Below, piece after piece: positions 1 to 49,573 of a stretch of 49,573 nt of DNA (its first letter is position 1; each line of letters begins with the position of its first letter). The position numbers and the translations under genes are program-made. The notes under the pieces are model-generated. The model was not told the origin of the DNA. It saw only the letters and a list, made by a program, of their open reading frames with translations, and did not search any database. This DNA is from Nitrospirota bacterium (GTDB taxonomy: Bacteria > Nitrospirota > Nitrospiria > Nitrospirales > UBA8639): NCBI GenBank assembly GCA_027623995.1, contig JAQBUF010000023.1, positions 1-49,573 on the forward strand, given 5' to 3'.

Positions 1-495
1 GGAAAGCCCACGACTGACAAACAATAACAGTACCGCGACCGCGACCACACCAAAAATAATGCCGACCTTGCGCCAAGTCGTTTGGAGCATGGCATCTTTC
101 AACTTCCGTTGCCCATCGATAAACGTTTGAGAGCGAAAACCGAGGACCATCATATAGATCGCCATCACCAGGCCAATCACGACTAAAATAATATGAATGG
201 TCAACACCGGAATGAAGACATTGTCATACAAGGCCTGAGATCCACCAAACCCTTCTTTCCCTTCAAACGCCAACACACCCAATTGCCGAAATAAATAGTA
301 GCTCGTAAAGAACGCCAACATGGCAATCATGCCACCCAGCATCAACCAATGGTGAGCGGATCCTTTTCCAGTTTTGGCCTGAATCCAACCAAGGATAAAC
401 AACGCCGTAAAGAACGTCGCCATGAGCTGACTCACATCCGCCCCCATGGTCGCATGCGTCCCAGCAAAACCTGGCTCTCGTAACCATTCAGCCAT
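1..495 (-). CDS. DUF420 family membrane protein (partial, runs off the left edge)
   Basis: I translated this frame by hand: 165 codons are open from an ATG at 495 to the window edge, so the C-terminus is missing. The start is supported by an AAGGAAAG ribosome site 8 bases upstream. At least four hydrophobic segments are visible, with an HHWLM motif at the start of the second, a TIH histidine in the third (VLTIHIILVV) and a DGQRKLKDA stretch before the last. These conserved histidines and the spacing fit DUF420 (YozB/CtaM-like), a family linked to haem-copper oxidase assembly. The preceding methyltransferase ends 12 bases upstream, so the two are probably co-transcribed. The family call rests on pattern, not on a search. 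Confidence 0.7.
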   Translation of the reverse strand, partial: MAEWLREPGFAGTHATMGADVSQLMATFFTALFILGWIQAKTGKGSAHHWLMLGGMIAMLAFFTSYYLFRQLGVLAFEGKEGFGGSQALYDNVFIPVLTIHIILVVIGLVMAIYMMVLGFRSQTFIDGQRKLKDAMLQTTWRKVGIIFGVVAVAVLLLFVSRGLS

Positions 496-507
496 GAAGT
501 CTTTCCT

Positions 508-1494
508 TTATGATGCTGCCTTTGTTCCTTGAACAATGGCTCGTGGTTCTAATTCGGTCACTGATTGAAACCCTGCATTCGTCATCCAGTCCATGGCTTC
601 TTGAGTCGTGAAACAATCCCCATGTTCCGTGTTGACCATAATATGAACCGCAAAGGCCGTAGTCCAGGCCGGACTGGTCCGATCTGGATCTAAGAACCGA
701 TCTTTTATTACCAAGCGGCCCTTGGGTGTTAAATGCGCATAAACCTTTTCCACCAAAGCGCCATTGATGTGGTGATCTTGGTAATGAAGAATGTCAGACA
801 TCAACGCCACATCATAGGGGCCACCCAATAAATCCGTGTTGAAATTTCCAGGCTTCAGAACAATTCTATCTTCCAGACCAGCTTCCTTAACATAGCGTTC
901 CGTGACAACCAAGGTTTGAGGAAGGTCAAACACTGTGGCCTTCAAATTGGGATATTCCTGACAAAAAGCAATCGCATTCGTCCCTGCCCCGCCGCCGATA
1001 TCAACCAGGTGTTCAACACCATCAAGTTGCAAATATTTCGCGAGGTTGATTCCGCCCCCTCGACCGATTCGATCCAACACGGCTAACACATTGGCGCCCA
1101 TTTCTGGATTGGTTTCAAACACGTGTTGTCGAACCGGCGATACCCCCGTTCGAATGGTCTCTTCCAATTTCCCCCAATTGTCCCATTCAGAATCATGAAG
1201 AATTAGCAGATGCCCAACATATTCCTCCTGAGTTTTCACCAAATATTTTTGGGCCACGGTGGTATTGCCAAAGCGGCCATCCAGTTTGGTCAACACTCTC
1301 ATAGCTACCAAGGCATTCAGGAGAAGACTCAAGGACCGTTCGTTAAAAGCGAACTGACCGGCAATTTCAGAAGGAGCGGCAGAACGGTTGTCCAGGGTTG
1401 AAAACAGATCCAGCTTAATGGCCGTGAGGAGAATTTTGGTCTCCCAGTAATACCCTAGCTGAAATATTTCTGCGAGAGATAACTCCCGTGGCAC
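508..1494 (-). CDS. SAM-dependent O-methyltransferase (dimerisation plus catalytic domain)
   Basis: 328 residues, the usual length for class I small-molecule O-methyltransferases (acetylserotonin/hydroxyneurosporene type). Residues about 1-90 form the winged-helix dimerisation domain (YYWETKILLTAIKLDLFSTL). The SAM-binding glycine motif DIGGGAGT lies at about residue 165, an acidic FDLP motif follows, and the DILHYQD segment sits where the catalytic-base histidine is found in the family. The start is a GTG at 1494 with AAGGA six bases upstream. The gene is the first of a pair with the DUF420 gene. The substrate cannot be read from sequence; a quinone, carotenoid or cofactor precursor are possibilities. 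Confidence 0.85.
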   Translation of the reverse strand: MPRELSLAEIFQLGYYWETKILLTAIKLDLFSTLDNRSAAPSEIAGQFAFNERSLSLLLNALVAMRVLTKLDGRFGNTTVAQKYLVKTQEEYVGHLLILHDSEWDNWGKLEETIRTGVSPVRQHVFETNPEMGANVLAVLDRIGRGGGINLAKYLQLDGVEHLVDIGGGAGTNAIAFCQEYPNLKATVFDLPQTLVVTERYVKEAGLEDRIVLKPGNFNTDLLGGPYDVALMSDILHYQDHHINGALVEKVYAHLTPKGRLVIKDRFLDPDRTSPAWTTAFAVHIMVNTEHGDCFTTQEAMDWMTNAGFQSVTELEPRAIVQGTKAAS

Positions 1495-1602
1495 AATTAG
1501 TCCTTATGATTCTTGAAGGGTGAAACCAGTTCAACTAAGTCAGAGATCTTAACGGGCGGGAACTGACACACGCAAGGTAAACACAAGGGATTTTCCACAA
1601 AC

Positions 1603-1641
1603 AAAAAAGGCAGCCACGGAAAATCCGCAACTGCCTTTTTT
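1603..1641 (-). terminator. Rho-independent terminator, bidirectional
   Basis: A-rich run followed by GGCAG, a 17-base loop region and CTGCC followed by a T run. It lies 24 bases past the stop of the minus-strand cupredoxin gene and upstream of the methyltransferase, so it separates these two transcription units. It could act on either strand. Confidence 0.8.
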
Positions 1642-1665
1642 ATATTTCAAAAGAAAAAGGTTCGA

Positions 1666-2460
1666 TTAACCTTTAAAACTATTCACTTTTTTGATGTCAA
1701 AATTGGCTTCAACAGTCGCACCATCTTTGACTTCAACTTCAATTTCCACATTCCCAGCGATTGGATGCCAGGCCAACACTTTGTGTTTACCAGCAGGCAC
1801 ATCTTTAATTTCAAACGTACCATCGGCACCGGTTGTCCCAACATGGCCATTGGTCACAGGCAAATACCAGGCTTGCATGAATTCATGTTGGTCACATTGC
1901 AAGCGAAGCACGGAACCTTTTTTGGCCATCTTCATTTTAATGGTTTTATCCAAGGAATCACCCTTTTTGGCTAACCCAATATTAAACAGGGTTTGGGATT
2001 TGGCACCGAGCACATCAAAGCTATGCGGGTTATGCAACACGCCTTCTTTGGACTTGGGATCGCTAGCATCGGCATCTTCATTAGTCACCATAAAATTTTG
2101 CATGTTGGCCATGACGCCGGTAAAGGGCAGAAACTCACACAACTGGGCCTTCACATCAGCTTTAAATTTAAAGCCTTTATCCTCAATGCCACGAACAGAC
2201 ACGACGGCATTTTTCAGCCCTTTGCTTCCATCCACTTCAACTTCTTTCAGTAAACGAGTATCATCGCCTTTTTTGCTGGGATTTTTTTTGCAAAATTCGA
2301 TATTAGGAAACTTGGAAAAGGCAAATTCTTTGGCAGGGATAGCCTTGCCAGAATAGGTAACTTTGCCTTTGATTGTTCCACCTGCTTGGGCTACCAATGG
2401 AATGGCAATCAGCATTCCACCTAGTAACAGGGACACAGTTAGGGATTGACGATTTCTCAT
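1666..2460 (-). CDS. Secreted cupredoxin-like protein with carboxypeptidase-regulatory-like domain (paralogue 1)
   Basis: 264 residues from the ATG at 2460. An open frame extends upstream to 2550, but GAGGAGG lies just before 2460 and a signal peptide begins there (MRNRQSLTVSLLLGG, cleavage near AQAGG). After a GTIKGKVTYSG strand come two conserved cysteines (FCKK and LCEFLPF), a histidine motif HNPHSFDV, and LQCDQHEFM, which gives a Cys-x2-His-x2-Met pattern typical of blue-copper ligands. The C-terminus (GTFEIKDVPAGKHKVLAWH) is a carboxypeptidase-regulatory-like beta sandwich. It shares this layout with the two proteins at 6707-8548. Periplasmic copper binding or electron transfer is inferred. 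It is transcribed alone, ending at its own terminator. Confidence 0.75.
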   Translation of the reverse strand: MRNRQSLTVSLLLGGMLIAIPLVAQAGGTIKGKVTYSGKAIPAKEFAFSKFPNIEFCKKNPSKKGDDTRLLKEVEVDGSKGLKNAVVSVRGIEDKGFKFKADVKAQLCEFLPFTGVMANMQNFMVTNEDADASDPKSKEGVLHNPHSFDVLGAKSQTLFNIGLAKKGDSLDKTIKMKMAKKGSVLRLQCDQHEFMQAWYLPVTNGHVGTTGADGTFEIKDVPAGKHKVLAWHPIAGNVEIEVEVKDGATVEANFDIKKVNSFKG

Positions 2461-2692
2461 GATCTTTCCTCCTCGTTGAAAATAAAAGTTGTCTTTTTGG
2501 GGGGGTATTAAACCTAACGGCTGTTGACTCCCTCGCCGTCTCACATCCATCTCACTGACACGGGCTGGAATGTAATCAAATATTCCTCAAACTACCTACT
2601 TTTTTTATAACAAGATGTAATTTTAGTGTCAAGTCAACATTCTCTAAGTGACTTATTTGGTTGACCTTTTTTTGATTTTGAGCATTTTTCGA

Positions 2693-4660
2693 TTACGACG
2701 ATGGCCTACCCAATTTTCCAGGAAATGGCTTGGCCGATTCCAATATCCCCACCATCACCTCATCGAGATGATCACTTAAGGCCTCCGCGTTTGATATTGG
2801 GCTGGAACAAAGCGTGTCGGTGCACACATAAGCCTGAGAAACCTTGGTGCGCGGGAAAGTCACTTCACCGATAGACAGTTGATCAACCTCTGGATCTAAA
2901 AACCTGACCACCTTTCCAGGCACATAAAGCTGGAGAGCTCGATGAAAAAGTTTCAGTGCTGTCTGTTCACCTTTTTCTCCGACCACCACAATATGCACCG
3001 GATATTGGAGGTGCCGATTGATTGCCAAGCCGACAATCCCCACAGGTAATGAACCCAAGCGTCCCATCACATATTGCAAAACCTGCTTTGCCAAATTCCG
3101 GTACGTCTCATTCTGAGTGACATAAAATAAATCAGATAATACCAGAGCTAGCGACGCATTGGCTTTCACATCCTTGTAAGGAAATTTTAATAGCCCACGC
3201 GATGCAGCATTTTCGGGTCGATCAAAAAATCCCCCACCTTGCTGATCTTCAAGCTGGCCAATCACATCAAGGATAATCCGCTCAGCTCTGTCTCGGTACA
3301 CCGACAAACCTGTGGTCACATATGCCTCAATCATCGCATCCGCAAACCAGACCTGATCTTCGAGGAGCAGAAATTCTTGTGGGCTTCCATCCTGCCTCGT
3401 GTGAGCCAGGCCTCTCCCTGGTCGATACCGCTCATCAAACAACCGAATGAGCGTTTTAAGTGCAAATTCTCGAAGCTGAGGAGTTCCAAACACTTGGGAC
3501 GCTTTCAAGAAACTTTTAACCATCAATCCATTCCATCCGGTGTATATAGAACGATCGAGATAGGGAAGACCAATCGCTAGACGTTGTGCTTCATTCAATT
3601 TGAAATACGTTTCTCCAGAAACAAAGCCATGCGAACCTTCTCCTCTGACATCGGCATCTTGACTGGCAAAAAATCCTCCTCGTTCTCGGTCAGCTAAAAA
3701 ACGAGTCACATACTGAATGGTCTGATGAGCCGCCTCCCGATACCGTGGGGCCTTCGTTAATTGGTAGGCCTCAAGGTAGTTCAACAAATTCTGAGCTTGT
3801 ACGGGCAGCATCTTCTCATAATGAGGAGAGGTCCAATCGGCAGCTTCCGCATACCGATAGAATCCTCCCCAGACGGGATCCATTAATTGTAGCTGTTGAT
3901 CCAACGTCAACAAGGCCATGTGCTTGGCCTCAGAATCTTGCCGCCAAAAGTTCATCTCCAAAGCAAAGCTGATGGCTCCCGGTTCAAAGAATTTCGGGGC
4001 GTTGTGAAACCCGCCATATACTTGATCAAAACTTTGTTTCATCACCAACAGCATCTGATCCGCCTGTTCCTGATGAATCAAGCCTTCACCACGAACTTGA
4101 GATTGTTTCGCGGCATTCACCTTTTCCCAGACAGCTGCCGCCCTCTCAAGAAAATCATCTTTGTTTTCTCGATACAGGACTTCAGTTTCCTGCAAGGCAA
4201 CGAGCAGCTCTTCGGGGGATAGGGAATTGGCTTGAAACAATATTTCCCCGGATGGCAACAAGATACTGGTCGTTGGCCACCCCCCCTGTTTATATCGAGC
4301 CTCGATATCCGGACGTTGATCGGTTTCCACACGTACTGGAATAAACGCCGAATTCAATAACTCCACCACTTGAGGATTCACATAGGTCGTCTCATCCATC
4401 ACATGGCACGCATGGCACCAGATCGCCGTCAAATCCAACAAAATCAGTTTATCTTCGTCCTTCGCACGATCAAACGCGGAAGCCTCCCAGTCCACCCACC
4501 GAATGGTGGAGTCCGTAGCAGGCACATCAGAAATTACCTGTTTATCGAGAGCCAATAGAGAGTGTGGGGAAAGCTGAAGAGCGAGGGAGAAGACACAGAG
4601 GGCGAAATAGATCGCTTTCCTACGATCTAAAAATGACAAGGTTGCTAGAGGCGTGGCCAC
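2693..4660 (-). CDS. YyaL/SSP411-type protein: thioredoxin-like domain plus (alpha/alpha)6 barrel
   Basis: 655 residues, close to the family's usual 650-700. An N-terminal hydrophobic stretch (residues about 15-37) suggests export, unlike many cytoplasmic family members. The thioredoxin-like domain carries WCHACHVMDETTY near residue 82, with the CxxC pair in the WC-x-x-C position, and GGWPTTSILLPSG near residue 126. The remaining 450 residues are the six-hairpin glycosidase-like barrel (GGFHNAPKFFEP, GGFFASQDADVRGEG, GWNGLMVKSFLKA). The function of this family is not established; a thiol role is plausible. The GTG start at 4660 has no clear ribosome site and follows the HEAT-repeat gene by 17 bases, so it is the last gene of the operon. 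Confidence 0.85.
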   Translation of the reverse strand: MATPLATLSFLDRRKAIYFALCVFSLALQLSPHSLLALDKQVISDVPATDSTIRWVDWEASAFDRAKDEDKLILLDLTAIWCHACHVMDETTYVNPQVVELLNSAFIPVRVETDQRPDIEARYKQGGWPTTSILLPSGEILFQANSLSPEELLVALQETEVLYRENKDDFLERAAAVWEKVNAAKQSQVRGEGLIHQEQADQMLLVMKQSFDQVYGGFHNAPKFFEPGAISFALEMNFWRQDSEAKHMALLTLDQQLQLMDPVWGGFYRYAEAADWTSPHYEKMLPVQAQNLLNYLEAYQLTKAPRYREAAHQTIQYVTRFLADRERGGFFASQDADVRGEGSHGFVSGETYFKLNEAQRLAIGLPYLDRSIYTGWNGLMVKSFLKASQVFGTPQLREFALKTLIRLFDERYRPGRGLAHTRQDGSPQEFLLLEDQVWFADAMIEAYVTTGLSVYRDRAERIILDVIGQLEDQQGGGFFDRPENAASRGLLKFPYKDVKANASLALVLSDLFYVTQNETYRNLAKQVLQYVMGRLGSLPVGIVGLAINRHLQYPVHIVVVGEKGEQTALKLFHRALQLYVPGKVVRFLDPEVDQLSIGEVTFPRTKVSQAYVCTDTLCSSPISNAEALSDHLDEVMVGILESAKPFPGKLGRPSS

Positions 4661-4677
4661 AGGATTCTCACAGAGGG

Positions 4678-6027
4678 TTACGTTTGAGGTGGCGTTGAAA
4701 GGATCCTCGCTATAGCTCCGGCAGCGGTAGCACGGAGAGATTCGTTTGGATCTTTCAAAAGATTTTTCAGGTGAGGAATGGCTTCTCGTCCCGCCACACG
4801 ACCGAGAGATCTCGCGGCAGAGATTCGAGGTTTGGGCACGGGGTCATTCAGCAACAATTGTAGGGTGCCGCCCACATCTTGAACACGCCCATGGGCCAGA
4901 GCCTTGGCCGCCGAAGAACGTATTCCAGGATTTTGCTCCCCAATTAATTCCCGAACCGTATTCCGCACAATGCCAAATGGGCTGTTGAGCTGGAGAAGAC
5001 CCGCAATGGCCGCAGCTTTGACCCCCATGTTCTTATCGCGCAAGGCTGCTGTCAACGCAGGAATTGCATCCTCGGCCTTCAATGTTCCCAGCGTCACCGC
5101 AGCCACACTCCGCACCGCAGGCACGGGGTCAGACAACGCCCCAATCACCAATGGCACCCCTTCCGGCAATCCGAGTTTTCCCAGTGAGGCGACAGCCGCA
5201 GCGCGAATCGATGGCTGTTTATCTCGTAGCCCCAACTCCAGGAGAGGCAACCCTCGGGAATCTCCGATTTCCCCAACCATACGTAAGGCCGAGCCACGCT
5301 CATATCCTTCTTTGACATTCGTGGCCTGGACCACTCGTTCCCATTGCTCCTTTTGGCCCAGACGATACAGCGCGGCCGCTGCAGCAACCTGCACCGCTTC
5401 TTGCTTATCGGTCAGAAAGGGCATGATGAGCGGAATCGTGGACGTATCGCCCGAACGCCCGAAGGCATTTAATACCGTCACCTGCACTAACCCTGCTTGA
5501 TCATTCAAGGCTCCTCGGAAGGCTTCCATCTTCCGTCCCGCAGGAAATATTCCCATGCCTTCGGCCACGAGGACTCGGATCATGCCAGATCCATCACTCA
5601 AGCCATCCTGATAATAGGGAAGGGCTTCTGGGGATTGAATCTCTTTCAAAGCAGAATACGCCGAACCTCTGACTTGTTCCCGCATATCTGATCGAAAGAG
5701 CAAGATGCTCTGAATCGCCAACTCGCGAAGTAACGGCTCATCATTGCGACTAGCTGCTTTGACGAACTGATCAAAGGCCTCAACCCCATCTTTGGTCTTC
5801 CCCATACGAACCAAGCTCAACATTTTGAGTCGGGAGCTGTCGCGCGCGCCAGGAGACTCTTTCACTAGGGGCTCAACCAACGCTAAGGCTTTAGGAAAAT
5901 CGCCTTGCGTAAAGGCTTCGGTCGCCTGACTCAGGGAGGATTCAGCCTTCGCATGAGCCCCCCCCGCAAGAGGAAACGTGCAGAGGCTGAAAACCATCAC
6001 TATTCCGATTAACCTCGCTGACTTCAT
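4678..6027 (-). CDS. Exported HEAT/PBS-lyase repeat protein
   Basis: 449 residues from the ATG at 6027; the frame is open further upstream but a signal peptide begins here (MKSARLIGIVMVFSLC, cleavage near AHA). After a TPR-like helix pair (FTQGDFPKALALVEPLV) there are about ten HEAT-type repeats of 30-33 residues, with recurring patterns such as EALPYYQDGLSDGSGMIRV and GLPLLELGLRDKQPSIRAAA. HEAT solenoids are protein-protein scaffolds. An AAAGGG ribosome site overlaps the stop of the upstream gene, and the genes are 7 bases apart, so translation is probably coupled. A periplasmic scaffold role for the neighbouring copper proteins is only inferred from context. Confidence 0.85.
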   Translation of the reverse strand: MKSARLIGIVMVFSLCTFPLAGGAHAKAESSLSQATEAFTQGDFPKALALVEPLVKESPGARDSSRLKMLSLVRMGKTKDGVEAFDQFVKAASRNDEPLLRELAIQSILLFRSDMREQVRGSAYSALKEIQSPEALPYYQDGLSDGSGMIRVLVAEGMGIFPAGRKMEAFRGALNDQAGLVQVTVLNAFGRSGDTSTIPLIMPFLTDKQEAVQVAAAAALYRLGQKEQWERVVQATNVKEGYERGSALRMVGEIGDSRGLPLLELGLRDKQPSIRAAAVASLGKLGLPEGVPLVIGALSDPVPAVRSVAAVTLGTLKAEDAIPALTAALRDKNMGVKAAAIAGLLQLNSPFGIVRNTVRELIGEQNPGIRSSAAKALAHGRVQDVGGTLQLLLNDPVPKPRISAARSLGRVAGREAIPHLKNLLKDPNESLRATAAGAIARILSTPPQT

Positions 6028-6034
6028 TATGTCA

Positions 6035-6703
6035 TTACCCTTTCTCCGCTTGTATCTCGGAGGCTTCGATAGTTCTATACCCCAACGGGGGTTCGAAAAA
6101 ATATTCGGGTTGTGGTGATTGAACCACCCGCTCATATTCCACTGACCAATTTCTGTCCTGACTGACTAACTTTAACAACAATTGCCGGGGTTCATCGACC
6201 CATTCATAATACCGTTCCTGATGCCCATTGCGATTGACCTCCACATCATACAATGTCGCCTCATTCTCTCCTACCATGGCATCGCCAATCAAAGATCGAG
6301 ACACCTCACCCTCAAGGCGAACAGTCAAAGGCAACACATCATCTGTTGTCAGCGGGACGGCGACCACTAACCGTTGTTGAGAGAGCACGTACCATACCTG
6401 GCCTTGGTCAAGCCGAACAATGGTAATGGTGGCATAGCCCAGGTCAGTTTTTATGCCGCCCAGGTGTTCAATGCGATAGCGATCACCCTTCACAAACAAT
6501 TGAGCTTTCGAGGAATGTTTCCCAGTCCGCCAGGTCAGTCGAGCAGAAAACTCTAGCGATGAGGGAGAGTCAGGGATAAAAGACGCGGCAGCCCAAGCTG
6601 AATTGAATCCCACATCCACAGCAAGAAACGATGCCACTAAACACAGCCAGGAGAGGATAGATGCGCACCCCGGAATTTTTCTACGGGGCCGAAGAAAACA
6701 CAT
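6035..6703 (-). CDS. Exported LolA-like/DUF4412-like protein of unknown role
   Basis: About 222 residues. The ORF can start at GTG 6706, directly abutting the upstream stop, or at ATG 6703. An arginine-rich start and a hydrophobic segment ending in SAWAAA form a signal peptide. The mature part is beta-rich: LEFSARLTWRTGKHSSKAQLF, GDRYRIEHLG, VWYVLSQQRLVVAVPL. Its strand-rich pattern, with a GDRYRIE-type turn, resembles LolA/DUF4412 folds that bind lipid or sit in the periplasm. I do not recognise a catalytic motif. It lies third in a tight operon of cupredoxin proteins, the HEAT protein and the YyaL-type protein. Confidence 0.65.
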   Translation of the reverse strand: MCFLRPRRKIPGCASILSWLCLVASFLAVDVGFNSAWAAASFIPDSPSSLEFSARLTWRTGKHSSKAQLFVKGDRYRIEHLGGIKTDLGYATITIVRLDQGQVWYVLSQQRLVVAVPLTTDDVLPLTVRLEGEVSRSLIGDAMVGENEATLYDVEVNRNGHQERYYEWVDEPRQLLLKLVSQDRNWSVEYERVVQSPQPEYFFEPPLGYRTIEASEIQAEKG

Positions 6704-6706
6704 CAC

Positions 6707-7618
6707 TTATTGTTGCTCAAGAATTGGTTCAATAGTAAATTCACGCCCCAATGCGGCAGGGGTAAATCGAGGAGGCGTCCGAACCGTGAGTGCTGTTTTT
6801 TTACGCCCCGGTGACGGCAACGTAAAATTCACCACCAATTCCTGGTTGGGTTTAATCGTGACCTGTTGCTTGATCTCGGGCTTAATGCCTGGATGCCAAG
6901 CGCGAAGGGCATAGGTTCCAGGGGGAATATTATCAATGGAAAAGTGTCCTTGTTCATCAGTCATCACATAATAAGGATTATCCACCGCAATGGCCCAACT
7001 TTCCATGAACGCATGGAAACCGCATTGCATCACAAACGTATGACGTTTCTTACTCAGTTGAAATTGACGAACCAAGGAGACACCAGGATTATGATCATGC
7101 ATGGCATGAAGATTGCCTCGATGATGTCGTTGATTAAATGGCAAGGGCGAATTAAAGAGGACTCTCGTTCCAGTGACCACGGATGTTTCATAGGCTTGAA
7201 TATCATGCATCACGGGATCCATATTGACGACTTCAACACCATGCCCACTGCGAACCACTGTAGTAAAGGGTAAAAACTTACAATCCTTCGCTTCGATTCT
7301 TGGCACTGAAAGGGAGAATACCTTTCCCGCTTTCACCCCCTCTAACACCACGACGACATCTTTCACTTGGTTCTTTTCATTCACAAAAAAATCGTGGAGC
7401 AGCCGCCACCCAGTGCCATTTGAAATCCGCCCACAATATTCTGGATCCGGGAAGGTCACCAAATTATAGGCCTTGGGATCGGGCACTTCACCGGAAAGGG
7501 TCACGGTTCCTTGGATCGCCCCACCCTGTTCGACCTCCGTCACTTCATATGCCCACGCCGATACCGGCAACAGATACATGGCTCCTATGAACAAGAAACA
7601 AAGGAAGCGAATTATCAA
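6707..7618 (-). CDS. Secreted cupredoxin-like protein with carboxypeptidase-regulatory-like domain (paralogue 2)
   Basis: 303 residues. The start is a TTG at 7618 with GGGGAG six bases upstream. It has a signal peptide (cleavage near AWAYE), then GGAIQGTVTLSG, conserved cysteines in YCGRISNGTGW and DCKFLPF, the histidine motif NMDPVMHDIQAYE near residue 135, and VMQCGFHAFMESW near residue 205, a Cys-x2-His-x2-Met blue-copper pattern. The C-terminal HFSIDNIPPGTYALRAWHPG is the carboxypeptidase-regulatory-like module. It is closely related to the next gene upstream, with 12 bases between them, so the two are probably a tandem duplication. Copper binding is inferred from the motif, not shown. 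Confidence 0.8.
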   Translation of the reverse strand: MIIRFLCFLFIGAMYLLPVSAWAYEVTEVEQGGAIQGTVTLSGEVPDPKAYNLVTFPDPEYCGRISNGTGWRLLHDFFVNEKNQVKDVVVVLEGVKAGKVFSLSVPRIEAKDCKFLPFTTVVRSGHGVEVVNMDPVMHDIQAYETSVVTGTRVLFNSPLPFNQRHHRGNLHAMHDHNPGVSLVRQFQLSKKRHTFVMQCGFHAFMESWAIAVDNPYYVMTDEQGHFSIDNIPPGTYALRAWHPGIKPEIKQQVTIKPNQELVVNFTLPSPGRKKTALTVRTPPRFTPAALGREFTIEPILEQQ

Positions 7619-7630
7619 AAGATACTCCCC

Positions 7631-8548
7631 TTAGAATTTTTGCAAACGAAGCGAAGGAATAACTTCCACACCTTCACCAAGCAATTCCAATCCAAACCGC
7701 GGATTTTCACTAATTTCATGGACGCTTCGACGACCAGGGTTAGCAACGTATTCAAAATTCTCGGTAAGGGTGCGATTGGAAGTCACGGTCACCTGTCGTT
7801 CAAGATATTGTTTCGTACCCGCATGCCAAACCTTTAACGTATATTGTCCTGGAGGAATATCGGATATTTCAAACTGGCCATCTTCTTTGGTAATGGCATA
7901 GTAAGGGTTTTTCACGACAACTCCCCATGAAAACATATAGGGATGAAATCCACATTGCATCACAAAGATATTTCGGCCTTTCCGAAGATGAATTTTTTCG
8001 ATCATGGGCGTTCCGGCCATATGCTTGTGGCTATTCAACATGCCCAATACTCTATGAAATGGGTTCATTGGTAGGGGCCGATTAAACAATATTCTCGCTC
8101 CCCGCTCTCTGGCAGTTTCGTATCCTTGAATATCATGTTCAATGGGATCCATATTGATGACAGTAATTTCCTCTTTGTCTTTGAGTACATTAACGAAAGG
8201 AAGAAAGTCGCAATCAATGGCATCAACTCTAACTTTTGGTAAATCAAACGACTTCCCTTTTTTAATGTCGTCCAACATCACGACAACATCCTTTAGACTG
8301 CCACCCTCCCCAATAATAAAATCTTCCACAATTCGCCAACCTGTGCCAGTTGAGATTCTTCCGCAATAGACAGCATCAGGAATTGTCACCAGATTGAAAG
8401 CCATCGGTCTTGGCGTGTTTCCGGTAATCGTCACTTTCCCTTGAATGGTTCCTCCATTCGTGACAGCTATTTCCTCATAGGAAAAACTTGGCAAGGCCAA
8501 TGCCATCACCCACATGCCAACCACCAACGCCAATGTCCAACGCTTCAT
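7631..8548 (-). CDS. Secreted cupredoxin-like protein with carboxypeptidase-regulatory-like domain (paralogue 3)
   Basis: 305 residues from the ATG at 8548. The ORF can be extended 4 codons to 8560, but the upstream ATG overlaps a perfect GGAGG that serves the inner start 5 bases away. Signal peptide MKRWTLALVVGMWV ends near SFSYEE. Motifs are GGTIQGKVTITG, YCGRISTGTGW, DCDFLPF, NMDPIEHDIQGYE and VMQCGFHPYMFSW, giving the same His plus Cys-x2-His-x2-Met ligand set as the paralogues, then a C-terminal QFEISDIPPGQYTLKVWHAG module. It is the first gene of the five-gene operon that runs down to 2693. The upstream neighbour is the giant multicopper oxidase, cut off by the terminator at 8652-8680. 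Confidence 0.8.
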   Translation of the reverse strand: MKRWTLALVVGMWVMALALPSFSYEEIAVTNGGTIQGKVTITGNTPRPMAFNLVTIPDAVYCGRISTGTGWRIVEDFIIGEGGSLKDVVVMLDDIKKGKSFDLPKVRVDAIDCDFLPFVNVLKDKEEITVINMDPIEHDIQGYETARERGARILFNRPLPMNPFHRVLGMLNSHKHMAGTPMIEKIHLRKGRNIFVMQCGFHPYMFSWGVVVKNPYYAITKEDGQFEISDIPPGQYTLKVWHAGTKQYLERQVTVTSNRTLTENFEYVANPGRRSVHEISENPRFGLELLGEGVEVIPSLRLQKF

Positions 8549-8651
8549 GAATTCCTCCATCTCAAGGTTCTTCCCTTGTTGCTTACTTCTCTCTATCCGC
8601 TCCTTTTTACTATACGAGGAACGAATGCCGAATGATACTCTTCAAAAAAAA

Positions 8652-8680
8652 ACGGGGAAGCCGAAGCTCGGCTTCCCCGT
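8652..8680 (-). terminator. Strong intrinsic terminator of the multicopper oxidase gene
   Basis: A perfect 12-base-pair stem (ACGGGGAAGCCG / CGGCTTCCCCGT) with a 5-base loop, followed on the minus strand by a run of nine T. It lies 30 bases after the oxidase stop and ends that transcript before the cupredoxin operon. Confidence 0.92.
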
Positions 8681-8710
8681 CATTCTCATTCGATAACGTA
8701 CCGATAATCG

Positions 8711-11700
8711 CTACTTGAACGAAATTGGTCGAACGCTACCTTCTGAAGACTGAGGCACCTGTGCTTCTTTGGCTCCAGGAGCCGCCCCACCAAGCGGAAG
8801 AATTCTCTGGTCGTTCTTTGGCAGAACGCGGAAGTAGCCCCATTGACCAGATTGAGAATATGGTAAGCGGGCATTGCTATACACATAATCCCCCTTCATG
8901 GCATATGGACCACCCGCTGAAGAGACAAACACATCAATCCCCTCAGACCCAGCAAACTCGACAACGCTGATTTGGTCAGCCCCACGCATAAATGGTTCAA
9001 TCGGCCACTCATGCTTTTCGAGGGTAAACATTCCATTTTGTTCATTGCTGGCACCAAACACATGGATCCGAACTGGATCGCCGGCATGCGCCTCAATGAG
9101 TGGCGTCGCGGGATCAGCGGGGTCATCCACGTTACATGGTTGGAACATCTTACCCAATGAACACCCTTGTTCTTCACGGTACAGGTAGGGTTCATTCCGA
9201 TAATTAATCCCAATGAGACCTGCCACGTTCTGCACATAGGGCATAAAGCTGGTTCCAATAATATTATCTTCCTCTTGGAAGAATAGGGCCACGTCACGAT
9301 AATTCGCGCGATGTGCGTTACCCGGCACCGTCCGATCAACGATGACATCAGCTGTCCAGCTATTCTTTAACGAAATATCCGCACCGGTTTTTGGATCACG
9401 GTATTGTGAACCCTTTGGACCGATGACAATACCACCAAACAAACCATTACGAGGATTCATGGCGACATTACCCCAATCCCACACGAGAGATTGCGTTTCA
9501 CCAAAAAATGGATCCGCATAATAGGTATAGGTTTTACTCTCGCCTGGAGCAATGGTCTGATCTCCAGGATTATTTCCAAGGTTGACACCTTGGGAATCCT
9601 TTGGATCAAACGCCAAGCTAAAGGCTGAGAATGATGCACGGCTTTCTTTCATTTTGTTGGTGAGATTCACCTTAATACAATCGCCAACATTAGCCCGTAA
9701 GGTCAGAGGCATGGGTTGGAATTCCCCAGAGACTTTCGCCACCTCCTCTTCCAGAACATAAATTTTGGCATCTGGATTTCGGACTTCAATCTTTCGTTCA
9801 AAATCGACTTCAATGGCTTCTTCCACATTTGGATTAAACGCCATTTCTGGGAAGTCCATCGACACCACATTGAAATTCTTCACTGGAGCATCTGCTGGGC
9901 AAATGGGCAAAGGCTTCTTTAACCCCTGGGCTCCATATGCGGCATTAGGTAAAGGTTTAAGATCAGGGACTATTTTGTCCAACACCCGAATCACACCCCA
10001 TGACCCTTCAGATAACTTTGAACTTCGGCCATTGAAGTACATGTAGTCACCAGGTTGCAGTCTCGGGCCACCGGCCTGAGCCACCGCCAAGTCATAGCGT
10101 TCGGCAATACCAATGTGAATAGAATTCTTTCGATTCGCATCACCAGCATACCGCTCAGTCAGGAAGTTATGACCAGAAATGGTAAAGACGTTACTTTCAT
10201 TCATGGTCACGTCAACCAACCTAAAGACAATCGCATCGCCCAAATACGCACGTATCATTGCCGTACTTGGATCACCATGAGTGATGCTACTAAAAATCTG
10301 CGAGGTTTCTGGGTTATTCGCTAACCGTTGCGCGAAGGGTTCTGCCCGGAAATTAATGGCACCACCCGTGGTATGCGTTCCTCCATTAAGAAACGGCATT
10401 GGCGTCATTTTAATGAGTTCGTTTGGCGGCATTTGGAAGGACACGGTACGGCCCGCTTCCAACGCCACTTCAATTGGCTGACCAGGAGGATTTCCGGCCG
10501 TGACCACGTTGACCGTATGAGGAACGGTATCCATGATTTGCACCATCAACTCACGGAAACTTCCGCTTATTCCATAGCCAACAGGTTCGATGGTATGAAT
10601 ATCCATCACAGGACCGGTTCGCTTGGCTTCACCGGTAATCGGGTCATGCCACGTCGATCCAAATGGTTCGATGATAAAGGTACACACGGCACCATGTGGC
10701 CATGTGGTTCCACCAAACGCATGGTCATGACAAAATACTGACCCCACGTCCGCATCCACCCAAAAACGTTGACGAACAAATTCCACCGTTACGATATCGC
10801 CAATAGGATGGTCATGTTTTAATGGCTTTTTAAAGGTAATAGTACCAGGCCCTCCAACGGCTGGCATGGGTTCGCCATGGCCACTACCACCGGAACCTGG
10901 GATTTGTAACTTCTGCCCAACATGAATGAGATTAACATTTGAGAGACCATTGACCGATTGCAAGGCTTCTACGGTCGTTCCATGAGAACCGGCGATCTCT
11001 CCCAGTGTGTCTCCAGGTCGGACCACATAGTCTCCACCGGCGCTGCTAGGAGCAGTGGCTGATCCACCAGCATTTCCTGCACCATCAATGGACACAATTC
11101 GCATCACTTCGTTGCCTTTGACGTTATCCGCACCAACCAAGAGCACGGTTCCGACATGGTATTGGCCGGAATTCGTCACATGAATGGTTCGGTCACCCTT
11201 GCGGGAAGGTTTCGTCAATTTGGCATTCATTGGAACTGGCAACCCTTTATCAGACGACTTGTCAAATTGCGTAAAAGGCCGCATCGATTGGTCATATGAA
11301 AAACCTGAAATCACGCCATCAGAGGCTTGATTGTCAAATTGCACAAAATGGAAGTGCGTATTGATTTTTGAAGACTGGAAATTCGTAAAATCATCATCCA
11401 GCCATTCGCTGGTGAGAATCCAATCCATGCAATCATAAATATTAGAACGGAACACCAACGGCACCTTCAAATCATTATTGTTCCGAATGGCTTCTTCTTC
11501 ATCATGAGACACATACAACAACCCATTGGGGTCAACCACAGCTGGTTGATCACCTTGGGCTGCGGACAATTCAATCGGAAGTTTAATAAAGTGGACATTA
11601 TATTTCTGAGAGCCTGCGCGATCTGGGCAAAGGCTCCAACGGCCATTTTCCCCTGGCTTGGCTGGCTCCACGGAAGGTTGACCATCGTCATCCAAGTGAA

Positions 11701-13867
11701 TCATTTCCAACCATGGAGCTGGGTTTCTATCAGGAGAGAATGGATTTCTCTTTCCAAAATGTGGGGTCAGCCAAGGCCAAGCCACTTTCCCAGATGCTGG
11801 CTCAAACCAAATAGACCGACGCTTTCCGGCTTCATACCCTTGCCATTCAGGATGGTATTTTGGATTTACCGTGGTGCCTTCTTTTTCGCTCATCGCACGA
11901 TTGCCGGCCCAAGTCCAATCCAACACAGTGGCATCATAGGATTTTAACTGACCAATCTCGTCTTCCGTATGACCAGGGAGACCACGAGTAGGCAATTGCA
12001 TTTCTACCCAGTCATAAATATTGATCGTGGCTGGATTAGTATCCCAAACCGACTTGATACCTTTCTCAACAATATTGAACTTTTTGCCAAACCAATCGAC
12101 GGTCGTCCCGACTAACTGATCTGAGGTGACGGGTTTTGGAATACGTCCCACACGATCTGGCAACTCACGAAGAGGTGCCATCACATCATTTTTCACACCG
12201 GGAACTTGAATCGTGTTGTACACACGCCAGTACCCCCACATTCCTGCCACATAATGGTGCGCAACATGGCAATGAAAGAGAAAGTCTCCAGCAAGATGTT
12301 GACACAGACCAGAACCGCATTCCGTTTCAAGGTCTAAAGCTTCTGACGGCCCAATCACCTCCACATCAACGCGGTCAGTTTTGGCCCGAATCAATGGGTA
12401 TTTCAAAGGACCATTTTGACCTTTATGCCACATTGGCATTTCGTCAATCGCACGAGGGCTCCGAGCCCAACGAATGGCTCCACCATGCGGATGATGAGAA
12501 TGGAACACTTCGGACCCGCCATGCACCAACCGAAACTTCGCTGGATCCCCTAAATAACTTCGGGGGATCGTTGGGCCTGCATCTCCGAAGGTGTACGAAC
12601 TATAGGCCATCGATTCATCTTCGAATCCAAAGTATTCATGCTGAACATGCATGTTGTTGATGCCAAAGGGTTCGCTTCGATAGTTCAGCGCTCTGGCACC
12701 TGGTCGATACGCATCCGTTAAGGGATCACGTTGCGGAAGGAAGTCACCGTGTTTGTTCACCGGACGGAAGGCTTCATCACCAACCTCGTGATAAATCAAC
12801 ACGAATTCACGAAAATCTGGGCCCATACCATTTTGAATCATGGCTTGCCATCCACTTGGAAAATCTGTGGCTGCCCCTGTTCCAAGAGGATCGAGGTATT
12901 TTGAACCTGCGGGTTCGACCACAAACACCCCAAACAATCCCATCACCGTGAGTTCACGATCATTACTATAGCTATGGAATTGGCGACCACCCTCTTGGGT
13001 GTCTGGGTGAATATACCATTCCAATTCTACAGGTTTTGGATCACAATCTTTTTCGCAATCTTCTTGAGCGCCAGAGGCCACGGAATCAGGATTGGTCGTG
13101 GTGGCTGGTTGACCAGTTTTGCTCACGACCATGCTAGAACCATTAATGTGAAGGCTCACATCTTCGCCGAATTCTAATGCATTGCGAAGAGTGACTTTGA
13201 GGCAATCCCCTTGGTTGCCACGAATCACCAATGGTTGAATGTATTGACCTTGAATTCCATTCTTCACCCCACCAGGATTATGGTGACCTTCTTCTTCGCG
13301 GGCTTCAGCATTCTTCGCTTCTTCCTCACGAACATTGTCAATATTGTCCGTCAGCACATACATGTACCCTGGATAGTAATCCAGCCATTGATTCAAAGTA
13401 ATTTCCACATTGATGGCGGACACGTCATAGTGTTTCACTGAAGCCGTCGATGGACATTTTCCACCGCCGCCCATGGAAACCGGTTCAATGTCACCATCAG
13501 ACTGAAGCAGGTAATTTCCTTTGCCAGCCCCATACTGATGCATCATAGACATGCCATTGAACCCACCGTCATCTGACCCGGAAGATTCTTTTTTCATTTG
13601 CTTCATCAAACGTTCATGCTGTTTTTCAACAAGCGCAGAGCGCTCAGCACGGCCTTCTTTGGCATTTTCAATAATAGTCTGCCCTTTGAGGCGCTCGGCC
13701 CATTCCGGAGTTTGATGATTCATCCACGTTTTGTGAACCATGCCCTCAGATTCTTGAGTTTCTGCAAAAACTCCAGTGAAGGGAAGGAAGAGGAACGACA
13801 GGGCAAGCATGCTTCCCAAAGTAAGGGACACACGTTGCTTCATAGAATGACGTTTGAATTGAAACAT
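8711..13867 (-). CDS. Giant multicopper oxidase with embedded LysM domain
   Basis: 1718 residues with an N-terminal signal peptide (cleavage near VFAETQ) and AAGGAGG 7 bases before the ATG. At least six cupredoxin-type segments are visible. Copper motifs, by approximate residue: HSHHPHG (454), HCHVAHHYVAGM (531, the HCHx3Hx4M type 1/3 motif with axial Met), HFH (838) and HDH (1043). A glycine/serine-flanked LysM domain lies at about 945-990 (YVVRPGDTLGEIAGSHGTTV), between HFH and HDH. Length and layout recall MofA/OmpB-type metal oxidases and MnxG/McoA-like proteins, which oxidise Mn(II) or Fe(II); the substrate here is unknown. LysM suggests binding to peptidoglycan or another glycan. The long C-terminal part (1150-1718) keeps cupredoxin strands but seems to lack the His clusters. 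Transcribed alone. Confidence 0.88.
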   Translation of the reverse strand: MFQFKRHSMKQRVSLTLGSMLALSFLFLPFTGVFAETQESEGMVHKTWMNHQTPEWAERLKGQTIIENAKEGRAERSALVEKQHERLMKQMKKESSGSDDGGFNGMSMMHQYGAGKGNYLLQSDGDIEPVSMGGGGKCPSTASVKHYDVSAINVEITLNQWLDYYPGYMYVLTDNIDNVREEEAKNAEAREEEGHHNPGGVKNGIQGQYIQPLVIRGNQGDCLKVTLRNALEFGEDVSLHINGSSMVVSKTGQPATTTNPDSVASGAQEDCEKDCDPKPVELEWYIHPDTQEGGRQFHSYSNDRELTVMGLFGVFVVEPAGSKYLDPLGTGAATDFPSGWQAMIQNGMGPDFREFVLIYHEVGDEAFRPVNKHGDFLPQRDPLTDAYRPGARALNYRSEPFGINNMHVQHEYFGFEDESMAYSSYTFGDAGPTIPRSYLGDPAKFRLVHGGSEVFHSHHPHGGAIRWARSPRAIDEMPMWHKGQNGPLKYPLIRAKTDRVDVEVIGPSEALDLETECGSGLCQHLAGDFLFHCHVAHHYVAGMWGYWRVYNTIQVPGVKNDVMAPLRELPDRVGRIPKPVTSDQLVGTTVDWFGKKFNIVEKGIKSVWDTNPATINIYDWVEMQLPTRGLPGHTEDEIGQLKSYDATVLDWTWAGNRAMSEKEGTTVNPKYHPEWQGYEAGKRRSIWFEPASGKVAWPWLTPHFGKRNPFSPDRNPAPWLEMIHLDDDGQPSVEPAKPGENGRWSLCPDRAGSQKYNVHFIKLPIELSAAQGDQPAVVDPNGLLYVSHDEEEAIRNNNDLKVPLVFRSNIYDCMDWILTSEWLDDDFTNFQSSKINTHFHFVQFDNQASDGVISGFSYDQSMRPFTQFDKSSDKGLPVPMNAKLTKPSRKGDRTIHVTNSGQYHVGTVLLVGADNVKGNEVMRIVSIDGAGNAGGSATAPSSAGGDYVVRPGDTLGEIAGSHGTTVEALQSVNGLSNVNLIHVGQKLQIPGSGGSGHGEPMPAVGGPGTITFKKPLKHDHPIGDIVTVEFVRQRFWVDADVGSVFCHDHAFGGTTWPHGAVCTFIIEPFGSTWHDPITGEAKRTGPVMDIHTIEPVGYGISGSFRELMVQIMDTVPHTVNVVTAGNPPGQPIEVALEAGRTVSFQMPPNELIKMTPMPFLNGGTHTTGGAINFRAEPFAQRLANNPETSQIFSSITHGDPSTAMIRAYLGDAIVFRLVDVTMNESNVFTISGHNFLTERYAGDANRKNSIHIGIAERYDLAVAQAGGPRLQPGDYMYFNGRSSKLSEGSWGVIRVLDKIVPDLKPLPNAAYGAQGLKKPLPICPADAPVKNFNVVSMDFPEMAFNPNVEEAIEVDFERKIEVRNPDAKIYVLEEEVAKVSGEFQPMPLTLRANVGDCIKVNLTNKMKESRASFSAFSLAFDPKDSQGVNLGNNPGDQTIAPGESKTYTYYADPFFGETQSLVWDWGNVAMNPRNGLFGGIVIGPKGSQYRDPKTGADISLKNSWTADVIVDRTVPGNAHRANYRDVALFFQEEDNIIGTSFMPYVQNVAGLIGINYRNEPYLYREEQGCSLGKMFQPCNVDDPADPATPLIEAHAGDPVRIHVFGASNEQNGMFTLEKHEWPIEPFMRGADQISVVEFAGSEGIDVFVSSAGGPYAMKGDYVYSNARLPYSQSGQWGYFRVLPKNDQRILPLGGAAPGAKEAQVPQSSEGSVRPISFK

Positions 13868-14089
13868 GGACCGGCCTCCTTAAAAATGAACACAATCTAC
13901 GCAGAGGAAGATATTTGATAGAACCATCAACAGAACATAACCGCACAACACCCGTAAATTGGGAGAGCGAAAAATTACTGAAAACTACCTGGAAGTGTCA
14001 AGAGTTCTTGGCCTTAGAGATAATCTTTAAGAGAATTCATTGGACAAATTACAGAATTTGTGGGATTTCTCCTCCCACTTAGCTCCAAC

Positions 14090-14938
14090 TTAGAGCTTGC
14101 GATAAACCAGATCATGAAACTTTTCACGAAGCCTGATCGTCATTTCACCTGGAGCCTTGATTCCTACCGATTTCCCATTGAGGGTGGAAATTGACAGCAC
14201 CTCAATAGTTGTTCCGATCAAAAACAACTCATCCGCCTGCCCTAATTCTTCTTCACGAACAGCTCGTTCTTCCACACCTATACCATTGCTCTTGGCTAAC
14301 TCCAGCACTGCTTGCCTTGTCACTCCTGCCAATAATTGATCACTGAGGGGTGGAGTCAATAATGCGCTTCCCTTGACCAAGACCACATTACTGGAGGTTC
14401 CCTCTGTAACCAAGCCATCTTTAATCAAAATAGCTTCAAAGGCACCAGCTTGATTCGCTTCCTGCTTAGCTAAGAGATTTGGCAGTAGATTTAAACTTTT
14501 AATGGAACACCGTGCCCAACGAAGGTCAGGGCGCGTGACGACAGCAACACCTTGCTCCACCAGGTGCCGAGGAAGGTCCGCCATCTCTCGGAAAGTCATG
14601 ACAAGAGTAGGATTGGAAACCTCTGGGAACAGATGGTCTCGCGGAGCCACTCCACGAGTGACTTGGATATACACCTTACATTCAAGATAGGTACTTCGCT
14701 GAAGTCCTTCACGAATAATCGCATCCCATTTTTCATGATCGAGGAAAGGGGAGATAGATACGGCCTGCATGCTTTGGACAAGGCGAGAGAGATGTTCAGG
14801 AAGGCGAAAGGGGAGTCCGCCATAAACACGAATAACTTCATAGACCCCATCCCCAAACTGAAAACCACGATCTTCAATCGAAACCGTGGCTTCCTCAAGA
14901 GGAAGAAACCGTCCGTTCACATAGGCAATATTGGGCAT
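14090..14938 (-). CDS. dat: Class IV aminotransferase, D-alanine aminotransferase type
   Basis: 282 residues, the normal length for D-amino-acid/branched-chain class IV PLP enzymes. It shows YVNGRFLPLEEATVSIEDRG at the start, the RGFQFGDGVYEVIRV motif, the PLP lysine in IKSLNLLPN at about residue 147, EAILIKDGLVTEGTSSNV, and the C-terminal FLIGTTIEVLSI. The DRG..FGDG and VTEGTSSN patterns favour D-amino-acid aminotransferase (D-alanine/D-glutamate supply for cell wall) over IlvE, but substrate choice in this fold is hard to read. It lies 14 bases after the chagasin-like gene and is probably translated from the same mRNA. Confidence 0.82.
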   Translation of the reverse strand: MPNIAYVNGRFLPLEEATVSIEDRGFQFGDGVYEVIRVYGGLPFRLPEHLSRLVQSMQAVSISPFLDHEKWDAIIREGLQRSTYLECKVYIQVTRGVAPRDHLFPEVSNPTLVMTFREMADLPRHLVEQGVAVVTRPDLRWARCSIKSLNLLPNLLAKQEANQAGAFEAILIKDGLVTEGTSSNVVLVKGSALLTPPLSDQLLAGVTRQAVLELAKSNGIGVEERAVREEELGQADELFLIGTTIEVLSISTLNGKSVGIKAPGEMTIRLREKFHDLVYRKL

Positions 14939-14952
14939 ATCAATATAACAAA

Positions 14953-15267
14953 CTAGGCTTGGGCTTCTTGAACATCAACGAGAAATATTCGTCGGGCTTC
15001 AGCAGTAAATTTCCATGCCATCCGCTTATGAAACTCCAAACGATGGGAGCCAGACTGAAGAGCCTCAAATTCAAACTGTCGCCTGCCGGAATCCACAGCA
15101 TTATTACTTGTCGTACGCAAGAAATCGTCTCCGGTCATAACAAACTCGGATGAATCATACGACGGAACCCATTGCTCACCCCGCGTTCGATCTTCCCACA
15201 AATTGATGGTAAAGGGACTTCCTTGTTTGGCGACGATTGTTTTGAGATCAGATCCTTCTTCAACCAT
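14953..15267 (-). CDS. Chagasin-like cysteine protease inhibitor (I42 family)
   Basis: 104 residues. The pattern FTINLWEDRTRGEQWVPS, then FEFEALQSGSHRLEFHKR and a final FLVDV strand, follows the chagasin fold: an early ENPTTGY-like loop (here EDRTRGEQW), a glycine-containing middle loop and a late RPW-like loop (here RMAWKF). The loop residues that enter the protease are changed from the usual consensus, so activity is uncertain. There is no signal peptide, whereas many bacterial chagasins are exported. It precedes the class IV aminotransferase by 14 bases. AGGA lies 9 bases before the ATG. Confidence 0.65.
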   Translation of the reverse strand: MVEEGSDLKTIVAKQGSPFTINLWEDRTRGEQWVPSYDSSEFVMTGDDFLRTTSNNAVDSGRRQFEFEALQSGSHRLEFHKRMAWKFTAEARRIFLVDVQEAQA

Positions 15268-15384
15268 TTAGTTATGTCCTGCATTTGAGTGTGAGAGATT
15301 AACGTTGTGGAAAGTGAGATTATTTCACTTGGGTCATCAAACCATCATTGCTTGTACATGCCTTCATTGGTCATGCCACCGACA

Positions 15385-15720
15385 TCAATAATCACGGCAT
15401 CGCGAACTGACCAACACCTCGTCACCTTTAATCCGCACGTCGTAACTGGCCACGCAATACCCACCGCCATCAGTACCAAAACCACTTCGCACATCAAATT
15501 TGAGATCATGCCACGGACAACCGACCACGAACCCTTTGAGTTTCCCTTTCACCAAGGGACCACCTTCATGGGGACAGATATTATTGATCGCAAAAAACTT
15601 CCCAGAAACATTAAATAAGGCAATGTTTTTCCCCCCGGCTTTCACCAAGCACGAGGTGCCATCGGGAATATCATCCACTTTGCCAACGGCAATAAAGTCA
15701 TCCAAGGATTTTGAATTCAT
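15385..15720 (-). CDS. Rieske-type [2Fe-2S] ferredoxin
   Basis: 111 residues, a single Rieske domain. The cluster ligands are visible as CPHEGGPL (Cys-x-His) near residue 45 and GCPWHDLKFDV (Cys-x2-His) near residue 65, with the usual 16-residue or so spacing. It has no signal peptide, so it should be a cytoplasmic electron carrier like the ferredoxin component of ring-hydroxylating dioxygenases or NirD. No oxygenase or reductase partner is adjacent; the neighbours are a chagasin-like gene and a DUF192 gene. Confidence 0.88.
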   Translation of the reverse strand: MNSKSLDDFIAVGKVDDIPDGTSCLVKAGGKNIALFNVSGKFFAINNICPHEGGPLVKGKLKGFVVGCPWHDLKFDVRSGFGTDGGGYCVASYDVRIKGDEVLVSSRCRDY

Positions 15721-15796
15721 GAGAAACGCCTACACCTTTTCAAGCAATCTATACCCAGCAGATCACCAGCTTCCACGCCACTTGTACTGTACCCCA

Positions 15797-16285
15797 TCAC
15801 ATGCGTAAGGCAAAGATTAAATCTGTGCCTACAACAGCCTCTGCCCTCTGCACAAAGCCTACATTTGTCTCAATGACATATCGCGCATTTTCCGGTGGAG
15901 GTCCATGCCATGGACAAGGATCTTCCATGCATGGCTGAACCCCCTCCTCGATATGAACAATTTGTTTACTTTCATCGACCCATATCAAATCAATAGGAAA
16001 CTGGAACCCGCCGGTCAAGACTTTATGGAGACCAGACTCTTCAAACAAAAAAATCATTCCCCCATCTTTAGGAAGACTTTCCCTAAAGGCCAAGCCAAAG
16101 TATCTTCCTTCTGGGGTATCGGCCACCTCTGCCTGAAGTTTGGCTCCAGAAGGAAAGCGTACCTCGATGATCTCCGATTGCTTAGGGGTATTAAATAACA
16201 ATGCCCCGGAAATCAACAGTAACGCCATCAGCGCAAGAAAGATAATTCGCTTTTTATTGAGGGGTTTCTCTCGTTTGGCACGCAT
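15797..16285 (-). CDS. DUF192 family membrane-anchored periplasmic protein
   Basis: 162 residues from the ATG at 16285 (a TTG one codon earlier is possible). One N-terminal membrane segment (IIFLALMALLLISGALLF) anchors or exports it. The rest is DUF192: EVADTPEGRYFGLAFRESLP, DGGMIFLFEE, FPIDLIWVDE and a final VVGTDL. The usual family R-x-x-GLM-x-R motif is replaced by YFGLAFRESL. An unusual insert, PCMEDPCPWHGPPPENARYV, holds two cysteines and a histidine. The family has no established biochemical role. Confidence 0.8.
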   Translation of the reverse strand: MRAKREKPLNKKRIIFLALMALLLISGALLFNTPKQSEIIEVRFPSGAKLQAEVADTPEGRYFGLAFRESLPKDGGMIFLFEESGLHKVLTGGFQFPIDLIWVDESKQIVHIEEGVQPCMEDPCPWHGPPPENARYVIETNVGFVQRAEAVVGTDLIFALRM

Positions 16286-16528
16286 CAAAGTGTAAATGCC
16301 AATAGGAAATAGATTCTCGTCACAGCAACAACCAATTTCTCCTAAATTTTTCCTAAAAAGATCGTTCCATCACGCACACTCCCTAATGGTTTTCCTACCC
16401 CCTTTTCTATCTTTCATGCTAAGATAAAGACTCAAATTTCGTCAGAGAGTGGCCGATAAGCATCTTAGGTGTCAACACATAAGCCCCTTGACAATCTCAT
16501 CCCCTCATTGAGGAGAGGAGGCTCCATC

Positions 16529-16870
16529 ATGAAACACCGATTACTCCCCACTATTTCTTTTTTGACGTTGACCACCCTGCTGGCCAGCCCAATTCAAGCT
16601 GCACCTCCAAGCATTCCATCAGCCATCGACCAATTTGTGGCGAAAATTTTTCCAGAAGCGATCCACTATCACTGGGTTGTCAACAATACCCAAAAAGAAG
16701 CTTCCAATGAAATGGTCATAGATCTTAATACCTTTGTGACAAAAAAAGGTAGCGGCGACAACCCTATTGAAAACCGTTTTTTACTTCTTATCCTGAACGG
16801 TGAAGTGATGGCTGCCCAGAAAATCCCTCTGGGCTCCACTGTTGATTGCGGGAAAGATACTGAAATCTAA
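16529..16870 (+). CDS. Small exported protein of unknown function
   Basis: 113 residues from the ATG at 16529, preceded by GAGGAGAGGAGG, a strong ribosome site; the frame also opens upstream to 16469 without support. A clear signal peptide ends near IQAAPP. The mature part is about 90 residues (AIDQFVAKIFPEAIHYHWVV, MVIDLNTFV, LLLILNGEVMAAQKIPLG) and ends with a single cysteine. I do not recognise a family. It is convergent with the nitrosocyanin-like gene and shares its terminator. Confidence 0.75.
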   Translation: MKHRLLPTISFLTLTTLLASPIQAAPPSIPSAIDQFVAKIFPEAIHYHWVVNNTQKEASNEMVIDLNTFVTKKGSGDNPIENRFLLLILNGEVMAAQKIPLGSTVDCGKDTEI

Positions 16871-16893
16871 GAGCATTTCAACCCAATAAATAT

Positions 16894-16936
16894 AAAAAAA
16901 GCCCCATTTCCCTCTGACAGGAAATGGGGCTTTTTT
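16894..16936. terminator. Bidirectional intrinsic terminator
   Basis: A run of A, then GCCCCATTTCC, an 8-base loop, GGAAATGGGGC and a run of T. It lies between two convergent genes (stops at 16870 and 16954) and has a U-tract on both strands, so it can end both transcripts. Confidence 0.92.
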
Positions 16937-16953
16937 ATTTGAATGCAGACTAC

Positions 16954-17451
16954 TTACTTCGTAAGAACCAACATTTGACCACCTAAATGCGCAGCGTGTA
17001 ACTGGCATTTGTAGTTCAGCAAAGCATTGGCCGTTACATACGTGAGATCACTAATAGGAATTCCAATGTACTTGGTTTCGCCTGGCTTCAAGGTAATCTT
17101 CACATGCATGGAAGTCGGGGCAGCAAAGGCCGAATCTGCATTAAGATCAAAGCCATGCTCAGTATCCAAGCCATTGGTTACCTTTAAGAGAACTGGGCTT
17201 AAAGGTCGACCTCCAGTCCCCGTATTAACCAAATTCACAAAGGCGGTCGGCGGATACCAAACCTTTTTCCCACCAATTTCCATGGCGGTAAAAGACAGGT
17301 CAACATCCAGGGTTTTAAATGGTTGACCCACGACAGACCCGGTTTCCAAATCACCGATTTCGACTCCACCGGACTGCAACGCAAACGCGACAGAGGACCC
17401 TGCCGCAACAACGATAAGACTTAAAAGGACGGATAGAAGCACCTTGTGCAT
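16954..17451 (-). CDS. Nitrosocyanin-like exported cupredoxin
   Basis: 165 residues with a signal peptide (cleavage near AFALQ). The last 70 residues follow the cupredoxin end pattern: TEHGFDL, LKPGETKYIGIPI, then NYKCQLHAAHLGGQMLVL. The Cys-Gln-Leu-His core and the preceding PGETK strand closely resemble nitrosocyanin of ammonia oxidisers (AGETKTISF, WCQLHPKNIH), but the second His is at Cys+6 rather than Cys+8 and a Met follows at Cys+11. An acid or His ligand could come from TEHGF. It may therefore be a red- or blue-copper protein. The call rests on remembered motif similarity and needs a structural comparison. It is transcribed alone. Confidence 0.65.
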   Translation of the reverse strand: MHKVLLSVLLSLIVVAAGSSVAFALQSGGVEIGDLETGSVVGQPFKTLDVDLSFTAMEIGGKKVWYPPTAFVNLVNTGTGGRPLSPVLLKVTNGLDTEHGFDLNADSAFAAPTSMHVKITLKPGETKYIGIPISDLTYVTANALLNYKCQLHAAHLGGQMLVLTK

Positions 17452-17753
17452 TGCCTACCTCCCCATAGAAGGAACGTTAGTAATAAAAGAGCAACTGTTA
17501 AAAAACCTCAAGGCCATTTCATAATTCACAAAGCCCGCCCACGACAAAGATTGCCGTAGGGAAGGTCGTTTATAGCATAAGCGATTCCATGACGCAAGAT
17601 GGTTTCTTCAAAATTCTTCATTTCAAGTTACAATAAAATTGGATCCTGCCAGTCATTTGAAGTCTAATGACCTCTAGCTTTCATCTTGCAGAGGGCTGAG
17701 GTGGCGCGTAGTATCAGAAATCCTAAGATCATTCCTAATTATTGGCATTTCTG
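17452..17753. other. Intergenic region between divergent genes
   Basis: About 300 bases that must hold the promoters of the cupredoxin gene (minus) and the Ig/PKD-fold gene (plus). I see no clear sigma-70 boxes, dyad or repeat that I would call. Confidence 0.5.
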
Positions 17754-18776
17754 ATGAAAAAATATTCAAAATTTTTCAATATCTTGTGGTTATCTGCCAT
17801 TTGCAACTTCTGGGTTTGTACCGCTACGACACTTTCCTTTTCTCTGGTAGAACCACAACATGCTCGCACATATGTATCAGGCGAAAAAATTTCCATTCAT
17901 CTCGATATTGGCGAAGTCGCCGGAGTCACTGCCGTCCAATATTTTTGGTATGCCGAAGATGAAGACATGCTAGAAGAATTAGTTGCGGAAAAACTTGCTC
18001 TTACATCAGGCCCGAACCAACAGCCGCCATTTGGTGGAACCATTGAAGTTCCACGAACTGCCATTGGTGCCTATCGGCTCTTGGCTGTAGCGCAATTAGA
18101 AGCCGGGCAAGTGGATACTGAAAAGTGGGCGGTTTTTGATGAAATCATCATTCAGGTAGAACCCAACGCTCAACTGAGAGAAATAGATTTTGAAAGTGAA
18201 AAGCCTCTTCGATTTGGAAGTGCGGCATCAGCTCGAGTATACGATCAAGTGGATTTTCTAGGGAAAACACTTCCCCTCCTTGTCATGGGCCGATTTTCAG
18301 ATGGCACGATTCGATCTCTTCGGATGAAAAGTACGGGAACCACCTATGTGATTGAGGATGAAAACGTCGTGAGGATAAATGAGGACGGCTTACTTCGTCT
18401 TGTAGGAAATGGCAGTACTGTACTGACGGTTAATAATCGTGACAAAAAAGCCAAGTTGGAAATTCAAGTCAAAGTGCAGGCTGAAACCAACCAGCCCCCC
18501 ATTCCAAATCCAGGGAAGCCACAATCGGTCTATTCCAGTGAACCAGTCATTCTGAATGGACTCTTAAGCTACGACCCTGAAGGCACTTCACTCCAATACC
18601 GTTGGTCTCAGGTCCGTGGCAGTAAGATTTCCCTTCTCGATCCATACTCGGGAAAAGCCAGATTCTTAGCGCCATTCGTTCATGAAGAACGATTATTTCG
18701 ATTTAAACTACGGGTGACCGATACCCAAGGGGCGGATAGCATACCTGCCTATTTAGATGTCATCGTGACACCCTGA
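17754..18776 (+). CDS. Exported protein with Big_2-like and PKD-like immunoglobulin domains
   Basis: 340 residues from the ATG at 17754 (a TTG at 17742 is also in frame). No good ribosome site is visible. The N-terminal hydrophobic segment is followed by beta-rich sequence with no recognised domain. Residues about 200-245 (VVRINEDGLLRLVGNGSTVL, then LEIQVKVQ) resemble a bacterial Ig-like Big_2 strand pattern, and the last 90 residues (NQPPIPNPGKPQSVYSS, GLLSYDPEGTSLQYRWSQV, LRVTDTQGADS) are a PKD/K319-type fold. It is probably a cell-surface or periplasmic binding protein. Confidence 0.7.
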   Translation: MKKYSKFFNILWLSAICNFWVCTATTLSFSLVEPQHARTYVSGEKISIHLDIGEVAGVTAVQYFWYAEDEDMLEELVAEKLALTSGPNQQPPFGGTIEVPRTAIGAYRLLAVAQLEAGQVDTEKWAVFDEIIIQVEPNAQLREIDFESEKPLRFGSAASARVYDQVDFLGKTLPLLVMGRFSDGTIRSLRMKSTGTTYVIEDENVVRINEDGLLRLVGNGSTVLTVNNRDKKAKLEIQVKVQAETNQPPIPNPGKPQSVYSSEPVILNGLLSYDPEGTSLQYRWSQVRGSKISLLDPYSGKARFLAPFVHEERLFRFKLRVTDTQGADSIPAYLDVIVTP

Positions 18777-18802
18777 TTTTCCCATCCCCCGAAACAACGC
18801 AT

Positions 18803-19441
18803 TCACCGAGAAACAAAGGGATTGCACTGCTGCTCAAATCCAATTTGCGTCTCTGCGCCATGACCGGTAATGACGGTCGTCATTTCATCGAGGGTATATA
18901 TACGCTCACGAATTGACTCTTGAATGGCCTGAGAATCACCACCCCACAAATCGGTTCGACCGACTCCACCTCGAAAGAGAGTATCCCCCGATAAAAGCAG
19001 TTGGTCTTGAGGGAAGTGGAAACACATTGATCCAGGAGTATGGCCAGGAGTATGAAGCGCCCGCCCCTTAATGGTGCCAAACGACAATACCTCTTCATCC
19101 CGCATACAATGATCGGGGTCTGGAGCTTTCACATACGGCACTCCAAACATACGACATTGCACCTCAAGAATTTTCCAGAGTTCAAGGTCAGCCTCATGTA
19201 TGCCCAGGGGAGCCTGTGTCGCTGCTCGTATTTCTCCTGAAGCTAGGAAATGATCAAAGTGCGCGTGCGTATGGTAGACTCCAACGATCGTCAGTCCCAG
19301 CCGTTCGACTTCATTTAAAATCCGCGTGGCATCACCGCCGGGATCAACGACAATCGCTTGCTTGGTTTCTGAATCCCCCAGAATCGAACAATTACATCCG
19401 AGTGGTGGAACCGTAAAAGTTTTTCGAATCAATTCAGCCAT
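18803..19441 (-). CDS. MBL-fold metallo-hydrolase, glyoxalase II type
   Basis: 212 residues. The zinc motif HTHAHFDH is at residues 57-64, a second histidine at HTPGHTPGSM (about 131-140), the bridging aspartate in LLSGDTLFRGGVGRTDL and the last histidine in VITGHGAETQ. These are all the metal ligands of the two-metal site in glyoxalase II-like enzymes. Length fits the short YcbL-type hydroxyacylglutathione hydrolases rather than long GloB. GGGAGC precedes the ATG. Confidence 0.88.
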   Translation of the reverse strand: MAELIRKTFTVPPLGCNCSILGDSETKQAIVVDPGGDATRILNEVERLGLTIVGVYHTHAHFDHFLASGEIRAATQAPLGIHEADLELWKILEVQCRMFGVPYVKAPDPDHCMRDEEVLSFGTIKGRALHTPGHTPGSMCFHFPQDQLLLSGDTLFRGGVGRTDLWGGDSQAIQESIRERIYTLDEMTTVITGHGAETQIGFEQQCNPFVSR

Positions 19442-19617
19442 GAAGCTCCCTTTCTGGAAATTGAGAAATCAAAACGTATCTCTCCTCGTTGAGATGATCA
19501 ACCCATCTCTGTTGGAGAATTCCCATTTGCATAAAAAGACGAAGCAGATTACAATTCTAGGGTAGATAGTATTTTCAACCTCTCCTCATTCTTAAACATT
19601 CTTTGTAATAGCCTCCT

Positions 19618-20457
19618 GTGAATAACAACAAGAATCTCACCCCCCCCACACCTCTACCCGCGTACAACCATTTCCAGACAGGTCGCCTAACCAAATCTCT
19701 GTTGTTGGTGATCATTTTGTGCCTATTCCCCATTCTTCAAGGCTGCCCTCAAGACAGGACGCCTCTTTTGGAAGAGGAAAATGGCGAACTCAAAAAGCTC
19801 GCGGCTAAACAGGAATCGATGCTTATTACCCTGCAAGAAGGCAATCGGGTCCTGCAAGGACAAATTGATCGACTCAATCAAGAGTTACGGGAAGAACAGA
19901 AGGAGCAAGATCAAAAACTTAAGTCTGCTCAAGAAACCGGACAAGGGTTCGCCACTGAACAACGAGCCCTCACCCAACAAATGACTGAACTCGCCAAAGA
20001 AAATCGGAAGCTGACCAATGACAGTCAATGGTTACGTCGCCAACGTGACCTCTTTCGTCAATCAATTTCCGCTCAAACGTCCGAGGCCAATGCCCAAACC
20101 TTCTCAGTCGGTCTTTCTCCAATGATCGAGGCCACAAAACAGGCCTTGCTTCAACATGGATATTCGATCTTGGCAAAAATGGCCACTGACCAGAAAGCCG
20201 TGTTTGTCACCGAACGAAAAACCTCGGCCTCGGCCTCGCTTGAATTACCGGGCTTTCGCAACCAATATCTACTCGTGCTAGATGGAGTCGGGCAGGATGC
20301 CACCACGTTACGAGTCAAGGCGGCTTATGAAAAAATTTCGCAAGACGGGAAGATTCTTGGGGTGAGCGATTCTGAGAAGGCTGACCTAGAGCTGAGAATG
20401 ATTCGAGCGGTCGAGGACATGCTTCAAGCGCCAACCAGCCCTCCTGCAGAGCAGTAA
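19618..20457 (+). CDS. Coiled-coil lipoprotein
   Basis: 279 residues from a GTG at 19618, with no good ribosome site; a start further in is possible. A hydrophobic stretch (SLLLVIILCLFPILQGC) ends in a lipobox LQGC near residue 42, so the mature protein is a lipoprotein. Residues about 55-145 are a long coiled coil rich in Glu, Gln and Lys heptads (ENGELKKLAAKQESM, NRVLQGQIDRLNQELREEQ). A globular C-terminal domain of about 110 residues follows (MIEATKQALLQHGYSILAKM, YLLVLDGVGQDATTLRVKAA). It could be a periplasmic spacer; its partner is unknown. Confidence 0.7.
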   Translation: MNNNKNLTPPTPLPAYNHFQTGRLTKSLLLVIILCLFPILQGCPQDRTPLLEEENGELKKLAAKQESMLITLQEGNRVLQGQIDRLNQELREEQKEQDQKLKSAQETGQGFATEQRALTQQMTELAKENRKLTNDSQWLRRQRDLFRQSISAQTSEANAQTFSVGLSPMIEATKQALLQHGYSILAKMATDQKAVFVTERKTSASASLELPGFRNQYLLVLDGVGQDATTLRVKAAYEKISQDGKILGVSDSEKADLELRMIRAVEDMLQAPTSPPAEQ

Positions 20458-20489
20458 GCCTCAGCCCCCATCCCCCCGATTAAGTTACC

Positions 20490-21564
20490 TCACAGGCTGT
20501 TCGCAAGTTGATAGCCTTCACGAAGAAGGCCAGCTTCTTGATGTGCAGTATTCTGAAGTTCTGGATATTGTCCTTCAATAAATTCGACGAACAAATAAAT
20601 CTTTACCAAGAAATAATCAAAAGGCGTTTTGGTAGCTCGTGGTTCGCGAAACCAAAACGTGAAAAATTCTGAAAATGCATTCTCGACATCACACAACCCC
20701 TCACATGTTCGAGGAAACATTTCACGAAGATCTCCACCCCACACACAAATTTCATCAGGAAGATAGCGTTTCTGATACCGCTCCAACCCACCGTCATCAT
20801 CAGCAAGCTGCCCGACCAAGGACAACGCCTGACGATCGACTTGGCCGCTCGCCACTTGCGCGTAGATCTGATATGGCTCAACAGCCATTCTCGCTGACGA
20901 AGGCTCTCTGGCCAAAGAACGCGTTTCTACAACAGGCCATCCCACGTCACGCCTCTCCTGACGCTCCCACCACCCATACCTCTCAATAAATCGACGATAC
21001 TCATCGACAATCAAGGGAATCGGTTTTGTATCGACTTCCATCGCCACGCCTTTGAGATTGGTTAGCCCTGGATGAGCCAACACTTGACCCAACATGTCAA
21101 AAAGCACTTGTGGCACCTTTGCCCCATGAGCATCAATCCAAGGAGGCAAGAGGGAACCAACGTCATCGCTCGAATCCAACTCGTTTGGGTGGTTCGCTAA
21201 TCCAGCCATATTAATCTGCACCACGCGAGACAAAGGAAAACTCGCGAGCACCTCATCCAAAAATTTTCCCACCGTTTGGCTACGCCATCGGCCAGAATAT
21301 CGACACACCGTCCACACATGCCCGATGTCCAAAACTAAGCCGCATGGCGCCCGCTCCGTGAGTAAGGAAAAAATCCGAATAGGCCAAATCTCCAACACTA
21401 AAATACGTGAGTGGAGGAGTCTCTAATAACAACAGCGGAGGAGCCTGAGTAGAATCCAAAAACCTGGCATCCATCTCTCGTTGAAGATGGATGGCATTGC
21501 TAGCCGTCATCTCAGCGCTTGCCTTGGTAAACAGGGGCGGCAAATACGTTCCAAGCGTAGCCAT
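20490..21564 (-). pseudogene. DUF692 (MbnB-like) gene, 5'-truncated and frameshifted
   Basis: Two overlapping frames join to one DUF692-like protein. The first (from ATG 21564) reads to LLLLETPPLTYFSVGDLAYS; the second continues with SLLTERAPCGLVLDIGHVWT, then VVQINMAGLANHP, PPWIDAHGAKVPQVLFDML and AMEVDTKPIPLIVDEYRRF. These match the family's metal-binding TIM barrel (DIGHV, INMAG, DAHG, MEVD). The switch falls at a run of six T at about 21370-21375 (minus-strand order GGATTTTTTCC); removing one T restores one frame. The first 100 or so residues of the family are absent because gltD ends just upstream. A C-terminal tail of about 130 residues is unassigned. A sequencing error could explain the frameshift but not the truncation. 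Confidence 0.7.
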
Positions 21565-21666
21565 AGCTCAGAACATAAAGATGGAGAGGAAGCACGAAAC
21601 AGTTTCCGCGACAAATAGAAAACGATTGCGTTGAATATATTTAAGAAGAAAGTGCGATCGAAAGGA

Positions 21667-23100
21667 TTACCGAGATGAACCGGACGCGCGATGTCCGGCT
21701 TTAAGATAGGCATCGACACCTGAGGCGACTTTACGGCCTTCGGCAATAGCCCAAACAATGAGTGAGGCTCCCCGTTTGGTATCGCCTGCAGCAAAGATAC
21801 CATCTTTATTGGTCATGAAGTTTTCATCCACCGAGACACTGCCTCGCGGGCCATACTCCACACCAAGATTATCTAGCAATCCATTTTTCACAGGACCGGT
21901 AAAGCCCATGGCTAACAAGACTAAATCTACATCCATTTCAAACTCGGTGCCAGCAACGGGTGTAAATTTCCCCGCTTCAAAGGCGACTTGATGCCCGTGC
22001 AATTTGGTGACCTGCCCATCTTTACCTGTGAACTTTGTCGTAGACACACTCCATTGCCGATCACAACCCTCTTCATGGGCATGTGATGTACGCAGCTGCA
22101 TGGGCCACATCGGCCATGGTGTGGACTCGGCACGATCCGATGGAGGCTGCGGCAACAATTCAAATTGATGAACTTCTTTGCACCCTTGACGATGAGCGGT
22201 TCCCAAACAATCAGACCCCGTATCGCCACCACCAATAATCACCACGCGTTTATCTTTTGCACTGATTTGTCCAACGAGGCTATCGCCTGCATTGGTTTTA
22301 TTTTGTTGGGTGAGATATTCCATGGCAAAATGGACACCGAGTAACTCGCGTCCAGGGATCGGCAAATCACGCGCCTGTTCAGCGCCAAGGGTTAAGCAGA
22401 CAGCATCAAACTTCTGAGCCAACGCTTCGCTCGTGACATCGATCCCAACGTTCACGCTTGTCTCAAACTTCACGCCTTCAGCCACCATCTGATCCAACCG
22501 TCGATCAAGAACCCACTTCTCCATCTTGAAGTCTGGAATGCCATAGCGAAGCAAGCCACCGATCCTGTCGGCCTTTTCGTAAACGGTCACAGTATGTCCA
22601 GCCCGAGTTAATTGCTGAGCGGCCGCTAGCCCAGCAGGTCCTGATCCCACCACCGCCACGGTCTTACCTGTTGTCACCACTGGCAGAACCGGATCAATCC
22701 AGCCTTCATCAAAACCACGGTCAATAATATTCCACTCGACCACACGAATCGATACAGGGTCAGCGTTGATCCCAAGCACGCATGAAGATTCGCACGGAGC
22801 CGGACACAGGCGTCCAGTAAACTCCGGAAAGTTATTCGTCGAATGAAGCGCCTTGAGTGCATCTTTCCATCGGCCACGATGTACCAGATCATTCCATTCA
22901 GGAATCAAATTGACGACAGGGCACCCATTCGTGGACTGGCAAAATGGTACGCCGCAGTCCATGCATCGCCCACCCTGCTTGCGAATCTTATCTTCAGGAA
23001 ACGGCTCATAGACCTCATTCCAATCCAACACGCGCAGTTCGACGTTTCGACGCTTTGGGCCCTCACGAGCAAACTTGAGAAACCCTCGAGGATCACCCAC
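21667..23100 (-). CDS. gltD: Glutamate synthase small subunit
   Basis: 477 residues from GTG 23100, the start whose MGDPRGFLKF N-terminus matches the family; the frame stays open upstream inside gltB. GGGG lies 6 bases before it, and the GTG overlaps the gltB stop by 8 bases, so translation is coupled. N-terminal cysteine sets for the two [4Fe-4S] clusters are visible (GGRCMDCGVPFC, GCPVVNLIPEWN, CPAPCESSCV). FAD-binding VAVVGSGPAGLAAAQ and NADPH-binding VVIIGGGDTGSDCLG follow. The protein passes electrons from NADPH to GltB for glutamate formation from glutamine and 2-oxoglutarate. Confidence 0.96.
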   Translation of the reverse strand: MGDPRGFLKFAREGPKRRNVELRVLDWNEVYEPFPEDKIRKQGGRCMDCGVPFCQSTNGCPVVNLIPEWNDLVHRGRWKDALKALHSTNNFPEFTGRLCPAPCESSCVLGINADPVSIRVVEWNIIDRGFDEGWIDPVLPVVTTGKTVAVVGSGPAGLAAAQQLTRAGHTVTVYEKADRIGGLLRYGIPDFKMEKWVLDRRLDQMVAEGVKFETSVNVGIDVTSEALAQKFDAVCLTLGAEQARDLPIPGRELLGVHFAMEYLTQQNKTNAGDSLVGQISAKDKRVVIIGGGDTGSDCLGTAHRQGCKEVHQFELLPQPPSDRAESTPWPMWPMQLRTSHAHEEGCDRQWSVSTTKFTGKDGQVTKLHGHQVAFEAGKFTPVAGTEFEMDVDLVLLAMGFTGPVKNGLLDNLGVEYGPRGSVSVDENFMTNKDGIFAAGDTKRGASLIVWAIAEGRKVASGVDAYLKAGHRASGSSR

Positions 23101-26100
23101 GGCCAACCCCTTGTATTTCTCGCCCACCTTTTTTGACGGCAGCTTTCCGCTCAGCCAACACACGCTTGTAATCCATCGGCATCACTTTCACGAATTTCGA
23201 CACCATGCTTGGCCAAGAATCCATAATCATCTTCGCCTTTCGACTTCCCGTATATTTCGCATGTGCTTCAATCAATGTTTTCAAGGTGTGCATATCATCG
23301 GGATCCACAACCTTTTCTAATTCCACCATCCCGAGATTGCAGCGTGTTTCAAATTTTCCATCCTCGTTCATCACATAGGCTTCACCACCGGACATACCTG
23401 CAGCAAAATTTCTGCCGGTTTTTCCAAGGACCACCACGACGCCTCCGGTCATATATTCACAGCAATGATCGCCAGTGCCTTCAATCACCGTACGCACACC
23501 ACTATTTCGTACCGCAAAACGCTCCCCAGCCGTACCATAGACATAACACTCGCCTTTGGTCGCCCCATAGAGTGACGTGTTGCCAATTAAAATGGTGTCT
23601 TCCGGTGTAAAGGTACAACCCTTTGGCGGGGTCACAATAATTTTCCCACCGGACAGGCCTTTACCAAGATAATCGTTCGACTCGCCTTCGAGGGTGAGGG
23701 TAATGCCACGGGAAACAAACGCGCCAAATGATTGGCCAGCGGACCCGTTAAAATTGAGTGTAATGGTATCGGGCGGCAATCCTTCCTCACCATACTTACG
23801 GGCAATGTGACTAGATAAAATCGTCCCGGTCGTGCGATTGGTGTTTCGAATCGGGAAATCACAGACCACCTTCTCACCGTTATCGATCGCAGGTTGGCAT
23901 AATTCGACCAACTTGTTATCAAGCACATGTTCAAGGCCATGGTCTTGACGATCCTGGCAATGCGTTTTGACATGAGGCTCGACCTCAGGTTTCCACAGCA
24001 AGGGCGAAAGATCTAAACCTTTCGCTTTCCAATGATCCATGGCTTTTTGCACTTTGAGTTTATCAACACGTCCAATCATGTCCGTGAATTTTCTAAAGCC
24101 AAGTTGAGCCATGAGTTGGCGCACTTCCTCGGCAACAAAAAAGAAGAAATTCACGACGTGCTCAGGTTGCCCAGTAAACCGTTTGCGCAATTCAGGGTCT
24201 TGGGTCGCGACGCCAACCGGGCAGGTATTTAAATGACACTTCCGCATCATGATGCACCCTTCCACAATCAGCGGGGCCGTAGAAAAACCAAATTCCTCAG
24301 CACCAAGCAACGCGGCGATCACGACATCACGTCCTGTTTTTAATTGCCCATCGGTCTCGACGCGAATTCGCCCACGCAAATCGTTGAGTACCAAGGTCTG
24401 ATGCGTTTCAGCCAATCCAAGTTCCCAGGGAATTCCGGCATATTTAATAGACGAAAGCGGTGACGCTCCAGTCCCACCAGAATCGCCGCTAATCAACACC
24501 TTGTCCGCATGTGCTTTAGAAACCCCGGCCGCCACCGTGCCCACGCCTATTTCCGACACTAACTTCACCGACACCTCGGCCTGGGGATTGGAATTTTTCA
24601 GATCGAAAATCAGCTGGGCCAAATCTTCAATGGAATAAATATCATGGTGCGGAGGCGGCGAGATCAAACCGACACCAGGGGTAGAAAACCGCATATTGGC
24701 GATAGCCTCATCGACTTTATGGCCGGGTAGTTGTCCACCTTCCCCAGGCTTCGCACCTTGCGCCATTTTGATTTGCAATTCTTTCGCATGCACCAAGTAA
24801 TTCGCCGTCACCCCAAATCGCCCAGAGGCCACTTGCTTGATATACGAATTTTTGGAATCCCCATTCGGCAAAGGTTTGAATCGTTCAGCATCTTCCCCGC
24901 CTTCGCCGGTATTACTTTTTCCGCCAATGCGGTTCATCGCAATCGCCAGAGTCTCATGCGATTCCTTGGAAATTGCGCCATACGACATGGCCCCGGTGGT
25001 GAAGCGCTTCACGATATCTTTCACCGAGTCGACTTCATCAATAGGCACAGGTTCCGGAACGAATTTAAAATCAAACAAGCCACGAAGATTGGAACGACGC
25101 GTACTTTCATCATTGATCAACGCAGAAAACTCTTGGAAGGTCTTCGGGTCATTCGTCTTGGTGGCATGCTGCAATTTATAAATGGTTTCTGGATTCCAAT
25201 TATGATGTTCACCTTGGATTCGGTAGTGAATCTCGCTCCCGAAATCGAGTTGCCGGATCGCTGCAGGTTCGTATGCCACGGAGTGACGCCGTAAGGTTTC
25301 GTCACCGATCTCCCGCATCCCAATACCTTCTATCCGAGAAGGCGTTCCGGTGAAATACCGATCCACAAGTTCATGGCTCAGTCCGATGGCCTCAAAGATT
25401 TGTGCGCCACAATAGGACTGCACCGTGGAAATCCCCATCTTGGAAAAGATCTTGAGCAAACCCTTATTAATAGCCTTAATAAATTTCCCAGAGGCAGTAT
25501 CCGCATCAACGCCTTCAGGCAAATATTCCTCACGTTCCAAATCCACATAGGTTTCAAACACTAAATAGGGGTTCACCACGCCAGCACCGTAGCCAATCAA
25601 ACAGGCAAAATGGTGGACATCGCGTGGCTCGCCGGTTTCGAGGATTAATCCTACTTCCGTCCGCGTCGCTTCACGCACTAAATGATGATGGACCGCTGAT
25701 ATGGCCAACAGGCTTGGGATAGGGGCCCATTCTTCATTGATTCCACGATCGCTTAAAATGAGAAATTTGTATCCCTCTTTAATCGCTTTGGACGCATCAC
25801 GACATAACTGATCCACCGCAGAACCCAAACCATCCGGCCCCTCGCTCACCCGGAACAACATCGAGAGAGTCTTACTCGCAAAATTGGGATCTTCGAACTC
25901 GCGGATTTTCTGCAACTCAGCATTCGTCAAAATTGGCTGGCGAACTTTAATCCGACGACAGGCTTCCGGCGTTTCCTGAATAAGATTAGGTTTGGGCCCA
26001 ATGTTGGTCACCAGTGACATCACCAGTTGTTCGCGAATCGGATCAATCGGCGGATTCGTGACTTGGGCAAACAATTGCTTGAAGTACTTGGGAAGCAGTT

Positions 26101-27649
26101 GGGGTCGATTCGAAAGCACGGCTAACGGCGTGTCCGTCCCCATGGAGGATGTGGGTTCCTCGCCATTGATTCCCATCGGAGACAGCACCATTTTCAATTC
26201 TTCAATCGTAACACCAAAGGCTTGTTGACGCTGCCGAAGAGTTTGATGATCAGGCTGCGGCACACTCAACGGCTCTGGCAACTCGTCTAATGACACGCGA
26301 TGTTGAGTGAGCCAAGACCGATAGGGTTTGCGCCCAGCGATATCAGTTTTAATTTCTTCGTCGTCAATAATTCGCCCTTGCACGGTATCAACCAAAAACA
26401 TCCGCCCAGGTTTAAGCCGGCCCTTCTCACGAATGTTTTTCGCCTCGGTGGGAAGCACCCCCGCTTCGGAGGCCAACACCACCAGATCATCGGTGGTCAC
26501 CTGATACCGGCAAGGCCGCAACCCATTTCGATCGAGTGTCGCGCCAATGAGTTTGCCATCCGTGAACGCGACCGCTGCCGGTCCGTCCCAGGGTTCCATC
26601 ATGGAAGCATGATATTCATAGAACCCACGGCGATCTAAACTCATGTGGGGATTTCCCACCCACGGCTCAGGAATAAGCATCATCATGGCATGCGGGAGAG
26701 AACGCCCAGCCATGACCAAAAATTCAACGGCATTGTCCAGACATGCAGAGTCGCTTTGGTTTTCGTACACAATGGGATAGAGCTTTTCGAGATCCTCTCC
26801 AAACAGTTCAGACTCCAATCGACCCTGCCTGGCTCGCATCCAATTCACATTCCCACGAAGCGTATTAATCTCACCATTGTGGACCGTATAGCGATAGGGA
26901 TGTGCGAGAGTCCAGGTCGGAAACGTGTTTGTGCTAAACCGCGAATGAACTAACGCAAGAGCTGACACCATGCTGGTATCTTCGAGGTCAGAGAAAAAAT
27001 GTCCGAGCTGTTCAGGCAAGAGCATGCCCTTGAAGACAATCGTATTGGCCGAAAGGCTGCAAATGTATACTCGGCCACGCTCGACCAACGCGGATTCTCG
27101 AATGGCACGCGCAATGCGTTTCCGCACGACATAGAGCTTCCGCTCAAATTGCGCTTCATTGAGAATATCGCGAGCAATGAAAAACTGTCGAATATATGGA
27201 AGAGTCTGCTTGGCTTGATCCCCAACATGCTCCAACTTCACGGGCACATCACGCCAACCTAAAAACCTTGCGCCTTCTTCACGAATAATGGTTTCGAACA
27301 ACCCTTCGCATTGATGACGTAACGGCTCATCCTGCGGAAGGAATACCATACCCACGCCGTAGCCCCCAGCTTCGGGAAGAGTGATGCCAATATCCTTGGT
27401 CGCTCGGCTGAAAAACTCATGAGAAATTTGCATGAGAATCCCCGCCCCATCACCGGTACACGGATCGCATCCCTGCGCCCCTCGATGATGAAGATTTTTG
27501 AGAACCTCGAGCCCTTGCTGAACAATATCGTGAGATTTGTGCCCTTTAATATTGGCCACAAACCCAATGCCGCACCCATCCTTCTCATTACGAGGATCAT
27601 AGAGCCCTTGCTTGGGCGGCATACCATAAAAATTTGATGGATCAGTCAT
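23093..27649 (-). CDS. gltB: Glutamate synthase large subunit
   Basis: 1518 residues from ATG 27649 (GTG 27664 is in frame; no ribosome site is clear at either). The class II glutaminase nucleophile is the Cys of NEKDGCGIGFVANI near residue 26, so the prosequence is short. The central and FMN-binding synthase domains follow (FVPEPVPIDEVDSV, SGDSGGTGASPLSS, GAEEFGFSTAPLI), with the [3Fe-4S] loop CHLNTCPVGVATQDP at about 1135-1150 and the C-terminal GXGXG beta helix (GLSGGKIIVTPP, YMTGGVVVVLGKTGRNFAAG). It converts glutamine and 2-oxoglutarate to two glutamates with GltD. Confidence 0.97.
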   Translation of the reverse strand: MTDPSNFYGMPPKQGLYDPRNEKDGCGIGFVANIKGHKSHDIVQQGLEVLKNLHHRGAQGCDPCTGDGAGILMQISHEFFSRATKDIGITLPEAGGYGVGMVFLPQDEPLRHQCEGLFETIIREEGARFLGWRDVPVKLEHVGDQAKQTLPYIRQFFIARDILNEAQFERKLYVVRKRIARAIRESALVERGRVYICSLSANTIVFKGMLLPEQLGHFFSDLEDTSMVSALALVHSRFSTNTFPTWTLAHPYRYTVHNGEINTLRGNVNWMRARQGRLESELFGEDLEKLYPIVYENQSDSACLDNAVEFLVMAGRSLPHAMMMLIPEPWVGNPHMSLDRRGFYEYHASMMEPWDGPAAVAFTDGKLIGATLDRNGLRPCRYQVTTDDLVVLASEAGVLPTEAKNIREKGRLKPGRMFLVDTVQGRIIDDEEIKTDIAGRKPYRSWLTQHRVSLDELPEPLSVPQPDHQTLRQRQQAFGVTIEELKMVLSPMGINGEEPTSSMGTDTPLAVLSNRPQLLPKYFKQLFAQVTNPPIDPIREQLVMSLVTNIGPKPNLIQETPEACRRIKVRQPILTNAELQKIREFEDPNFASKTLSMLFRVSEGPDGLGSAVDQLCRDASKAIKEGYKFLILSDRGINEEWAPIPSLLAISAVHHHLVREATRTEVGLILETGEPRDVHHFACLIGYGAGVVNPYLVFETYVDLEREEYLPEGVDADTASGKFIKAINKGLLKIFSKMGISTVQSYCGAQIFEAIGLSHELVDRYFTGTPSRIEGIGMREIGDETLRRHSVAYEPAAIRQLDFGSEIHYRIQGEHHNWNPETIYKLQHATKTNDPKTFQEFSALINDESTRRSNLRGLFDFKFVPEPVPIDEVDSVKDIVKRFTTGAMSYGAISKESHETLAIAMNRIGGKSNTGEGGEDAERFKPLPNGDSKNSYIKQVASGRFGVTANYLVHAKELQIKMAQGAKPGEGGQLPGHKVDEAIANMRFSTPGVGLISPPPHHDIYSIEDLAQLIFDLKNSNPQAEVSVKLVSEIGVGTVAAGVSKAHADKVLISGDSGGTGASPLSSIKYAGIPWELGLAETHQTLVLNDLRGRIRVETDGQLKTGRDVVIAALLGAEEFGFSTAPLIVEGCIMMRKCHLNTCPVGVATQDPELRKRFTGQPEHVVNFFFFVAEEVRQLMAQLGFRKFTDMIGRVDKLKVQKAMDHWKAKGLDLSPLLWKPEVEPHVKTHCQDRQDHGLEHVLDNKLVELCQPAIDNGEKVVCDFPIRNTNRTTGTILSSHIARKYGEEGLPPDTITLNFNGSAGQSFGAFVSRGITLTLEGESNDYLGKGLSGGKIIVTPPKGCTFTPEDTILIGNTSLYGATKGECYVYGTAGERFAVRNSGVRTVIEGTGDHCCEYMTGGVVVVLGKTGRNFAAGMSGGEAYVMNEDGKFETRCNLGMVELEKVVDPDDMHTLKTLIEAHAKYTGSRKAKMIMDSWPSMVSKFVKVMPMDYKRVLAERKAAVKKGGREIQGVGRG

Positions 27650-27952
27650 AATAATTGGTACCACAGTCCATGGTCAGGAATTCCCAAGGGACCTTCGCGT
27701 TCAGGACAAAATTGAGAAGGTCCCCGATAACCACATCCACCCTAACTTATTCAAAGAAAAGGGAAACGGTGAGGAAAACGGGTAAAAAGAAAATTTACTT
27801 GAAGGCTTCGGAAAGTGTCAAGGAACCCATCATTTTCCAAAAAATCACCAAGATGCCACTCAACGTCCGACTCAATTGATTCATGGTCCATACCGACAAA
27901 CTGAAAAAGAAACTCTCAACTAGTACCGATCTCAATTATACGAGGGAAGTCT

Positions 27953-29515
27953 ATGAAACACATACCCGTAATAAAAATTTTCCATCAAATAAGACTAGGA
28001 ATCCTCCTGTCGACCCTCCTTGGCGGTTGCGCCGCAGAACTCCCGCCCCCCAGCACCCAGGCTTCAGAAATTTTGAACTCTCCACCAACCGCACAATCTC
28101 ATAATCAAAACCCCACACAAATAGAAAAGGCCTCGAGTGAACAGTCCAAACCCAAGCCTGGCTCACTCGCCTATACGCAAGAACAGGCCAACCAAGGCGA
28201 TCCACAAGCTCAAACCCACCTCGCATGGATGTATCACGATGGTCGTGGAGTGCCAAAAGATTTCGGCAAAGCAGTACAATGGCTACAATTAGCCGCGAAG
28301 CAAGGGTATGCAATCGCCCTCAATGATTTAGGGTGGATGTATGAACAAGGCCACGGAGTGCTCAATAATAGTAATACGGCCTTTCAGTGGTATCGACGCG
28401 CAGCGGACCTTGGGCATGCCCCAGCCCAACAGAATGTCGGCATCGCCTTATTCGAAGGTCGAGGGGTTCAACAGAATCAAGAAGAGGCGGTGAAGTGGTT
28501 CCAATTAGCCGCCGAGCAGGGCGAAGCCAAGGCCCAATATATGCTAGGAAGCGTCTACCAAGATGAACACCATGTTCCTCACGACATAGCCATCGCCATA
28601 CAATGGTATCAACGAGCAGCTGAGCAAGGTGAGATTCATGCACAACACCAATTAGGGTTTTTCTCTCAGATAGGATTAGGTGGCCCCCAAGATGATAAAC
28701 ACGCTGCCGAGTGGTACCGCAAAGCAGCAAGCCAGGGACTCCCAGAAGCCCAACTCAACTTAGGGGCCTTATATGCAGATGGCAAAGGTGTTCCCCAGGA
28801 CTGGACCGAGGCCCGAAGGTGGTACAAGCTCTCAGCCGACCAAGGAAATGCCACCGCTCAATTCACCCTCGGCAACCTATACGGGTCAGGGACTGGGGTC
28901 AAAAAAAATATTGCAAAAGCAACGTTGTGGATTCGGAAAGCAGCAGAACAAGGGCACGCGGAAGCCCAAGATCATTTAGGACTCATGTATCAAGAAGGCA
29001 TCGGTGTGCCCCAGGACCACACAGAAGCTGTAAAATGGTATCGAAAAGCCGCAGAGCAGGGAAATGCCGATGGGCAATTCGACCTTGGCTGGATGTACCA
29101 AGAAGGCCTCGGAGTCCCAAGAGATGAAAACAAGGCTGTCACCTGGATCCAGAAGGCAGCACGACAAGGGCATGCCTTAGCCCAATATAATATGGGCGTG
29201 ATGTACGCATTTGGACTCGGGATACTTCAAAATAATTCAAAAGCCCTGGAATGGTATCGCAAGGCGGTGGCTCAGAACCAACCCGATGCGCAAAACAATC
29301 TTGGCATGATGTACAGAGAAGGCCGAGGAGTTTCCCAAGATTATGCCGAAGCCGTGAAGTGGTTTCAGAAAGCTGCCGATCAGGGATTTTCTCGAGCCCT
29401 CGTGAATTTAGGGCAAATGTATAAAGAAGGCTTAGGGGTGCCAAAGGATAACGCGCAAGCTAAGAAATGGTTCCGATTGGCAAGAAAAGCTCTAGTTCAA
29501 GAAAGACAAAACTAA
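27953..29515 (+). CDS. Sel1-repeat lipoprotein
   Basis: 520 residues, with GAGGGAAG just before the ATG. Lipobox LGGC at about residue 25. About 12 Sel1-like repeats of 36 residues follow, each with the consensus AQYxLGxMYxxGxGVPQDxxEAVKWYRKAAEQG (for example AQDHLGLMYQEGIGV). Sel1 solenoids are protein-interaction scaffolds in signalling and envelope assembly. The gene faces the much larger Sel1 gene at 29551-33891, with 35 bases between the stops. Confidence 0.92.
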   Translation: MKHIPVIKIFHQIRLGILLSTLLGGCAAELPPPSTQASEILNSPPTAQSHNQNPTQIEKASSEQSKPKPGSLAYTQEQANQGDPQAQTHLAWMYHDGRGVPKDFGKAVQWLQLAAKQGYAIALNDLGWMYEQGHGVLNNSNTAFQWYRRAADLGHAPAQQNVGIALFEGRGVQQNQEEAVKWFQLAAEQGEAKAQYMLGSVYQDEHHVPHDIAIAIQWYQRAAEQGEIHAQHQLGFFSQIGLGGPQDDKHAAEWYRKAASQGLPEAQLNLGALYADGKGVPQDWTEARRWYKLSADQGNATAQFTLGNLYGSGTGVKKNIAKATLWIRKAAEQGHAEAQDHLGLMYQEGIGVPQDHTEAVKWYRKAAEQGNADGQFDLGWMYQEGLGVPRDENKAVTWIQKAARQGHALAQYNMGVMYAFGLGILQNNSKALEWYRKAVAQNQPDAQNNLGMMYREGRGVSQDYAEAVKWFQKAADQGFSRALVNLGQMYKEGLGVPKDNAQAKKWFRLARKALVQERQN

Positions 29516-29550
29516 AACGTTCGAGAAACTGATAGTTTGTATCATCTCCA

Positions 29551-32500
29551 CTATAACTCCTGAGGGAGAGGTAAGCTCGCCCCCGTCTCCAACCAAGTTT
29601 TCAATTTCATAAATACGGCGTCAGCCCGCAGTTTCACCTCCTCTGAAAGCATGGCAGACCAATCCTCCTTCACCTGTATGGCCTGATCACGACTAGGCCC
29701 TGGAGAAAATTTTTCTATAGCTAGAGTCTGCCAAGCCAAAGCGATAGCCAAATCTAGGGGGACGCCTTTTCCATCCCAGTAGAGTTGAGACACATTGGTC
29801 ATCGCATTTGGATTGTGATCAAGGTGTATGGCTTGCAGAAACATATCTCTGGCTTTTTCCATGTTTTGCGCCACGCCTTGACCATGAAAATAGAATACTC
29901 CAAGGTCCCCACACGCATCCGAGCGCTCAAGTTCGCAGGCCTGAGCTAACCATTCTATCGCTACGGAATAATCTTGAATGGCTTCATCACCCTGACTAAA
30001 CATATTGGCCAAATTCACCATGGCCTGTGGATCATTTAATTCTGCAGCCTTAATCCACCAATCATAGGCCTTAAGTAAATCCCGAGACACGCCTTCTCCG
30101 AGAGAATACCGTATTCCTAAACTCACCATTGCGCTGGTGGATCCTAACTCGGCCGCTTTTCGATACCAATCAATCGCTTTCGGATAATCCTGAGACACCC
30201 CTTTTCCGGTCGCATACAACACACCCAAATTATTCATCGCATCAGGTTCATCCAACGCAGCGGCTCGACGGTACAAGGTCAAGGCCATCGGAATATTTTC
30301 AGACACGCCATACCCGTTTTCATACATGATTCCTAAATTCGTAAAGGCGGCGGGAAGCTTATCTCCCACAGCTTGTTGAAATAAAATGAGTGCCCAGTCT
30401 TCATCTTTTTGAACGCCAACACCATCAAGATATAATTGTCCCAACTTAATTCGTCCCCACGAGCTTTTTTGATCCACGGCCTTCTCGTACCATTTTGCCG
30501 CCAGGCTCGGATCTTTATTCGTTCCTCGCCCCATGAGATGCAAATCTCCGACCCATACTTGGGCACCGACATCGCCCATTTCGGCAGCCTTAACAAAAAG
30601 TTCTAAGGCTTTAGTATCATCCTGAGAAAAGCCCTCGCCATTAAAATACATCTGACCCAAATTCAAAAACGCGCCAGGGTGATTGTGTTGGGAGCCTTTC
30701 GCATACCACTCCTTTGCCCGGTCAAAATTTTGAGTTACGCCCTTTCCTCGATGATAAAACGATCCAAGATTGACCATGGCACTCGGAACACCTTTTTGAG
30801 CAGCTTTCTCATACATGGAAAAGGCTAAAAGGATTTCGACAGGGCCTCCGTATCCATGTTCATACATGAGACCAAGATTATTCATCGCCTTAGGGTCGTG
30901 AAGCGAAACCGCGGTTTCATAATACATCTTGGCTTTTTGGTAGTTTTGGGGAACCCCCAGTGCATGATAGAAGGTATTCCCTAACTCTGAATACGCCACT
31001 GGAAGTTCCTGTTGAGCAGCCTCCTCCAATAACCGCAGCCCCATATTCACATCCTTCTTCACTCCAATCCCATCACGATATAAAAGCCCAAGGGCACATT
31101 GGGCTCTAGGATTATTCTCATCGACAGCTTTCTGATACCAGGCGATACCCATTTCAATGTCTTGAGACGTGCCTCGCCCCTCCCGATATAATGCCCCTAG
31201 TAATATTTGAGATTCAGAATCCCCAGCCTCTGCCGCTTGCAAGACCCAGGATAGGGCTTTCGTATCATTCTTAAACTCACCCTCACCCTCAAGATACATG
31301 CCACCTAGGTTTTTGAAAGCAATCAAAATGCCATGTTGAGCGCTTTTTTCAAACCAGACCCTGGCCTGTTCAAGATCTTGCTCCACACCAATCCCTCGAA
31401 AATAGGCCCAACCAAGATTATTCATGGCATAAGGCTCTTCCATCTCCGCAGCCTTTTCATACAAAGAAAGGGCCGTATCTAAATTCACTGCAACCCCTTG
31501 ACCATGTTGGTACATAATCCCAAGTCTATTGATAGCTTCAGGCTCATCAAGAGAAGCAGCCTTTTCATAGTAGTGCTTGGCTTTTTCAAAACTTTGATCG
31601 ACACCCAACCCGTGAAAATATGTATGTCCTAAGGCGACCAACGCATCAGGGTAGTGCTGTGCAGCAGCGGCCTCTAACAATTGCAACGCCTCCTGAGTAT
31701 CTTGCTCAACCCCCAAGCCATCCCGATATAAGAGCCCAAGGGCATATTGAGCCCCTGGAAATTTTGCACTTACAGCTTTCCGATACCAAGACAATCCTTT
31801 TTCTAAATCCTGCGTGATACCTTGTCCTTCGAGATAGAACGCACCGACCAATATTTGAGAGGATGGATCACCGGCTTCAGCAGCTTTCAGAAACCACCTG
31901 AATGCCTCTTGGTCATTTTGGGACACACCTTGCCCATTCAAATGCAAGAATCCTAGATTTCGATATCCACCCAAATCGCCAGCATCCCCAGCTTGGAGAA
32001 ACCAGTGCTGGGCAAGATTCACATCTTGAGAAACTCCTATACCCTCCATATACAATTCTCCAAGACGGACCATTGCAGTAGGCTCCCCCACCTCAGCCGC
32101 CTTGAGGGACCATGAGGCCGCTTCCTCCAAATTGAGTTCAACGCCCTGTCCAAATTCCGACATATTCCCCATCATCATCATGGCCCCGGCATGGCCTTGA
32201 TCCGCAGCCTTTCGATACCAGACTGCAGCCTGTTCATCACTCTGAGCTGTCCCCTCACCATTGAAGTATCGATCACCTAACATGGCCTGTCCATCAGCAT
32301 AACCAGCTTCGGCAGATTTCGTGAACCATCTAAAAGCTTCCTCCAGATCTTGAGGCTCACTCACTCCTTCAAGAGCCCAAGCGCCTAATTCCCTGTAGGC
32401 CCTAGGATGTCCGAAACCAGCAGCTTTTTCGAACCAATATTTGGATTGACGATAATCCCGTGTCACGCCTTCCCCCAAATAATATCGATACGCTAGATTA

Positions 32501-33891
32501 ACCATAGCATCAGGGTTCTCTAAGACAGCCGCTTGATGAAAATATTCAAAGGCTTGTCCAAAATCTTTCTTGACCCATTCGCCCTCGTAATACATAAGGC
32601 CCAACTTGGACAAAGCAAAACCATACGATTGCTCGGCAGATTGAGTCAGAAGGCTCACACCCATAGAATAATCTTGTGGAACTCCACGCCCTTCAAGGTA
32701 AGACATTCCCAAATGATATTGAGCCCGTGCATGACCTTGATTGGCTGCTTTTCGATACCACACTACAGCCTGTTCATCACTCTGAGTTATCCCCTCTCCC
32801 AAAAAATAACGATCACCCAATGCAGCTTGGCCTCCAGCATCTCCGGCTTCCGCAGCCTTCGTAAACCAGCGAAAGGCTTTTTCTAAGTTTTGGGACTGGG
32901 CAATCACTTCCAACGCCAAATAACCTAGCAACCTGAAAGCCACGGGATGTCCGAGTTCAGCAGACTGTTCAAACCACTTTTTTGCCTCAGAGTAATTTTG
33001 GGCAACGCCCTCACCATTGTAAAAGAGAAGCCCCAGGTTAATCATGGCACCAGAATTTTTGAAATCAATGGCTTTACGATACCACTCCATGGCTTCGTCA
33101 TAATCTTGGGAAACACCTTGCCCATTGGCGTAAAAGCTCCCGATCTGACTGATCGCCTCTGAGAAGTCTTGATCTCCGGCTCTCTGGCACCAATCCATGG
33201 CCACATCATAATCTTGCTCCATGCCCCAGCCAGAGCCTGCCGCTAAACACAATTGATACTGAGCCTCAGGATTCTCTTTTTCTGCTGCCCGTTTAAACCA
33301 TGCCACAGCTTTCTCTTCATTCAGCAACACCATCTCCCCGGACGTATACTCATATCCTAAATTGAGGAAGGCTTCAGAATCACCAGATTTAGCATGCCGA
33401 ATGAACCATCGCTCAGCCTCAGATAGATTTCTGTCCACGTGTAGGCCTACTCCATATAGGACACCCAACAGATATTCCGCTGTGTGATTTTGCGTCGCCG
33501 CTGCACTCTTGAGTAATTCCAAGCCCTGTTCGGGATCTTCTTTCACCATTCGCCCATCTAACATATAGGCGGCAAGAATGACTTGGGCAGTCACGTCACC
33601 TTTTTGGGCTTCTTCCTTGATCAGAGGAAATAGTCGGTCCAGTTGGGCCACGGTTGCAGGGACATCCTCGTTAGGCCGCCACTCGTTCAAAAGCCGGGTG
33701 CCCAGTTCCGAAACCAGAGTCCCTTCCAAAGCCAATGGCATTGAAGGATTGGTATGAGAGAGCAGGGCAGACGCGGAGGTCGAAAATCCAAGACGGTCAT
33801 GAGGCATACCAGCAAACGCGATCAGCGGTAATAGAGTAACCAAGAACACCCCAATCATCAGCTTCATAATCTGACAAAAACCTTGATTCAT
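29551..33891 (-). CDS. Giant Sel1-repeat exported protein
   Basis: 1446 residues, with AAGGACG before the ATG at 33891 and an N-terminal signal peptide (cleavage near IAFAG). Nearly the whole mature chain is about 37 Sel1-like repeats of 36 residues, with patterns such as GSFYANGQGVSQDYDEAMEW and LGLLYRDGLGVEQDTQEALQ. Several blocks recur with small changes (for example two repeats starting AFRWFTKAAEAGDAGGQAAL and AFRWFTKSAEAGYADGQAML), which points to internal duplication. The end (about 1390-1446) is less regular. The partner is unknown; the lipoprotein next door has the same repeat type. Confidence 0.93.
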   Translation of the reverse strand: MNQGFCQIMKLMIGVFLVTLLPLIAFAGMPHDRLGFSTSASALLSHTNPSMPLALEGTLVSELGTRLLNEWRPNEDVPATVAQLDRLFPLIKEEAQKGDVTAQVILAAYMLDGRMVKEDPEQGLELLKSAAATQNHTAEYLLGVLYGVGLHVDRNLSEAERWFIRHAKSGDSEAFLNLGYEYTSGEMVLLNEEKAVAWFKRAAEKENPEAQYQLCLAAGSGWGMEQDYDVAMDWCQRAGDQDFSEAISQIGSFYANGQGVSQDYDEAMEWYRKAIDFKNSGAMINLGLLFYNGEGVAQNYSEAKKWFEQSAELGHPVAFRLLGYLALEVIAQSQNLEKAFRWFTKAAEAGDAGGQAALGDRYFLGEGITQSDEQAVVWYRKAANQGHARAQYHLGMSYLEGRGVPQDYSMGVSLLTQSAEQSYGFALSKLGLMYYEGEWVKKDFGQAFEYFHQAAVLENPDAMVNLAYRYYLGEGVTRDYRQSKYWFEKAAGFGHPRAYRELGAWALEGVSEPQDLEEAFRWFTKSAEAGYADGQAMLGDRYFNGEGTAQSDEQAAVWYRKAADQGHAGAMMMMGNMSEFGQGVELNLEEAASWSLKAAEVGEPTAMVRLGELYMEGIGVSQDVNLAQHWFLQAGDAGDLGGYRNLGFLHLNGQGVSQNDQEAFRWFLKAAEAGDPSSQILVGAFYLEGQGITQDLEKGLSWYRKAVSAKFPGAQYALGLLYRDGLGVEQDTQEALQLLEAAAAQHYPDALVALGHTYFHGLGVDQSFEKAKHYYEKAASLDEPEAINRLGIMYQHGQGVAVNLDTALSLYEKAAEMEEPYAMNNLGWAYFRGIGVEQDLEQARVWFEKSAQHGILIAFKNLGGMYLEGEGEFKNDTKALSWVLQAAEAGDSESQILLGALYREGRGTSQDIEMGIAWYQKAVDENNPRAQCALGLLYRDGIGVKKDVNMGLRLLEEAAQQELPVAYSELGNTFYHALGVPQNYQKAKMYYETAVSLHDPKAMNNLGLMYEHGYGGPVEILLAFSMYEKAAQKGVPSAMVNLGSFYHRGKGVTQNFDRAKEWYAKGSQHNHPGAFLNLGQMYFNGEGFSQDDTKALELFVKAAEMGDVGAQVWVGDLHLMGRGTNKDPSLAAKWYEKAVDQKSSWGRIKLGQLYLDGVGVQKDEDWALILFQQAVGDKLPAAFTNLGIMYENGYGVSENIPMALTLYRRAAALDEPDAMNNLGVLYATGKGVSQDYPKAIDWYRKAAELGSTSAMVSLGIRYSLGEGVSRDLLKAYDWWIKAAELNDPQAMVNLANMFSQGDEAIQDYSVAIEWLAQACELERSDACGDLGVFYFHGQGVAQNMEKARDMFLQAIHLDHNPNAMTNVSQLYWDGKGVPLDLAIALAWQTLAIEKFSPGPSRDQAIQVKEDWSAMLSEEVKLRADAVFMKLKTWLETGASLPLPQEL

Positions 33892-34363
33892 AAAAGTCGT
33901 CCTTTTCCAAACTTTTTGGTCATCATGTTCCCTGGCGAGAGGCAGCTCATGTTGTCGTCGGGACTGAAAAGATGCACGGCTATTCCTTCACAGAAATAGG
34001 CATTGCCCCTAGCGCAGTGTCTCTAGGAAACGTCAACGAGAAGTGACAAAAATCACTCTTGTTTTCGGTATATCACGAGGTCCAATAAAGGATTGAGGAA
34101 ACAACGAGCTGGAAGTTCTAGGAAGTATAAAAAATAGAATGAACGCCCATTTAATAACTCCACATTCTTTGGACTAACCTTGTGAAGGGAAAGGGCCTTA
34201 CTGAAAAGACGGCTGAAAATAAAAACGCTTTGTCGGTATGATCGGTGCCAGAAAGACGATGGAAAATCGTGCGAAACTTTTTGAAAAATTAAACCTGGTT
34301 TCTTGAAAAAGAGGACAACACAGTGCCGAATTGAGGAAATACAGGTGGGGTCAAACCATTCGA
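33892..34363. other. Intergenic gap, nothing recognised
   Basis: About 470 bases between the start of the giant Sel1 gene and the stop of cysC, both minus strand. It should hold the Sel1 promoter. I see no ORF with a credible start, no hairpin and no repeat I would call. Confidence 0.5.
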
Positions 34364-34918
34364 TTATTCAGCAATGTCAATATGACCTGCTTCCTTTAGA
34401 AAATTGAGTATGCGAATTAGGCTCTTTGCTTGGGGCTCAATTGAGGTTTTGAGGACCAAGTCTGGTTTGCTTGGAACCTCATAGGGGTCTGATACTCCGG
34501 TGAAATGTTGGATTTCTCCATCGCGGGCTTTTTTGTACATACCCTTCACATCACGGGATTGGCATACGTCTAACGGACAATCCACGAATATCTCAACATA
34601 ATTTTCTATTTCTTTTCTGATTTCGTCCCGCGCTTCTTGGTAGGGTGAGATCGCGGCCACAATAGAAACAATCCCATGGCGAGCCAAGAGATGCGCAACA
34701 AACGCGATTCGTCGAACATTTTCAAGTCGGTCCTTTTTGGAGAACCCAAGGCCTTTGGTCAACCGTTGACGGACAATATCCCCATCAAAAATTTCAGACG
34801 GTACATCCTGGCCTTTCAAACTCTCATGAAGAAGATGAGCCAACGTGCTCTTGCCTGAACATGGCAACCCGGTGAACCAGATAACTAATCCTGATTTCAA
34901 AACACCCTCCTCTACCAT
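34364..34918 (-). CDS. cysC: Adenylylsulfate (APS) kinase
   Basis: 184 residues, about the usual CysC length. The P-loop GLPCSGKST is at residues 17-25, FDGDIVRQRL (substrate-binding DGD) near 43, ENVRRIAFVAHLLARHG, VAAISPYQEARDEIR, and the lid KGMYKKARDGEIQHFTGVSD. Start could be ATG 34918 or a TTG at 34900 with GAGGAGG five bases upstream. It phosphorylates APS to PAPS for sulfation or assimilation. No ATP sulfurylase gene is adjacent. Confidence 0.92.
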   Translation of the reverse strand: MVEEGVLKSGLVIWFTGLPCSGKSTLAHLLHESLKGQDVPSEIFDGDIVRQRLTKGLGFSKKDRLENVRRIAFVAHLLARHGIVSIVAAISPYQEARDEIRKEIENYVEIFVDCPLDVCQSRDVKGMYKKARDGEIQHFTGVSDPYEVPSKPDLVLKTSIEPQAKSLIRILNFLKEAGHIDIAE

Positions 34919-35178
34919 TTATTATAAACATTGAATTGAAAGAACTTGGTCACACTACTGAAAGTTAGGGGTTAAATTAGGAAGCATTCAACCCACCAGA
35001 ATACTACCAAAAACTCTTGATTCATCTCATCACGTTGTAATGTTTTTTGACCAAGAAGACCGAGGCCAACCGTGGGCTCAAAGAAGAACCACTTTTCGTG
35101 CTGAAACACGCCCCCCTCAAAAGAGGGATACCCGCTCCCAGCCTTGACAACGACCAGACCAACACCTAGTATCGCGGG

Positions 35179-36189
35179 ATGGCTAATGGGCCCCCTCAAG
35201 TTGTTTCATCGTCCCTTTCCATGGAAGAGGTCTTCGAGGCCTATCGTGAGGACCTGGAAGAAATCGAAGGCCACATTCGTCAAAATCTCGACTCCGAAGC
35301 TCCCCTCATTAACGAGATTGCCGCCCATATTCTCAGCAGTGGTGGCAAGCGTATTCGCCCCCTTCTTCTCAGTCTCTGTGCTCGCCTCAGCGGCTATGTT
35401 CCCAAAGAAGACTTAATGCTCGGCAGCCTGATCGAGTTTATCCATACAGCCACGCTGCTGCATGACGATGTACTCGACGAAGCCGACCTTCGTCGCGGAC
35501 AACAAACGGCTCGACGCATCTGGGGCAACCACGCCAGTATTTTGGTGGGGGATTACCTCTACTCTCGGGCCATGCAACAAATCGCCGCGTTCCAAAACCA
35601 TGATGTGAATGATGTCATGGCCGTGGCCTGCCGAAAAATGGCGGAAGGTGAAATTCTCCAATTATGTGCGAATCGCCAGCCATTACTGAACGAAACAGAC
35701 TACCTTCGCATCGTTGAATATAAGACTGGAGCCCTAGTCGCCTCAGCTTGTAAGGTTGGCGCCATCATTGGTGGCACCTCGCCGGCACAGCAAGAAGGCC
35801 TCTATCAATTTGGCCTCTACTTGGGCATTGCCTTTCAACTGGCTGATGATCTCCTGGATTACACGGCCAATGGCGATGACTTAGGCAAAACCTTAGGACA
35901 AGATTTGATGCAAGGGATGATCACGATGCCTCTTCTCCATCTCTTGCAAACTTGTTCTATTGAGGAACGTCAAGACTTGGTGCAGAAAATTGAATCCAAG
36001 ACCATTGAAGACAGTGACCTCCTGAAGATCACCACCATGATGGAACACTATGGTTCCCTGGAATACACCACCAAACGGTCTCAAGAATATATTGATGCCG
36101 CACTCGTAAAACTTACCTCCTTCGAAGATTCCTCAGCCAAGCGTGCCCTCACCGTTGTCGCCGACTACATGGTCAATCGCGACCGGTAA
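35179..36189 (+). CDS. Polyprenyl diphosphate synthase (IspB/octaprenyl type)
   Basis: 336 residues. First Asp-rich motif DDVLDEADLRRG at about residue 95, second DDLLDYTANGDDLGKTLGQD at about 220, with GGKRIRPLL near 55 and GDYLYSRAM near 124. This is a trans-long-chain prenyl transferase, making the side chain of menaquinone or ubiquinone. The start ATG at 35179 has only a weak ribosome site. It is the only plus-strand gene in this part of the window and is divergent from cysC. Confidence 0.92.
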   Translation: MANGPPQVVSSSLSMEEVFEAYREDLEEIEGHIRQNLDSEAPLINEIAAHILSSGGKRIRPLLLSLCARLSGYVPKEDLMLGSLIEFIHTATLLHDDVLDEADLRRGQQTARRIWGNHASILVGDYLYSRAMQQIAAFQNHDVNDVMAVACRKMAEGEILQLCANRQPLLNETDYLRIVEYKTGALVASACKVGAIIGGTSPAQQEGLYQFGLYLGIAFQLADDLLDYTANGDDLGKTLGQDLMQGMITMPLLHLLQTCSIEERQDLVQKIESKTIEDSDLLKITTMMEHYGSLEYTTKRSQEYIDAALVKLTSFEDSSAKRALTVVADYMVNRDR

Positions 36190-36274
36190 TACGTTTTCTC
36201 GCTTTCTACATTTTCCCTTCACAAAATTCAGCTTCAATTGTGTCTGCCGGCAAATAGAGAAAAATGAAAATTTC

Positions 36275-37267
36275 TTAGGATAATTGAGTAGTCGAGGGCA
36301 GGGGAGTTTTTTCTTTCAAGAGCGCGAGGACGAGCAAGCCGATGAGGATCCACAAAATTTCGCGCATTCGGCGGATCAAGGCGAAGGTAATGCCCGTGAC
36401 TTCGTCGTACCCAAAACTCAGAAGTAACACCAAATATCCACCTTCCTGAGCGCCAAGACTGCCTGGGATAAAAAACCCTGCGCCTTTGATGAGGACAGAA
36501 ATCGCCGCGATAGAAAACGCTGACACCATGGTGACGTCCATTCCGAGGAAATATAAAATGGCATACACTTCGAAGGTTTCTATGACCCAGGCGACAAAGT
36601 AAATCACTATCGTGAATCTGAAGATGCCTCCGCGCTCGCGATAAAACTCTCGAATGGTGTTGTCTAGTTCCATCAACTGAACTTCACGCGATTCCAAGAA
36701 CCGCACCGGCAATCGAACCTTTCGAAGAAGGGTGAGAAGCCCCATCCCAATCCCATGGCGTTGGATCATCATCAACAAGATAAGGCCAAAGGCTAACATC
36801 CCCACGCCGACGGCCAATGCGAGGACGTTGTAGTCAGACCCTCCCAGGATTCCCACCATCAAGCAGATTCCCAGCAGCATAAAGAGGATTTGAGCCAACA
36901 CCATGGCGGTCTTGGCGGTGACCAGCGACGCCAGCCCCTCGATCATTGGCACATCATATTGTTTCAGGAGGTAGGCTTTCATGGGTTCGCCACCAACCAT
37001 CCCTGTTGGGGTAGAAGCATTGATCGCCTCCCCTGCCGTGCGGATAAAGAATATGCGAAGAAACCCCACTCGATCAGCCCAACGCCCGAGCGTGAGTTTC
37101 CAGCCATAGGCTTCAAGAAGATACACGGCCAGCAAGGGAAGTAAGATGATACTGATAGACCCCACACCAAGATGCTCGATCGTATCCACAATTTGGGAAG
37201 GCCCGACATGCCACACCAATGCGCCGAGGGCAACCAGTCCGATGGCAAGAAAGATGAGTCGAATCAT
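36275..37267 (-). CDS. UPF0104/MprF-type membrane protein (lysylphosphatidylglycerol synthase TM region, flippase-like)
   Basis: 330 residues with about eight transmembrane segments. Family motifs are WKLTLGRWADRVGFLRIFFI, INASTPTGMVGGEPMKAYLL near residue 85, and GSLGAQEGGYLVLLL near residue 270. These belong to the UPF0104 family, related to the MprF flippase half and to AglD-like proteins. It follows the CDP-alcohol transferase fusion on the same strand, so it may translocate or handle the lipid made there; this is inference. It has no aminoacyl transferase half. Confidence 0.85.
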   Translation of the reverse strand: MIRLIFLAIGLVALGALVWHVGPSQIVDTIEHLGVGSISIILLPLLAVYLLEAYGWKLTLGRWADRVGFLRIFFIRTAGEAINASTPTGMVGGEPMKAYLLKQYDVPMIEGLASLVTAKTAMVLAQILFMLLGICLMVGILGGSDYNVLALAVGVGMLAFGLILLMMIQRHGIGMGLLTLLRKVRLPVRFLESREVQLMELDNTIREFYRERGGIFRFTIVIYFVAWVIETFEVYAILYFLGMDVTMVSAFSIAAISVLIKGAGFFIPGSLGAQEGGYLVLLLSFGYDEVTGITFALIRRMREILWILIGLLVLALLKEKTPLPSTTQLS

Positions 37268-37399
37268 GTGATGGGCTCAGAGGTTAGAAGAGGTGCATTA
37301 TGGGTGATGCGTCATGCGTAAAGAAAATTTTACTGCTGAACACTTCACTCGTCGCGCTGCATGCGACGTCACTCAGAACAATATTGGATTGCGAGCAGT

Positions 37400-38869
37400 T
37401 TAGGAAGATTGCGGAAGAAGCGCTCGACGAAGAGTCCACCCCATCATCAGGCTAAAAAATGTTCCGCCCAGAGCACTCATCCATAAAAACCAAGGCAGGA
37501 GCGACAGGCAGGCAAAGAGCAAGACTACGATGGAAAAGTCACGATTGGCGACGTTGCCTAAGATAAACTCTAGCCGTGTTCGTTGCGCCGGACTAATCTT
37601 CCGCCAGGCCATCGCATTAGACCGAAGATGCCGAACACGATTGACAAACACAAACGAAAACACATTGGCCACAATGGCAATGGCACCCAACGCGATTGGC
37701 AAGAGACTCTGCTGCCAAGGGCCTTCAAGATACGCCGCGCAAGCGATGCCCGCAAAAATTGCCATGTGCACGACATTATCCGCGATGATATCGAGTTCCT
37801 GGCCAAATGGCGACTCCGTAAACGTCATCCGCGCAACTTCACCATCGCAGCAATCCACGATCACGGAAAATTGAAAGAGCAAGGCTCCAATAATACCTAA
37901 TTGGTAGGATCCACCGGCAATCAACGCGGCGCCGAGTAACCCAATAAGCATAGAAATAATCGTGATGGCATTCGGCGAAACTCCGAGCTTAATAAACATC
38001 CGTGTGAGGACGCCGGAGAGTTTTCGATTCACATACCGATCAACCAAACCATCTAAACTGCCTTTGACGGTTTGCAACGAGCGAAACAACATTTGCTCGG
38101 CTCTGACAAGCCCCTTGGGGCCACGCGCATCAAGAAAATCTTGAGAAGTCGTCGACACCGTTTTGACAATGCCTTCGGCAGCAGCCTGTTCCAGGGCCAA
38201 TCGAATGGGCCCGACCGCCGGAGTTTTCCACGCACCAGAAATCCCGAGTAATCGCGAGGGCAACACGACAAGATCGGCCGCCGGGGCGATACGAAATTCG
38301 CCATCGCCAATATCTGTCGTAGATCCTATGGTTTGATCTTGGAAGACGACCCGATGTGTCATCCCACTTGGATGAGGATCTGCCCGCATCACCACGCCAG
38401 GGTTGGCTTTCCAACCTTCATCACCGGGACGACCAATGGCCACCATCACTCGACCATCTTTCACACCTTCCCGTAGCGATTCCACCAAGGACGCCGAAAA
38501 CACCATATGACATCCCAGGATCAGACACGACCCCTTCACTTCATTGGCAAGGGTCTCCCAGGTCGAAGGATCAGTGGGAGGAAATTCTCGTATAGGGAGC
38601 CACCGAATGGCCGCTTGCACTCGATCATCCTGATGAATCAGTGATCGAAGCTGGGGTTCGTCCTCACCCACTAAGGCTAATATTTGCGAAATGCCAGCCC
38701 GTTGCAGGGTAAACACCGTCCGTTGAAAGAGCGTCAGCCCGCCGATACGGGTCATCGCATGCACTTTCGTTGGACCTGTCGCCAGCGTTAAATCAAATAC
38801 GCCGGACGATGCCAAAAGAATTGCGGTGTCTACTGTGCTGATTTCTGGTTTATTGAGCGTGCCATCCAT
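37400..38869 (-). CDS. Nucleotidyltransferase-like domain fused to CDP-alcohol phosphatidyltransferase
   Basis: 489 residues from ATG 38869, with AGGA 8 bases upstream (other starts at 38878 and 38887). Residues about 10-230 resemble a sugar-phosphate/NTP transferase, but the usual GxGxR...K signature is degenerate (ILLASSGVFDLTLATGPTKV). Residues about 280-490 are a membrane CDP-alcohol phosphotransferase with the complete DGx2ARx8Gx3Dx3D motif (DGEVARMTFTESPFGQELD followed by IIAD). The layout recalls IPCT/DIPP synthase fusions of hyperthermophiles. Here, beside PhnW and a second nucleotidyltransferase, it may attach a CMP-activated headgroup to a lipid. Substrate not proven. Confidence 0.85.
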   Translation of the reverse strand: MDGTLNKPEISTVDTAILLASSGVFDLTLATGPTKVHAMTRIGGLTLFQRTVFTLQRAGISQILALVGEDEPQLRSLIHQDDRVQAAIRWLPIREFPPTDPSTWETLANEVKGSCLILGCHMVFSASLVESLREGVKDGRVMVAIGRPGDEGWKANPGVVMRADPHPSGMTHRVVFQDQTIGSTTDIGDGEFRIAPAADLVVLPSRLLGISGAWKTPAVGPIRLALEQAAAEGIVKTVSTTSQDFLDARGPKGLVRAEQMLFRSLQTVKGSLDGLVDRYVNRKLSGVLTRMFIKLGVSPNAITIISMLIGLLGAALIAGGSYQLGIIGALLFQFSVIVDCCDGEVARMTFTESPFGQELDIIADNVVHMAIFAGIACAAYLEGPWQQSLLPIALGAIAIVANVFSFVFVNRVRHLRSNAMAWRKISPAQRTRLEFILGNVANRDFSIVVLLFACLSLLPWFLWMSALGGTFFSLMMGWTLRRALLPQSS

Positions 38870-38910
38870 ACGGTTCATCCTAGACAAGGTTTCTCATGAA
38901 ATTTATGGCT

Positions 38911-39657
38911 TTAATCCCTACCATGTTCAGGAAACTTCCTCAACACGTCATTTTGCGCACGTAGTACATCTGCCGGGAAATCAATTTCAATCCACGGCAG
39001 GCCACCAATGTGTTCTATACCCATAGGAATTTCTTGAAAAAAGTCACGCAGGGCATCTTCATATTCAATATCGAGTAGGCCTTGGCTGATCCGTTGCTCC
39101 ACTGATTTCAGTAACCTTGGGGCATCTTGTCGGCTCAGCTTCAAAAACCCGACGCCTTCACCAGCTTCATCATAGGCATCCGGCATTTGCTTGGTCAGTG
39201 CAATCACGCGGCCTTGCCGAATCACCACCATACATTCCTCGCGTGTTTCTGGATCTTGCACCACGGTTTCATCCATCAGCAAGGCATTGGGATGAGAGGA
39301 TTTCACCAGCCGTTCGAGGATTGATGGATGAAACAACACATCCGCATCCATAATGATCGTGTCCTCATCCAACGCTGGTCGTGCGACCCATAACGAAAGA
39401 ATGCTCCCTCGTTCGAAATCCTCGTTCACCAAAAATTTGACCGGCATTGATCCCGACCATGCGGCCACGGCCTCTCGAATCATTTCGTGCTTATAGCCTA
39501 CGACAATCGTGGCCAGAGAGATGCCAAGATTCTCAAGGGCATCCAGATACCGAACGAGAAGCGTCTTCTCTCCAATCGGAATCAGGCATTTCGGATGGTG
39601 TTGCGTCAGCGTATGAAGACGTCGTCCCACCCCCGCAGCTAGTATCACAGCATTCAT
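38911..39657 (-). CDS. Nucleotidyltransferase, CTP:phosphocholine/2-AEP cytidylyltransferase-like
   Basis: 248 residues. The intact NTP-transferase signature is at the start: MNAVILAAGVGRRLHTLTQHHPK with the catalytic Lys, then GEKTLLVRYLDAL and a metal-binding DADVLFHPS near residue 101. It ends with EIDFPADVLRAQNDVL, a typical nucleotidyltransferase end. LicC- and PntC-like enzymes have this size and layout. Context (PhnW-like aminotransferase just upstream, CDP-alcohol transferase just downstream) suggests it makes CMP-activated aminoethylphosphonate. A hexose-phosphate substrate remains possible. It lies 42 bases before the fusion gene. Confidence 0.78.
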   Translation of the reverse strand: MNAVILAAGVGRRLHTLTQHHPKCLIPIGEKTLLVRYLDALENLGISLATIVVGYKHEMIREAVAAWSGSMPVKFLVNEDFERGSILSLWVARPALDEDTIIMDADVLFHPSILERLVKSSHPNALLMDETVVQDPETREECMVVIRQGRVIALTKQMPDAYDEAGEGVGFLKLSRQDAPRLLKSVEQRISQGLLDIEYEDALRDFFQEIPMGIEHIGGLPWIEIDFPADVLRAQNDVLRKFPEHGRD

Positions 39658-39724
39658 AATGTTATTCGTTTCGAAGCCCTTCTAGATTCAACAGTTTGCT
39701 ATGAGCTGTTCAAAGATTCAATTC

Positions 39725-39776
39725 GTGAAGCGTGAAAGAATCAACATTTCTTGTTCACCAACACTTCACGCTTCAC
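39725..39776. repeat. GTGAAGC-heptad hairpin
   Basis: GTGAAGCGTGAA at 39725-39736 pairs perfectly with TTCACGCTTCAC at 39765-39776, with a 28-base loop. It lies in the gap between the PhnW-like gene and the cytidylyltransferase-like gene. Similar heptads occur in other gaps of this locus. Confidence 0.75.
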
Positions 39777-39803
39777 GCATGACGCTTCACGCCCTCCGAC
39801 CCA

Positions 39804-40877
39804 TTACACGATTTCCTTAAATGCCTTCACGAAGGATTCAAAATCTTCTTGCTTCAGAGCGCCCATATTTGCGACACGGAAAATCTTCTCGCTCAAATGA
39901 CCTTGTCCCGCATAAATGATAAACCCACGTTCTTTTAACCGGTCATGTAAGTCTTGATAGGCCAGCCCCTCTGGCAGATAAAACGTGGTCAATGAATTTG
40001 ATTGCCTTTCAGCAGGCAAGAACATCTTCATGCCTAGTGCACCCAGCCCGTCGCGAATCAAGGCGGCGCAACTCGCATATCGTTGAATACGATTATCGAC
40101 CCCTTCTTCCAACAATTCATTGAGCGCTTCGTCGAAGGCCGCGCAGACTTGGACGGCTGGAGTATAGGGGAGTCGTCCCTGCTCCATCGCGACATAGTAA
40201 TTTGCAAGATTAAGATACATCGAACGCTTCGGAAACTTCACCGCTCGCTCAATAAAGCCCTTCCGAATTAACACAAAGGAAACCCCAGGAAATCCTTGAA
40301 TACATTTTCCTGCGGTGCCTGCGACCACATACATATGGGACCCGGCCACCTCGATCGGCTCCCCACCAAGCCCACTTACCGAATCCACCACGCACACCCG
40401 GTTCAGGTCATCTGCAATTTTTGCAATTTCATTGACCGGATTCACCAGGCCAACGGTTGTCTCATGATGCACGATCGCCAGAGTTGAAACTTCGGGATGA
40501 TGCTTGAGGGCCGTACGAATTTTTTCTGGATCCGCCGGCGTATCCCAGTCAAATTTCAGCTCAGGGACTCCCAGCCGTTGACTCGCCACGATGTCCGACA
40601 TCCGTTGCCCATACATACCATTATTTACGACGAATACCCGTTTCCCAATCGGCACAGAAGAAAGAATTGACGCTTCGACGGCCGCCGTCCCTGATCCGGT
40701 CAACAGGATGGCCACATACTCGGACTCTGCCCCTGGGACAAAGGCTTTTAGCAATTTCTGCTGAATATTCTGAATAAGTTCATCACATTCAGCTTCTCGA
40801 TGACACATATCTGGAAGGGTCAAGGCTTTTCTGACTCGGTCTGAGACATTTACCGGTCCTGGGTTAAGTAACATCAT
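39804..40877 (-). CDS. Class V aminotransferase, PhnW-like (2-aminoethylphosphonate:pyruvate type)
   Basis: 357 residues, like PhnW (about 365). The start MMLLNPGPVNVSDRVRKAL is typical. PLP-site features are LLTGSGTAAVEASILSS (phosphate loop), VHHETTVGLVNPV, VDSVSGLGGEPIEV with the PLP-binding Asp, and the Schiff-base lysine in AGTAGKCIQGFPGVSF. The C-terminal LKERGFIIYAGQG and FRVANMG match the family. Run in the synthetic direction it would aminate phosphonoacetaldehyde to 2-aminoethylphosphonate. AGGAG lies 11 bases upstream. Serine-glyoxylate or alanine-glyoxylate aminotransferase is the main alternative. Confidence 0.82.
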   Translation of the reverse strand: MMLLNPGPVNVSDRVRKALTLPDMCHREAECDELIQNIQQKLLKAFVPGAESEYVAILLTGSGTAAVEASILSSVPIGKRVFVVNNGMYGQRMSDIVASQRLGVPELKFDWDTPADPEKIRTALKHHPEVSTLAIVHHETTVGLVNPVNEIAKIADDLNRVCVVDSVSGLGGEPIEVAGSHMYVVAGTAGKCIQGFPGVSFVLIRKGFIERAVKFPKRSMYLNLANYYVAMEQGRLPYTPAVQVCAAFDEALNELLEEGVDNRIQRYASCAALIRDGLGALGMKMFLPAERQSNSLTTFYLPEGLAYQDLHDRLKERGFIIYAGQGHLSEKIFRVANMGALKQEDFESFVKAFKEIV

Positions 40878-40924
40878 TGGCTAAATCACTCCTCGTTCTT
40901 CTTTTGATTGGCAAACTACAACAC

Positions 40925-41003
40925 GTGATGCGTCATCCGTGATGCGTGATCCGTAAAAACATCCTTTTCTTACGCATAACGCTTCACGCCTTACGCTTTA
41001 CGG
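40925..41003. repeat. Heptad repeats overlapping the ppd-beta stop codon
   Basis: GTGATGC, GTCATCC, GTGATGC and GTGATCC run in tandem, then the inverse forms (TTACGCATAACGCTTCACGCCTTACGC). The TAA stop of the beta subunit and its last residues fall inside the repeat, so the repeat has shaped the C-terminus. Same family as the repeats at 39725 and 41922. Confidence 0.7.
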
Positions 41004-41581
41004 CTTTCGCACGCAGCTCGAAACCGCTTCGTCATATCGGCAGGTTCCACGGCCACACGATCAGCATCTTCAATTTGTTCATTAACTTTGATCAGGAGAA
41101 AACTTGGACCGTCTTGGTTCAGCATACTTTTACACTCATACACAATATCTTCACGTTCCCACACCCGCTCGACATTCACATACCCCGCGGCCTTGGCCAC
41201 ATGATCTAATCGAATCAAACGGGAATACGTCGGTTGATTGCCAGTGCTCCCATATACTTCATTATCAAATACCACATGGATCAAATTTTTCGGTTTCAAT
41301 CCGCCAATCGTGGCTAATGAACTCATCCCCATCAAGACATTGCCATCCCCATCAAACACCAGGACCTTTTTCTCTGGGTGTGCGAGCGCCAATCCAAGCC
41401 CGATTGAAGCGGCCCCACCTGCTGAACCAATCATATAAAAATTCTGGGGGCGATCATTGAGCTTATAGGCCTCGCGAGCCAACATCCCATGACAAAAAAT
41501 GATGGGTTGGTCTGTCACCAGCCCAAACACCGCCTGCATGGCTTGAGCCCGACTTTGCATGACGCCTTCTTCTGGTCTCAT
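40991..41581 (-). CDS. TPP-dependent 2-oxoacid decarboxylase beta subunit (Ppd/ComE-like)
   Basis: 196 residues forming the C-terminal, pyrophosphate-binding half of a phosphonopyruvate/sulfopyruvate decarboxylase. The TPP motif GDGNVLMGMSSLATIGGLKPK is at about residues 78-98 (GDG ... with an N-terminal side FDGDG). NFYMIGSAGGAASIGLGLAL precedes it, and FDNEVYGSTGNQPTYS follows. Its partner, the alpha half, lies 453 bases upstream and is separated from it by a MITE. GGAG lies 12 bases before the ATG, outside the MITE. Phosphonopyruvate is the favoured substrate because a PhnW-like gene follows. Confidence 0.83.
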   Translation of the reverse strand: MRPEEGVMQSRAQAMQAVFGLVTDQPIIFCHGMLAREAYKLNDRPQNFYMIGSAGGAASIGLGLALAHPEKKVLVFDGDGNVLMGMSSLATIGGLKPKNLIHVVFDNEVYGSTGNQPTYSRLIRLDHVAKAAGYVNVERVWEREDIVYECKSMLNQDGPSFLLIKVNEQIEDADRVAVEPADMTKRFRAACESRKA

Positions 41582-41608
41582 GTCGTTGCGTTTCTCCGAT
41601 TAGAATTT

Positions 41609-41803
41609 GGGAATGTTGAAAAAAGCCGCCAGCAGCGTTCCCTGGCATTGCCGAAGCGGCTCGCGCAGACATAGTCGCCCTTTTGCCTGACCTTCGGGCT
41701 CGCAGACTTGGCGCTTTGCGCCGCTCGCGCTCACGTACTGAGAGTACGCTCCGCGCCTCAAAAGGGCTGCGGCCTTGCTGGACGAACTTTTTTGAACATT
41801 CCC
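41609..41803. mobile_element. MITE-like element with GGGAATGTT terminal inverted repeats
   Basis: 195 bases. Ends are GGGAATGTTGAAAAAAGCCG and, inverted, GGGAATGTTCAAAAAAGTTC. A GTACTGAGAGTAC palindrome sits inside. It is homologous to the element at 46606-46726 in reverse orientation, sharing GTTCGxCCAGCAAGGCCGCAG and a GTAC-rich centre. It sits between the alpha and beta decarboxylase genes. No target duplication is clear and no transposase is encoded. Confidence 0.75.
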
Positions 41804-41921
41804 TCTCACTGGTGCCGGTTGCCTGATCTGGAGCATCTAAGGGTCTTGGACCTTATTTATTCAACAGGCCCAATTTAATTGTCGAGTTGAACAACTGACA
41901 CATTCCCGTGACGCGTCATCC

Positions 41922-41963
41922 GTGAAACGTGAAGCGTGAAGCGTGAAGCGTGAAGCGTGAAGC
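41922..41963. repeat. Six tandem heptads (GTGAAAC then five GTGAAGC)
   Basis: One GTGAAAC and five perfect GTGAAGC copies in a row, 42 bases. It lies in the gap between the two decarboxylase subunit genes, just right of the MITE. The sense strand has no start or stop context; it looks like a slipped-strand-prone simple repeat. Confidence 0.9.
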
Positions 41964-42034
41964 GAAAAAAATCTCATTCCCTTCCACGCAATTTCAACAT
42001 CACACATTTCGCAACACGGGTTACACATCACGAA

Positions 42035-42532
42035 TCACGGCTGTAGCGTTTTCACCACGCCCTTCTTCACCAATAATGCCACTGGGATACGTTGCTCCAT
42101 GAAGGTTTTGGCTGTCCATTGTACATCATGGTCCAGTGTTTGCTCAGAAAGGGTTCGATGAGGAATCCGAATCGTATCTAGCAGTTGAGGCATGGTCTGT
42201 CCCATCACGAGATGCTCCGACGCGTCTTCTCCTTCAAAGCCTCGCCAGGAAATAACCATCACGCAGGGAATGGTATAGATCAGGTTGAGGGACATCAGTA
42301 CATTCATGGCCTTCCCCAGCCCTGAATTTTCCATGAGCACTACTGGGATTTTTCCACCAAGGAACGCCCCGGCGGCCATCGTCAGCGCTTCGTCTTCACG
42401 AACGGCTGGAGTATAAAGGCGCCGCTCCCCCAGGACATCGATGATTCCGGCCAACATCATGTCAGGAACACCAGTAAAAAAATTGCACCCGATCCCTTCT
42501 AAGGCCCGAACAAAGTCGTCACTTTCAATCAT
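42035..42532 (-). CDS. TPP-dependent 2-oxoacid decarboxylase alpha subunit (Ppd/ComD-like)
   Basis: 165 residues from ATG 42532, chosen because GAGGTG lies 9 bases upstream and MIESDDFVRALEGIGCNFF matches the family; a GTG at 42544 is also open. It is the N-terminal pyrimidine-binding half: CNFFTGVPDMMLAG, REDEALTMAAGAFLGGKIP with the catalytic Glu of TPP enzymes, VVLMENSGLGKAMNVLMSLN and ISWRGFEGEDASEH. It ends VALLVKKGVV, where single-chain Ppd proteins run straight on into the C-terminal half. With the beta subunit it would decarboxylate phosphonopyruvate to phosphonoacetaldehyde. First gene of the locus on this strand. Confidence 0.83.
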   Translation of the reverse strand: MIESDDFVRALEGIGCNFFTGVPDMMLAGIIDVLGERRLYTPAVREDEALTMAAGAFLGGKIPVVLMENSGLGKAMNVLMSLNLIYTIPCVMVISWRGFEGEDASEHLVMGQTMPQLLDTIRIPHRTLSEQTLDHDVQWTAKTFMEQRIPVALLVKKGVVKTLQP

Positions 42533-42832
42533 GTCGGCACACACCTCGAAGGGAGAATAGGAATTTTCTAGAATTCATGAAATCGAAGGACCCCTTAGGA
42601 AATGAAGGTCACAAAGGCAGCATAAAAAGAAAAACGGCCAGCACGCGGGCCGGCCAGCCGCTTAATAGGTGGGATTATAACGAACCGAGTCCCCGGTTCT
42701 CAACAAATCGACAAAGGGGCTCTTGTTGGGGTGTTTCGAAGATTGCAGGCTGAAATTTTGCGGTGTACACTCGCTGTCTTCACAGCCTAGTTACCATCAA
42801 TAGCCATATTACTCACGAGGAGTTCAGCCTGC

Positions 42833-43234
42833 ATGAAACCCAGAACACCATCCGCCAAAGCCTACACGGACGCTCATGCCGAAAGCGGAATCAACGCACC
42901 TCTGCCAGAGTTGGAAACCTGGCCTAACCAATATTCTGGGTATGAGATTACGATTGAGATCCCAGAATACACGGCCATCTGTCCAAAAACGGAGCTTCCC
43001 GACTTTGGCACCATCAACATTCACTACATGCCGAACAAGTCTTGCGTGGAACTCAAATCGTTAAAAGTCTACATTCATGCCTACCGCAACCTTGGCATTT
43101 TTTACGAGAACGCGGTCAATCGCATTCTCCAAGACCTCGTCAAATCCTGCAAACCAAAATGGGCCGTGGTCACGGGAATTTTTACCGCTCGTGGCGGGTT
43201 AAGCAGCACCATTCAGGCCAAGTACCCGAAATAA
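42833..43234 (+). CDS. queF: NADPH-dependent 7-cyano-7-deazaguanine reductase
   Basis: 133 residues, the length of short type I QueF. The catalytic Cys is in YTAICPKTELPDFG near residue 45, the NADPH-binding VELKSLKVYIHAYRNLGIFYE follows at about 76-95, and VTGIFTARGG ends the fold. GAGGAG lies 10 bases before the ATG. It makes preQ1 for queuosine in tRNA. I looked for a preQ1 riboswitch in the 290 bases upstream and saw none. Confidence 0.94.
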   Translation: MKPRTPSAKAYTDAHAESGINAPLPELETWPNQYSGYEITIEIPEYTAICPKTELPDFGTINIHYMPNKSCVELKSLKVYIHAYRNLGIFYENAVNRILQDLVKSCKPKWAVVTGIFTARGGLSSTIQAKYPK

Positions 43235-43345
43235 CCTCATGACCCGTTGAGCGTCGAATGTTTCGAGTGAAAAAAGCCGGATAGGTGTGTACCCTGATTA
43301 ATGGATTAATGATTGAAGGCCAAAAGAAGAGAATCAAACTGAAGG

Positions 43346-44464
43346 TTAATGCTTACCGTAAAAATCCTTGATGGCCCCTACCACCATTTCCATATGTGAT
43401 TCTGGCAACTCAGGGTAGATTGGCAAGGAGAGGACATCGGCAGCCATTTGCTCGGAAACAGGCAAATCGCCTTTTTGATAGCCCAAGGGTTGGTAGCATT
43501 CTTGAAGATGTAACGGAACGGGATAATACACTTTGTGCCCAATGTCCTGTTCTTTGAGATAGCCCATGAGCTGATCACGCTTTTGGGCACGAATCGTGTA
43601 CTGATTAAACACATGCACATTTCCTGGAACAGTATGCGGCAAAGTCACTCGTTCCAATAAACCAGCATCAGCAAACAGCGTTTCATAATAGGCGGCATTC
43701 TTCGCCCGCTTTTCATTCCAGCCCTGCAAATGTTGTAACTTCACCAGCAGCACCGAGGCCTCTAGGGCATCAAGCCTACTGTTAATTCCAATATGATCAT
43801 GATGATAATCGGAACGGCTCCCATGCACACGCAACGCCAGTAACAATTCCCGGAGGGTTTCATCATTCGTGGCAATAAGCCCGCCATCACCAACGCCGCC
43901 AAGGTTTTTTGATGGGAAGAAACTAAAACACCCGGTATATCCAAACGTCCCAGCCTTTTGACCATTCTGTCCGGCGCCAATGGCTTGGCACGCGTCTTCG
44001 ATGACTTTCACACCATGCCGATTCGCTACATCCAAAATTTTTGTCATATCCGCGCATTGGCCAAAGAGGTGGACGGGAATAATGGCCTTGGTTCGTGAAG
44101 TAATTTTCTGTTCAATCTGCTCGGGATCAATATTAAACGTGTCTGCTTGGATATCGACAAAGACTGGGGTTGCCTGAAGACGAGAAACCACCCCCGCGGT
44201 AGAAAAGAAAGTAAAGGGGACAGTAATGACCTCATCACCAGGTTGAAGATCCAAAGCCATCAAGGACAGCAACAGGGCATCACTGCCCGAGGCCACACCT
44301 ATGGCATACTTGCATCCGAGATAGTTGGCGACATCCGCTTCAAGGTCGGCGACTCGTTGCCCCAAAATAAAACCCTGGTCCTCACAGACACCTTCTATGG
44401 CTGAGAGCACCTCAGAACGAATACCTTTGAACTGGGCTTTTAAATCTAACAGTTGGACCTTCAC
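43346..44464 (-). CDS. DegT/DnrJ/EryC1 sugar aminotransferase
   Basis: 372 residues from GTG 44464. Features are the start VQLLDLKAQFKGI, EDQGFILG, LGCKYAIGVASGSDALLLSL (PLP phosphate loop), FTFFSTAGVVSRLQATPVFVD, VIEDACQAIGA, and the Schiff-base lysine in FSFFPSKNLGGVGDGG. The C-terminal HKVYYPVPLHLQECY is typical. It transfers an amino group to a nucleotide-linked keto sugar, as WbpE-type enzymes do. It is upstream of the phosphonolipid-like genes but separated from them by queF on the other strand. Confidence 0.92.
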   Translation of the reverse strand: MKVQLLDLKAQFKGIRSEVLSAIEGVCEDQGFILGQRVADLEADVANYLGCKYAIGVASGSDALLLSLMALDLQPGDEVITVPFTFFSTAGVVSRLQATPVFVDIQADTFNIDPEQIEQKITSRTKAIIPVHLFGQCADMTKILDVANRHGVKVIEDACQAIGAGQNGQKAGTFGYTGCFSFFPSKNLGGVGDGGLIATNDETLRELLLALRVHGSRSDYHHDHIGINSRLDALEASVLLVKLQHLQGWNEKRAKNAAYYETLFADAGLLERVTLPHTVPGNVHVFNQYTIRAQKRDQLMGYLKEQDIGHKVYYPVPLHLQECYQPLGYQKGDLPVSEQMAADVLSLPIYPELPESHMEMVVGAIKDFYGKH

Positions 44465-44702
44465 GAATGCCTATACTCCTGCTACGATGGATAAAACAAT
44501 AATTTGAAAGACCACAATCCCCATCCAGCAATTTTTTGTGGACATTTCAACTAGACTCGGCGCTTGTTGTATCATAGTCTGGCAAAAAAGGAAGGGGTAT
44601 TGAATCACACCGGATTTTTAGGAGCAAGTCACCCCGGCCCACCACCTAAAGCCTGTTATCCCTCGCACCATCTCACCTATGCTGAATATCGGATGATCTT
44701 AT

Positions 44703-44843
44703 GGGCACCTCTAAAAACCAGGAATTTTTCGTGAGGGCAAGGAATCCGCGCGCGGAAAACCGGAGTGTATGGGCGAATACAGGAGGGTTTGAGCACGCGG
44801 CTGACGCCGCCATCGCGGAAAATGACGGTTTTTAGAGGTGCCC
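44703..44843. mobile_element. 141-base MITE with perfect 17-base terminal inverted repeats
   Basis: Ends GGGCACCTCTAAAAACC and GGTTTTTAGAGGTGCCC are perfect inverted repeats and continue imperfectly inward. The flanks are a 4-base direct duplication, TTAT at 44699-44702 and 44844-44847. It encodes no protein. Its right end supplies the AGAGGTG that precedes the Nudix ATG. A different family from the GGGAATGTT element. Confidence 0.9.
44834..44840 (+). promoter_or_regulatory. Ribosome binding site supplied by the MITE end
   Basis: AGAGGTG ends 5 bases before the Nudix ATG at 44846. It is part of the MITE's terminal inverted repeat (GGTTTTTAGAGGTGCCC). Before insertion the ATG would have followed GGATGATCTT, a much weaker site. 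This decides the start and rules out the longer ORF from 44765, which is MITE sequence read in frame. Confidence 0.75.
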
Positions 44844-44845
44844 TT

Positions 44846-45388
44846 ATGAAATATTGCGGCGAATGTGGAGCTCTGACCTCCCTGACCATTCCTCAAGGCG
44901 ACACGTTGCCTCGGTACGTGTGCCAACAATGCGCCACAATTCATTACCAAAATCCAAAAATCGTCGTCGGGTGCATCCCGGAATGGCAAGATCAAATCTT
45001 ATTGTGCAAACGAGCCATTGAACCTCAATATGGATTATGGACCATCCCCGCCGGGTTTATGGAAAATGACGAAACCATTGAAGATGCCGCCCTGCGTGAA
45101 ACCGAGGAAGAAGCCCAAGCAAATGTCACTCTGACTGGCCTGTACTCGGTGTTTAGCATTCCTCACGTCAGCCAAGTCTATATGGTGTTTCGCGCGAAGA
45201 TGCCAGAACTCAAGTTTGGGGCAGGAGAAGAAAGTTTAGAAGTCCAGCTGTTTGACCTCGATCAAATCCCATGGACCGAACTAGCCTTCCAAGTGATTGA
45301 GGAAACCTTAAGGCTGTATGCTCAGGATCGCACCACCGGTCAATACCCTGTTCATGTCGGCACGATTCAACGCACCAAAAAGCCGTGA
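44846..45388 (+). CDS. Zinc-ribbon Nudix hydrolase
   Basis: 180 residues from ATG 44846. An N-terminal zinc ribbon (CGECGALT ... YVCQQCATIHYQ, two CxxC pairs) is followed by the Nudix box GFMENDETIEDAALRETEEEA at about residues 70-90 with all core residues (Gx5Ex7REx2EEx). It resembles short NADH pyrophosphatase/Nudix proteins of about 170-180 residues. The substrate is probably a nucleotide diphosphate. The open frame extends upstream to 44765, but that part is MITE. Confidence 0.9.
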   Translation: MKYCGECGALTSLTIPQGDTLPRYVCQQCATIHYQNPKIVVGCIPEWQDQILLCKRAIEPQYGLWTIPAGFMENDETIEDAALRETEEEAQANVTLTGLYSVFSIPHVSQVYMVFRAKMPELKFGAGEESLEVQLFDLDQIPWTELAFQVIEETLRLYAQDRTTGQYPVHVGTIQRTKKP

Positions 45389-45397
45389 AGCGTCGTT

Positions 45398-45489
45398 CGT
45401 ATCTCGTCCTCGGCATCTCGGAATTCGAATTCCTCGCATCTCATTCTTTTACGAGATACGTTTCACGAACAACGAACCACGTTTTTTTT
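45398..45489 (+). terminator. Long imperfect hairpin with T tract after the Nudix gene
   Basis: CGTATCTCGT at 45398-45407 pairs with ACGAGATACG at 45451-45460, enclosing the palindrome GGAATTCGAATTCC. GTTTTTTTT follows at 45481-45489. It may terminate the Nudix transcript, whose stop is at 45388. The arms hold heptad-like units similar to the repeats at 40-42 kb. Confidence 0.5.
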
Positions 45490-45508
45490 CTGCGCGACAA
45501 GCGACGAT

Positions 45509-45934
45509 TTAAGAAGCTACAAAGACAATCACTCCATACCGCACAGCCTTACCAAGCCCAATCCAGAACAGGGCCCCAACCCAATGAATCCGCAACCATC
45601 CTGCCGCCAAGCATAGTGGATCGCCAACTACCGGGACCCACGACAAAAATAAAATTGGACTACCCCAGCGTCTGATCCAGTCTATGGCACGTTGATGTTT
45701 GGGGTCATGAACCTTCGTCGAAGGATACCACCAATCCACAAATCGCCCCACTCCCCAGGTAGACATCCCACCCAAGGTATTTCCCATCGTCGCCACCATA
45801 AGAAGCACAACCGGGTCATGGTGGCCTTGATACGCCAACGCCCCTAACACAACTTCAGAACCACCAGGGAGCAGGGTTGACGCCAGAAAGGCACTTAGGA
45901 AAAGCGCCCAAAGGGTAGGATCTTCAGCGGACAT
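45509..45934 (-). CDS. YqaA-type SNARE-associated (DedA-like) membrane protein
   Basis: 141 residues with four or so membrane segments. LPGGSEVVLGALAYQG, the amphipathic MGNTLGGMSTWGVGRFVDWW and GSPILFLSWVPVVGDPLCLAAGWL match the YqaA subgroup of the DedA/SNARE-associated family. Family members are thought to handle undecaprenyl phosphate or other lipids; the role of YqaA is not known. The start ATG has no clear ribosome site. Confidence 0.85.
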   Translation of the reverse strand: MSAEDPTLWALFLSAFLASTLLPGGSEVVLGALAYQGHHDPVVLLMVATMGNTLGGMSTWGVGRFVDWWYPSTKVHDPKHQRAIDWIRRWGSPILFLSWVPVVGDPLCLAAGWLRIHWVGALFWIGLGKAVRYGVIVFVAS

Positions 45935-46000
45935 ACTGCGAAGAATTTTTCATGGCAAAGAGACATGACAGGGCCAGCTCAAGGACTGACTCCTGATCGG

Positions 46001-46222
46001 TTACCGCAATTTTTTAATGCCAACAAACTTGTGATTCTCATTGAACTGAATCGCAAACTCCCCATCAATTCCGTCATGGGTCAAAAACTGGCGCAACACA
46101 CGAGCCGGGAATTTCACCTTTCGCCCATCAGCTGCACGCGTCACCACGGTATCCGCAGTCCCTTTATAAAAGGCCAAATACTTATCAGAGGAAATGGTCA
46201 GATTTACACGAACTTCAGGCAT
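46001..46222 (-). CDS. DUF2835 family protein
   Basis: 73 residues, the full family length. The pattern VNLTISSDKYLAFYKGTADTV, GRKVKFPARVLRQFLTHDGI and GEFAIQFNENHKF matches DUF2835 closely. AGGG lies two bases before the ATG. It follows the small zinc-ribbon gene by 9 bases, so the two are an operon. The family has no known function. Confidence 0.85.
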   Translation of the reverse strand: MPEVRVNLTISSDKYLAFYKGTADTVVTRAADGRKVKFPARVLRQFLTHDGIDGEFAIQFNENHKFVGIKKLR

Positions 46223-46231
46223 AGCCCTATC

Positions 46232-46405
46232 TCAATAAATTGCTTGATTGTCTTTTTCGTTGGTAGCAGCTTGAAACGATTGCATCACATCCCACCCACA
46301 CCGTTCACACGGTTGAGCCACCCCCGTCTCACAGGAGGCGACGATGCCATCGCAGCAATGCACATTGTGATTAGGATGCCCGCATTTCGAACAATGCACT
46401 AACAT
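46232..46405 (-). CDS. Small zinc-ribbon-like protein
   Basis: 57 residues from ATG 46405; an open frame also runs upstream to 46453. Cysteines are arranged as CSKCGHPNHNVHCC, then CETGVAQPCERCGW, giving two or three CxxC or CC pairs with a histidine, so one or two zinc sites are likely. I do not recognise a family. It shares the minus strand and close spacing with the DUF2835 gene. Confidence 0.6.
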   Translation of the reverse strand: MLVHCSKCGHPNHNVHCCDGIVASCETGVAQPCERCGWDVMQSFQAATNEKDNQAIY

Positions 46406-46605
46406 CGTCACACCATTTCTCTTGTTAAACCATTGACGGGATGAGCTTGGCAAAAGCTACAGGGTCTAAACATAAAATAGGGAACAAAAAAAAGAAAGGG
46501 AACCTTGGATTTTGCGATGGGATAGGATGGCCGAAGGGTTGCGTTGAAGAATTATTAGATGCAGGGTTTCGCCCCTGCAGACGAGGTCCTTTTGTTTCGG
46601 CAATA

Positions 46606-46726
46606 GGGACTGTTCAAAAAGTTCGCCAGCAAGGCCGCAGGCAGGGAGAAGGGCGAGGCGTACAAGTATGTACGTGGAGGCCTTCGAGCAACGAGAACGC
46701 AGTTGGCGGGCTTTTGGGACAGTCCC
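46606..46726. mobile_element. MITE-like element with GGGACTGT terminal inverted repeats
   Basis: 121 bases. Left end GGGACTGTTCAAAAAGTTCG; right end inverted is GGGACTGTCCCAAAAGCCCG. A GTACAAGTATGTAC core lies in the centre. The left 45 bases and the right 30 match the element at 41609-41803 in inverted orientation. No target duplication is clear. Confidence 0.75.
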
Positions 46727-46747
46727 ACAAAGGACCCAAAACCATTT

Positions 46748-46882
46748 CCGCCTTTGCGCGGCCCCTACGGGGAGACTTTGCCACGGCACCAAATTTAATG
46801 GCTCGGAAACTCGCTCCGCTCAAACAGTCCTCGCCAGAATGGTCGAATTTGGTGCCGCGGCAAAGCCGCGCACGAAGGCGGG
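46748..46882. repeat. Large imperfect inverted repeat next to the MITE
   Basis: The inner arms CTTTGCCACGGCACCAAATT (46777-46796) and AATTTGGTGCCGCGGCAAAG (46846-46865) match 19 of 20 bases when inverted. Outer parts CCGCCTTTGCGCGGC and GCCGCGCACGAAGGCGG pair less well. It starts 21 bases after the MITE and may be a second element or part of a composite. The remaining 46883-46989 has nothing I recognise. Confidence 0.7.
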
Positions 46883-46989
46883 TAAAATACTTAAAAAACG
46901 AAACAAGTTACCTAGCGGAATGAAAGGCCAACCCAGTTAAAACTCAATAGCCAATGCCTAAGGGACTTTCAAGAGAAAATAGCAGGCTC

Positions 46990-47024
46990 CATGTAACACT
47001 ATGCCGTAGTTGGTTACATTTTTG
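46990..47024 (+). repeat. Flanking direct repeat, left copy
   Basis: ATGTAACACTATGCCGTAGT continuing into TGGTTACATTTT. The same sequence, with three mismatches, recurs at 49441-49475 in the same orientation. TGTAAC and GTTACA arms give it dyad symmetry. It lies just left of the cassette-like block. Confidence 0.85.
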
Positions 47025-47036
47025 CTGTAACGTTTG

Positions 47037-47088
47037 AGCTAACCGGCTGCCCGCTTGCGGGCAGTCCGTGTTTAGCGAGAGGTTAGAC
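47037..47088 (-). other. attC-like site 1 (3' end of the CopG/BrnT module)
   Basis: On the minus strand: GTCTAAC (fits RYYYAAC), then 38 bases with the perfect hairpin CTGCCCGC-tt-GCGGGCAG reading from 47047 to 47064, then GTTAGCT (fits GTTRRRY with one mismatch). 52 bases in all, near the short attC limit. It overlaps the antitoxin stop, as attC sites do. Confidence 0.5.
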
Positions 47089-47362
47089 CCGATGGTTTTT
47101 CTACCAGCCGCCCCGTAACAAATTTATGCAGAACGCTGGCAATCAATGTTTGGTAAGGCATACCCTCTTCCAACGCACGAGCTTGAATATCCATCAGGTC
47201 CGGCGAGGACAAACGAATATTGACGCGGCGATCTTTAATAAAGGTTGCGCGAGCGGCTTCTTGATATTTCTTCAGCAGATTCTTGGATGGGGAAATGGAT
47301 TTGAGTTTGCCGCTATCGTATGCAGCGAGAATCTCCTCATCGTATGTTTTCCGTTTCTTCAT
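47072..47362 (-). CDS. CopG-family (ribbon-helix-helix) antitoxin
   Basis: 96 residues from ATG 47362 with AAGGTGG a few bases upstream (GTG 47371 is the alternative). RRVNIRLSSPDLMDIQARAL is the ribbon and first helix of a CopG-type DNA-binding fold, near residue 50, followed by GMPYQTLIASVLHKFVTG. It overlaps the end of the BrnT-like gene by 26 bases, the reverse of a normal antitoxin-first order but usual for BrnT-CopG pairs. It should neutralise the toxin and repress the promoter. Confidence 0.8.
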   Translation of the reverse strand: MKKRKTYDEEILAAYDSGKLKSISPSKNLLKKYQEAARATFIKDRRVNIRLSSPDLMDIQARALEEGMPYQTLIASVLHKFVTGRLVEKPSGLTSR

Positions 47363-47642
47363 CTGGGCCACCTTCCTTCAAATAGTCCCGAGTTGCCTTG
47401 CGGCTTGGGATAATGGTTTTAAGAAAGAAATAGTCTTCCTCTTCGACGAACGGAACCAAACACGCATAGTTATTGAGTGCTACCACAAAGACCTGCTGAT
47501 TGGGATATTTACCGACGTTGGGATGTTGTAATACATCCAACAAACCGCCCGTGTCGATAGCCAACACCCCCGCCTCAAATGAAACACCGCGCTCGGCTTT
47601 AAGCTGCTCGTTTTTCTCGTGATTCCAACGGAAAGGCTTCAT
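47337..47642 (-). CDS. BrnT-like toxin
   Basis: 101 residues. Starts FRWNHEKNEQLKAERGVSFE, typical of BrnT/DUF4258-like toxins, with the later PFVEEEDYFFLKTIIPSRKA that carries the family's conserved charged residues. BrnT is a ribonuclease-type toxin of a type II system; the catalytic residues cannot be confirmed here. It is translated first, then the CopG antitoxin. Confidence 0.78.
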   Translation of the reverse strand: MKPFRWNHEKNEQLKAERGVSFEAGVLAIDTGGLLDVLQHPNVGKYPNQQVFVVALNNYACLVPFVEEEDYFFLKTIIPSRKATRDYLKEGGPDEETENIR

Positions 47643-47670
47643 GCGCCCAGTATAGCAAATGTGTGCCTTT

Positions 47671-47701
47671 TGTCACCAACTATGGGGTGTGAGGGCCTAA
47701 C
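47671..47701 (-). other. Possible single cassette core site upstream of the BrnT gene
   Basis: On the minus strand GTTAGGC (47701-47695) fits GTTRRRY exactly, and it is followed by CCATAGTTGGTGACA (47685-47671), related to the motif at the cassette starts. I found no partner RYYYAAC site or hairpin, so this may be a decayed attC or chance. Confidence 0.35.
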
Positions 47702-47752
47702 GGTCAGGATGAGGCGCGCCGAGTACCAAGATAGAACTTTGGCAATTATGTT

Positions 47753-48082
47753 TCACGGTGTCGCCACCATCCTTTTGTTAGAAGGCATTTTCGAAGATGG
47801 CTGAACAGTCAATTTGAAACCCAACGCCTTTGCAATTTTTGCCACAGTAGCAAAGGTTGGATTTCCTTCTTCAGAAAGCGCTTTGTATAAGCCTTCACGG
47901 GTTAAACCCGTATCTCTGGCTAGCTGACTCATATTTTTTGCACGAGCTACTACGCCCAATGCATGTACAATAAAAGCCGGATCATCTCCTGCCTCTTCAA
48001 GGCAAGCTTCTAGATATAACTGTATATCTTCATCTGTTTTTAAATGTTCTGCTGAATCCCAGCGAGTAGTTTTAATAGCCAT
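47753..48082 (-). CDS. HTH antitoxin of an addiction module (COG3636 type)
   Basis: 109 residues. The HTH is NMSQLARDTGLTREGLYKAL, then NPTFATVAKIAKALGFKLTV, the normal end of this family. N-terminal ETAE-like WDSAEHLKTDEDIQLYLEAC matches the usual start. The gene begins 3 bases after the RelE-like toxin stop, with GGAGAAAT before the ATG, so translation is coupled. It should neutralise the toxin and repress the operon. Confidence 0.87.
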   Translation of the reverse strand: MAIKTTRWDSAEHLKTDEDIQLYLEACLEEAGDDPAFIVHALGVVARAKNMSQLARDTGLTREGLYKALSEEGNPTFATVAKIAKALGFKLTVQPSSKMPSNKRMVATP

Positions 48083-48085
48083 AAT

Positions 48086-48382
48086 TTATTTCTCCAATTG
48101 CCTGACAAGGTCTTTAGCTTTAGCAATATCTGATTGTTGAGAGTCTTTATCGCCACCGCACAAGAGAATTACGACAACAGAAGTAGGCTGGATGAAATAG
48201 ACTCTATAGCCTGGGCCATGGAATATACGGAGTTCACTGACGCCTTCACCAACTGGACCAACGTCACCGAAATTACCCATTGCCATTCTATCTATTCGAG
48301 CCTGAATACGGGCTTTTGCCCGCCGATCCTTAAGGTTCTCGAACCACTTAGCGAAAATATCCGTTTTTCGAACTTCTATCAT
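48086..48382 (-). CDS. RelE/ParE-superfamily toxin (addiction module killer type)
   Basis: 98 residues. FAKWFENLKDRRAKARIQARI, SELRIFHGPGYRVYFI and VILLCGGDKDSQQSDIAKA match the COG3657 killer protein family, which pairs with COG3636 antitoxins. The predicted mRNA-cleavage or ribosome role follows from the family. There is no clear ribosome site; the repeat at 48384 lies directly before the ATG. Confidence 0.88.
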   Translation of the reverse strand: MIEVRKTDIFAKWFENLKDRRAKARIQARIDRMAMGNFGDVGPVGEGVSELRIFHGPGYRVYFIQPTSVVVILLCGGDKDSQQSDIAKAKDLVRQLEK

Positions 48383-48383
48383 A

Positions 48384-48428
48384 TGTGAACTATGGTTAAC
48401 ATCATAGCGGCTGTCAACTATGGTTAAC
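48384..48428. promoter_or_regulatory. Pair of 17-base direct repeats before the toxin gene
   Basis: TGTGAACTATGGTTAAC at 48384-48400 and TGTCAACTATGGTTAAC at 48412-48428 differ by one base. The GTTAAC part is palindromic. They are a good candidate operator for the antitoxin, and the right copy overlaps the attC-like site. Confidence 0.55.
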
Positions 48429-48481
48429 GTGGCGGATAAGCGGCGGCCTTTAGGCCGTCCGATTTGATCCGCTTGTTAGAC
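48422..48481 (-). other. attC-like site 2 (3' end of the HEPN-like gene)
   Basis: On the minus strand GTCTAAC (48481-48475) is followed by a stem of GCGGAT (48472-48467) and ATCCGC (48437-48432), a central hairpin CGGCCT-tt-AGGCCG at 48444-48457, and GTTAACC (48428-48422), one mismatch from GTTRRRY. Nested stems, total 60 bases, and the TAA of the HEPN-like gene inside the first box are as expected for attC. Confidence 0.6.
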
Positions 48482-49063
48482 GCCTGCTGATGAACCGCTG
48501 CCCTGGGCAAGGCTACCTTCGTATGCATCAAATACCAAATGCGGTTCCTGGGAGACCTTTCTGGCGGATTCAAGCAGCATACAGCTGAAAGCCTTAATCT
48601 CATCTCGCGCCTTTTTTACTGAAGCCACCGATAAATACTCATCCCAAGAATGTTGAAACCTGAAGTGCGTACCATCTTCTTTGGGTTCCGCATTATACTT
48701 TGAAGCGACCACCTTCCCGTGCGAAACCATGTTTCGGTATGCCTCAAGAGTTTTCACAGACTGATACGGCGGCTTCCCCTTCTCCCAATTGAAGGATGGG
48801 AGCCTCTGTTCAATTGCGCCTAATTTTCCTTCTAGGCCTTTTCCCTTGAAGTTTTTCTTTTCATCTTTCCATAGATCTGGTGCTAGCACATGCCCAAGGA
48901 AATTTACAAAAGCCTCAAAAGCGAGAAAGGTCATCAGCAAAGCAGGAATGAGTTGGCGGTAATCGGCGTTCTCCTCTTCGCAACAAGCTACAAGATATGT
49001 AGATGACCGCCAGATATATTCGTGTGTGTAAATCTCTTCCTCAATCTCAATGTTCTTCGCCAT
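48476..49063 (-). CDS. HEPN-like protein
   Basis: 195 residues. A predicted helical protein: LLMTFLAFEAFVNFLGHVL at about residues 42-60, then KLGAIEQRLPSF and TLEAYRNMVSHGKVVASKY near residue 110. The RNMVSH motif fits the HEPN Rx4-6H active site, common in ribonucleases of toxin and defence systems. There is no signal peptide. AAGGAA lies before the ATG. It is alone in its cassette-like unit, with no antitoxin or nucleotidyltransferase partner in view. The HEPN call needs a profile search. Confidence 0.6.
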   Translation of the reverse strand: MAKNIEIEEEIYTHEYIWRSSTYLVACCEEENADYRQLIPALLMTFLAFEAFVNFLGHVLAPDLWKDEKKNFKGKGLEGKLGAIEQRLPSFNWEKGKPPYQSVKTLEAYRNMVSHGKVVASKYNAEPKEDGTHFRFQHSWDEYLSVASVKKARDEIKAFSCMLLESARKVSQEPHLVFDAYEGSLAQGSGSSAGV

Positions 49064-49099
49064 GCATGTTCCTTCTCAGACGTGTAACTATAGATTATC

Positions 49100-49258
49100 T
49101 GGTTCTGTATAAGATCCCACATGAGTGGTTCTGCAGTATAAGCCCTTTGAAATTGTGAGACAATAAATGGCGCAGCCCATTGTCTTTGAAAGTCTTTGTG
49201 GGTTTAACACGCGTTGCCCGTCTTTATCTGGGATCTTATATGGTTCCGTATAAGACCC
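49100..49258. repeat. Three copies of a TGGTTCYG...TATAAG motif, one in a dyad
   Basis: TGGTTCTGTATAAGATCCC (49100-49118), TGGTTCTGCAGTATAAGCCC (49126-49145) and TGGTTCCGTATAAGACCC (49241-49258). The third is preceded by GGGATCTTATA (49230-49240), which makes an inverted pair with TATAAGACCC around an 8-base spacer, like a recombinase core site. No gene is credible in this 510-base right end. Confidence 0.55.
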
Positions 49259-49440
49259 TGCCGGCTCATAGGGAATCGACAGGACTCCGTACTCTCTTAC
49301 CCCCTCGGTTCAACACCGGGGTATAGAGCATGGTGGTACCCACACCGCGAGCTCAGTCGCCGGTTCAGTTTATTCAACCAATGCCCATCATCTTGAAATT
49401 AGACTGAATTTTGAAATCTTTCTAGGTAGGTTGAAATTTT

Positions 49441-49475
49441 CATGTAACAAAATGCCGTAGTCGGTTACATTTTGA
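49441..49475 (+). repeat. Flanking direct repeat, right copy
   Basis: ATGTAACAAAATGCCGTAGT continuing into CGGTTACATTTT, near-identical to the copy at 46990-47024 and in the same orientation, 2.45 kb away. The two copies frame all four toxin-antitoxin genes and the HEPN-like gene. Confidence 0.85.
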
Positions 49476-49573
49476 CTCTAATCTTCCAGATCAATGGCCA
49501 CTTTATGATGTCCCCTGCATCGACCGGTTAGGCAAAATATTCATTACTCCAATTATGTCCGGTTTCGGCCAAG

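Follow-up and report, generated by a model that had tools for sequence, protein, structure and literature searches.

The window, the whole stretch of 49,573 nucleotides analysed here, corresponds to contig C31 in a genome of 3.13 Mb whose named relatives are Nitrospirales. Open reading frames (ORFs) and Pfam matches place on its minus strand, in this order, a giant multicopper oxidase (MCO), two cupredoxin-type proteins (CUP-A and CUP-B), a LolA-like protein, a HEAT-repeat protein, a YyaL-like protein, a third cupredoxin-type protein (CUP-C), a methyltransferase and a DUF420 protein. The features are as follows.

8711..13867, minus strand: giant MCO, MnxG-like, 1718 aa (ORF), with a leader-like N-terminus and, at residues ~947-990, a LysM insert.
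8651..8681, minus strand: intrinsic terminator between MCO and CUP-A (14-pair stem and T-run).
7631..8560, minus strand: CUP-A, cupredoxin plus carboxypeptidase-regulatory domain, predicted exported, 309 aa (ORF, Pfam, ligand alignment, tree position).
6707..7618, minus strand: CUP-B, 303 aa, following CUP-A in the tandem pair (ORF, Pfam, ligand alignment, AlphaFold2 model and fold matches).
6035..6706, minus strand: LolA/RseB-fold protein, predicted exported (model with pLDDT 88, fold matches).
4678..6135, minus strand: HEAT-repeat protein, predicted exported (PF13646, E=2.2e-45); likely start ~6027.
2693..4660, minus strand: YyaL/DsbH-type thioredoxin-fold protein, predicted exported, with a CxxC motif (CHAC) (PF03190, E=9.9e-27).
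1666..2550, minus strand: CUP-C, third paralogue, copper loop CDQHEFM (ORF, Pfam, clade support 1.0); likely start ~2460.
508..1494, minus strand: O-methyltransferase-family protein (PF00891, E=1.2e-22), found in the same place in relatives and thus a conserved member of the cluster.
1..495, minus strand: membrane protein of the DUF420 type, truncated where the contig ends (relatives match PF04238).

The true starts of CUP-C and the HEAT protein are probably the internal Met codons at ~2460 and ~6027. Hydrophobic, leader-like N-termini can be read off the sequences of all three CUPs and of the LolA-like, HEAT and YyaL-like proteins. The operon content proposed in an earlier note on this DNA, a tandem CUP pair followed by LolA-like, HEAT and YyaL-type genes, is borne out by the ORFs, Pfam and fold matches, and CUP-C follows. 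A strong hairpin with a T-run after the MCO stop codon recurs in 22 of 28 MCO-CUP intergenic regions, that of the window included; the oxidase and its neighbours thus lie side by side, yet on separate or attenuated transcripts.

CUP-A and CUP-B share 43% identity, CUP-C and CUP-B 27%, and a search of the whole genome recovered these three together with one further copy on another contig (C17). The claim that they are related paralogues with cupredoxin and carboxypeptidase-regulatory parts is upheld by homology, ligand conservation, Pfam and fold matching, although not every motif listed for them is uniform. The xCxFLPF motif occurs in all three (DCDFLPF, DCKFLPF and LCEFLPF), as does Cys-x2-His-x2-Met (CGFHPYM, CGFHAFM and CDQHEFM) with its upstream His (EHD, MHD and LHN). 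GTIxGxVT is exact in CUP-A and CUP-C, but CUP-B reads GAIQGTVT, and the YCGR-type cysteine lies in YCGR in CUP-A and CUP-B but in FCKK in CUP-C. Among the 75 aligned family members, all of them from this order, there is no exception to the two extra cysteines, the His ligand, C-x2-H-x2-M or a late His, so the motif set cannot be due to chance; the type 1 cupredoxin ligand order, His, Cys, His, Met, is present in 75/75. C-x2-H-x2-M is likewise retained in 32/32 CUPs from the wider class. The copper loop has the residue spacing of amicyanin. In a phylogenetic tree the copies sort by position, with CUP-C forming a clade of support 1.0 and CUP-A and CUP-B separating with only moderate support (0.69 each) and with a few exceptions.

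Pfam assigns the C-terminal part of the CUPs to the carboxypeptidase-regulatory domain, and a sequence search of the PDB matched this part alone, with no match for the cupredoxin part; the cupredoxin fold was therefore tested by structure prediction. The AlphaFold2 model of CUP-B, the sole CUP modelled, has a pLDDT of 86 and forms a cupredoxin beta-sandwich, its top fold matches being purple cupredoxin, NirK, amicyanin and plastocyanin (probability 1.00; TMt 0.54-0.68 for the small ones). The CUPs resemble amicyanin, plastocyanin and the purple cupredoxin of Nitrosopumilus (5fc9) in predicted fold and in the His and C-x2-H-x2-M ligands, and differ from them by an invariant cysteine pair and the C-terminal carboxypeptidase-regulatory domain. 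Homology, predicted fold and intact ligands all suggest that they bind copper. A literature search for a cupredoxin joined with a carboxypeptidase-regulatory domain found none.

The closest solved relative of the giant oxidase is the MnxG chain 9bxa (E=1.2e-73, aligned in several stretches). Its HxH motifs and HCHxxxHxxxxM are present, with His and Cys residues that at least 99% of 80 MCOs share, so that it has both homology to the MnxG chain and the copper motifs of an MCO. Against the NCBIfam model for MnxG (NF041487) it scores 116.6 bits (E=4.9e-34), far under the equivalog cut-off of 3100. Like MnxG of the Mnx complex, it is a multi-domain giant MCO; unlike MnxG, it has 1718 rather than 1227 residues, carries a LysM insert and is neighboured by CUPs. 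An insert at the LysM position is seen in 26 of the 80 MCOs.

Among the accessory genes, the LolA-like protein matches no Pfam family up to E=1 and no NCBIfam model, while its predicted structure (pLDDT 88) matches the folds of LolA (4mxt and 8cgm), RseB and EPDR1 (ependymin); since several families share the LolA fold, the fold match alone does not make this protein a LolA. The YyaL-like protein scores 94.3 bits against PF03190 (cut-off 27) and contains WCHAC, as expected of the YyaL/DsbH type. Its gene is mostly confined to the window's family and absent from most loci outside it, which rules it out as a core part of the system.

Of 60 genomes searched, the window's own counted, 58 encode an MCO and 58 a CUP. 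The scan for relatives covered the best 80 of 471, which are almost without exception titled Nitrospira, Nitrospirales or Nitrospirota; gene calls in relatives were mechanical ORFs, and antisense ORFs mask some genes in part of the neighbourhoods read. Among 80 named loci, the MCO lies at most 3.5 kb upstream of the CUP in 55/58 loci with room for it, a second CUP directly upstream in 54/65, and the HEAT gene downstream in 64/64; the LolA-like gene was detected in 45/73 loci, CUP-C in 32/49, YyaL in 26/55 and a bd-like gene in 27/48. In some members of family f2, FGE-like genes occupy the place of CUP-B. The earlier note had staked its reading on a neighbourhood that recurs elsewhere, and the adjacency of MCO and CUP is indeed conserved across relatives. 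Its picture of a periplasmic copper-dependent redox system built around the giant oxidase thereby gains a conserved neighbourhood, with copper binding and function as predictions from sequence.

In relatives the cluster continues with PCP_red and a membrane protein, then a bd-like protein, FGE-like proteins and a second bd-like protein; after these come two cytochromes c, one diheme and one monoheme, and an alternative NxrC with two heme motifs of its own. The window's genome carries these continuation genes on another contig (C59), one end of which overlaps the start of the window at only 89% identity, too low for the two contigs to be treated as simply adjoining. A third contig (C75) encodes an NXR-type molybdoenzyme pair, whose alpha subunit is 73-98% identical to its matches in ten other members of the order; judging by its size, its family and its relatives, Ca. 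N. defluvii among them, the pair is probably NXR. Three genomes (G001, G010 and G017) have paralogous MCO-CUP units located between two copies of nxrA.

Part of this arrangement has been described before. Luecker et al. (2013) assigned an MnxG-like MCO, along with two cupredoxin-like proteins, to an NXR-linked cluster of Nitrospina and Ca. Nitrospira defluvii, suggesting a role in manganese and reactive oxygen species (ROS) defence for the oxidase and electron transport for the cupredoxins (PMC3578206). The earlier note's view that the system had not been described under one name was therefore only partly right: in the 2013 paper (PMC3578206), the MCO and two cupredoxin-like proteins already form part of a cluster, their job unproven. 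Compared with the NXR-linked clusters of Nitrospina gracilis, Ca. Nitrospira defluvii and Kuenenia in that paper, the shared elements are the MnxG-like MCO (Nitrospina and Nitrospira), cupredoxin-like proteins, a zinc-finger-type protein, an alternative NxrC, a bd-like oxidase and cytochromes c of both the monoheme and the diheme kind. This is a match of gene content by description, for which PMC3578206 is the one source of the Nitrospina and anammox copies. In our survey, MCO, cupredoxins, bd-like oxidase, cytochromes c and alternative NxrC share one cluster in Ca. N. defluvii (L196, L078 and L113) and in other Nitrospirales. Nitrospira moscoviensis has a bd-like_3 and alt_NxrC_2 cluster that likewise comprises a bd-like protein, a pair of cytochromes c and an alternative NxrC with a diheme cytochrome c. 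Its genes ranked in the top 40 by transcription in the study concerned (PMC6606698), whose main text contains neither 'multicopper' nor 'cupredoxin'. Whereas the 2013 account has two cupredoxin-like proteins and a cluster tied to NXR, we find three positional groups, and the MCO-CUP core also occurs in members of the class that lack NXR.

CUP relatives were detected in 144 of 296 genomes of the phylum. Outside the order, each of the 15 class genomes sampled contains both MCO and CUP, and the two are adjacent in 15/15 class loci fetched (10 genomes). A search at E <= 1e-30 found the NXR alpha subunit in none of those 15 genomes and in 10 of 12 order members searched alongside; these are draft genomes, in which a single absence of NXR, MCO or CUP may reflect assembly loss, an explanation implausible for all 15. 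The unit is thus not tied to nitrite oxidation, and an NXR-specific module is ruled out. What is new here is the occurrence of the oxidase-cupredoxin unit throughout the sampled class, without NXR outside the order. CUPs can have other partners as well, because 30 CUP-bearing genomes outside the class contain no MCO; in this survey an MCO partner was seen solely in the window's class.

More distant homologues, with 23-33% identity, are the proteobacterial entries named 'methylamine utilization protein' or 'carboxypeptidase regulatory-like domain-containing protein', three of which, on examination, have both cysteines and the copper ligands. Plasmid-borne homologues in Phyllobacterium, Sinorhizobium and a Rhodobacteraceae keep these ligands; the first two lie near SCO and cbb3 oxidase genes, while that of the Rhodobacteraceae sits between c-type cytochromes. 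The proteobacterial neighbourhoods examined contain no mau genes. SCO beside the rhizobial homologues would suit copper loading equally well.

Taken together, these data lead us to propose, with a probability of about one half, that CUP-A, CUP-B and CUP-C are periplasmic type 1 copper proteins carrying single electrons for the MnxG-type MCO and, in Nitrospirales, for neighbouring respiratory complexes. They would exchange single electrons with the type 1 copper of the oxidase or with cytochromes, and the MCO would then reduce O2; in Nitrospirales the partner complexes would be the bd-like proteins, cytochromes c and alternative NxrC further along the cluster. The analysis shows homology, predicted fold, ligands and linkage; from these we infer copper binding, electron transfer and the direction it takes, as well as the physiological substrate. 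Sequence does not reveal which way electrons would flow between CUP and MCO.

Of the competing accounts, the strongest, though we judge it to have perhaps half the merit of the carrier role, is that the CUPs carry copper in the periplasm and load it into the MCO and the oxidase encoded nearby, with the aid of the thioredoxin-fold and DUF420 proteins. The MCO, from its motifs, needs several coppers, the operon supplies both a CxxC thioredoxin-fold protein and DUF420, and in rhizobia the homologues have SCO, hemA and cbb3 oxidase genes as neighbours. Every CUP, however, has the full type 1 ligand set with an axial Met that is typical of electron carriers; YyaL is missing from most loci outside the window's family, and no known copper-chaperone family was matched in Pfam or NCBIfam.

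Slightly less probable still is a complex for manganese and ROS defence, in which the MCO would convert periplasmic Mn(II) to Mn(III/IV), with the CUPs as its accessory copper subunits, similar to MnxE/MnxF in role though not necessarily in descent. Its appeal lies in the solved structure that best matches the oxidase, MnxG, in the role already put forward by Luecker et al. 2013 (PMC3578206) and in the two novel MCOs present in each of the Ca. Manganitrophaceae (PMC9040806). Genomes of family f7 may belong to the Manganitrophaceae, but their MCO counts are uneven, as against the two per genome of PMC9040806. Yet the MnxG equivalog cut-off is far off, the authors of PMC9040806 prefer Cyc2/PCC for manganese lithotrophy, and the literature searched yielded no demonstrated manganese oxidation by a Nitrospira MCO. 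A Cu(I)-detoxifying oxidase in the manner of CueO, with copper-binding partners, is very improbable: the MCO motifs are intact and the operon is rich in copper sites, but each genome has several paralogous units, nearly the whole order carries them, and they are linked to respiratory genes, all of which speaks for a core role.

A broader reading can be offered tentatively, at odds somewhat below even: the MCO and its dedicated carriers may constitute a class-wide copper redox chain of the periplasm that predates nitrite oxidation, does not depend on it and was later merged into the NXR/bd-like respiratory cluster of Nitrospirales. Such a module might supply an O2-reducing or metal-oxidising branch common to nitrite oxidisers and their NXR-lacking relatives. 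A copper redox module that is not bound to NXR, and that lies within the bd-like cluster, offers named, testable proteins and a thread linking the nitrite oxidisers to the rest of the class.

At the boundary between the giant MnxG-like multicopper oxidase (MCO) and the operon of exported cupredoxin and carboxypeptidase-regulatory paralogues (CUP) lies a strong intrinsic terminator, and a strong hairpin followed by a T-run is found in 22 of 28 MCO-CUP intergenic regions, the window's own included. The oxidase itself carries an inserted LysM domain, which may tie the window's copy to peptidoglycan; residues in the LysM region are present in only 26/80 aligned MCOs, chiefly those at the long end of the length range, at about 1700-1740 aa.

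8651-8681, minus strand: strong intrinsic terminator, oxidase/CUP operon boundary
Residues 947-990 of the oxidase (8711-13867): inserted LysM domain

In some members of group f2 (L098, L099, L100 and L101), an FGE-sulfatase-like gene holds the place of CUP-B beside CUP-A.

The genome of G043, a member of the order with three nitrite oxidoreductase matches, returned no match to either MCO or CUP and, being 90% complete, may have lost both in assembly.

Reading by eye gave a Sel1/TPR repeat look to two large proteins (520 and 1446 aa) elsewhere in the window:

27953-29515, strand opposite to the next: large Sel1/TPR-like repeat protein
29551-33891, strand opposite to the preceding: large Sel1/TPR-like repeat protein

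The end of C59, another contig of the same genome (L124, 14910-15915), overlaps window positions 1-982 at 89% rather than 100% nucleotide identity, possibly reflecting two strains or haplotypes within the assembly.
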